NCBI GenBank assembly: GCA_018818645.1 | Contig: JAHIRQ010000005.1 | Span: 1 to 36,407 of the forward strand | Length of the DNA stretch: 36,407 bases | Reading direction: 5' to 3' | Origin: Bacillota bacterium | GTDB taxonomy: Bacteria > Bacillota_I > Bacilli_A > Acholeplasmatales > Acholeplasmataceae | In this document: piece by piece, positions 1-36,407 of the stretch | How positions within the stretch are numbered: the stretch's first letter is position 1 | Layout of the letters: each line of letters opens with the position of its first letter | Notes under the pieces: generated by a model | Seen by the model: the letters and a program-made list of their open reading frames with translations, nothing else | What the model was told of the DNA's origin: nothing | Database searches by the model: none | Translations under genes and position numbers: made by a program

Positions 1-93
1 ATATAAGATATCAATTCTTGTGGGATCAGCAATTACTTTAAATAAATTACTGACTTTCTGTTTTTCTATTTCGTTTAATAATTTGTTTTTCAT
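1..93 (-). CDS. ArsR-family transcriptional regulator, N-terminal part (cut by window edge)
   Basis: The minus strand opens with ATG at 93 after an AAGGAGTG ribosome site and reads 31 codons to the window edge. The peptide ends in FKVIADPTRIDILY, the hallmark start of the winged-helix domain of ArsR/SmtB regulators, which usually act as metal- or redox-sensing repressors. The sensor residues lie outside the window, so the ligand cannot be named. The 84 bases between it and the next fragment hold no gene. Confidence 0.8.
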   Translation of the reverse strand, partial: MKNKLLNEIEKQKVSNLFKVIADPTRIDILY

Positions 94-177
94 ACATGAA
101 CACTCCTTCATATGATTGTTTACTCATATATTATACTCTAAAAATTATAGTTGTCAATAGTTTGAAACAATTTTATT

Positions 178-426
178 TTAATTTATTAAGATTTCTTCTA
201 AGTTTTCTCTATCTAATAAGATAATAATTCTTTGTCCTTTAAGCTCAATATAACTTTGATCTTTAAATAGTTTTAAAGTTCTACTTAAAGCTTCACTGCT
301 CATTCCAAGTTCGTTTGCCCATTCCCTCTTTGAGATTGGTAAAACAATTTGTTTTAATTTGAAATCTAAAATTGCTTTTGCAACTCGCTTTTCAACTGTA
401 AGTAAATCTACCCCAACAGAAATCAC
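178..426 (-). pseudogene. Crp/Fnr-family regulator, C-terminal HTH remnant
   Basis: The 82 codons encode only the DNA-binding half of a Crp/Fnr regulator: KRVAKAILDF, then the helix-turn-helix WANELGMSSEALSRTLKLF, then the wing YIELKGQRIIIL. The cyclic-nucleotide-binding barrel (about 140 residues) is missing. The only available start is a GTG at 424-426 without a ribosome site. Immediately upstream, the opposite strand becomes coding for an unrelated surface-protein repeat, so the fragment was probably cut by a rearrangement. A stand-alone HTH protein is possible but less likely. Confidence 0.7.
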
Positions 427-429
427 ACA

Positions 430-619
430 AGCACACTATGAATTATTACATTCTGATACAGTCATATACAATCAAAGTATTATGGAATACGTACCATTAC
501 GAGATGGATATACATTTAGTGGTTGGTACAGTGATATCAATTTAAAAACACCATATATATTTGGGTCTATGCCCGCAGAAGATATTACACTTCATGGTAA
601 ATGGGTATCAAATGATTGA
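430..619 (+). pseudogene. Listeria-Bacteroides repeat (InlB-B type) C-terminal fragment
   Basis: The plus frame ending at the TGA at 617-619 encodes PLRDGYTFSGWYSD, then PAEDITLHGKW, the signature of the Listeria-Bacteroides repeat found at the ends of large bacterial surface proteins. Only about one repeat remains, with no signal peptide, anchor or start site of its own. The frame can be opened further left, to an ATG at 359, but that part is the antisense of the Fnr HTH and is not real protein. It looks like the 3' end of a surface protein gene truncated at about 415-435. Confidence 0.65.
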
Positions 620-884
620 AAAAAATATTTTATTGGCTCAACACCCCACAATAAGTAGATAGTTGAAGAACCTATTTTGATACAAAGAAATCACTACTTT
701 CAAACAAATCCAGAATAAAAGGGCGAAATTAAGCCATATTTTAGGGGTGCGTAAAAACAGGTTAGGGGTGCGTAGATTTTGATAAGGGTGCGTAAAAACA
801 GGCTTGGGGTGCGCAATTGTATTAAAATAGTTCTACAAACCCAGTAGAGCAAAGGGGATTCTAACCTATGATTACATAGTTTAT
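620..884. repeat. Gene-free stretch with four phased GGGGTGCGT repeats
   Basis: No credible gene is present. Four near-identical copies of (A/T)(G/A)GGGTGCG(T/C)A start at 743, 764, 784 and 805. They are 20-21 bases apart, about two helical turns, so all would sit on one face of the DNA. Two copies are followed by the same AAAACAGG tail. Such arrays occur as replication iterons and as the multiple terminal repeats of some insertion sequences (IS21 type). Neither a rep gene nor a transposase is adjacent, so an eroded IS end is the milder reading. Confidence 0.6.
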
Positions 885-1386
885 CAATTAAAAATGGGAT
901 ACCTTTGTAAAGAGATAAATATTAAAAATATATACATCAACTTCGTATCGTCTTTTCGACACCTATTCAAACAGATATCTTCAAATATATGACATTTCAT
1001 GAAGACTAGATTAATTAATAACGATCGCCTTATGAAGCTAAAAAAACATAATATAACAGTAAAAATATATTGAATTTGATGAGTAACCACGGTTTCTAGT
1101 CCGGTACGGGTCACCATCATTAACCGCAAAAGCTCACCAATATTGGTGAGCTTTTTTAGCCTTTGTAAAGCCAACAAGTCTGCTTCAATGTGTTTTAAAA
1201 ATTAAATCTTTTTTTGTGATATTTTTGTGAAAAAACCTAAAAAAATCGATAAAATAACTCATTTTGTAATTCTCATCTACAAATAAGTGGCAACAATCCA
1301 CAACTCTTATATGTTCATATGTAGTTATTGCTCAAGGACATAAATTACGTGCAATTCTCACTTATGTTGGTGTAAATTTTGATTTT
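885..1386. repeat. Imperfect ~0.5 kb direct repeat, copy A
   Basis: This gene-free block resembles 2620-3110 along its length. Shared landmarks include TGCCTTTGTA / ACCTTTGTAA near the left end, GATTAATTAATA, the CACCATCATTAACCGC box, a terminator hairpin, AAAGCCAACAAGTCTGC, CTCATTTTGTAATTCTCAT, CAACAATCCACA and TTATATGTTCATA. Similarity is strongest in the right two thirds. The two copies flank the small gene pair at 1387-2367. Open frames inside it are unsupported. Confidence 0.75.
1128..1157. terminator. Bidirectional-looking intrinsic terminator (repeat member R1)
   Basis: A perfect palindrome built on GCTCACCAATATTGGTGAGC is flanked by A residues on the left and T6 on the right. It could stop transcription from either side, including the minus-strand pair that ends at 1387. 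It lies just downstream of the TACGGGTCACCA box at about 1104-1115, which recurs in this window. Confidence 0.8.
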
Positions 1387-1950
1387 TTATAAATCTTTTA
1401 ATATTTCAGTTCTTTTTTTATCATATTCCTGTTGGCTAATTAGTTTTTCTTCAAACAGTTCATTTAGTTCAAGAAGTTTTATTTTAATACTTTTATCAAT
1501 GGTTTTACCGTTATCTTTTTTACTATGTGTCTTGTTTTTTTCAGGTTCTTCCGTTTGAACTACTAAAGGTTTTACATTCTTTACAACAATCTTTCCACAT
1601 TTAGAACACATTTTATCCTCTGGGTAAATTTCGAAACCACAATTCAAACAATACATTACATCATTACTACTAATGGAAGAATAATCTAGATTTGGCTTTG
1701 ATTTATCATCTTCGAATGTTTCCGTTATAATATGCTTGTAATCCTTCAAAACCCTAATGAGAAACAGCACAAAAAAAACTAAATAAACAATACTTACAGC
1801 CGGAATGTCACTAACAAGAATTACAATCAATCCTATGAAAGAAAAAACTAAAAACATACTTGCAATTACCATTCTAACAATATAAGACTTTCTTGATTCA
1901 AATGTAATAAAAAAATACCCGAATATATAAATAAAAAGCGTTTGTAACAT
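1387..1950 (-). CDS. Membrane protein with zinc ribbon and C-terminal SHOCT domain
   Basis: The 187-aa protein has hydrophobic segments near residues 1-16, 26-46 and 49-66, so it is probably membrane-anchored. A CLNC...CSKC zinc ribbon follows near residues 100-120, then a charged linker, and a C-terminal helix pair LNELFEEKLISQQEYDKKR that matches the SHOCT oligomerisation motif. ATG at 1950 has a good AAGGAGAG site. It follows the 134-aa gene by 12 bases and is probably its operon partner. Membrane zinc-ribbon/SHOCT proteins are common accessory genes of unknown role. The function is not known; the domains are clear. Confidence 0.75.
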   Translation of the reverse strand: MLQTLFIYIFGYFFITFESRKSYIVRMVIASMFLVFSFIGLIVILVSDIPAVSIVYLVFFVLFLIRVLKDYKHIITETFEDDKSKPNLDYSSISSNDVMYCLNCGFEIYPEDKMCSKCGKIVVKNVKPLVVQTEEPEKNKTHSKKDNGKTIDKSIKIKLLELNELFEEKLISQQEYDKKRTEILKDL

Positions 1951-1962
1951 TAATATCTCTCC

Positions 1963-2367
1963 TTAAAAATATTGCTTAAAATAACTATCAAACCGATTAA
2001 TGTTTTCACTTTGATTATAATTGAAAAATTTTGCAGGTGTGTTTATTATTTGATTCACATTGGTTTTTAAGAATAAATATTGCTCTCCAAATAATAAGGA
2101 TGTTCGTTTTACTTTTGCTTTTTTTATATCCTTAACATGAAAAACACTGAAAACACCACTGTATTCTAGTGTTTCTCTATTTAAATCGTATAACCTAATT
2201 TCTTTATCATTTGCAACAACAAAATATACTAACCAATTGCTAGCTTTATCTATGATAAGTTTAGGGTTTTTGCACTTCATCCCAAATATCCATATGTCAT
2301 TCTCACTAAGTAGTTTTCGACCTCTAAAATAACTTACTAAATTCTCAATTGTTGGATTTTCTTTCAT
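1963..2367 (-). CDS. Uncharacterised 134-aa protein, possible PH-like fold
   Basis: The protein has no signal peptide or membrane segment. It has alternating strands (WLVYFVVANDKEIRLYDLN, LEYSGVFSVFHVKDIKKAKV, EQYLFLKTN) and a basic pattern that would fit a small beta-barrel such as a bacterial PH-like domain, a guess from pattern only. It is first in a minus-strand pair with the zinc-ribbon/SHOCT membrane protein, which suggests a joint role at the membrane. The ribosome site before ATG 2367 is weak. A -10-like TATAAT lies at 2416-2411 and two TATCATGAAATA repeats lie further upstream. Confidence 0.6.
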   Translation of the reverse strand: MKENPTIENLVSYFRGRKLLSENDIWIFGMKCKNPKLIIDKASNWLVYFVVANDKEIRLYDLNRETLEYSGVFSVFHVKDIKKAKVKRTSLLFGEQYLFLKTNVNQIINTPAKFFNYNQSENINRFDSYFKQYF

Positions 2368-2410
2368 TTCATTACCGGCTTTCTGAGTTATTGTTTAATA
2401 TCACAGTTTC

Positions 2411-2485
2411 ATTATACGATTTACTTAATGTATTTTAAATATAGTATATCATGAAATAATACTAATAACTGTTTATCATGAAATA
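2411..2485 (-). promoter_or_regulatory. Probable promoter with direct repeats for the minus-strand pair
   Basis: Read on the minus strand, TATAAT at 2416-2411 is a good -10 element about 45 bases before the first start codon; no strong -35 is visible. Upstream lie two identical TATCATGAAATA direct repeats (2447-2458 and 2474-2485), 27 bases apart, which could be regulator sites. Bases 2486-2619 show nothing recognisable. Confidence 0.4.
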
Positions 2486-2619
2486 TTCCAAATAGCTGTT
2501 GAAAGTTTCAAACTAAAGCCATGGATACTCATGATGATCTTGTATTAATTCGATAGAATTTTTTTCAAAATGCAATCAATCACAATAGAAGAGGATCTAA
2601 CTTTTTTGCTACTAAATAT

Positions 2620-3110
2620 AAAAAAATCAATGCCTTTGTAGAGCGATAAAAAAATGTAAATATAGGATTAAAATTCGGGTAATCTTATCGGAGCCAATTC
2701 AAGCAAATTTCTTTATATTCCACATATATTAGTAAGGCGAGATTAATTAATATTGATTGCTTTATAAAGCTAAAAAACACTATAAAATAAGACACCACTA
2801 TTAGAAACTCATTCCTTGTCACGTGCTTTTATCACGTACGGATCACCATCATTAACCGCAAAAGCTCACCAATATCGGTGGGCTTTTTTAAACTTTATAA
2901 AGCCAACAAGTCTGCTTCAATTTGTTTTTAAAAAAGAAGTCTTTTTTTGTGCTATTTTGGTGAAAAAACCTAAAAAATTGATAAAGTAACTCATTTTGTA
3001 ATTCTCATTTACACATAAGCAGCAACAATCCACAGCTCTTATATGTTCATAGGTAGTTTTTGCTCAAGGTTATAAATTACGTGTAACTTTCAGTTTTTTT
3101 CTAATCGAAT
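2620..3110. repeat. Imperfect ~0.5 kb direct repeat, copy B
   Basis: This is the partner of the block at 885-1386, sharing the ordered landmarks GATTAATTAATA, CACCATCATTAACCGC, the terminator stem, AAAGCCAACAAGTCTGC, CTCATTTTGTAATTCTCAT and TTATATGTTCATA. It carries many substitutions and small indels, so it is an old duplication or two members of a dispersed intergenic family. It has no gene. Confidence 0.75.
2860..2889. terminator. Intrinsic terminator in repeat copy B (member R2)
   Basis: The stem GCTCACC/GGTGGGC with a T6 tract corresponds to the terminator at 1128-1157, with a C and a G substitution in the right arm that leave wobble pairing. It follows a TACGGATCACCATCATTAA box. Confidence 0.7.
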
Positions 3111-3276
3111 AAAAACGAATTAGATTGACACACATGAAAAATACCGGAGTTACCGGAGTTAGTGGTGATTCTCGAAATAATACTTGATATAAATTAAAAT
3201 AAAATAAAATCCTTGAAAAGGAGGTAAACGCATTCAATAATCAATTTCCATGGTTTTGGAGATTTCATTAAGTGGA

Positions 3277-3315
3277 TATAATTTTTATAAAACGACATCA
3301 GTTTAATGATATAAT
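3277..3315 (+). promoter_or_regulatory. Probable promoter region of the helicase/ATPase defence operon
   Basis: Two TATAAT hexamers (3277-3282 and 3310-3315) lie upstream of the start codon at 3355. TTGGAG at 3256 could be a -35 for the first, with a short 15-base spacer; the second has no clear -35. Elsewhere between 3111 and 3276 there is only an ACCGGAGTT tandem pair near 3143-3160 and an unused AAGGAGG at about 3219 that opens no frame. Confidence 0.4.
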
Positions 3316-3354
3316 AATCATATATTTCATTTTTTTTACTAGTGGGGATTTTTT

Positions 3355-5517
3355 ATGTCATTCAAGGATTTAAAAATCAATAATTTTTATAGAAGTCATA
3401 ATTCTGATATAGCAAGAGATTTTTTGACACCCGTAATGATGAAATCAGTTAATTATAGAAGAGCAGTTGGTTTTTTTTCGTCGTCTTCATTAATTAGAAC
3501 TTCATATGGGATGTCTATGATTGCAAAAAATGGTGGGAATATTAAGCTCATAGTATCACCTCGTTTATCAAAAGAAGATGTTGAAGCTATTGAATACGGT
3601 TATTCCACCAGAGAAGAAGCAATAGAAAGAGCTTTACTAAAAGAATTTGATATGGTTTTTGATATTAATCAGTTAAATAGATTAAATCTTCTGTCGCACT
3701 TAATATCTAGTAACGTTCTTGACATAAAGGTTGCAGTCACGCTAAATACGAACAGTATAGGTATGTATCATGAGAAAATAGGATATTTAGAGGACTCTGA
3801 AGAAAATAAAGTAGCTTTTATGGGATCATTGAATGAATCCAATAATTCTTTTTCAGATAATTTTGAATCAATAGTAGTATTTAAAAGTTGGGAAAGTGAA
3901 GAAAGAACAGAGGAACTCATTAGTTTTTTTGATCAATTATGGGATAAACCAGAAGAAGTAACCAATATAAAAATATATAATTTTCCAAGTGCGGTAAAAA
4001 ATAAAATTATTAAATATAAAAAAAATGATTTTTTACTAGAAGAGGAATTTTTTTTCGAAGAAGAATTTCATTTGAAAGAAGATTCGGAGATCACTTCAAA
4101 TAATGATAATAAAGAAGTGGGACTACATGATTACCAAATTGAAGCGATTGAATCTTGGATTGATAATAATGCTCGCGGAATATTTGATATGGCAACTGGA
4201 ACGGGAAAGACTTACACTGCTTTTGGAGCAATTAAAAAGCTTCTAGAGGCTATGGAAAACCGATTAGCGGTTGTAATGATCTGTCCATTACAGCATCTTG
4301 TTGAACAATGGGAAGAAGAAGCTGAGAAATTTGGAATATTTCCAATAACCGGATTTTCATCCTCAAATCAAAAAGATTGGTTTACTAAATTAGAAAATTG
4401 CGTGATTGATTATAATGATGGTATTATTGATCAATTCTATTTTTTCACAACAAATAGCACATTCAAATCTAAAAAAGTCCAAAAGATTTTAAGTAGACTT
4501 AATGATAATAGTCTGTTTATTGCTGATGAAGCACATAATATTGGAGCATCTGAATTAAGCAAAAGTTTACTAGATAACTTTAAATTTAGACTCGCCTTAT
4601 CTGCAACGGTTGACCGGCATAGGGATGTTGAAGGAACATCAGTAATATACGATTACTTCGGAAAGAAATGTATTGAATATGATTTAGAGAGGGCAATTAA
4701 AGAAAAAAAACTAACACCATATAAATACTATCCTATAATAGTTAATCTTAATCCTGATGAACTTGCTAAGTATCTTGAACTTACTCGTGAAATCGGCAGA
4801 AACATGATCTCTAACAATGGGACTACAAAATTAAATAAATATGGAGAGTTTAAAGCTATTGAAAGAGCAAGATTAATTGCCGGAGCAGAGAACAAAATAA
4901 GCGAACTAAAACAATACATGTCAGGATATATCAATAAATATAATATCTTAGTTTATTGTGGTACTGCCATGATGAACACAATTGATGACGACAAAGAAGA
5001 AATAAAGCAAATCAATTACGTTTGTGATGTTTTAGGTAACGAATTGGGTATGAGAATAGATAAATACACATCACAAGAATCTGTTGCAGAAAGAAAAACA
5101 ATAAAACAGAGATTTGAAAAAGGTGACAATATACAAGCCCTTGTCGCAATAAAATGTTTAGATGAAGGGGTAAATATTCCAAGCATTAAAACAGCATTCA
5201 TACTAGCAAGTAGTACTAATCCGAGAGAATACATTCAAAGAAGAGGGCGAGTCTTACGATTGTTTGATGGAAAAGACTTTGCCGAAATTTTTGATTTTAT
5301 TACACTTCCTGTGCATATTGATTCCGAAAATATTGATTTAGAAATTGTTAAGTCATCGAAATCTTTACTACTTAATGAAATAAACAGAGTTAGTACATTT
5401 GCGAAAAGTTCTTTAAATCCAACAAATTCAGAATTCGTGATAGAAAAAATTAGAGATAAATTTAAATTAGATGAGTTTGATGTTGTATATTATGAAGAAA
5501 AAAATGGGGAGGATTAG
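3355..5517 (+). CDS. PLD-like nuclease / SF2 helicase fusion, phosphorothioation-linked restriction effector
   Basis: The 720-aa protein has two parts. Residues ~1-210 form a phospholipase-D-like nuclease half with YHEK near 139 and GSLNESNNSF.DNFES near 158-172, the single HxK/N motif of helicase-fused PLD domains. Residues ~255-700 are a superfamily 2 helicase: MATGTGKT near 280, DEAH near 390, SAT near 418 and QRRGRVLR near 628. It should load on DNA using ATP and cut it. It is first in an operon with a DndD/SMC-like ATPase, upstream of sspBCD. This composition fits the SspFGH effector cassette, reported to damage DNA lacking phosphorothioates. Which Ssp letter applies cannot be fixed from sequence alone. 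Confidence 0.85.
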   Translation: MSFKDLKINNFYRSHNSDIARDFLTPVMMKSVNYRRAVGFFSSSSLIRTSYGMSMIAKNGGNIKLIVSPRLSKEDVEAIEYGYSTREEAIERALLKEFDMVFDINQLNRLNLLSHLISSNVLDIKVAVTLNTNSIGMYHEKIGYLEDSEENKVAFMGSLNESNNSFSDNFESIVVFKSWESEERTEELISFFDQLWDKPEEVTNIKIYNFPSAVKNKIIKYKKNDFLLEEEFFFEEEFHLKEDSEITSNNDNKEVGLHDYQIEAIESWIDNNARGIFDMATGTGKTYTAFGAIKKLLEAMENRLAVVMICPLQHLVEQWEEEAEKFGIFPITGFSSSNQKDWFTKLENCVIDYNDGIIDQFYFFTTNSTFKSKKVQKILSRLNDNSLFIADEAHNIGASELSKSLLDNFKFRLALSATVDRHRDVEGTSVIYDYFGKKCIEYDLERAIKEKKLTPYKYYPIIVNLNPDELAKYLELTREIGRNMISNNGTTKLNKYGEFKAIERARLIAGAENKISELKQYMSGYINKYNILVYCGTAMMNTIDDDKEEIKQINYVCDVLGNELGMRIDKYTSQESVAERKTIKQRFEKGDNIQALVAIKCLDEGVNIPSIKTAFILASSTNPREYIQRRGRVLRLFDGKDFAEIFDFITLPVHIDSENIDLEIVKSSKSLLLNEINRVSTFAKSSLNPTNSEFVIEKIRDKFKLDEFDVVYYEEKNGED

Positions 5518-5522
5518 TAGCC

Positions 5523-5675
5523 ATGGAAAAAGAAACTAACTTAAAGGCTGAGAAACTAAAAAAAATTCTACAAGAAATCATTAGTGAAGAGACAAAAAAT
5601 CTGTCAGAAAAAAGATTTACTGATACAGAAATGATTAGAAAAATAAGAAAAATTATAGAGGGGGCACTTCTATGA
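5523..5675 (+). CDS. 50-aa charged protein between helicase and SMC-like ATPase
   Basis: ATG at 5523 comes 5 bases after the helicase stop, preceded by GGGGAGGATTAG, a good ribosome site. The frame of 50 codons ends in TGA at 5673-5675, overlapping the ATG at 5672 of the ATPase in an ATGA junction. The peptide is almost entirely helical and charged (KAEKLKKILQEIISEE...) and recalls a small coiled-coil subunit. Tight coupling on both sides argues that it is translated, perhaps as a bridge between helicase and ATPase. No family is recognised. Confidence 0.65.
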   Translation: MEKETNLKAEKLKKILQEIISEETKNLSEKRFTDTEMIRKIRKIIEGALL

Positions 5676-7651
5676 TTATTAAATCGTTAAAACTTAAAAA
5701 TTTTAGACAATTCATGGGAGAACATGAAATAATTTTTTCTACTGATACTGATAAAAATGTAACTATAGTTATAGCAGATAATGGAACGGGAAAAACAACT
5801 CTTGAGCAAAGTTTTTCATGGATATTTTTTGGTGAAACTAGCTTTAAAAAGAAAGATATTTTTAACTCAAAACTTGTTTTAGATCTACCAGCACAAAAAA
5901 TTATTCATGCTAGTGGAGAATTAGTTGTTAGTCATTTGAATACTGAATATAAAATAACTAGAGTTGAATCGGCGAGAAAATTAGCCAATAGACTCGCGAG
6001 TATTGAGTCCGAACTTAAAGTAGAGTATAAAGTCAGTGGGATGACAAAAGAACTGAAAAATGAAGATGCAAAGAAAATCATAGCTACGATAATTCCTAAA
6101 AATTTATTTCAATATTTCTTTTTTGACGGCGAGAAAATTGAAAAAATCGGAACAGAGATTGATAGAGGAAAAAGTAAGGAGTTTGCAGACGCTATAAGAG
6201 GAATGCTGGGCTTTAATGCTCTGTATAGTGGTAAAAATCACCTAAAAAAACTTATAGCGCAATATCAGTCAGAATATGATAAAAGCCAGGATCAAATCTT
6301 GATTGAAGCGACAAAAACTATAAGTGATTCAAACGCAACTATCGATAGTAACGATATAAGGTTAGGTGAAATTGAAAATGAAATCAAAAACTATGAACAT
6401 CTTAGACTTAAAGTTAGTGAGGAAATCGCAAACAGTCCCAATGTTAAAGAAAAACAAGAACGAGCAATAGAACTTGTTGGTATAATTGAGGTAGGAACTG
6501 CAAGTGTCAATAGGACGAAAAAGGAGCTTTTTTCATTTGTAAGTTCTAATTCAACAATGTTTATTGCGTATCCTTTAATGATTAAAGCTAAATCAATAAT
6601 CGATAACTCAGAAGCTTCGAATAAAGGAATTCCTGGTATTGAATCAAAGGCAATTCAATATATTTTAGAGAAAAAAAGATGCATATGCGGGTGTGATTTA
6701 TTAAAAAATCCAGAGGCTATTGCAACACTGGAAAATTTAGAAAAATATCTACCACCACAAAATATTGGTTATGAAATTGTAAATTTTAAACATAGTATAG
6801 ATGAAAACATAAATAAAGCACATGGTTTTTGGTTAGAATTCCAAAGTAAAAGAGAAGATCTCAAGGAAAAAGAAGATGGTTTAGAGCGCAGCAAGAAAGA
6901 AAGTAATGATATAGCTACAGCGATTAAATCATTTCCAAATATGAAAGAAAAGAAAAATAGAGAAGAAACCTACTATAACAATATCTTGAAACTTACCGAG
7001 GAATCCGGCAATCTAAAAAATGAAAATGAAAAGGCAGCTAAAGCTATTAGTCTAGCTGAAGGAAATAGGCACAAATACACAATTCAAAATGAAAAAAATA
7101 AGAAAATTGCACTTTACGAAAATTACGCAAATGAAATAGTAAAGAAAATGACAGAATATGCAGAAACTCGCGAGAAACAAAAATTAGCAGACTTAAATAA
7201 AGTAATAAACGGGATTTTTAGTGTTATTTTTAACAGTAATATGAAAATAGAAATTGATAATGAGTATAATATTAAAGTCATTAATGTTGAGGTTGGTGAA
7301 TCACTCGAAAAATCTAGTGCACAAAATGTTTCAATTACATTTTCATTTATTGCTGGAATAATTAAGATGGCAAGAGAAAAAGTTACTGGATATGATGACA
7401 ACAGTGATTTGGAAGAGCAGTTATCGCCGGAACCATACCCTTTAGTAATGGATGCCCCGCTTTCATCGTTTGACAAAACACGAATTAAAAATGTATGTCA
7501 AATATTGCCAGGAATTGCTGAGCAAGTTGTAATTTTTATTAAAGACACAGATGGAGATATTGCAAAAGAACATCTAACTGAAAAAATAGGATGCGAATAT
7601 AGACTTCATGCCTTAACTAACACAAGCACAGAAATAGCGGAGGTGAAATAA
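5672..7651 (+). CDS. DndD/SbcC-like SMC-type ATPase of the phosphorothioation defence operon
   Basis: The 659-aa protein starts with the strand pattern of SMC/RecF ATPases (MIIKSLKLKNFRQF), has Walker A ADNGTGKTT at residues 35-43, long coiled-coil arms (~210-300 and ~380-500), a cysteine-rich hook-like KKRCICGCDLL near 335, and a C-terminal Walker B YPLVMDAPLSSFD near 588. This is the architecture of DndD and SbcC/Rad50-like proteins. It is coupled to the 50-aa gene by ATGA overlap and to the next gene end to end. It probably supplies the DNA-sensing ATPase of the effector complex with the PLD helicase. It does not seem to be the modification ATPase, a role filled by sspC. Confidence 0.85.
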   Translation: MIIKSLKLKNFRQFMGEHEIIFSTDTDKNVTIVIADNGTGKTTLEQSFSWIFFGETSFKKKDIFNSKLVLDLPAQKIIHASGELVVSHLNTEYKITRVESARKLANRLASIESELKVEYKVSGMTKELKNEDAKKIIATIIPKNLFQYFFFDGEKIEKIGTEIDRGKSKEFADAIRGMLGFNALYSGKNHLKKLIAQYQSEYDKSQDQILIEATKTISDSNATIDSNDIRLGEIENEIKNYEHLRLKVSEEIANSPNVKEKQERAIELVGIIEVGTASVNRTKKELFSFVSSNSTMFIAYPLMIKAKSIIDNSEASNKGIPGIESKAIQYILEKKRCICGCDLLKNPEAIATLENLEKYLPPQNIGYEIVNFKHSIDENINKAHGFWLEFQSKREDLKEKEDGLERSKKESNDIATAIKSFPNMKEKKNREETYYNNILKLTEESGNLKNENEKAAKAISLAEGNRHKYTIQNEKNKKIALYENYANEIVKKMTEYAETREKQKLADLNKVINGIFSVIFNSNMKIEIDNEYNIKVINVEVGESLEKSSAQNVSITFSFIAGIIKMAREKVTGYDDNSDLEEQLSPEPYPLVMDAPLSSFDKTRIKNVCQILPGIAEQVVIFIKDTDGDIAKEHLTEKIGCEYRLHALTNTSTEIAEVK

Positions 7652-8194
7652 TTGGCAACGAAAAAATTATTTTTAGAGAATTATTTATTTAGAGGAGGAC
7701 ATGCAGCGAAAGTAAGAGAGTTACTAAAAGAGGTAGACAAAGAAACATCTGCAAAGTTATTTAACAGTGCAATAGAATTATTTATGATTTCTGCAGTTAT
7801 CGGATGTATAAATAACAAAAGATCAATACCCGAAATAAGCAATGATACTTTTAACATTTTTGCTGAGCAGTTTAGTAATCATGGAGCAACATTAAGATAT
7901 TTGCTCAAATTAGTCTTACTAGTTAGTGACTCAAAAGACTTAAACAATATTGATAGAATAAATAGAGCTTTTAGAGAAATAGAAAACGAAGACAATGTTA
8001 ACCTATTTGAAGAATATGTGTTAGGGGGGTTAGAAGAAATTCACTCACACTTTTTTGAAGGTAATAAAAGACTTTTTTATGATGATTTTTATAGCGCACT
8101 AAAAATATTTGTAAGTGATTATAATAAATTAGAAAATGATAATCTAGATGAGTTTGACGATGATGAATTATTAGAAGACATTTTGAGAAACTAA
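7652..8194 (+). CDS. 180-aa protein, last gene of the helicase/ATPase effector operon
   Basis: A TTG start directly follows the ATPase stop, with GGAGG seven bases upstream, so the two are translationally coupled. The protein is mostly helical (FLENYLFRGGHAAKVRELL, SAIELFMISAVIGCI) with a strongly acidic tail (NDNLDEFDDDELLEDIL). No catalytic motif is seen. The acidic tail might mimic DNA or regulate the complex. The position suggests a third, small subunit of an SspFGH-like cassette; a relation to DndE is not supported by length or motif. Confidence 0.65.
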   Translation: MATKKLFLENYLFRGGHAAKVRELLKEVDKETSAKLFNSAIELFMISAVIGCINNKRSIPEISNDTFNIFAEQFSNHGATLRYLLKLVLLVSDSKDLNNIDRINRAFREIENEDNVNLFEEYVLGGLEEIHSHFFEGNKRLFYDDFYSALKIFVSDYNKLENDNLDEFDDDELLEDILRN

Positions 8195-8259
8195 TCATTG
8201 GTAATCAAGTTCCAACAAGAATAAGTGATCAAGTAGTATTAATATATGATGTTTTTTGA

Positions 8260-8299
8260 TATAATAATAGCATAGTATTCGATACTATGCTATTATTAT
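8260..8299 (+). promoter_or_regulatory. sspBCD promoter overlapped by an 18-bp perfect inverted repeat
   Basis: TATAAT at 8260-8265 is a consensus -10; the -35 is weak. Starting inside it, an 18-base arm (8261-8278) is exactly complementary to 8282-8299 with a TCG loop. No T tract follows the right arm, so this is not a terminator. It can serve as an operator, or as a hairpin at the 5' end of the sspBCD message. Its place separates the effector operon from the modification operon, implying separate control. Confidence 0.7.
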
Positions 8300-8343
8300 T
8301 ACAAAATATGAATTGGACATACACTTCCACTAAGGAGTTTTCT

Positions 8344-9204
8344 ATGAGTTACGGACGTCATCAAAGTTTTTATTTAAAAAGACATTGGATAACAAAGGGG
8401 ATAAATGCGTTGATTCATCATGATGCAGATATACTTCTAGATCGAAATGCTTTTAAATATTTGGGGATAGGGAAAAACATGCATCAGTCATTGAGATTTT
8501 GGCTTGAAGCGACAAATATAGTTTTTTTAGAAGATAAACAGCACAGATTATCTTTTTTTGGGAACTTATTAAAAGAGTATGATTTAGGTTGTAATGAGAA
8601 TATTTCTCAGCTTCTAATTCACTTTTTTTTAGTTACATTCGAATATGATAAAGTAGATAATGCTAATACATTTATCTGGTTCTTTAACGATTATAGTGAA
8701 ATTATGGCTACTAAAGAAACATTGTTAGAAGGTTTGGTGCAGTATGACGCAGGACAAACTTCATATAACACGTTAAATAGGGATATAGATTGCTTACTTA
8801 ATACGTATACTAACTATTTAAAATCACATGCTGAAGACAAGAATGTTTCCTTATTAGCGGAATTAGGCCTTATAAGAAAAAAAGAAAGTAATATCTACTA
8901 CAAAGCACCCCTAAAAAAAGAAAAGTATTCTTATGAAGCCTTTTATTTTATATTGTTATGGTTAAAGCAAAATAATTTTGATTTGAGTATCGAAAATTTA
9001 GTCAACAACAAACAAGGCTTAGGAAAAATTTTTAATTTAAATAGAATAGAAGTGATTGATATTATAGAAAAAATGAAACAAACAAGGGAATTTAATATTG
9101 ATATAGTTAGGACTAATAATCTAGATACTGTCAGTATTTCATGTGATCTTATGGCAGATCAATATTTACAAAAATCATATAAGGGGGGGAATCATGAATC
9201 TTAA
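8344..9204 (+). CDS. sspB: SspB, DUF4007 DNA nickase of single-strand phosphorothioation
   Basis: The 286-aa protein opens with SYGRHQSFYLKRHWITKG and GIGKNMHQSLRFWLEA, the diagnostic N-terminal blocks of DUF4007. DUF4007 proteins next to a PAPS-reductase-like SspD correspond to SspB, the nicking subunit of the SspABCD pathway. ATG 8344 has AAGGAG six bases upstream; an earlier in-frame ATG at 8287 lies inside the operator hairpin with no ribosome site and is rejected. The last 11 bases overlap sspC. It probably selects the target site and opens one strand for sulfur insertion. Confidence 0.85.
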   Translation: MSYGRHQSFYLKRHWITKGINALIHHDADILLDRNAFKYLGIGKNMHQSLRFWLEATNIVFLEDKQHRLSFFGNLLKEYDLGCNENISQLLIHFFLVTFEYDKVDNANTFIWFFNDYSEIMATKETLLEGLVQYDAGQTSYNTLNRDIDCLLNTYTNYLKSHAEDKNVSLLAELGLIRKKESNIYYKAPLKKEKYSYEAFYFILLWLKQNNFDLSIENLVNNKQGLGKIFNLNRIEVIDIIEKMKQTREFNIDIVRTNNLDTVSISCDLMADQYLQKSYKGGNHES

Positions 9205-12200
9205 ATCAAGTATAAATATAAAATATGATTTTTCAGACCCATTAATAATTGGAGATTATTATGCAACTACTACACATTCTAATATAATAACAGGGATACT
9301 AAACGGAGTTTTAGGGTACTCAACAGTTAGGTCACATATAGCATATGGCCCATATGGAAGTGGTAAATCTTATATAGCATCTATATTAATTGGGATGCTT
9401 TCAAAGTCATACACAAAGAGTGATATTTTTCAAATTGGATTAAAATATGAGGAAGTAGATAATGGAATCAAAAAAATAGTAAAAAAAGCAGCAGAGCATA
9501 CAAAAAAATACATTCCTATTATATTGAATGGTTTTGAAGGGGATATTAATAATAGTATAATTAAAAACTTATCAAAAACTCTTAATGAGAATGAGATAAA
9601 TGTAATATTTCCAGGATATACTCTAACTATAAATAACGTAGTAGATAAGTGGAAAAAGAAATATCCTGAGACTTATACTAAGTTTAGTGCACTCTTGTTT
9701 GAACAAGGTACAAGCATAAAAGAATTTAAATTAAATCTTCTGGAAAAACCAGAAATAGAAATAGAGCGATTTAGACAAATATACAGAGAATTAACATCGG
9801 GGTCAAATTTAGATATTGATTTTAATATATCACTAGTTGAAATTCTAGAATCAGTATGTAAACAGCTAGACAAAAAAAACATGGGTATTTTTCTAGTATA
9901 TGATGAGTTTGGTCGATATTTGCAGGAAATCAAAGACCTTGAAGTGAACAAACTAATGCAAGACATGCAAAATTTAGCGGAACTTGCGAATAACGGACTA
10001 AACAATTTAAACATGTTGTTTATAACACATAAACCAATAAGCTATTATTTTTCATCTCTTGATCAAGCAAATAGAAGTGAGTTTTCTAAAGTTGAAAAAA
10101 GATACAAAACATATGATATTAAGAGTGATTATCTAACATTTTTGAGTATATTAACGGGTTTTATGGCAGAAAAGTTAAATCAAAATATTAACTCTATAAA
10201 TGATGATTTCATATCGAAATCTAGAAAATACAATCCTTTTTCGGGAATTGTGTCTGATACAGAACTTGATAATCTAATAATCAAGAAACTTTCTCCTTTA
10301 CATCCTATCACAACCTTTTTGCTTCCCAAAATATCAAGTGTTTTTGGACAAAATGAGCGCACAATGTTTTCTTTTCTAGCTGATAAAAGTAAATTCGGAC
10401 TAAGTGGTTTTTTGGAGCAAAACGATTCAATTTATTATCCGGATTACTTAATTGATTATTTTTTTGCTAACATTGACGAATCAACACTAGATGATATCAA
10501 AGAGTATAGAGTTTTCAACAGTAACTTAAGCAAATTACCTACTCAAACGAGTAAAAGATATATAGAAAAGGCAATTAGAATCTATAAAATGATCATCCTA
10601 TGGAAGGTAACACGAGGAGTAGGGATTATTAAAATAACCTCGGGATTTTTAGCTTTTGCGCTCGGTATTGATGAGAAAGAAATAATAAGTATTCTAGAAG
10701 AGTTGTCAAAAATAAAATATACTAAATATAATGAAATTGAAGATCAATGGGAAATATTTCAAGGTAGTTCTTTAAATTTAGATCAAGAAATACAATTTCT
10801 AAAATCCAAAATAAAAACTCAAAATATGGATTTGGAGAATATTTTAAATGAAAGGAACCCGTATAAGTATATATATTCACAAAGGCATAATAATAAGTAT
10901 GAAATCACTAGGTTTGCTAAATTAGATTTTTATTTTACTCTAAAAGATATGCAAAACAAATCTGATTTAGCAGATCAAAAAATTCTAATACTTTTTGAAG
11001 AAGTCAAACATGTTTCAGAAGATACTATTTATGGAATGATGAAAATAGATGTTAGTGAACTTAAATTAATCCTTGAGCGATATTACTATTTCAATTATAT
11101 GCTTCAAAATAACTCATACACATTAAATTACATCAACCTGTCCGTAGAACTAGAATTTGAGCTTAGACAACTAGAAAATAAACTAAACGAATATTATAAA
11201 AAGATATTTAAAAAGACACTATTTTATGTCAATAACGAAGATCGAACATTTAAAAACTATAAAGAAATGAGTAATTTTCTATCTGATTATTTTGATTATA
11301 AGTACAGCAAATCGATTCATATAGTAAACGATCAAATTAATATGTTTAAATTGACAAAAATACAAAGTAATTCAATCAAATTAGTTCTTGAAAAAGTTAT
11401 AAATGATAATACTGATGATCTAGAAAATTTTTTCAAAGGAACTCAGCCAGCAGATTTAGTTTATTTTACAATCATAAAGAATTTAAGAGAGATTAATCAA
11501 AACCAGCATAATATAGAGGCTCTAAAATCAGATCTAGATGGTTATTTAGAATTAAACACGCAAGGGAATTTGTCAGATGTTATCGCAATTCTTACGGATG
11601 AGCCATATGGAATAAGACCAGAGGTATCAATATTACTAGGTTTATATTTAATCATCGATAAATGGAGAGATATTTTACTATTTAGTAACGGTAATTTTAT
11701 ACCAAGTATTAATGCGGGTGATTTATACGATAGTTTGCTAAATAATCCTGATAAATTGAAATATATTTATAGTAAATTTGACTTTTATAATAGAAATTAC
11801 TTAATGGATTTAGAACAGTTGTTTGTAAACCAAAATAGTTTAGTAACAAATAAATCTCTAAGTGTTCGAGTATGTAGCGCTATGCACAATTGGTATATTA
11901 CACTCCCTGTAATAACTCAGCAATTCGAAGGATTAAGCCTATCAGAGCAAGCTTTTTTAAAAATAATCGCATCCTCAAGAATTAATCCTGAGCAAGCCAT
12001 AATGGGATTGATTTCATTTAGTGATGATATTAACGAGATAATATCATTTAAAAAAAGTATTGAAACCAATTTTGAAAAGTATCGAATCAAATTCGAAAGA
12101 AGTATCAAAAATGAATTAGGAGTTCATGATGAGTTACAGTGGTTAAGTGAACGAACATTAATAGAGAAAAAAAGTAGTCAGATAGTCAAAATAATTGAGA

Positions 12201-12511
12201 ACAATTTATCATTTATTGATGAAATATGTAGTGAAATTGATAACATAGATATAACTAAGTGGACAAAAAGCAGTTTTAGTAATTTGAGAAATAGAATAAT
12301 TGAAATAAATGACAACTATAAAGAAGAAACGGATTACAACTCCATTATTGTTAATGGTATCGAAAGAGCAGTTCGAGATATTTCACTGTCTAAAAAAGCA
12401 AGAATTACTTATGAAAACATTGACAATATTATCAAAGCAACAAAAAAATACATGACAGATTCAGAAATAGACAAGATAATTTTTGATTTGTTAGAAAAGT
12501 ACGTGAGGTAA
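9194..12511 (+). CDS. sspC: SspC, large P-loop ATPase of DNA phosphorothioation
   Basis: The 1105-aa protein has Walker A GPYGSGKS at 52-59 and a Walker B-like IFLVYDEFGRYLQE near 232-245, followed by MLFITHKPISYY (sensor-like). The rest is a long helical, AT-rich-coded body. It recalls BREX BrxC-type large ATPases and sits between DUF4007 and PAPS-reductase genes, as SspC does. The start at 9194 follows AAGGGGGG by six bases; an earlier ATG at 9143 lies within sspB coding and is unneeded. It should energise assembly of the modification complex on DNA. Confidence 0.8.
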   Translation: MNLKSSINIKYDFSDPLIIGDYYATTTHSNIITGILNGVLGYSTVRSHIAYGPYGSGKSYIASILIGMLSKSYTKSDIFQIGLKYEEVDNGIKKIVKKAAEHTKKYIPIILNGFEGDINNSIIKNLSKTLNENEINVIFPGYTLTINNVVDKWKKKYPETYTKFSALLFEQGTSIKEFKLNLLEKPEIEIERFRQIYRELTSGSNLDIDFNISLVEILESVCKQLDKKNMGIFLVYDEFGRYLQEIKDLEVNKLMQDMQNLAELANNGLNNLNMLFITHKPISYYFSSLDQANRSEFSKVEKRYKTYDIKSDYLTFLSILTGFMAEKLNQNINSINDDFISKSRKYNPFSGIVSDTELDNLIIKKLSPLHPITTFLLPKISSVFGQNERTMFSFLADKSKFGLSGFLEQNDSIYYPDYLIDYFFANIDESTLDDIKEYRVFNSNLSKLPTQTSKRYIEKAIRIYKMIILWKVTRGVGIIKITSGFLAFALGIDEKEIISILEELSKIKYTKYNEIEDQWEIFQGSSLNLDQEIQFLKSKIKTQNMDLENILNERNPYKYIYSQRHNNKYEITRFAKLDFYFTLKDMQNKSDLADQKILILFEEVKHVSEDTIYGMMKIDVSELKLILERYYYFNYMLQNNSYTLNYINLSVELEFELRQLENKLNEYYKKIFKKTLFYVNNEDRTFKNYKEMSNFLSDYFDYKYSKSIHIVNDQINMFKLTKIQSNSIKLVLEKVINDNTDDLENFFKGTQPADLVYFTIIKNLREINQNQHNIEALKSDLDGYLELNTQGNLSDVIAILTDEPYGIRPEVSILLGLYLIIDKWRDILLFSNGNFIPSINAGDLYDSLLNNPDKLKYIYSKFDFYNRNYLMDLEQLFVNQNSLVTNKSLSVRVCSAMHNWYITLPVITQQFEGLSLSEQAFLKIIASSRINPEQAIMGLISFSDDINEIISFKKSIETNFEKYRIKFERSIKNELGVHDELQWLSERTLIEKKSSQIVKIIENNLSFIDEICSEIDNIDITKWTKSSFSNLRNRIIEINDNYKEETDYNSIIVNGIERAVRDISLSKKARITYENIDNIIKATKKYMTDSEIDKIIFDLLEKYVR

Positions 12512-12515
12512 ATAA

Positions 12516-13328
12516 ATGGAACAAAAAATCAAGCATGTTGTGCTATACAGTGGAGGAGCATCAAGCGCCTACATTGCGAAATGGGTTGTTGACAAATATG
12601 GATTAGAAAATTCGATATTATTTTTCACAGATACTCTTTGGGAAGATGAAGATAATCTAAGGTTTATGGAAGAATGTGCCTCATATATTGGAATAGAAAT
12701 TACAAAAGTTGTTGATGGAAGAACACCAGAAGATGTGTTTTTTGAAGACAAATACCTAGGAAATGCAAGGTTTGCTAGATGTTCTGAAGAACTAAAAGTG
12801 CGTCAAACATTAATATTTATTGAAGAAGTAAGAATGAGTGGTTTTGAGCCGATTTTATACTTTGGTATTGGACCACATGAAAAGCATAGAGCAGAAAGTC
12901 TTACTAAACACTATGAGCACTTTCCAATTGAGCCCGTGAAGTGTGAGTTTCCAATGATTGACTCGATTAGTGAAGATATCAAAGCAAAAATAATAATTGA
13001 GAATGAATGGGGTATTAAATTACCTAGAATGTATGAACTTGGCTTTCATCATGCGAATTGCAAAGGAAGATGTGTTAGAGGTGGATTTCATCATTATGCG
13101 AACTTATATTTAGAATGGCCTGAAGTTTATGAAGAACAAGAAACAATGGAAGAAAAATTTAGAGTGCAGTTTAAGATGGACGTTTCAATGATGAAGAAGA
13201 ATGGAAAACCATACACTTTAAAAACCCATCGGGAAACACTTCTAGAGAAAATGACTAAAGAAGAATTGATTAAGTATGCCAAACAAAAAGATGATGAAGG
13301 AATACCATGTTTTTGTTCGTTTTCTTGA
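12516..13328 (+). CDS. sspD: SspD, PAPS-reductase-like ATP pyrophosphatase for DNA sulfur transfer
   Basis: The 270-aa protein begins with VVLYSGGASSAYIA (PP-loop SGGxSS at 12-17), which binds and adenylates the backbone substrate in DndC/SspD proteins. Conserved-looking cysteines occur at ARCSEELK (~90), NCKGRCVRGG (~184-190) and CFC near the end; some may hold an Fe-S cluster, as in DndC. ATG 12516 is four bases after sspC, with GAGGTAAATA as ribosome site. It should activate the phosphate and accept sulfur from a cysteine desulfurase (SspA or IscS/SufS type), which is not in this window. Confidence 0.85.
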   Translation: MEQKIKHVVLYSGGASSAYIAKWVVDKYGLENSILFFTDTLWEDEDNLRFMEECASYIGIEITKVVDGRTPEDVFFEDKYLGNARFARCSEELKVRQTLIFIEEVRMSGFEPILYFGIGPHEKHRAESLTKHYEHFPIEPVKCEFPMIDSISEDIKAKIIIENEWGIKLPRMYELGFHHANCKGRCVRGGFHHYANLYLEWPEVYEEQETMEEKFRVQFKMDVSMMKKNGKPYTLKTHRETLLEKMTKEELIKYAKQKDDEGIPCFCSFS

Positions 13329-13383
13329 GAAAAATTTACTGCTTGCTAAACTCAGTTTAACTGTTATTAGGCAAAAGGAAAAG

Positions 13384-13438
13384 ACCACAAAGTGTGGCCT
13401 CATAAGATTCAATCTACTTTTGTGGATTGGATTTTTTT
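13384..13438 (+). terminator. Double hairpin terminator after sspD
   Basis: CCACA/TGTGG (13385-13397) is followed by CAATCTA/TGGATTG (13410-13429) and a run of seven T (13432-13438). The tract ends the sspBCD operon exactly where the convergent minus-strand gene stops at 13437. Confidence 0.8.
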
Positions 13439-14471
13439 ATGTAATATACAAAGTGTAGATTGTAGATATTTGCTTTTTAAGATCTTTTAGAGGGATGTTA
13501 TCAGAGATTAATAGATAATCTTCATTAGTTGTGTTAGAGTTTGATAGTAGAATACCTTCTGTTAGTTCATCAGAAATATGGATTTTTTTTGTAACATTAA
13601 ACACGATTTCTTGAGAAAAATGTTCTTTCTGCGATAAAACATCATGAAAAATCCTAAAACTACGATGAAAGTTCTTTTTTCTTAACCAATTCGACATATA
13701 AGCATCATTAATCATCTGATAATCGTTATCATTTTCTGATTTGTTAACCACATATAACGCTGTTGTGACTAAAAAATCTGTCATATAGGATCTATAGGGA
13801 GACTCGAAAATCTCATTTAATCGCTTAAATGTAGAAAAAGGTATCAACACTGATCTATGCTTTAGCGGTCCTTCATTGATGGCATTTGCTATGATGATAT
13901 CCAATGTTACTATCTTATTGTCATATTTGTTTTTCATTCCAGTCATGCTAAAGAACCTGTTTTTAGTTAATCCAGGTAGGTAGCCATCAGACCAATTTAG
14001 TATCGATTTTTCAATTCGAGAAACTGTGCTTTTATAGTCTTTAAGGTGTGCTTCTGTGGACTTGATTTCATTAGATTCTATCCGCTTGATCAAATTACTA
14101 AACGCAGTATGGGCATCTTTCATATAATCATAAAATCTGCCATTTCCATATTTTCCAATGAGTTCATTTGGAGTTTCAACAGCTATTAATTGGTCTGAGC
14201 ACCAATCAAGCAAATATTTCTCCGTGTCAGAAACTCTTTTCTTTAAAACTGCATCATCTAATTCAGTTAGTTTTTCGATGTCATTTAACTCATGAAATAA
14301 GAAGCGTCTTGCAATGATTGTTAGTGCTCTATCAATTCCAGAACGCTTTGTTATGGACTCTAGCAACAATCTTCCATATATTTCACCACTCTTAAATCTT
14401 GGTTTAGCGCTGTTTACAGATAAAGTCAAATCTCTCGTATAGTCATAGTATTCTTTGAATTCATTGAGCAT
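13437..14471 (-). CDS. 344-aa partner protein of the RNA polymerase-like gene
   Basis: No family is recognised. The protein is soluble, mixed helix and strand, with a basic first third and conserved-looking stretches IYGRLLLESITKRSGIDRALTIIARRFLFHEL and LPGLTKNRFFSMTGMKNKYDNKIVTLD. Its ATG is one base downstream of the polymerase-like stop (TAATATG), so its translation is coupled to that gene and a physical partnership is likely, for instance as specificity or accessory subunit. It shows no sigma-like helix-turn-helix by eye. The role is inferred from context only. Confidence 0.65.
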   Translation of the reverse strand: MLNEFKEYYDYTRDLTLSVNSAKPRFKSGEIYGRLLLESITKRSGIDRALTIIARRFLFHELNDIEKLTELDDAVLKKRVSDTEKYLLDWCSDQLIAVETPNELIGKYGNGRFYDYMKDAHTAFSNLIKRIESNEIKSTEAHLKDYKSTVSRIEKSILNWSDGYLPGLTKNRFFSMTGMKNKYDNKIVTLDIIIANAINEGPLKHRSVLIPFSTFKRLNEIFESPYRSYMTDFLVTTALYVVNKSENDNDYQMINDAYMSNWLRKKNFHRSFRIFHDVLSQKEHFSQEIVFNVTKKIHISDELTEGILLSNSNTTNEDYLLISDNIPLKDLKKQISTIYTLYIT

Positions 14472-14472
14472 A

Positions 14473-17400
14473 TTATTCTAATCCTCCATTGGATTTTTCA
14501 ACAACATGATTCAACATGGTGCTCTTTGCGAAAGCAAACATGAACCGCATTGATTTGTCGAAATCTCTAAGTGCATAGAAATACTTTGTTTCATCATTTC
14601 TTGAGACTTTATGCAAAGCAAAGAGTCTATCAAGTTCAGCATTGATATACTTTGTTGTATGCAATCGTATGCTCCATATCGGCTGAAAATGCTCATCATC
14701 ATACATGAACTTATTGCAAGTTGAGAATATAGCTGAAATATCATCTAAATCATCAAGTTCAAAACTAAAGAACTCATTTTTCAGTTTACTGAGAGCTGTT
14801 ACAATTTTTTTGACATAACCTTTTGCTTTTTCATAATCTGAGGTATGCTCAATACTTGTTCCATCAATATAAGTTTTGATTAGCTTATTTGAAGTGTATC
14901 CTTTTGCTTGTGCATCTTCCATGAATTTCTTCATTTTATCGCTAAAATCTAACTTGTTTCTATTGAATATCATCTCTAAGAGCGCTTTATATCTTGAGAT
15001 AGAATCGAAATCCCTGTAATCCGCATCCATGGTGTTTTCAAGACTTAGTATAACTTCGCTTAAGATTAGGTATAAAATCTTATGCCCTGAATGGGTGAAG
15101 TTTGTAAGTAAAGAGACTTCGTCCTCATTTAACTTATTCTTGAAGTACTTCAAAAGAAGTGCTTCTTTTTTTTCTTGTTTTGACATCAAGTGCCAATCAT
15201 CAGTGATAGTTAAATCACGAATTTCCACAAGATCTTTAGTGCTCATATCAGAAACCTTTAGTAACAGGTTATCTAATGCAATAATCATAGAAATGTTATC
15301 ATACTGAAGACTTAGAATGTATTGAAGCGTGGATTGAATTTTGTTATCAAAATACGGTTTAGGTTGCATTGTATAACTTAAACGCTTATTACAATCCAGA
15401 TAAGCAATCACAAGTTTTGAAATGTCTTTGATGAGAGATATGTCTAGATCTTGCTTCCAATGAGGGTTCATTTCAAATTTAAAACGAACGATGTTGCTAT
15501 GGTTCTTTTTGAAATCAAGCTTTTTTCGACCAACTTCAATTAAAACCTGTTCTGCATTATCCTTTAAATAATACAAATTTGGACTATCACTTTTAATATA
15601 GAAATTGACATTTTCGTTCCGGTTTATTTCAACTTTCGATTTATAGTCTATAAAAGGATTACTAAATACAGGAGCTTGATAGTACGGTGCTTTACCAGAT
15701 TTCACTGCATCGATTTCTAACGCGATGACAAAAGACATTTTCTCTGCAATTCTTCTATGAAAGTCTCTTCTTTCCATATTTGAATCGTTTTCGTTATAAG
15801 CAAAAATACTGTGTGAAAATGCATGATTACTCATTAAACCAATTCGAGTAGAAAAAGATTTTTTAGTCGAGTCATAAAGCATATCTTGTGTTGGATGGGT
15901 TTTGTTACCCTTTAAAGAAGGGAAGTAGAGTAACCTTTTCTGATTGATTGATTGTGATCTTTGAACCCCCTTAGTATAGATATCATTTGAAATGATTCTT
16001 ACAATATCTCCATCAGTATCTGCTGTTTGCATGGCAAGCATTTGATTTGCGAATGTGTTAAGCATAATCACTCCAGTTAAATGAGAGAAGTATTCTTCAC
16101 GAAGACTATTATTATGTTTTGGTATTGGCATAGCATAAACTAGTTCTTTAGAAGTGATATGTGGATTTCTGAGTATCGAATAGTATTTTGACTGATCATA
16201 ATAAGGATATTCACTAGGTGCATAAAACATATTTGATAATTCAGTAAATCCTGTTCTATAGAATGCGCCATCAGTAATTTGATTGAGCAGTTCAAGTAAA
16301 TCACCAGATAGTATTTTTACTCCACCTTCAATTTGAATTCTTCCGGTCTTCATGTTTCTTAACAATGTTTCAGCGTAGGACTTAACACGATTTTGATAGA
16401 TATCGTCATGAATAAAGTCATTATTTTTTGCTAGTATTTTTATTAATAGTTCTTGTTCACTCGCATCACTTTGATAATCGTTATCAACATCATAGTATTT
16501 AAGTGATTTGATAAAGTAACCAACTTGCTTATTTGGATTAGCTACAAGATTGATATAGTTGAGATTTCCTCTTGTAAGAAGCTTAAAAAAATCTGTTTGT
16601 GTTAATGCAGGAGTATGTAACACCTGATAGTTAAGTATGGTTTCAAATTCTTGATCCTCAAACTGGTCTGTGTTTGTTATGTACAGGGCATGATGAAACT
16701 TATGAAAGTAATCAAAATACTTTTGCATGGGTAGTAGCGGTGAGTTAAAATCCTTATTGAATCTTGATTGAATCCATTCATAGCATTTGAACTGACTTTT
16801 AGTTAAGATGATTTTGATTTGACTTACTTCACGATAATTTCCAAAAATATCTCTAATACTTGTTATTTTTCCCTCTTTACACCATTTTTGAAAATCTATC
16901 GCATGTAAAACACCTTTAACAAAAGGAAGTCTAAATTGCACACTGTAATGATAAGGTGGTTCTTTGATTGACAAATTCACTTGATTAATATGCTCAAGAT
17001 ATTCTTTGTCGATAAAACCTTCCCCATCGAACATATTCGAAATGGTTTTGATGTTCACATTCTCTAAGACAATTAGTTCATCATCATCTTTTAGATGGTT
17101 CATGCCTAATAATATGATGATTTTTTCATAAAGCATGTTGTATTCATCTAATACGATATCATCCATTTCATTCAAGAGGTCAGTTGGTCGTTCTGAATAA
17201 AACTCGAGTGTGCTATTTATGGCATCTCGTAGATCTTTATATATGATAGAGAATTCAAAAGAGCTGTACTCGTGTTTTAGTTTTGAGTTATAAATTATAG
17301 CCCAATGAAAAAAAGACATATTTTCCATGTAATTACTCTCATTAGTAAAAAACATATCATAAAGCATTTCTTTTACAAGTGATCTACTTAATGCAGTAGT

Positions 17401-18075
17401 ATAGCTATCAGTAACTGAAGTTTTATTATAATCATTAACAATAACAACACTTTCAGGGCTCAGTTCAGGTAGTTCTACTCTGATTCCACTGCTCAAATAC
17501 AATCCTTGGTATGCTTGGAGCTTGCTGATAGAGTATTTTTGATTTTCATGAATCATATCAAAGTTGATTCTTTCATCAAGCAGAGATTTCAAATCATACC
17601 TAATAAACGACAGAGTAGAACGTCTACCCATGCTACCAGACTTAAGAAAAGGTAGAAGATGAATAGTCTTTTGATGACTTGACTCAATTATTAGACCATA
17701 AGTAAAGATTTGATGAGCGATTTTATCATAGAGAGCTTTTTTTGTATGATTTTTAGCAGTAAAAACACCAGTGAAATCAATATAAATCAAAACATCTTTC
17801 AAGAAATTATTTGTTTTAATGATTGAATCGACATGATCTTCCAAATAGAGTTTTCGATCTTCAATGAAGTCCTCAATATTATGATTCAGTTCATAAAGTG
17901 TTCTGCTGATTTGATAAAAAAGTGCATTCTCTTCAATCGTGCTTAATTTTATCGTCAAGGATTTTGATTCTCTTGAGCTCAATAGTGGAATAGTATCCTG
18001 TTCCATTTTCTTAAGCATCAAGATCTCAATGATTTTTCGCGCACTCAAAGTCTTAATGATATACCTGTAATTCAC
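14473..18075 (-). CDS. Single-chain RNA polymerase-like protein, YonO/QDE-1 double-psi-barrel type
   Basis: The 1200-aa protein carries the signatures of single-chain polymerases related to eukaryotic RdRp and phage YonO: IEGGVKILSGDLLELL, then YYSILRNPHIT with RNPH at 636-639, matching the R-P-x-H block before the second double-psi barrel, then QTADTDGDIVRII with the metal-binding DTDGD at 686-690. YonO is a DNA-dependent RNA polymerase; QDE-1 uses RNA and DNA. At 1200 residues it is far longer than YonO (~500) and nearer QDE-1 in size. GTG start with AGGTGG site. It lies opposite to all neighbouring genes of the element. A silencing-like RdRp role is an alternative; primase relation is less likely. 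Confidence 0.75.
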   Translation of the reverse strand: MNYRYIIKTLSARKIIEILMLKKMEQDTIPLLSSRESKSLTIKLSTIEENALFYQISRTLYELNHNIEDFIEDRKLYLEDHVDSIIKTNNFLKDVLIYIDFTGVFTAKNHTKKALYDKIAHQIFTYGLIIESSHQKTIHLLPFLKSGSMGRRSTLSFIRYDLKSLLDERINFDMIHENQKYSISKLQAYQGLYLSSGIRVELPELSPESVVIVNDYNKTSVTDSYTTALSRSLVKEMLYDMFFTNESNYMENMSFFHWAIIYNSKLKHEYSSFEFSIIYKDLRDAINSTLEFYSERPTDLLNEMDDIVLDEYNMLYEKIIILLGMNHLKDDDELIVLENVNIKTISNMFDGEGFIDKEYLEHINQVNLSIKEPPYHYSVQFRLPFVKGVLHAIDFQKWCKEGKITSIRDIFGNYREVSQIKIILTKSQFKCYEWIQSRFNKDFNSPLLPMQKYFDYFHKFHHALYITNTDQFEDQEFETILNYQVLHTPALTQTDFFKLLTRGNLNYINLVANPNKQVGYFIKSLKYYDVDNDYQSDASEQELLIKILAKNNDFIHDDIYQNRVKSYAETLLRNMKTGRIQIEGGVKILSGDLLELLNQITDGAFYRTGFTELSNMFYAPSEYPYYDQSKYYSILRNPHITSKELVYAMPIPKHNNSLREEYFSHLTGVIMLNTFANQMLAMQTADTDGDIVRIISNDIYTKGVQRSQSINQKRLLYFPSLKGNKTHPTQDMLYDSTKKSFSTRIGLMSNHAFSHSIFAYNENDSNMERRDFHRRIAEKMSFVIALEIDAVKSGKAPYYQAPVFSNPFIDYKSKVEINRNENVNFYIKSDSPNLYYLKDNAEQVLIEVGRKKLDFKKNHSNIVRFKFEMNPHWKQDLDISLIKDISKLVIAYLDCNKRLSYTMQPKPYFDNKIQSTLQYILSLQYDNISMIIALDNLLLKVSDMSTKDLVEIRDLTITDDWHLMSKQEKKEALLLKYFKNKLNEDEVSLLTNFTHSGHKILYLILSEVILSLENTMDADYRDFDSISRYKALLEMIFNRNKLDFSDKMKKFMEDAQAKGYTSNKLIKTYIDGTSIEHTSDYEKAKGYVKKIVTALSKLKNEFFSFELDDLDDISAIFSTCNKFMYDDEHFQPIWSIRLHTTKYINAELDRLFALHKVSRNDETKYFYALRDFDKSMRFMFAFAKSTMLNHVVEKSNGGLE

Positions 18076-18097
18076 AAAACCACCACCTATTGACTCT

Positions 18098-18103
18098 ATT
18101 ATA
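18098..18103 (-). promoter_or_regulatory. -10 element for the polymerase-like gene
   Basis: Minus-strand TATAAT at 18103-18098 lies 23 bases before the GTG start, leaving a very short leader. No good -35 is found at the right spacing (ACATAG at 18126-18121). The site implies transcription by the host enzyme. Confidence 0.45.
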
Positions 18104-18170
18104 CTACAAAATTATTGTATCTATGTAATTAGTATACCCGTTGATGAAAATTTATAAAGATTTAGTAGAC

Positions 18171-18230
18171 CCAAATTTAAGGAGGTGGTTCATATGGTCT
18201 AAACATGCCGACACATTGTCGGCTTTTTTT
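18171..18230 (+). promoter_or_regulatory. Leader with two-codon minigene (Met-Val-stop) and terminator
   Basis: ACCCAAATTTAAGGAGGTGG carries a perfect ribosome site, then after 8 bases comes ATG GTC TAA (18194-18202). Immediately downstream GCCGACA/TGTCGGC with a 3-base loop (18207-18223) and T7 form an intrinsic terminator. A second start, ATG at 18205, would read through the hairpin. This is an attenuator-like leader ahead of the gene series at 18281. A closely similar leader occurs at 19761. Confidence 0.65.
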
Positions 18231-18280
18231 GTTTTACAGGCATTGCAAACAATAAAAAAGAAAATGGAGGATTAAAAAAA

Positions 18281-18385
18281 ATGATCAAAAAGAATGGATT
18301 TATGATTACAAGTTTAAAAGGGTACCTAACAAGTGTACCAGTTGGTTTTGTGACTTTATCTATGGAGGTAAGAATTTATGGCTAA
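18281..18385 (+). CDS. 34-aa small protein coupled to the next gene
   Basis: ATG at 18281 follows TGGAGG at a fitting distance and opens 34 codons ending in TAA at 18383-18385, eight bases inside the next gene. The middle (SLKGYLTSVPVGFVTLSM) is moderately hydrophobic. It may be a real micropeptide or a coupling leader for the 112-aa protein. No homology is recognised. Confidence 0.45.
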   Translation: MIKKNGFMITSLKGYLTSVPVGFVTLSMEVRIYG

Positions 18386-18716
18386 GTTTGGTCTTATAAT
18401 CGCAGATACGATTAATGAAGTTTATATTGGTGTTACAAGTACGGGTGTTAGACATCTTATGGGTAAGACAGGATTTGAAGCGTTTAGCTTTTTCGATAAT
18501 AAAGATTCTGCCGATATATATGAGGTTTCGGATATTGCTTTAATGATTCAAATGTTAACTCGATTTCAGTATTATTGGCTAGATAAGAGAGGTAGCTTCA
18601 AAGCATATGGTAAGAAGCACCATAATGTAATGGACTATATCTTTGATCACTACAACGAGTTCAAAGTGATGAGAATCTCAGATTTCAATGATAAGCTTTA
18701 CCAAATATTTAAGTAG
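18378..18716 (+). CDS. 112-aa protein of unknown function
   Basis: A soluble protein beginning MAKFGLIIADTINEVYIGVTSTGVRHLMG, with strands first, then a helical, aromatic second half (MIQMLTRFQYYWLDKRG). ATG 18378 has TGGAGG upstream. No motif is recognised. It is the first standard-size gene on the plus side of the polymerase divergence and is followed by a hairpin leader. Confidence 0.6.
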   Translation: MAKFGLIIADTINEVYIGVTSTGVRHLMGKTGFEAFSFFDNKDSADIYEVSDIALMIQMLTRFQYYWLDKRGSFKAYGKKHHNVMDYIFDHYNEFKVMRISDFNDKLYQIFK

Positions 18717-18723
18717 AACATAA

Positions 18724-18758
18724 ATGAGCAATGCCTTTATCGGTTAAGGGCATTGCTC
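18724..18758 (+). promoter_or_regulatory. Hairpin leader with a 7-codon ORF inside
   Basis: GAGCAATGCC (18726-18735) pairs perfectly with GGCATTGCTC (18749-18758). An ATG at 18724 reads seven codons through the left arm and stops with TAA in the loop (18745-18747). No T run follows, so it is not a plain terminator. It sits between two genes, just before the AGGAGG site of the Sel1 gene. Ribosomes on the short ORF would melt the hairpin. Confidence 0.5.
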
Positions 18759-18787
18759 TAAATAAAAAAATAGGAGGAATTTAAAAA

Positions 18788-19744
18788 ATGATTAAAAATG
18801 TTAAATGTGCGTATTGCGGTAATGAAGGGTACAATCCAAATGTACCAGTGGGTCATGTTATAGATACATGCAATGATGAAAAGTGCTTAAACAGAAGCTA
18901 TGGCGTTATAGGATTCAAAGATGGCGACATTCAAAACTTTCATGCAAGCAACTTATACCATGTTCATCCTGAAGCTTTCTTAAGACCCATGATAGAAACC
19001 ATTAATATGGACTCTAGTCAAATTGAAGTGAATGATTTAATCGCGTTGATGCTGTATGCTTATAGCATCCATGATTACGGATTGCTTCAAAATGTAATCA
19101 GTTTTCCAGAGGTTTCAGATACACCTGAGGCAGATTACTACAAAAGTAAAATTTTCTTTAAGAAGTTAAATAATCATGCCAAAGGGGTTAAACACCTAAG
19201 ATTATCTGCCGAAGAGAACTATGCACCTGCGATGGCAGAATACGGATACATCTTAGCTTGTGGCCTGTATGGTGTTGTAAAGAATGTGAATGTCGGATTA
19301 GAGTACTTAATTGATGCTGCAGATGCTCACGAAACCCTAGCTGGAGTATATCTGGCTACAGTTTATAAAGAGGGAACCTACAAAAAGAGTGCTTATAGCG
19401 ATTTAGACCATGAAGATTGGTATCGATATATTGCTCTAGGCGTTCCAATGCATGATTCGATGGTGCATATCGTATTAGGGTATTTCCATCATGCAGGTCT
19501 GGGAAGCGAGTTAAACCAAGAACTCGCTTTAAATCACTTTCGATTTGCAGCAAACGATGATTATGTTGTTGCTATGGGGTTTATCGTTCATATACTTTAT
19601 GATTACTATAATCATGAGGATGATCAAATAAGACAAGAAATCATGTTATATGCATCTAAGTATCTAGAAAAATCATTGGACAAGAGTATACCCGAATATG
19701 CTAGAGTTAAGAACATCTATGAGATAGTTCAAATCAAGCATTAA
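18788..19744 (+). CDS. Sel1-like repeat protein with N-terminal zinc ribbon
   Basis: The 318-aa protein starts with KCAYCGNEG...CNDEKC, a zinc-binding knuckle, followed by tandem helix pairs typical of Sel1-like repeats: APAMAEYGYILACGLYGVVKNVNVGLEYLIDAADA and MVHIVLGYFHHAGLGSELNQELALNHFRFAANDD. Sel1 repeats are protein-protein scaffolds. With the zinc knuckle it may tether nucleic acid or a partner such as the element's polymerase. ATG has AGGAGG upstream. The role is not known. Confidence 0.7.
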   Translation: MIKNVKCAYCGNEGYNPNVPVGHVIDTCNDEKCLNRSYGVIGFKDGDIQNFHASNLYHVHPEAFLRPMIETINMDSSQIEVNDLIALMLYAYSIHDYGLLQNVISFPEVSDTPEADYYKSKIFFKKLNNHAKGVKHLRLSAEENYAPAMAEYGYILACGLYGVVKNVNVGLEYLIDAADAHETLAGVYLATVYKEGTYKKSAYSDLDHEDWYRYIALGVPMHDSMVHIVLGYFHHAGLGSELNQELALNHFRFAANDDYVVAMGFIVHILYDYYNHEDDQIRQEIMLYASKYLEKSLDKSIPEYARVKNIYEIVQIKH

Positions 19745-19760
19745 TTTTTTAACCATTATA

Positions 19761-19808
19761 CCCAATTTAAGGAGGTGAGGCCAATGATTTAGGTATGCTG
19801 AAATCATT
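19761..19808 (+). promoter_or_regulatory. Second leader with two-codon minigene (Met-Ile-stop) and switchable hairpins
   Basis: CCCAATTTAAGGAGGTG followed, with the same 8-base spacing as at 18171, by ATG ATT TAG (19784-19792). Two exclusive hairpins are possible: GCTGAA/TTCAGC just downstream, or a longer one in which AATGATTT (containing the minigene) pairs with AAATCATT. Translation of the minigene would favour the first. Confidence 0.55.
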
Positions 19809-19876
19809 CAGCCCTATAAAATTTTTAGCCTTTTTAGTAAAAAAGCGCACAAACATACATAAGAAAGGATCAAAAC

Positions 19877-19915
19877 ATGGGAGAGGCCAAACGGCTTCTC
19901 CCTTTTTTGTTTTGA
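19877..19915 (+). promoter_or_regulatory. 12-aa leader peptide ORF overlapping a terminator (attenuator) before the helicase gene
   Basis: AGAAAGGA then ATG at 19877 encodes MGEAKRLLPFLF and stops at 19915, 14 bases before the helicase start. The same bases form a terminator: GGGAGAGGCC (19879-19888) pairs with GGC-TTCTCCC (19893-19902), followed by T6. A translating ribosome would break the stem, so expression of the helicase gene could depend on leader translation. Confidence 0.6.
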
Positions 19916-19929
19916 ACAGGTAAAGTTTA

Positions 19930-21702
19930 ATGAGTTATATGATTCAAAATTTTTCCACAGGTATGATGGATTATGTTGATTCCAAAGGAAATCTCATCCC
20001 ATCAGTTTGTAATCGGATTGGTGTTAAATCAATCATTAAGTTCATTGATCGTCCAGAAATCGATACACGAGTTTTAATTGAAATCTTTCAGAAGAATCAG
20101 ACGATTGAGTTCATTGTTCCCTTTGCGTCAACCATCAAAAGCCAAGAGAGTGTCTTGGAAGTTCTAAGCAGCAGAGAATTTTTCATCAGCCATAAATACA
20201 CCAACGGTCTAAGAGACTATCTAGTGCAGTCAGCTCAGCAAGCACAGAACCAAGGACAATATCAGTATTACCACGAAACATTAGGCTTTCTCAAAGAACC
20301 CGGTCAAAAACCAGTATTTCTATTAGGTGATACAAAGCTTCCGAGTGGACGCACATCACTTTTCAATGATACAAACATTAATTTTAGAGCTGGTTCAGCT
20401 CATGACTACGATACATTCATGGATACTGCAATACTACCCTATCAGAGCATGCGGTTTGCACTGGTATTGGGTTTATCATCAGTCATGTCAAGCTATCTTA
20501 AAGACCATGCAGATGTTGGAACCATGCTTATTAACTTATCAGGAGCAAGCAGTACCGGTAAAACAACAACCGCACAGTTCATTGCTTCACTTTGGGGTGA
20601 ACCCAAAGTAAGCAACCTAGGATTAGTTAGGACATTCAATAGCACCTTAAATGCCCTTATGCATAGCTTAAGAGGGGTATCTGGTGTCCCAGTAACATTA
20701 GACGATGCCACGACCAGTGGTTTCAAGAACCGAACTGAACTCATCTATCAACTTGCACAGAGTGAGCCTAAACTTCGTATGGCTTCTGGAGAGGAGCTAA
20801 GGGATCAAGGGCTTAATTGGTCAGGAGCGATTTTCATTACATCTGAGACACCAATCATTACTGATTCTGAAAGCAGAATGGGTATAGTATCTAGAGTCAT
20901 CGATACGGATGGCTTAGTCTTTACACAGACAGCCGAACACGCAGAGGATATCAAGAGGTTCATTGCTACCAATTATGGTCACATAGGCAAAAGTTATGTA
21001 AGAGCACTTAATCATAAGACGGAAGAGGAACTTCAAGCACTGTATGATGCATGCAAGGTATATGTGTTGTCTAAGCTTACAGTTAAAGATAGTCTTACCT
21101 CTCGTATTGCAAGCAAGCTTTCGATTGTATATATGACTGCAAAACTTGTGAAGGAACTTCTACAGTATGAGCTGCTTGATTCAGAGGAAGTACTGAACTA
21201 CATGGTATCCAAAGACCAAGCGGAAGTTCAGCAAAGACATATTGGTGAGAAAGCTCTTGAAGCCATCAAAGTCTTTATTACAGAGAATCATAGGCACTTT
21301 GAAAAGCTTGATGAGCATTCAGTACTCCACATGTCAGCTTCAGGAGCACTTTATGGACACTTTCGATATCTTCATGATAAACTCCTCGTCACGATTCCAA
21401 CATCCAGAGTTGAAGATACACTTAGATCTAACTACATTTTTGATACGAGAGTCATCTATGCATATTGGCATTCTCATAATATTATCCAAAAGCGTGAGGA
21501 TCGTTACTCTATCAGCGATACACGACTGAAAGTTAGAACCATCAAGTTTGAGTTTAGTTGGGATGATGAAACGCTAATTCCTTGGTATTCATCACCTATT
21601 ACCGACGAGCACCAACAACCAGCTGAGCCACCTAGATTTGAATTAAATTATGATACTAATATTGATTATATCTTTGATGAGGATGAAAACCATGAAGATT
21701 AA
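19930..21702 (+). CDS. DUF927-like helicase/ATPase
   Basis: The 590-aa protein has Walker A LSGASSTGKTT near residues 200-210, Walker B-like VPVTLDDAT near 254, and RMASGEELRDQGLNWSGAIFITSETPI near 280-305, the pattern of DUF927 proteins: ring ATPases found beside or fused to primases in mobile elements. No primase domain is visible in the N-terminal third, so priming might be done by another factor, possibly the polymerase-like protein. The C-terminus has a winged-helix-like stretch. Probably the replicative helicase of the element. The base composition is visibly less AT-rich than the defence genes. Confidence 0.75.
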   Translation: MSYMIQNFSTGMMDYVDSKGNLIPSVCNRIGVKSIIKFIDRPEIDTRVLIEIFQKNQTIEFIVPFASTIKSQESVLEVLSSREFFISHKYTNGLRDYLVQSAQQAQNQGQYQYYHETLGFLKEPGQKPVFLLGDTKLPSGRTSLFNDTNINFRAGSAHDYDTFMDTAILPYQSMRFALVLGLSSVMSSYLKDHADVGTMLINLSGASSTGKTTTAQFIASLWGEPKVSNLGLVRTFNSTLNALMHSLRGVSGVPVTLDDATTSGFKNRTELIYQLAQSEPKLRMASGEELRDQGLNWSGAIFITSETPIITDSESRMGIVSRVIDTDGLVFTQTAEHAEDIKRFIATNYGHIGKSYVRALNHKTEEELQALYDACKVYVLSKLTVKDSLTSRIASKLSIVYMTAKLVKELLQYELLDSEEVLNYMVSKDQAEVQQRHIGEKALEAIKVFITENHRHFEKLDEHSVLHMSASGALYGHFRYLHDKLLVTIPTSRVEDTLRSNYIFDTRVIYAYWHSHNIIQKREDRYSISDTRLKVRTIKFEFSWDDETLIPWYSSPITDEHQQPAEPPRFELNYDTNIDYIFDEDENHED

Positions 21703-21862
21703 CATCAATCGTGAGACACTCAAATCTATTCAGGGATCAGCGAGCTTTAAGAAAGATATTAGAGCATCACTAAAGAAGTATAAGGGAAAACTAGCTGTTG
21801 ATCAGTTGGTTTTCTTTTGTTTAAGTCAAGACATTAGAAAGGGTAACCAAAAACATGAATAA
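21692..21862 (+). CDS. 56-aa protein overlapping the helicase gene
   Basis: ATG at 21692 follows GAGGA and overlaps the helicase stop by 11 bases; an earlier in-frame ATG at 21650 is inside helicase coding. The product MKININRETLKSIQGSASFKKD... is basic and helical. It overlaps the following gene by 8 bases, so the three are translationally coupled. The family is not recognised. Confidence 0.6.
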   Translation: MKININRETLKSIQGSASFKKDIRASLKKYKGKLAVDQLVFFCLSQDIRKGNQKHE

Positions 21863-22571
21863 ACCAAGTAAAGTATCACTAAATTTGAATGAATTAAATT
21901 ACCTCGTCGATATATACAGGTTTTCTATGTATTGCCACACAGTGGACACGAACTCTGTATCAAGGGTACTAGAAACGCTGATACATACAGACGATCTTAT
22001 GAAGCATTCAAGAGTTAAGACACTAATCATGATTCACGACTTTTTCAGTATCGAGGAAGACATAATATCATGGGAGAATTACTTAACCAAATCAATCAAC
22101 AAAGCAAATACCAAGGCTCAATCGGAATGGCTTAAGAAGTTTAATGATTGGAAGGATCAGTCACTTATTGATCTTGCTGAAGAATTGATTTATAGGACGA
22201 AAGCAACATTTGACATTGATCAATCAAATAGAGAGCGGCTAATCAGATTTTTGGCCGAAGCTTTGATCGAAGATAGGCCAATACAAGCATACTTTGACAA
22301 AGTCAAAGCATCATATGTTGAACTTGTCGAAAAGGCCATGCACAAGTTGTTAGTGTCCCCAGATATGGACCTTTTTGCATGGTCTAACTATGAAGATGGT
22401 ATTGAGTCGCATTATGTGTGTACCAATGCTAAACGACTTGAAAGCATCACTGACGGTGATGTGCATGAAATCGGCAAGATACTTGATGGCAATCATTCAC
22501 ACTTAACCTTTAAGGGACGAAAAGACGGGTTCTCAAATGCAGTGAAGCTATATTTGAGACTAAGGTCATAA
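21855..22571 (+). CDS. 238-aa helical protein, unknown function
   Basis: A soluble, mostly helical protein with no recognised motif, ending FKGRKDGFSNAVKLYLRLRS. It overlaps the 56-aa gene by 8 bases and closes the helicase operon, with a terminator at 22588. A helicase loader or replication accessory role would fit its place but nothing in the sequence shows it. Confidence 0.6.
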   Translation: MNKPSKVSLNLNELNYLVDIYRFSMYCHTVDTNSVSRVLETLIHTDDLMKHSRVKTLIMIHDFFSIEEDIISWENYLTKSINKANTKAQSEWLKKFNDWKDQSLIDLAEELIYRTKATFDIDQSNRERLIRFLAEALIEDRPIQAYFDKVKASYVELVEKAMHKLLVSPDMDLFAWSNYEDGIESHYVCTNAKRLESITDGDVHEIGKILDGNHSHLTFKGRKDGFSNAVKLYLRLRS

Positions 22572-22581
22572 TTAGAAACTA

Positions 22582-22670
22582 ATAGCAAAAAGCTATGATA
22601 GATGTTTCAGCATCTCATCATAGCTTTTTTTGGTTTTTAAATCAACCACGGGATGCGTGGATAGACATCC
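22582..22670 (+). terminator. Terminator with competing hairpins ahead of the 70-aa gene
   Basis: GCTATGAT..GATG pairs with CATC..ATCATAGC, followed by T7 (22592-22632). The short ATAGC-AAAAA-GCTAT (22582-22596) competes with its left arm. Downstream, CCACG/CGTGG (22646-22660) and GGATG/CATCC (22651-22670) overlap and exclude each other, and an ATG CGT GGA TAG minigene at 22653 lies between them. This looks like an attenuator, not only an operon end. Confidence 0.6.
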
Positions 22671-22700
22671 TCTATATCAAAGAAAGGTAGGAAAAATCAC

Positions 22701-22913
22701 ATGACAGAAAAGTATTTTATAAAAGAACTGACTCGTATGATGAACGAAAACATCATTTTATTTGTACATGAAAGCAAGCCTGTTGAGTATCTCATCATGA
22801 AAAAGGGCACCAGTTTTGATGTGTTCGAACAAAAGATCCCAATGATCGTGTATAAGAAACTTTTAGACAATGCATCTTATACTGATGTAGTCGATTTTTT
22901 TAAGTGCAGTTAA
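22701..22913 (+). CDS. 70-aa protein of unknown function
   Basis: The ATG follows AAAGGTAGGA. A compact mixed protein (NENIILFVHESKPVEYLIMKKGTSFDVFEQKIPMIVYKKLL) with no motif recognised. It is bracketed by hairpin leaders on both sides, so it forms its own small unit. Confidence 0.55.
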   Translation: MTEKYFIKELTRMMNENIILFVHESKPVEYLIMKKGTSFDVFEQKIPMIVYKKLLDNASYTDVVDFFKCS

Positions 22914-22932
22914 AAGGATAGAAAGATAAGTA

Positions 22933-22970
22933 ATGAATAGAGCAATCTAGTCAAGAGAATTAGGTTGCTC
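22933..22970 (+). promoter_or_regulatory. Hairpin leader with a five-codon ORF
   Basis: ATG at 22933 reads Met-Asn-Arg-Ala-Ile-stop (TAG 22948-22950) through the left arm of a hairpin, GAGCAA..CTA pairing with TAG..TTGCTC (22940-22970). AAGGATAGAAAGA upstream can act as a ribosome site. The arrangement matches 18724-18758: start just before the arm, stop in the loop, an A-rich tail, then the gene's own ribosome site. Confidence 0.5.
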
Positions 22971-23004
22971 AAAACTAAAAAAATTAAGGAGAAAAATAAC
23001 AAAT

Positions 23005-23478
23005 ATGAATCAATTATTAAAACAAGAAGCAGTAAGAAGAATGAAGAAGTTAAATTTAATGGATGAAGTGATAGAAGACTTCAAAGAAAGAGATTTATTA
23101 TACAAATCAGAGAGTTTTGGTATTCTTTCTTGGCTTAATGAAGAAGAAATAGAAAGAGTAAAGAAATTTGAAGAGCAGTACGCCTCAGGTGATGCTCTAG
23201 TTTTTCATATTATCACACAATTTTCAGATGAGGGACTACTATATACCTATCTCTATGTGTCAAGAGATGATTCAACACCCTATTATAAAGATATGTTTGA
23301 TGAAAATTTAAAGACTAATGTTGTATTCACATATCTCGATGCGGGTGATACAGACTACACTTCAGAACATGGGACCGAATACATTGAACCATCAATTGGT
23401 GGGCTTAGAATTCCTTATGTTGCATGCATTGAAGACTATAAAAGACTAACTAAGTTTAATGAAACGGAAAAAGAATAA
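23005..23478 (+). CDS. 157-aa acidic protein, unknown function
   Basis: An acidic protein starting with a basic helix (MNQLLKQEAVRRMKKLNLMDEVIEDFKER), then mixed strands. The remainder (YVSRDDSTPYYKDMFDENLKTNVVFTYLDAGDTDYTSEHGTEY) is rich in Asp/Glu and Tyr. AAGGAG lies upstream of the ATG. It resembles small element-borne proteins of ICEs and plasmids in style but no family is named. Confidence 0.6.
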   Translation: MNQLLKQEAVRRMKKLNLMDEVIEDFKERDLLYKSESFGILSWLNEEEIERVKKFEEQYASGDALVFHIITQFSDEGLLYTYLYVSRDDSTPYYKDMFDENLKTNVVFTYLDAGDTDYTSEHGTEYIEPSIGGLRIPYVACIEDYKRLTKFNETEKE

Positions 23479-23492
23479 AATAAGATTTCAAT

Positions 23493-23518
23493 AGGCTATC
23501 CGTTGACTCGGATGGCCT
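23493..23518 (+). promoter_or_regulatory. Intergenic hairpin before the 194-aa gene
   Basis: AGGC-ATCCG (23493-23502) pairs with CGGAT-GCCT (23509-23518) around TTGACT; the tail is TTTATAAAATT. It may act as a weak terminator or processing site. A GCAT/ATGC palindrome follows at about 23528-23539. Confidence 0.45.
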
Positions 23519-23555
23519 TTATAAAATTGCATATTAATGCGGAAAGAGAGAAAAC

Positions 23556-24140
23556 ATGGCAAAAATTTTACATTTTTTTAGAAAATATAGATTATATGAT
23601 AGAGGTCAAATCGATGACATTGATTTTGGATTGAGTGAATATTACACGGGTAACTACATGCGTGATATGGCAGAGCTTATTATAAACTCAATTGAAGTTT
23701 TGGAGGAGGAAGATTTAGAAGTAATTCATAACTTCTATGAACAGTATGCAGATCAGTTAGAAAGAAAGTATCACAAAAATTTCTATGAACTCATATATGA
23801 GCATGAGCTTATCAATAGATTATCTGATGAAATCATTGAGGTAATTAAGAACGGACTTGATCTTCTTCTTTTAGTAGAGAACAAGCGTATCACTAGGGAT
23901 TATTTTATTTATCGTGCTGAAGAACAGGACTGGTTAGATACATTTGAACTAAACTCAAAAGAAATCCATGATATTGGCATTACAGGAACTGATATCATAG
24001 ATGCAATTTCAAAATTTAAAGATGGAGACAGTTGTGAATGGATAAAGTTTTATATCAATCATAAACTAGATAATAATCCTAGTGATATCCTAAACTGGAC
24101 AAATGATGCAGCATTCATGTTGTTTCTAAGATTGAATTAG
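23556..24140 (+). CDS. 194-aa acidic helical protein, unknown function
   Basis: A soluble, strongly acidic, helix-rich protein (SIEVLEEEDLEVIHNFYEQYADQLERKY). No motif is recognised. GGAAAGAGAG precedes the ATG. It stands alone between a hairpin and a terminator. Acidic proteins of this size on mobile elements include anti-restriction DNA mimics, but nothing specific supports that here. Confidence 0.55.
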   Translation: MAKILHFFRKYRLYDRGQIDDIDFGLSEYYTGNYMRDMAELIINSIEVLEEEDLEVIHNFYEQYADQLERKYHKNFYELIYEHELINRLSDEIIEVIKNGLDLLLLVENKRITRDYFIYRAEEQDWLDTFELNSKEIHDIGITGTDIIDAISKFKDGDSCEWIKFYINHKLDNNPSDILNWTNDAAFMLFLRLN

Positions 24141-24173
24141 ATCGATTTGTAAATATATATTATAAATTTGAAG

Positions 24174-24205
24174 AAGGCAACAACAGCTTTTGTCGTTGCC
24201 TTTTT
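24174..24205 (+). terminator. Intrinsic terminator/attenuator upstream of the DUF3846 gene
   Basis: AAGGCAAC (24174-24181) pairs with GTTGCCTT (24195-24202), followed by T5. The next ribosome site, AAGGAGG, is 13 bases further on. Confidence 0.75.
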
Positions 24206-24230
24206 ACACTTATCCAAGGAGGAAAGATAG

Positions 24231-24626
24231 ATGAGATGTTCAATATGTGATGAACAACTAACAGGTGATGAACACAATGCAATGCCAGTAACAACTGGTT
24301 CATGCTGTGGGAGATGTAACAGTAACATTGTTATTCCTTTTAGATTGTATGAGTTTGGAAAAAACACACAAGAAGGCCTTGTAATTAGCCCTGATTTCAC
24401 CATGAAGATAATAAAACCCGAAGGTGAAAAGTTTAAGCTTAAAGAACTTCAAAAAGAAGTTCAGGGGTATATCGAATATTATCCCGTCAACAATCATAAG
24501 TATAAAGTGATTGTGAATGAAGAAGGTTTATTGATGCGACTACCTATGAATAGACTATCGAGCAATATGTTTGGGATTCATGCTGTAGGGAATGTATTAG
24601 TTATCCCAACCAAACTATTAGAATGA
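24231..24626 (+). CDS. Zinc-ribbon plus DUF3846 protein
   Basis: The 131-aa protein starts with MRCSICDEQLTGDE...GSCCGRCN, a four-cysteine zinc ribbon, and continues with LKELQKEVQGYIEYYPV and VNEEGLLMRLPMNRLSSNMFG..AVGNVLVIP, the DUF3846 consensus. DUF3846 proteins are frequent on phages and ICEs of Bacillota; their role is unknown. It heads a gene run to 27989 in which genes overlap or lie close together. Confidence 0.75.
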   Translation: MRCSICDEQLTGDEHNAMPVTTGSCCGRCNSNIVIPFRLYEFGKNTQEGLVISPDFTMKIIKPEGEKFKLKELQKEVQGYIEYYPVNNHKYKVIVNEEGLLMRLPMNRLSSNMFGIHAVGNVLVIPTKLLE

Positions 24627-24639
24627 GAGGAAAAAACGA

Positions 24640-25236
24640 ATGAGTGTTATCGTAGGTATCATCCACAAAGGAGTTGTGTATATCGGTTCAGATAGTCAAT
24701 TAACTAAAGGAGGTACAAAGAAAAACTACAACCATCCAAACAATAGGAAGATCTGGCATCCCGACGGCAGAGAACATTTGTTAATGGGATCATCAGGGGT
24801 ACTAAAAGGTATCAATACTATCAAGAGTATAAATGGCATCATCGATCAAAAAACATTATCAGAGAACACACTTAACTACAGCTTTGTGGTGAGAAATGTC
24901 GCAAGAAAAATTATGGAGAGTATGGAAGAGGTTAAACTGATTGACTCCAAAGACTACAACCCTAAGATGCTTAATGAATTCCTATTCGCTAACAATGACG
25001 AACTTTTCATGATTGGAAGCGATGGTTCAGTGCTACAAATCGATGACTTTACCGCGATAGGGTCAGGGGCAATTGAATCTATTGGGAGTTTACTATCAAC
25101 TGAAAGTGAAGAACCTAGAACTAGAATCATCAAGGCTATTGAAGCAGCAATTCAAAACGATATTTATGTTGGTTATCCGATTGTAATTATGAGCACAAAG
25201 AATCAAAGCGCAGAAATCATTCAAGGTAAAGAATAA
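24640..25236 (+). CDS. HslV/proteasome-like Ntn hydrolase
   Basis: The 198-aa protein begins MSVIVGIIHKGVVYIGSDSQLT and later has FTAIGSGAIESIGSLL, the start and the GSG turn of the proteasome/HslV beta-subunit fold. If Met1 is removed, Ser2 would be the N-terminal nucleophile (Thr or Ser in the family). No HslU/ClpX-like unfoldase is nearby. Such solo proteases occur in phages and mobile elements and might clip a host or element protein. Family confidence is good, target unknown. Confidence 0.75.
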   Translation: MSVIVGIIHKGVVYIGSDSQLTKGGTKKNYNHPNNRKIWHPDGREHLLMGSSGVLKGINTIKSINGIIDQKTLSENTLNYSFVVRNVARKIMESMEEVKLIDSKDYNPKMLNEFLFANNDELFMIGSDGSVLQIDDFTAIGSGAIESIGSLLSTESEEPRTRIIKAIEAAIQNDIYVGYPIVIMSTKNQSAEIIQGKE

Positions 25237-25283
25237 TGAGAGACAAAGATATTATTGTTTGCTCATCATCAAGAGAGAGGTGA
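25236..25283 (+). CDS. Possible 15-codon coupling ORF
   Basis: ATG at 25236 overlaps the Ntn-hydrolase stop (TAATG) and reads 15 codons to TGA at 25281-25283, seven bases before the TTG start of the next gene. Its end covers that gene's AGAGAGAGGTG ribosome site. It may serve only to pass ribosomes on. No independent evidence of expression is visible. Confidence 0.25.
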   Translation: MRDKDIIVCSSSRER

Positions 25284-25289
25284 AACATC

Positions 25290-25601
25290 TTGAAGAAAAA
25301 TAGACAATACCAAGTTGCAAATACAGCTCAATACAATCCAGTTCAAAAGAGAAGATACCCACCACAGAAACATAAACAGCAAACACAAGGGCCTGTCATA
25401 AACGGAAACTTCTTTCAAGGAAACCTCGCACAAAACATGAAGTTTGGCGGAAAAGATCATGACTTATCAGGATATGTGGTACGCACTGTTGTTATGAAGG
25501 ACAAATTTGGAAATTTACAAATAGCCAAAGAAAAGCAGTTCTTTAATAGTTCAAAACACGGAATGAGAGTAAGAGTCAATGATGATAACGAGAAAGACTA
25601 G
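25290..25601 (+). CDS. 103-aa basic protein, unknown function
   Basis: The start is TTG with AGAGAGAGGTG upstream. The first third is rich in Gln, Asn, Lys and Tyr (YQVANTAQYNPVQKRRYPPQKHKQQ) and probably disordered and nucleic-acid binding; the second part is a small stranded domain. The gene overlaps the RadC-like gene by 23 bases. No family is recognised. Confidence 0.6.
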   Translation: MKKNRQYQVANTAQYNPVQKRRYPPQKHKQQTQGPVINGNFFQGNLAQNMKFGGKDHDLSGYVVRTVVMKDKFGNLQIAKEKQFFNSSKHGMRVRVNDDNEKD

Positions 25602-26070
25602 CAAAAATGAAGTATTTCACTTAGTAGAAATTAAATTAGTTAAGAAAAAAAGAATTCAGCAGTTTGAAAATAGAATTGGTAGCCCATCAGATGCAGGAAA
25701 CTTCTTCCAAAGTATGATTTCAAACAAAGATCGAGAATGGCTTTGTGCAATTGGCCTCGACATTAAAGGATATGTCAATTATTTAGAAGTTATTCATATT
25801 GGAACACTTAATCAAGCATTAATTCATCCCAGAGAAGTTTTCAAATCAGCTATCATTACAAACTGTAACGCAATTATACTAGCGCACAACCATCCGAGTG
25901 GAAATGTTGAACCATCTGATGCAGACAGAATCGCAACGAAAACATTAACAGATGCAGGGAAACTATTAGGAATAGAAGTTTTAGATCACCTCATCGTATC
26001 AGATCACAACTATTATTCGATTAAAGAAAATAAAACATATTATGGAGGAAAAAATATAAATGGAGTATAA
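25579..26070 (+). CDS. RadC/JAB-domain protein
   Basis: The 163-aa protein contains EVIHIG, then AIILAHNHPSGNVEPSDAD, the JAMM metal-site motif HxHPSGx(6)D of RadC/YeeS proteins. The N-terminal helix-hairpin-helix part of full RadC (~225 aa) is missing, as is usual for copies on mobile elements. The role of RadC-family proteins is debated; on ICEs and phages they are linked to DNA repair or anti-defence. Genes overlap on both sides (23 and 11 bases). Confidence 0.85.
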   Translation: MMITRKTSKNEVFHLVEIKLVKKKRIQQFENRIGSPSDAGNFFQSMISNKDREWLCAIGLDIKGYVNYLEVIHIGTLNQALIHPREVFKSAIITNCNAIILAHNHPSGNVEPSDADRIATKTLTDAGKLLGIEVLDHLIVSDHNYYSIKENKTYYGGKNINGV

Positions 26071-26521
26071 ACTCATAGAAAGCATCGTATTGAATGGACC
26101 GATGATGATTAGGATGGAAGGTAATCACATTATTATCAATGCATATCAACACGAAACAAGAATAGAATATTCGCCAAAAGATCAACCGGATCCTATTGAA
26201 GGGATAACGGGACATAGAAAAGGTAGCCAAGCATTCAGCATCACATCAGACATCTATGATTGTTTAAATTTAAATTTTAAAGAAAAAAATTTAGACTCTA
26301 ATACAATGCGTGATATATTTACTGCACTTTTTGAATCTAGCATTCAGTTCATAGCAAAGGTTTCTAGTGAAGAAAATACATCGGTATTGATTCAAAATAG
26401 TTTCGATGAAAGAAATATGTATTTTCTATCAACAATTGGACTACTAGATGATGCAAGAATAATTTTTGCAGAGATAAAACCAAGCACTAAGAAGAAGAGT
26501 AAAGTGAAAAATGATGCTTAA
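26060..26521 (+). CDS. 153-aa protein, unknown function
   Basis: ATG overlaps the RadC-like stop by 11 bases and follows TGGAGGA. The sequence has a strand-rich first half (PMMIRMEGNHIIINAY...) and a lysine-rich tail (KPSTKKKSKVKN), a usual mark of nucleic-acid binders. No family is recognised. It overlaps the SSB-like gene by 11 bases, so a replication or repair link is likely. Confidence 0.55.
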   Translation: MEYKLIESIVLNGPMMIRMEGNHIIINAYQHETRIEYSPKDQPDPIEGITGHRKGSQAFSITSDIYDCLNLNFKEKNLDSNTMRDIFTALFESSIQFIAKVSSEENTSVLIQNSFDERNMYFLSTIGLLDDARIIFAEIKPSTKKKSKVKNDA

Positions 26522-26786
26522 TCAATGCATATTTATCGGACATATTAACAAGATCGTTATGTATAATGAAAAAGGTGTTCAATTGATGCTTAAAATCGCT
26601 CAACAAGGTAATCAGAAAGATACTTTTGTATCAATTGAAATACCAGATGTACTCGTCAGCAAAGAATACTTTGAAGTTAATAAACTCATTGCAATAAAAG
26701 CAAGATTAGAGAGTGATGATGGATTGAACTACTCATTCTTAGTCGAAAGAGTGACATTACTAGGAGGAAAAGAGAGTGGATCATAA
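26511..26786 (+). CDS. Short SSB-like OB-fold protein
   Basis: The 91-aa protein opens MMLNQCIFIGHINKIV, continues VQLMLKIAQQ and ends with IKARLESDDGLNYSFLVERVTLLG, the strand order of a single-stranded DNA-binding OB fold. It lacks the disordered acidic-tip tail of host SSB, so it would not recruit host SSB partners in the usual way. It overlaps its neighbours by about 11 bases each. SSB function is probable, not proven. Confidence 0.65.
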   Translation: MMLNQCIFIGHINKIVMYNEKGVQLMLKIAQQGNQKDTFVSIEIPDVLVSKEYFEVNKLIAIKARLESDDGLNYSFLVERVTLLGGKESGS

Positions 26787-27096
26787 ATATACCTTTAATC
26801 CACAGACCAGATATCTTACCAGAGGAATCAGTGAGTTAGTACCACTAGAGATACAATTATTTATGTGGTCAGAAATAGAAAAAATTGCGAAAAATGAAAA
26901 AGTGGATTATCTTCAAGTTTTTGAATTTAAAGTAAAAGAAAATCATATAGAGATAGAACACAGACAAGAAGTACCAGAATACAAGATGATTCATAAAATA
27001 AAAAAATTGGATCAATACAAGAGTCTTGATAAAATCAAGATATTCGTGATAGATGATATAGATCATAGTACAATGCTACTATCATCTGAATACTAA
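26776..27096 (+). CDS. DUF960 family protein
   Basis: The 106-aa protein has RYLTRGISELVPLEIQLFMWSEIE, DYLQVFEF and EHRQEVPEYK, the DUF960 consensus. The start is GTG with AGGAGG 8 bases upstream. DUF960 proteins are restricted mostly to phages, ICEs and plasmids of Bacillota; their function is unknown. Good family match. Confidence 0.8.
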   Translation: MDHKYTFNPQTRYLTRGISELVPLEIQLFMWSEIEKIAKNEKVDYLQVFEFKVKENHIEIEHRQEVPEYKMIHKIKKLDQYKSLDKIKIFVIDDIDHSTMLLSSEY

Positions 27097-27113
27097 TTAG
27101 GAGGAATAGAAAT

Positions 27114-27518
27114 ATGCCAAAAGCAAAATACAAACCAGAAAACAATATTAAGTCAATCGATCAATTATCTGTTGCAAAACTAGTCGCAACTCACTTAGGC
27201 TTGTCATTAACAACAGTAACAGAAGTGATTGAAATGGAACAAAAGTTAACAATGGAATTTGTTAGAGATGGATACAAAGTAATTAAAAAGAATTATATTA
27301 CATTCACACCGATCAAGAAGCCAGGATACATCATGAAATCAAAACTCAATGGAGAAAACTACGAAATTCCTGAGAGGATTACTGTAAAATCAAAACCAGG
27401 ATTAGGATTTAGAGTGTTTGTTTCGGATCAAAGATCAAAAATGCCTAATAAAATATGTAGATTTGTAGACAAGAAGAGTTCATCACCCGAACAAGTAATT
27501 GATAGTACCGTTGCTTAA
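27114..27518 (+). CDS. HU-like DNA-binding protein with extended C-terminus
   Basis: The 134-aa protein has a degenerate HU/IHF body: SVAKLVATHLGLSLTTVTEVIEMEQKLTMEFVRDGYKVIKKNYITFTPI. The segment GYIMKSKLNGENYEIPERITVKSKPG corresponds to the arm region, and FRVFVSD follows. Host HU is ~90 aa; here N- and C-terminal tails are added. It may wrap element DNA or assist recombination. AGGAGG precedes the ATG. Confidence 0.7.
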   Translation: MPKAKYKPENNIKSIDQLSVAKLVATHLGLSLTTVTEVIEMEQKLTMEFVRDGYKVIKKNYITFTPIKKPGYIMKSKLNGENYEIPERITVKSKPGLGFRVFVSDQRSKMPNKICRFVDKKSSSPEQVIDSTVA

Positions 27519-27532
27519 GAGGGCTTAATAAC

Positions 27533-27748
27533 ATGAACGAAAGAGTAAGATTAGGGAACAGAATCAAATATTTGAGAAACAAAAAAAAGATATCAAGAGG
27601 TGAACTGAGCTTACTTTCAACTGTGAACTATACTACATTAATGAATATTGAAAATGGACGTACAAACCCCAAACTAGATACTCTATGGAGGTTAGCAAAA
27701 TTTCTTGAAGTTAATCTTAAGGAGTTCTTTAATGATGGAGAAAAGTAA
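27533..27748 (+). CDS. XRE-family HTH regulator
   Basis: The 71-aa protein is a single Cro/C1-type helix-turn-helix: LGNRIKYLRNKKKISRGELSLLSTVNYTTLMNIENGRTNPKLDTLWRLAKFLEV. It is small, with no sensor domain, and a likely repressor of element genes. The repeats at 28083-28142 and the recombinase promoter just downstream are candidate targets. Confidence 0.85.
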   Translation: MNERVRLGNRIKYLRNKKKISRGELSLLSTVNYTTLMNIENGRTNPKLDTLWRLAKFLEVNLKEFFNDGEK

Positions 27749-27989
27749 AAGACGTAACATTGTTGTCGATAAGGATATAGTACTACTACTAGCTGAGCGT
27801 ACTAGTGTATCAATAGAGGTAGTACATACCATATTGCATTACTACGAAAGAATAATACTCCATAAAGCAATGAAAGGTGATAACATCATAGTTGGTAGAC
27901 TCTTCCGTATTTTTCATCTAAAAAACAATGTTTATATAGAACTTACAGAAACAGCAAAGAAATACATAGATAAAGGGAGGGTCAAATGA
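27732..27989 (+). CDS. Second HU-like protein
   Basis: The 85-aa product has DKDIVLLLAERTSVSIEVVHTILHYYERIILHKAMKGDNIIVGRLFRIF, matching the N-terminal helices and first strands of HU/IHF. The arms are reduced. ATG 27732 (or 27735) has AAGGAG seven bases upstream; an earlier ATG at 27705 is within the XRE gene. It overlaps the XRE gene by 17 bases. A nucleoid-like helper for the adjacent recombinases is a reasonable inference. Confidence 0.65.
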   Translation: MMEKSKRRNIVVDKDIVLLLAERTSVSIEVVHTILHYYERIILHKAMKGDNIIVGRLFRIFHLKNNVYIELTETAKKYIDKGRVK

Positions 27990-28082
27990 TCCTCTCGTAT
28001 TATCTAGAAACGGCCTAATAAAGACATATATATAAGTGATTAACTTTACATGTAACAATCAATAAATGTAATCTTGAATTGT

Positions 28083-28142
28083 TACCCCGTAGTATTAGGG
28101 GTAGTAATAATAACACTACTCAGCTATTACCCCTAGTAATAC
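28083..28142. repeat. Nested TACCCC/GGGGTA repeats upstream of the recombinases
   Basis: TACCCC-(G)-TAGTATTA at 28083 and TACCCC-TAGTAATA at 28128 form a direct repeat, and GGGGTA at 28098-28103 can pair with either. The block sits in the 247-base gap between the HU-like gene and the first recombinase. It may be an operator, an excision/att site or a regulatory RNA switch. The rest of the gap is plain AT-rich DNA. Confidence 0.5.
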
Positions 28143-28212
28143 ATAGATAACTTATTGTAGTTATAGTACTAGATTAGATATAAAATAGTTTCGAAAATAA
28201 CATGCAATAACG

Positions 28213-28218
28213 TATAAT
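28213..28218 (+). promoter_or_regulatory. -10 element for the recombinase pair
   Basis: TATAAT lies 19 bases before the TTG start, with TTTCGA about 18 bases upstream as a poor -35. The spacing gives a very short leader that includes the GAGGTGG ribosome site. Confidence 0.45.
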
Positions 28219-28236
28219 AATATAGAGGTGGTTAAA

Positions 28237-29766
28237 TTGAGAAAACTGAGTAACGACGAGATTAAAGTTATTAATAGCATACAGGCATCTATAGGCGAGA
28301 AAATCCCTACTGCTATTTATGCTAGAAAATCCAAAGAAGATAAATCTCAAGAAGCACTTGATACTCAAATTAATCATTGTCAAGAGTTCATCAATCAGAG
28401 CGCACAACATCTTAAACTAAAAAAAGTATATCAAGAAGATAACGTATCGGGTATGACAATCGACGGGAGAAAAGAATTTAAAAAGCTCATTGATGCCATA
28501 GACGAAGGATTCATAAAAGCTGTATTAGTTAGTAAGTGGGATCGTTTTTCAAGAAACTCAACAGACTTAAAAAATCTTAGAGAATCATTTAGTAAAAAAG
28601 GTGCAATCGTTATTGCAATTGAGGACACCGGTGAAATGAACGCTGTTGCTAATCTTCAATTTGAAATCATGGCCGCGATCAATCAATACTATGTTCATAA
28701 AATTTCAGAAGACACAAAATCCGTTTTAATCAATTTAACCTCAAAAGGTCATTCTGGAGGAGGCGTTGCAAACTACGGTTACGAGTATGATGAAAATAAT
28801 AGACTGGTCATTCGTCCAGATGAGGCAGCAATTGTTGCTGAGATCTACGATAAATTTGAATTGAATGCAACCTATGAAGAAATTATTGAAGATTTTAAGA
28901 TGAGAAATATTACCACAAGAAAGGGAAATAATTTTACTCGAAGTACATTACACAGCATTTTAACAAACGTCAAATATTATGGAGTGTACCGGTATAATAG
29001 GCAAGACAGACAGCAAAGTCAACTAACAAAAAAACACTTTGATGAAGTTTGGTTAGAAGAAGGTATAGAAACACCGATTATTACGAAAGAACAATTTGAT
29101 GAAGTCCAACGAATTTTAGAAGGTCGAAAAAAGACCAAGAAAAAATCAGATTATTTACTTACGGGTATTTTGGAGTGTGAATACTGTGGGAATAAGATGA
29201 CAGGATCTTCTCAATTCAATGGGAAAAATAAGTCAAGAAAAAAATATTATATTTGTTCAAATCATTTAGCTAGATACGGTAAGACATGTAAAAATATGGG
29301 TATTGAGGCTGATTTAATTGAGAATCAAGCCAAGCAAGTGGTTCTAGATACTGTCAATATATATATTAAGCAAGGAAAACTGGATGAATCATCGTTTACA
29401 TCAGCATTAAAATCTAAGCAAAGATTAAAATCATCATTTAATAAATCAATTGATAATTTAGAGCAATCAAAAAATCAACTTATAGATCGATTAGTGGATC
29501 CAAATACAAGAGAAAGCTTAAGAGTAGATCTTGAACAAAGAATTGAAAAAAGAAATGAAGAGATAAATGAGTTGAGTAAAAGAGTAGAAATAGTTGATGA
29601 AATGATAGCTCAGTATAGTATAATTTTGAAACGACAAACAATCACATCAATGTCAGCTCAAACTTTATTTCGAAATGAAACCATCACAAAACAATTAATA
29701 AAAAACGTAATAAACAGTATATCAGTTAGTAATGATGGAATAGAAATTACAATTTTAGAAAAATAA
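28237..29766 (+). CDS. Large serine recombinase 1
   Basis: The 509-aa protein shows IYARKSKEDKS (catalytic Ser32), the resolvase domain with SKWDRFSRN, a recombinase domain (GYEYDENNRLVIRPDEAAIVAEIYDKF; RSTLHSILTNVKYYG), a zinc ribbon CEYCGNKM...C and a C-terminal coiled coil. It should cut and exchange DNA at att sites to integrate or excise the element. TTG 28237 is chosen because a GTG at 28228 lies within the ribosome site. It is followed by a hairpin and a second recombinase, like the ccrA/ccrB pairs of SCC elements. Confidence 0.9.
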   Translation: MRKLSNDEIKVINSIQASIGEKIPTAIYARKSKEDKSQEALDTQINHCQEFINQSAQHLKLKKVYQEDNVSGMTIDGRKEFKKLIDAIDEGFIKAVLVSKWDRFSRNSTDLKNLRESFSKKGAIVIAIEDTGEMNAVANLQFEIMAAINQYYVHKISEDTKSVLINLTSKGHSGGGVANYGYEYDENNRLVIRPDEAAIVAEIYDKFELNATYEEIIEDFKMRNITTRKGNNFTRSTLHSILTNVKYYGVYRYNRQDRQQSQLTKKHFDEVWLEEGIETPIITKEQFDEVQRILEGRKKTKKKSDYLLTGILECEYCGNKMTGSSQFNGKNKSRKKYYICSNHLARYGKTCKNMGIEADLIENQAKQVVLDTVNIYIKQGKLDESSFTSALKSKQRLKSSFNKSIDNLEQSKNQLIDRLVDPNTRESLRVDLEQRIEKRNEEINELSKRVEIVDEMIAQYSIILKRQTITSMSAQTLFRNETITKQLIKNVINSISVSNDGIEITILEK

Positions 29767-29769
29767 GAC

Positions 29770-29797
29770 AAGAAATCCTAAGATTAGGGTTTCTTTT
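29770..29797 (+). terminator. Hairpin between the two recombinase genes
   Basis: AGAAA-CCTAA pairs with TTAGG-TTTCT (29771-29794), followed by a short T tract. It probably reduces, not abolishes, readthrough into the second recombinase, setting the ratio of the two proteins. Confidence 0.65.
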
Positions 29798-29816
29798 CAT
29801 TTAGGAGAAATTTTAT

Positions 29817-31460
29817 ATGAAACGAACAGCATGCTGTTATTGTAGATATTCATCTGATAAACAGCAACAACAAAGTATCGATTATCAATTAGATAAAATT
29901 CAAGAATTTTGTTTAAAGCACAATATCACACTATTACATAAATACATTGATCAAGCGACAACAGGGACCAACGACAATAGAACAGATTTTCAGAAGATGA
30001 TTGAGGATTCACAATATGCACAGTGGGATTACCTAATTATTTACAATTATTCAAGATTATCGAGAAATGTAGAAGACCAAATGTTCTACCAAAAACTTCT
30101 TAGACAAAGAGGGGTAATGGTCATTAGTGTTGAAGAAAAATTTGATAGTTCACCAGAAGGAGATCTGTTCAATTTGATTACAGCTGGAATTAATGAGTAT
30201 TATTCGAAAAATCTAGCAAAACGTTCATTCGGAGGTGTTATGCAAAATGCACGCAAAGGATTAGCAATAGGGGGAATTCCTCCTTTGGGATATGAAGTTG
30301 GAAAAGACAAGAAATACGTGGTTAATGAAAAAGAAGCTGAGGCTGTACGTATAATATTTAGCAAATACGCTGAAGGATGGACATATAATCAGATCAATAG
30401 ATTTCTAAATGAGAATGGGTTTGTCAGTAAAAAAGGCGGCGAGTTTCGCGGGCACTTTGTAGATACTCTAACAAATAGAAAATACTTGGGTGAATATGTG
30501 TTTAACAAAACGTCAAAAGAAAGTTCAAGAGGCTCAAGAAAATACAGAGACAAAAATGAAGATGAAATAGTGAAGATTGAAGGTGGAATGCCCCGAATTA
30601 TAGATGAAAAAATATATTCATATGTTCAACATCGATTGAAATACGCAAGAGCTCTTCATCGAAAACCAGCTAGATTAACAAAGTATCTTTTATCAGGAAT
30701 ACTTGTTTGTGGAATATGTGGGTTTGCTTACAATGGTGCGTCATCTTTTCCAAAAAGACTAAAAAAGCCTAATTTTTACTACAGGCACTATAGACCACAT
30801 AAAGATTTATGCAAATATGATGATATCCAATCTAAGCATTTAGATAGTTGGGTCATGAAATTTGTTATACCGAGATTGTTTGACTATGAGAAAATAAAAG
30901 AACTACAATCAACTATCAACAGTCAAGTAATAGAAATTAAGGATCATTTAAAATTAAAACTAGGGACGTTGTACTCTGATCTGGAATTGATGAAGGTAGA
31001 TCTAAAAGATAAAACCGATAGTATAGCGGAAGCGAAAATGACTATGTTTATCATAGACGAGATTAAAGACTTAAAAAAGAAAATCCAGTTAAAAAATAAA
31101 GAAATTGAAAGTGAAAATAGAAAACTGCAGGAGCTCGAAAAAATCACATTAGAGGAACTAAAGTACTACTTAAAATCAAGAAGAGACCAGATGAAGAGGA
31201 TAGAATCAAAAGAGGATCTAGATAACTTCATAAGAGAGACTATTGGTAAGATTGAGTTAACTAAAGAAACAATAAAAGTGTATCTAAGTTATGATCGAAT
31301 TCTTAATAAACTAACTGGCCAATTTATCAAGGTGTTTGAGCAAAGTAAAGCAGAAGTAGTTATAATAGGGAAAGAATTAAGCAAAAACATTATTGAAAAT
31401 GGCATTGATATAAGCTTAAATCAAACCCATCAAAAAGAAGAGGAATTTGGTCAAAAATAG
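29817..31460 (+). CDS. Large serine recombinase 2
   Basis: The 547-aa protein begins CCYCRYSSDKQQQQSIDYQ (catalytic Ser12) and has YSRLSRNVEDQ, a recombinase domain (IPPLGYEV..KEAEAVRIIFSKYAEGWTYNQINRFLNENG), a zinc ribbon CGICG...C and a long coiled coil. It is clearly divergent from recombinase 1, so this is not a recent duplication. A start with AGGAGA follows the hairpin at 29770. The pair probably acts together or in opposite directions of the reaction. Confidence 0.9.
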   Translation: MKRTACCYCRYSSDKQQQQSIDYQLDKIQEFCLKHNITLLHKYIDQATTGTNDNRTDFQKMIEDSQYAQWDYLIIYNYSRLSRNVEDQMFYQKLLRQRGVMVISVEEKFDSSPEGDLFNLITAGINEYYSKNLAKRSFGGVMQNARKGLAIGGIPPLGYEVGKDKKYVVNEKEAEAVRIIFSKYAEGWTYNQINRFLNENGFVSKKGGEFRGHFVDTLTNRKYLGEYVFNKTSKESSRGSRKYRDKNEDEIVKIEGGMPRIIDEKIYSYVQHRLKYARALHRKPARLTKYLLSGILVCGICGFAYNGASSFPKRLKKPNFYYRHYRPHKDLCKYDDIQSKHLDSWVMKFVIPRLFDYEKIKELQSTINSQVIEIKDHLKLKLGTLYSDLELMKVDLKDKTDSIAEAKMTMFIIDEIKDLKKKIQLKNKEIESENRKLQELEKITLEELKYYLKSRRDQMKRIESKEDLDNFIRETIGKIELTKETIKVYLSYDRILNKLTGQFIKVFEQSKAEVVIIGKELSKNIIENGIDISLNQTHQKEEEFGQK

Positions 31461-31844
31461 AAAAAAGAAAAAAATAAAAGCTCAGATGAAACCTTAAAAA
31501 CTTCAAAAAAAATCTGACAAAATTGCTCAACAAAGAGGAAAAAGGGCTTTTTCATTACGGCCAATAGTGTGAACCCCTACGGGTCACCAATAATAATATG
31601 AAACGCTCTTCTCACCCGTGGGAAGGGCTTTTTTATAGAAATTTATATATAGTTTTTAAACTCGATATCAGGTAATTTTTAGTAAAAATTCAGAATATGC
31701 AAGAGTTCATTGAAATAGAGAAAATTCCGTAAAACTTATGAGCACATAAGCAAATTTTCGACCGTTTCTTGAAGGGCTATAACAAGTTCCCAATTTTTGT
31801 AAAAAAAGTCAACTTATGTTGATATAAGTTTTGCATTTTTTGCC
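31461..31844. repeat. Gene-free flank with GGGTCACCA/terminator repeat R3
   Basis: No gene is seen. At 31576-31636 the box CCTACGGGTCACCAATAATA is followed by a terminator (CTTCTCA/TGGGAAG, 31608-31625, T6) that ends the recombinase operon. The same layout recurs at 32995 and 36021 and, in a variant form, at 1104 and 2837. AACTTAT/ATAAGTT (about 31811-31830) is a further small inverted repeat. As sequence next to serine recombinase genes often holds the attachment site, this is a candidate element end. Confidence 0.55.
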
Positions 31845-31868
31845 TTGTAATTCGTGATATAATTACAA
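31845..31868 (+). promoter_or_regulatory. -10 box inside an inverted repeat
   Basis: TTGTAATT (31845-31852) and AATTACAA (31861-31868) are perfect complements, and TATAAT at 31858-31863 overlaps the right arm. This suggests a promoter for the following gene pair controlled by a dimeric repressor. Confidence 0.5.
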
Positions 31869-31940
31869 CAATAAGCAACTGTTATGTTTATTCAAAAATA
31901 ATTCATATAAATGATTTATTTCGGTGGAGGAGATAACTCA

Positions 31941-32429
31941 ATGGACTATATTCCTATATTATACAATTTTGATGACATTATTTTTGGTGATGAGCTAGGA
32001 AGCAATTATATAAAAATGGCAAACATTGTTTTTGAAGCTAGCATTGAGGGATATAATATTGGTATGGAATTATTTGTTAAAAATAATGGATTTCAATGTG
32101 AATCAAATTATTTTGATGTCCATTCAAAAGACTTTTTTAGATTTCTAAATGACATTTCAACCATGTATAACAATCTGATTGGTGTTGCACACTTAAAATC
32201 ATATCATTTCCCTTCTTTTATGAGTTTATCAACAAAAGATGGTATTTTTAATATATCAGGGACAATAATTGAAGAAGATTGGGGAAAACAAGGAAATGAA
32301 AATAGGCAAACATCATTGAACTTTTCCTTTAATTTAGATCAGACATTTTTTAAATCAATTGCAAACAAGTATAAAGATATTAACCGTGATAACTATATGA
32401 ACTATGTAGCTAAGGATATGGAGGTATAG
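31941..32429 (+). CDS. 162-aa orphan, resembles WapI-type immunity proteins in pattern
   Basis: ATG 31941 has GGAGGAG nine bases upstream; an ATG at 31911 lacks a site. The pattern of ANIVFEASIEGYNIGMELFVKN, DFFRFLNDISTMYNNLIGVAHL and QTSLNFSFNLDQTFF recalls small WapI/DUF6228-like immunity proteins; this is a weak resemblance. It is followed after three bases by another orphan, together forming a two-gene cassette between repeats R3 and R4. No toxin is present. Confidence 0.5.
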   Translation: MDYIPILYNFDDIIFGDELGSNYIKMANIVFEASIEGYNIGMELFVKNNGFQCESNYFDVHSKDFFRFLNDISTMYNNLIGVAHLKSYHFPSFMSLSTKDGIFNISGTIIEEDWGKQGNENRQTSLNFSFNLDQTFFKSIANKYKDINRDNYMNYVAKDMEV

Positions 32430-32432
32430 TCG

Positions 32433-32846
32433 ATGGATAGATTAATAAGACAATACTTAAGCAAGTTCAAATGTGCAGTAATAATTGATGTAAACGAATA
32501 TATGAACATCGCATTCAAACTCAAGAACAAAGAAGTTAAATATATTCTGCTAGATATGAATTGGAGATTATTGATTGATTACAAAATGGTCTTGACTAAA
32601 TCATCTCTAAATGAGATTCAAGATTTGAAGAAGTATATAAACGGATTGAAAGTAAAAAAAATAACAATAAGTAGATTCAATGACCTAACAATAGAGTTTG
32701 AACAAGGCGTATTACTTCAAATTATCGCTGATTCAATGAAATATGAAAATTGGGTTATCAACCAAGATATCATCTGCTTGCCAGGTGGAGAGCTGACTCA
32801 CTTTGTTATTAACAAACCCAAAACAGTTTATGTCATTAGACAATAA
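32433..32846 (+). CDS. 137-aa orphan, possible DUF6188-like protein
   Basis: The start ATG follows ATGGAGG. The C-terminal half, LTIEFEQGVLLQIIADSMKYENWVI followed by CLPGGELTHFVI, resembles small DUF6188-type proteins (strand, glycine turn, E-x-W). The resemblance is by eye. It probably works with the 162-aa protein encoded three bases upstream. Confidence 0.5.
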   Translation: MDRLIRQYLSKFKCAVIIDVNEYMNIAFKLKNKEVKYILLDMNWRLLIDYKMVLTKSSLNEIQDLKKYINGLKVKKITISRFNDLTIEFEQGVLLQIIADSMKYENWVINQDIICLPGGELTHFVINKPKTVYVIRQ

Positions 32847-33216
32847 ATGCTATATTAGTGCTAAACAAGATATGTGTGAGATATTTTTAATAAACGTTGT
32901 TAATAAAAAGATAGTAGTCACCAAAACCACCCGTAAAATAAAGATATTCATGTCAGTCTAGTCTGGCAAACACTTAAAAAAACATGAACCCCTGCGGTCA
33001 ACAATAATAACATGAAACGCTCTTCTCACCCATGGGAAGGTTTTTTTATACTATCTAATTAGCCTACACATCTAACATAAAAATGATAAGTGAAATAGAA
33101 TTTTGATAGTATATCTATACTTTTTTATTAATGAGAATTAAATAAATTGAAAAACTCATGATTGAAGAAGGAGTTTAGATCGTTACTCAAAAATATATAA
33201 AATAGACTCTTATGCC
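32847..33216. repeat. Gene-free gap with repeat R4 and terminator
   Basis: No gene is visible. CCCCTGCGGTCAACAATAATAA from 32989 onward is a decayed copy of R3, followed by a stem CTTCTCA/TGGGAAG and T7 (33022-33047) that ends the orphan pair. The remaining bases are AT-rich and featureless until the promoter at 33217. Confidence 0.65.
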
Positions 33217-33270
33217 TTGCTTAATGTATTAAAGAAGCCTATAATATACGTAGATATGTGCATATGCACA
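33217..33270 (+). promoter_or_regulatory. Promoter and 14-bp palindromic operator of the DUF134 cluster
   Basis: TTGCTT (33217-33222), 17 bases, TATAAT (33240-33245) make a good sigma-70-type promoter. The perfect palindrome TGTGCATATGCACA (33257-33270) lies just after the expected start of transcription and is a likely repressor site, possibly for the DUF134 protein itself. Confidence 0.7.
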
Positions 33271-33287
33271 AAAATGGAGATATAAAT

Positions 33288-33647
33288 ATGCCAAGACCTA
33301 AACGATTACGTAGCGTCTGTTTTTTGCCCGAGTATACATCTTTTGGTTCACTTGATAAAACTCAAACACAAATAGAATCTGTTATATTGACCGTCGAAGA
33401 ATTAGAATCAATTCGTCTGATTGATCTTGAGGGATTTGATCAAGAACAAGCTGCTCAAACACTTGATGTTTCAAGAGGAACTTTTCAACGTATCTATCAT
33501 GAGGCAAAACATAAAATTGCCGAAATGCTTATTTGTGGCAAGAATTTATTCATTCAGGAAGGTGACTATCGTCTTTGTGATCATCAGGAACATCAACATC
33601 GAAGACGTTGTGGAGAAGATAAAACCTGTTGTGGAGAGAAGGAATGA
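33288..33647 (+). CDS. DUF134 (UPF0251) HTH regulator
   Basis: The 119-aa protein begins MPRPKRLRSVCFLPEYTSF and has VILTVEELESIRLIDLEGFDQEQAAQTLDVSRGTFQRIYHEARHKIAE-like residues, the DUF134 sigma-region-4-like fold, then a His/Cys-rich tail (CDHQEHQHRRRCGEDKTCCGE) that may bind metal or sense redox state. An upstream ATG at 33258 lies in the operator and is rejected. It overlaps the hydrolase gene (ATGA). It probably controls the cluster to 35848. Confidence 0.85.
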   Translation: MPRPKRLRSVCFLPEYTSFGSLDKTQTQIESVILTVEELESIRLIDLEGFDQEQAAQTLDVSRGTFQRIYHEAKHKIAEMLICGKNLFIQEGDYRLCDHQEHQHRRRCGEDKTCCGEKE

Positions 33648-34465
33648 AGATTACTGTTCTCGTTGAAAATTCAACTGAGAACCCTATGCTTGGATCTGAA
33701 CATGGGCTCTCTCTTTATATAGAAACCTTGAATCACCGTATTTTATTTGATGCAGGAGATTCTAATCTATTTGAGAAAAATGCTAATATGTTGGGTATCG
33801 ATTTATCTTTAGTAGATATATTTATTTTATCGCACGGGCATCATGATCATGGTGGAGGACTCAATCGATTTATTGAAATCAATCAATATGCAAAAATTTA
33901 TGTAAATCAATATGCATTTCAATCCCATTACTCTAAAAGAAATCAAGAGTTTGTTGATATCAGTGTTCCTTTTCCTAATAATGTAGAAAATCGGCTTATC
34001 CTTAATCCAGGTGAACTTGTAATTGATGATGAATTGATGTTGTTTTCAAGAGTTGAAGGAGAAAAGTATTATCCCAGTAGCAATAAAAATCTATATACCA
34101 ATGAAGAACATTGTTATGTAAACGATGATTTTAAACATGAACAAAATTTGATTATCAAGACAAATGAAAAATACGTTTTAGTTGCTGGGTGTGCACACCA
34201 TGGAATGCTTAATATTATACATCAAGCTAGTCATATTGTTCGTCAACCCATTAATGTTGCTATTGGAGGATTACACCTCTATAGCCGCTCAACAGGTATC
34301 AGTGAGTCAGAAGAGACAGTAAAAAACATAGGAAAAGAAATAATAGAAACAGGTGTTCAACTTTTTACTTGTCACTGTACAGGTGATTTAGCATACAAAA
34401 TATTAGAACCAATTATGAAAACTAACATAAAATACATTCGAACAGGATTTATTATAAACATATAA
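33644..34465 (+). CDS. Metallo-beta-lactamase-fold hydrolase
   Basis: The 273-aa protein carries FILSHGHHDHGGGL near residue 60-72, the metal-binding HxHxDH, and later GCAHHGMLNI and GGLHLY with further histidines. It matches the MBL subfamily annotated near dihydropterin-ribofuranosylaminobenzene phosphate synthase; the substrate is unknown. The start at 33644 overlaps the DUF134 stop. DUF134 and MBL genes are often neighbours. Confidence 0.85.
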   Translation: MKITVLVENSTENPMLGSEHGLSLYIETLNHRILFDAGDSNLFEKNANMLGIDLSLVDIFILSHGHHDHGGGLNRFIEINQYAKIYVNQYAFQSHYSKRNQEFVDISVPFPNNVENRLILNPGELVIDDELMLFSRVEGEKYYPSSNKNLYTNEEHCYVNDDFKHEQNLIIKTNEKYVLVAGCAHHGMLNIIHQASHIVRQPINVAIGGLHLYSRSTGISESEETVKNIGKEIIETGVQLFTCHCTGDLAYKILEPIMKTNIKYIRTGFIINI

Positions 34466-34501
34466 TTACGAGCACAACTCGTTTAAAAAAAGGAGAATAA
34501 C

Positions 34502-35848
34502 ATGAAAGAAAAAGTTGATATTTTAATCATTGGAGGAAGTGCTGCTGGTTTAGTCGCCGCAATGACTGCAAAAGGAAATTACAAAGATAAGAGAGTAATG
34601 ATGATTCGAAAAGAAGAAAAAGTAATGATTCCTTGCGGAATCCCATATATTTTTGGAACACTTGATCAATCGGATCAAAATATATTACCCGATGCTGGAT
34701 TAATTAATCTCGGTGTTGAAATTGTGTATGATAATGTTATATCTATTGATACAGATAAACATGAAGTGGTTTCGGAAAAGAAATTTAACGTGACATATGA
34801 TCGCTTGATTTTAGCTACAGGCTCTATACCAACAAAACCACAGTGGCTAAAGGGTAAAGACTTAGAAAATGTTTTTGTTATACCCAAAAATAAAGTATAT
34901 TTAGATGAAATGAATGCTTTACTACAAGACAAAAAGCATATAGTGGTTGTGGGGGCAGGGTTCATTGGCGTTGAAGTTTCAGATGAACTCAATAAAAAGG
35001 GACTCAAAGTTACTTTAGTTGAAAAAGAAGCACACATTTTAGGTATGGCATTTGACGATGATATAGCAATCGATGCGGAAGAAGTATTAAAAGCACGTGG
35101 GGTTGCATTACGTTTAGGTGTAGGTATAGATAGTATCATAGGTGACAAAATAGCTAAAGGTGTTAAACTAGCAAATAATGAAATCATAGATTGTGATGCA
35201 GTTATATTGTCGATGGGCTATATGCCAAATACAATGTTAGCAAAAGAAGCTCAAATTCCAGTCAACGAAAAGGGTTTTGTTGTAGTCGATGAATACCTAA
35301 GAACACCGATTAAAGATGTCTTTGCGGCAGGTGACTGTGCCGAAAAGCGAGATTTTGCAACGAATAAAGTATCTACAACGATGCTAGCATCAACAGCATG
35401 CGCTGAAGCTAGAGTGGCTGCATTAAATCTTTATCAAATCTCAACTGTTCGTAAATTTAAAGGAACAATTGGTATCTATTCGACATGCATTGGCGACTCT
35501 GCGTATGGTGTTGCTGGATTGACTGAAACAGGTGCAAGAAAAGAAGGCTTTAATATCATTTCCGCAAAATTTCAAGGTATTGATCGTCATCCAGGCAAAC
35601 TAGCTGGTGCACATAAACAAGTTGTTAAGCTTATCGTTTCAAAAGAGTGTGGACGTATTCTAGGTGGTGCAGTTATTGGGGGCGTTAGTGCAGGCGAACT
35701 AACAAATGTGATTGGTTTCATTATTCAAGGTGGTATGACAATCTCAGATTTACTTGTTGCACAAATAGGAACACAGCCCATGCTGACCGCTTCTCCAGCA
35801 GCTTATCCATTAATTAAAGCTGCAGAAGCATGTGTTAAGTTACTTTAA
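34502..35848 (+). CDS. CoA-disulfide reductase/NADH oxidase-family flavoprotein
   Basis: The 448-aa protein has the FAD site IIGGSAAG at 9-16, the redox cysteine in IPCGIPY (Cys45), LATGSIP, a NAD(P)H site VVVGAGFIGVE near 153-163, FAAGDCAE, and a C-terminal dimerisation domain. Members reduce CoA disulfide, polysulfide or oxygen with NAD(P)H. Polysulfide/CoA persulfide reduction would fit the sulfur theme but is not shown. AAGGAG precedes the ATG; a strong terminator follows. Confidence 0.85.
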   Translation: MKEKVDILIIGGSAAGLVAAMTAKGNYKDKRVMMIRKEEKVMIPCGIPYIFGTLDQSDQNILPDAGLINLGVEIVYDNVISIDTDKHEVVSEKKFNVTYDRLILATGSIPTKPQWLKGKDLENVFVIPKNKVYLDEMNALLQDKKHIVVVGAGFIGVEVSDELNKKGLKVTLVEKEAHILGMAFDDDIAIDAEEVLKARGVALRLGVGIDSIIGDKIAKGVKLANNEIIDCDAVILSMGYMPNTMLAKEAQIPVNEKGFVVVDEYLRTPIKDVFAAGDCAEKRDFATNKVSTTMLASTACAEARVAALNLYQISTVRKFKGTIGIYSTCIGDSAYGVAGLTETGARKEGFNIISAKFQGIDRHPGKLAGAHKQVVKLIVSKECGRILGGAVIGGVSAGELTNVIGFIIQGGMTISDLLVAQIGTQPMLTASPAAYPLIKAAEACVKLL

Positions 35849-35876
35849 TTCATTATAAAAAGTTTATAGTATAATG

Positions 35877-35922
35877 AACAACGCAACCATGAATCCTTTT
35901 CGATTTTAGTTGCGTTGTTTTT
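35877..35922 (+). terminator. Strong intrinsic terminator after the flavoprotein gene
   Basis: An 11-base perfect stem, AACAACGCAAC (35877-35887) with GTTGCGTTGTT (35909-35919), then a T run. Confidence 0.85.
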
Positions 35923-36009
35923 AAATGCGAAATTGATTAAGATTTTCAACAACAAAATTAAAATAATGAATTCTTTATGCAATACTGGCCATGGATTCTC
36001 GGGTATATT

Positions 36010-36074
36010 CGTGAACTAGTATGGGTCACCAATAATAACATGAAACACTCTTCTCAGCAGTGAGAAGTTTTTTT
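36010..36074 (+). repeat. GGGTCACCA/terminator repeat R5
   Basis: TATGGGTCACCAATAATAAC (from 36020) is followed by CTTCTCA-GCAG-TGAGAAG (36050-36067) and T7. It is the best-paired member of the R3-R5 set. No transcript that needs it is obvious, because the strong terminator at 35877 lies before it. Bases 35923-36009 hold no gene. Confidence 0.7.
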
Positions 36075-36104
36075 AAACTTAAAAGAAGTTATCTGACACT
36101 CGAA

Positions 36105-36149
36105 ACATACAAGAAAACATACAAGAAAACATACAAGAAAACATACAAG
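36105..36149. repeat. 12-bp tandem repeat, nearly four copies
   Basis: ACATACAAGAAA is repeated at 36105, 36117, 36129 and (partial) 36141 without mismatch. The array stops exactly where the IS200/IS605-like end begins. Confidence 0.85.
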
Positions 36150-36226
36150 GTGAACTACTCCCACCACTTAATGAGACTCATTAGAAGTGGGGGCTTCTTG
36201 GGTAAAACAGACTAATGTCTATTAAT
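36150..36226 (-). mobile_element. IS200/IS605-type right end with hairpin, probable omega-RNA 3' scaffold
   Basis: Read on the minus strand after the tnpB stop, the DNA forms an imperfect hairpin (CCACTT..AATGA with TCATT..AAGTGG, 36164-36190) and ends ...AGTAGTTCAC, the usual form of an IS605-type right end. In TnpB systems the guide RNA covers the tnpB 3' end and this hairpin, with the guide taken from DNA beyond the end. The exact cut is inferred as about 36150-36155. Confidence 0.7.
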
Positions 36227-36407
36227 TTACCAAGCTATTGCGTCTGTTCCATACGCTTTGGTTACATATTTAATTAAACCTTGAACACCAATGTTAATTG
36301 CTGCATTTAAGTCTCTATCCATCTTATGTCCACACACACAATGATATGTTCTCTCAGAGAGTAATATATCACGCTCTCTACCACATTGACTGCAGGTTTT
36401 CGTGGAT
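36227..36407 (-). CDS. tnpB: TnpB (IS605 OrfB) C-terminus, cut by window edge
   Basis: The minus strand encodes 59 residues: STKTCSQCGRERD, LSERTYHCVCG, HKMDRDLNAAINIG. This is the TnpB zinc ribbon (C-x2-C...C-x-C instead of the usual C-x2-C) and the last RuvC aspartate motif (DRDLNAAINI). TnpB is an RNA-guided nuclease of IS200/IS605 elements. The rest is outside the window, so intactness cannot be judged. The missing residue in the second cysteine pair deserves notice. Confidence 0.85.
   Translation of the reverse strand, partial: STKTCSQCGRERDILLSERTYHCVCGHKMDRDLNAAINIGVQGLIKYVTKAYGTDAIAW

What the first reader, a model, noticed from the sequence alone, without database searches (positions are those of the whole stretch)
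14473..18075. A 1200-aa single-chain RNA polymerase-like protein on a mobile element
RNPH (636-639) and DTDGD (686-690), with IEGGVKILSGDL before them, match the double-psi-barrel core of YonO/QDE-1-type polymerases. It is more than twice the size of YonO and has a translationally coupled 344-aa partner. It could transcribe element genes, make primers, or make RNA for defence. This is the best candidate for an undescribed system in the window.
Basis: partly seen in the sequence, partly recalled or inferred. Interest (0 to 1): 0.85.

Follow-up and report, generated by a model that had tools for sequence, protein, structure and literature searches.

The report
Cassette-borne YonO-like RNA polymerase with partner
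A bacterial mobile DNA cassette that also carries an anti-phage defence system encodes, next to its replication helicase, a large one-piece RNA polymerase related to phage YonO and to the RNA-silencing polymerases of fungi and plants, together with a conserved partner protein; it may let the cassette transcribe its own genes.

Summary
Supported, with corrections. The 1200-aa ORF is on the minus strand. It is a genuine YonO-like polymerase: tblastn E=8e-19 to a Thomasclavelia phage homologue and about 4e-5 to SPbeta yonO. The D686/D688/D690 triad, K387, K430 and R636/P638/H639 are invariant over 18 homologues. The top 21 PDB matches of an AlphaFold model are all QDE-1 or plant RDR2. The barrels lie at about 350-430 and 580-695. 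YonO is 839 aa, so this is 1.4x, not more than 2x.

The polymerase and its 344-aa neighbour are part of the core of an SCC-like cassette (DUF927/Cch helicase, two large serine recombinases, DUF960, RadC). A second genome has the same core (60% identity) with different defence cargo: type I restriction instead of Ssp/Pbe phosphorothioation. Nine sampled long homologues (1009-1221 aa) form one clade (100/100), each followed directly by a partner gene. Most phage YonO-like genes are followed by a gene of one family sharing the partner's N-terminal motif; SPbeta has none.

Most likely it is an element-specific transcriptase with an initiation or DNA-binding subunit; replication priming is the main rival. 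Catalysis and promoter are untested. New variant of a known kind.

The parts
14473..18075 (-). YonO-like single-chain RNA polymerase, 1200 aa (beta-like barrel about 350-430 with K387/K430; beta'-like barrel about 580-695 with D686/D688/D690; C-terminal helical part 800-1200)
13437..14471 (-). partner protein, 344 aa, N-terminal motif MLNEFKEYYDY, 1 nt after the polymerase stop; mostly helical, possible winged helix at about 228-325
18098..18103 (-). TATAAT -10-like hexamer upstream of the polymerase GTG; same context in G189 (candidate host sigma-A promoter)
18129..18139 (+). TTAGTATACCC box, first of two spaced 33 nt between polymerase and Cch; two boxes 34 nt apart at the same place in G189
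18162..18172 (+). TTAGTAGACCC box, second copy
18171..18230 (+). leader: ribosome-binding site, 2-codon mini-ORF (ATG-GTC-TAA), terminator hairpin
19761..19912 (+). second copy of the leader before Cch: mini-ORF ATG-ATT-TAG and intrinsic terminator; counterpart in G189
19930..21702 (+). Cch-like DUF927 helicase, 590 aa, of the cassette core
24231..27989 (+). conserved small core genes (DUF3846, proteasome-fold, RadC, DUF960, HU-like, HTH)
28228..29766 (+). large serine recombinase, Ccr-like
29817..31460 (+). large serine recombinase, Ccr-like
31571..31589 (+). att-like repeat GAACCCCTACGGGTCACCA (3' end of tRNA-Glu in G189), putative right end
2834..2848 (+). att-like sequence ACGTACGGATCACCA, candidate left end (another candidate at 1097-1116)
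3355..13328 (+). defence cargo: PbeA, PbeC, dnd_assoc_4-like, SspB (DUF4007), SspC, SspD (phosphorothioation system)

Best explanation
The gene pair encodes a two-component, element-specific DNA-dependent RNA polymerase. Host RNA polymerase makes it from a TATAAT-type promoter (inferred from sequence). The 1200-aa chain carries both double-psi barrels and polymerises RNA (homology and fold shown here; activity inferred from YonO). The 344-aa partner is a permanent subunit or initiation factor that recognises DNA (inferred). The complex transcribes the element's own genes, most likely the one-directional Cch-to-recombinase operon that starts next to it, where two TTAGTAKACCC boxes are conserved; [quoted passage not shown] Reading through the conserved leader terminators, where host polymerase would stop, is a possible purpose (speculative).
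For: Homology and intact active site; fold. YonO is a processive, low-pausing DNA-dependent polymerase that transcribes SPbeta late genes (PMC5467207). The pair is retained as core between two elements whose cargo differs. Nine long polymerases form one clade, each followed directly by a partner. Phage-type partners form one family, and a shared N-terminal motif links them to the long-clade partners with no match elsewhere in 684 ORFs. Boxes, leader and terminators are conserved between polymerase and Cch.
Against: No activity, promoter or transcript data exist for this clade. The partner model is weak (pLDDT 51.8, no fold match), so DNA binding is a reading of helix order and sequence pattern. 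The long-clade and phage partners are not separated from background by profile comparison (P 0.0024-0.0085 against a best unrelated 0.0056). SPbeta YonO has no detectable partner and elongates alone. The boxes occur only at this one site, overlap possible host -10 elements, and could be an operator or origin.
Confidence: 0.5

Rival explanations
1. Replication primase: the polymerase makes RNA primers or an origin-opening transcript for Cch-driven replication of the excised or single-stranded cassette, in place of the CcPol-MP primase pair of staphylococcal SCC elements.
For: It lies directly beside a DUF927 Cch helicase in both elements. No A-family polymerase was recognised among the window proteins scanned. 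SCCmec elements encode a polymerase plus small partner with primase activity next to their helicase (PMC7581432; PMC10061031).
Against: Relatives in other elements sit beside ParB, actin-like or relaxase genes, and no DUF927 helicase was recognised among the neighbours scanned there. It is divergent from Cch rather than in its operon. The characterised relative is a processive transcriptase. Not every small ORF of the element was scanned.
Confidence: 0.25
2. Defence component: the polymerase makes RNA (for example on invading templates) as part of, or a regulator of, the adjacent anti-phage cargo.
For: Defence-type genes lie near the pair in most long-clade loci: Ssp/Pbe in the window, type I restriction in G189, L022, L023 and L028, AbiEii in L021, Mrr in L027. 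QDE-1 and RDR2 act in RNA silencing.
Against: The cargo type changes while the pair stays. No PADLOC model matches the polymerase. Defence genes are common cargo of such elements anyway.
Confidence: 0.1
3. Inactive or repurposed polymerase fold kept for a structural or regulatory role.
For: No biochemical data; a 1200-aa divergent chain with large unmodelled parts.
Against: The catalytic triad and barrel lysines are invariant across 18 proteins; the ORF is intact and 60% identical in another genus.
Confidence: 0.05

Closest known systems
YonO of Bacillus phage SPbeta
   Same: Same motif set in the same order (DG.G, R.P..KG, SQFK, YQ, R.PH, D.DGD, IG..SN, ID.AK), single chain with both barrels, Firmicutes mobile DNA
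   Different: 839 aa against 1200 aa; no detectable partner gene in SPbeta; in a phage, driving late genes; different clade
Thomasclavelia phage TR-TP1 gp3 and gut-phage YonO-like proteins
   Same: Best named phage homologue (E=8e-19); also followed directly by a small gene of a family whose start motif resembles the partner's
   Different: 818-865 aa; partner 205-216 aa; phage late-gene setting (HU, exonuclease, lysis genes)
QDE-1 / plant RDR2 RNA-dependent RNA polymerases
   Same: Best structural matches in the PDB
   Different: 10-12% identity; no Pfam match at all, so not the eukaryotic RdRP family by sequence
[quoted passage not shown]
   Same: Described as YonO/RDRP-type polymerases on mobile elements
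   Different: No sequence could be obtained here, so whether the window protein belongs to that group was not tested
SCC elements of staphylococci (Cch, Ccr, CcPol-MP)
   Same: Cch-like DUF927 helicase, two large serine recombinases, DUF960, RadC, variable cargo
   Different: Homology below the NCBIfam cut-offs; att at tRNA-Glu rather than rlmH in G189; a YonO-like pair instead of CcPol-MP

Membership tests
YonO-like RNA polymerases | Sequence similarity to YonO over the barrel region | tested here: met
   tblastn E about 4e-5 to SPBc2 yonO, 8e-19 to TR-TP1
YonO-like RNA polymerases | DxDGD catalytic triad in the beta'-like barrel | tested here: met
   D686, D688, G689, D690 invariant in 18 sequences
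YonO-like RNA polymerases | Basic residues of the beta-like barrel in the same chain | tested here: met
   K387 and K430 invariant; strands at 352-425 in the model
YonO-like RNA polymerases | Two double-psi barrels in one chain, QDE-1-like fold | tested here: met
   21 best PDB matches are QDE-1/RDR2, E<=4.1e-8; low TM-scores because a large part of the model is unreliable
YonO-like RNA polymerases | DNA-dependent RNA synthesis | not testable with these tools
   needs purified protein
Eukaryotic-type RdRP (QDE-1/RDR) family | Match to the Pfam RdRP family | tested here: not met
   no Pfam family matched at E<=1; no PDB chain matched by sequence
NCgl1702-like mobile-element RNAPs | Sequence similarity to NCgl1702 | not tested
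   reference sequence and paper not held
SCC elements | Ccr-type large serine recombinases and Cch helicase | tested here: met
   homologous but below curated cut-offs
SCC elements | Integration at the 3' end of rlmH | tested here: not met
   rlmH lies elsewhere in both genomes; att-like repeats match the tRNA-Glu 3' end in G189
SCC CcPol-MP primase pair | A-family DNA polymerase plus OB-fold partner | tested here: not met
   fold is double-psi-barrel RNAP, not A-family; the partner had no significant fold match, on a weak model

The most novel reading that the evidence does not exclude
YonO-like RNA polymerases are in general two-component enzymes: a small partner gene, encoded directly downstream in phages and mobile elements but lost in the SPbeta lineage (the one studied biochemically), acts as a dedicated promoter-recognition or initiation subunit unrelated to sigma. 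A clade of these enzymes has been built into the core of SCC-like and mobilisable cassettes, which thereby carry their own transcription machinery.
Probability: 0.35. Interest if true: 0.8.

Novelty: new variant of a known kind. Interest (0 to 1): 0.62.

Why it matters
How YonO-type polymerases find a promoter is stated as open in the paper that characterised YonO (PMC5467207). A conserved adjacent partner, missing from SPbeta, gives a concrete candidate and a simple reconstitution test. It would also mean that an SCC-like defence-carrying cassette brings its own RNA polymerase, which bears on how such cassettes could be expressed in new hosts, and it enlarges the set of single-chain relatives of cellular RNA polymerase.

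Tried and rejected
Pfam, NCBIfam and PDB sequence searches of the polymerase: no match. Single-sequence viral scans with three queries: nothing. Polymerase as part of the Ssp/Pbe cargo: rejected, because the cargo is replaced by type I restriction in G189 while the pair stays. Direct BLAST of the partner to two phage partners: nothing. PADLOC Cmr5 hit of the partner (E=0.0076, 48 aa): taken as chance. Fold search of the partner: no hit. Search for the partner elsewhere in SPbeta, 110 ORFs: best P=0.015, not above background. TTAGTAKACCC as a multi-site element promoter: only one site per element; a TTAATATACCC at L015:15238 has one mismatch and was not followed. rlmH as attachment site: rejected. 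Comparison with three same-genus genomes showed that the region after the tRNA genes varies but did not give a clean empty site. The NCgl1702 source paper is not held.

Full report
Observation. The ORF at 14473-18075 lies on the minus strand: 1200 aa with a GTG start. The 344-aa ORF follows after 1 nt, with GGAGG before its ATG inside the end of the polymerase gene.

Homology. No Pfam or NCBIfam family and no PDB sequence matches, but PHROG 8308 does (E=5e-40, unknown function). tblastn against phage records finds MT835651 (9e-30), Thomasclavelia phages TR-TP1/TR-TP2 annotated as RNA-dependent RNA polymerase (8e-19), Psychrobacillus phage Perkons (1e-11) and SPbeta-type yonO genes (2e-7 to 8e-5). 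Aligned with 15 others, all YonO-type motifs appear in order. Across 18 sequences the invariant residues include K387, K430, R636, P638, H639, D686, D688, G689 and D690. YonO is 839 aa. The extra length here is mostly an insertion around residues 218-348 and a longer helical C-terminus; both were modelled poorly.

Fold. AlphaFold2 with 18 sequences gave mean pLDDT 58.7 and about 60-90 over most of residues 350-700. Foldseek against the PDB returned QDE-1 and plant RDR2 as the 21 best matches (E 6e-11 to 4e-8), then the phage P32 and P74 RNA polymerases (about 1e-3), and nothing else convincing. I did not inspect barrel topology by eye; the claim rests on the match and the motif placement.

Setting. 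The window is one whole contig (C50) of a 2.23-Mb genome. To the right of the polymerase lie a DUF927/Cch-like helicase, small genes including DUF960, RadC, an HU-like and an HTH protein, and two large serine recombinases. To the left lies a phosphorothioation defence system, PbeA/PbeC and SspB/SspC/SspD by PADLOC. The best counterpart came from G189, a genome of another genus in the same family (2 of 88 family genomes). Partner, polymerase, Cch, the genes 24231-27989 and both recombinases are syntenic at 39-79% identity, while the cargo is a type I restriction system instead. The pair therefore travels with the element core, not with the cargo. In G189 the sequence GAACCCC-TACGGGTCACCA at the 3' end of tRNA-Glu(TTC) is repeated downstream at about 25.3, 52.5, 62.3 and 65.1 kb of the assembled stretch, as expected of tandem cassettes; the polymerase element would be the 27-kb piece. 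The window has the same sequence at 31571, just after the recombinases, and weaker copies at 1097, 2834, 32986 and 36013. The borders are inferred; no clean empty site was obtained.

Relatives. A genome scan found seven long homologues in Clostridia and viral-contig scans two more distinct ones. With the window, G189 and MT835651 these are 1009-1221 aa where complete. Sampled in a tree, nine of them form one clade (100/100) apart from phage and SPbeta types. Their neighbours, where scanned, are mobile-element and maintenance genes: ParB and tyrosine integrases, relaxases, an actin-like protein and a serine recombinase. Defence-type genes are often nearby. Scans returned only what short conserved patterns can catch, so counts are lower bounds.

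Partner. Every long polymerase whose downstream flank is held is followed directly by a partner gene. Most phage YonO-like genes are also followed directly by a 204-358 aa gene. The phage-type partner profile ranks all of these, including the divergent ones in L030, L018, L017, L007 and L016 (P 3e-9 to 5e-3), above all other ORFs tested (best 0.018). The L004/L039 phages and SPbeta lack a homologue next to the polymerase, none was recognised for L034/L036, and none was detected elsewhere in SPbeta. Long-clade and phage partners share the start M[IL][ND]E..[EK][VFY]..Y. A regular expression of it matched 21 times in 684 ORFs (180,073 residues), always at the start of a polymerase-adjacent partner. 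That pattern was written after seeing the sequences, and profile comparison between the two groups alone is marginal (P=0.0024; 0.0085 against a best unrelated 0.0056). I treat their common origin as likely, not shown. The partner model is mostly helical and of low confidence. The order helix-helix-helix-strands in its C-terminal half fits a winged helix, but nothing confirms it.

Regulation. Between polymerase and Cch both elements have a TATAAT on the polymerase side, two TTAGTAKACCC boxes 33-34 nt apart on the Cch side, and a leader with a ribosome-binding site, a two-codon mini-ORF and a terminator hairpin. In the window 1.6 kb carrying two genes has been inserted there, with the leader start present twice. 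The boxes are candidates for the element promoter, an operator or an origin; the data do not choose.

Mechanism. Shown: homology, intact active-site residues, fold, conserved pairing, core status. Inferred: RNA synthesis on DNA (from YonO; PMC5467207), complex formation with the partner, promoter specificity, and the target operon. Transcription is preferred over priming because relatives in other elements were not seen beside such a helicase, because the characterised relative is a processive transcriptase, and because the core operon starts beside the gene as a single long unit. Priming stays open because SCCmec elements do carry a polymerase-partner primase beside their helicase (PMC7581432, PMC10061031).

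Novelty. YonO-like polymerases, and related ones on mobile elements, are known. I found no report of one in an SCC-like core or of the conserved partner in the papers searched; the library is partial, so this is not proof of novelty.

Noticed in passing
window 18171-18230 and 19761-19912; L015:3198-3345: Leader with a strong ribosome-binding site, a two-codon mini-ORF (ATG-GTC-TAA or ATG-ATT-TAA/TAG) and an intrinsic terminator before the cassette genes, conserved in G189; looks like transcription attenuation.
   Followed up: partly
window 24640-25236: 198-aa protein with a weak but above-cut-off proteasome-subunit match (PF00227, E=3.6e-6) in the cassette core, conserved in G189 (54%).
   Followed up: no
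L027:11881-13830: 649-aa protein with sigma-70 region 2 and 4 matches at its N-terminus and a type I specificity (Methylase_S) match at its C-terminus, 8 nt after the partner gene of a long YonO-like polymerase.
   Followed up: no
window 899-1363 and 2630-3095: 470-nt direct repeat (79%) flanking two small genes; each copy contains a TACGGRTCACCA att-like core, suggesting a small extra cassette at the left end.
   Followed up: partly
window 31571, 32986, 36013: att-like sequence followed by a similar terminator hairpin, three copies, suggesting tandem cassettes to the right of the recombinases.
   Followed up: partly
L007:776-2323, L016:917-2524: CoiA-like gene directly upstream of the YonO-like polymerase in two related loci.
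   Followed up: no
window 36103-36149: Tandem 12-nt repeat AAACATACAAGA near the contig end.
   Followed up: no
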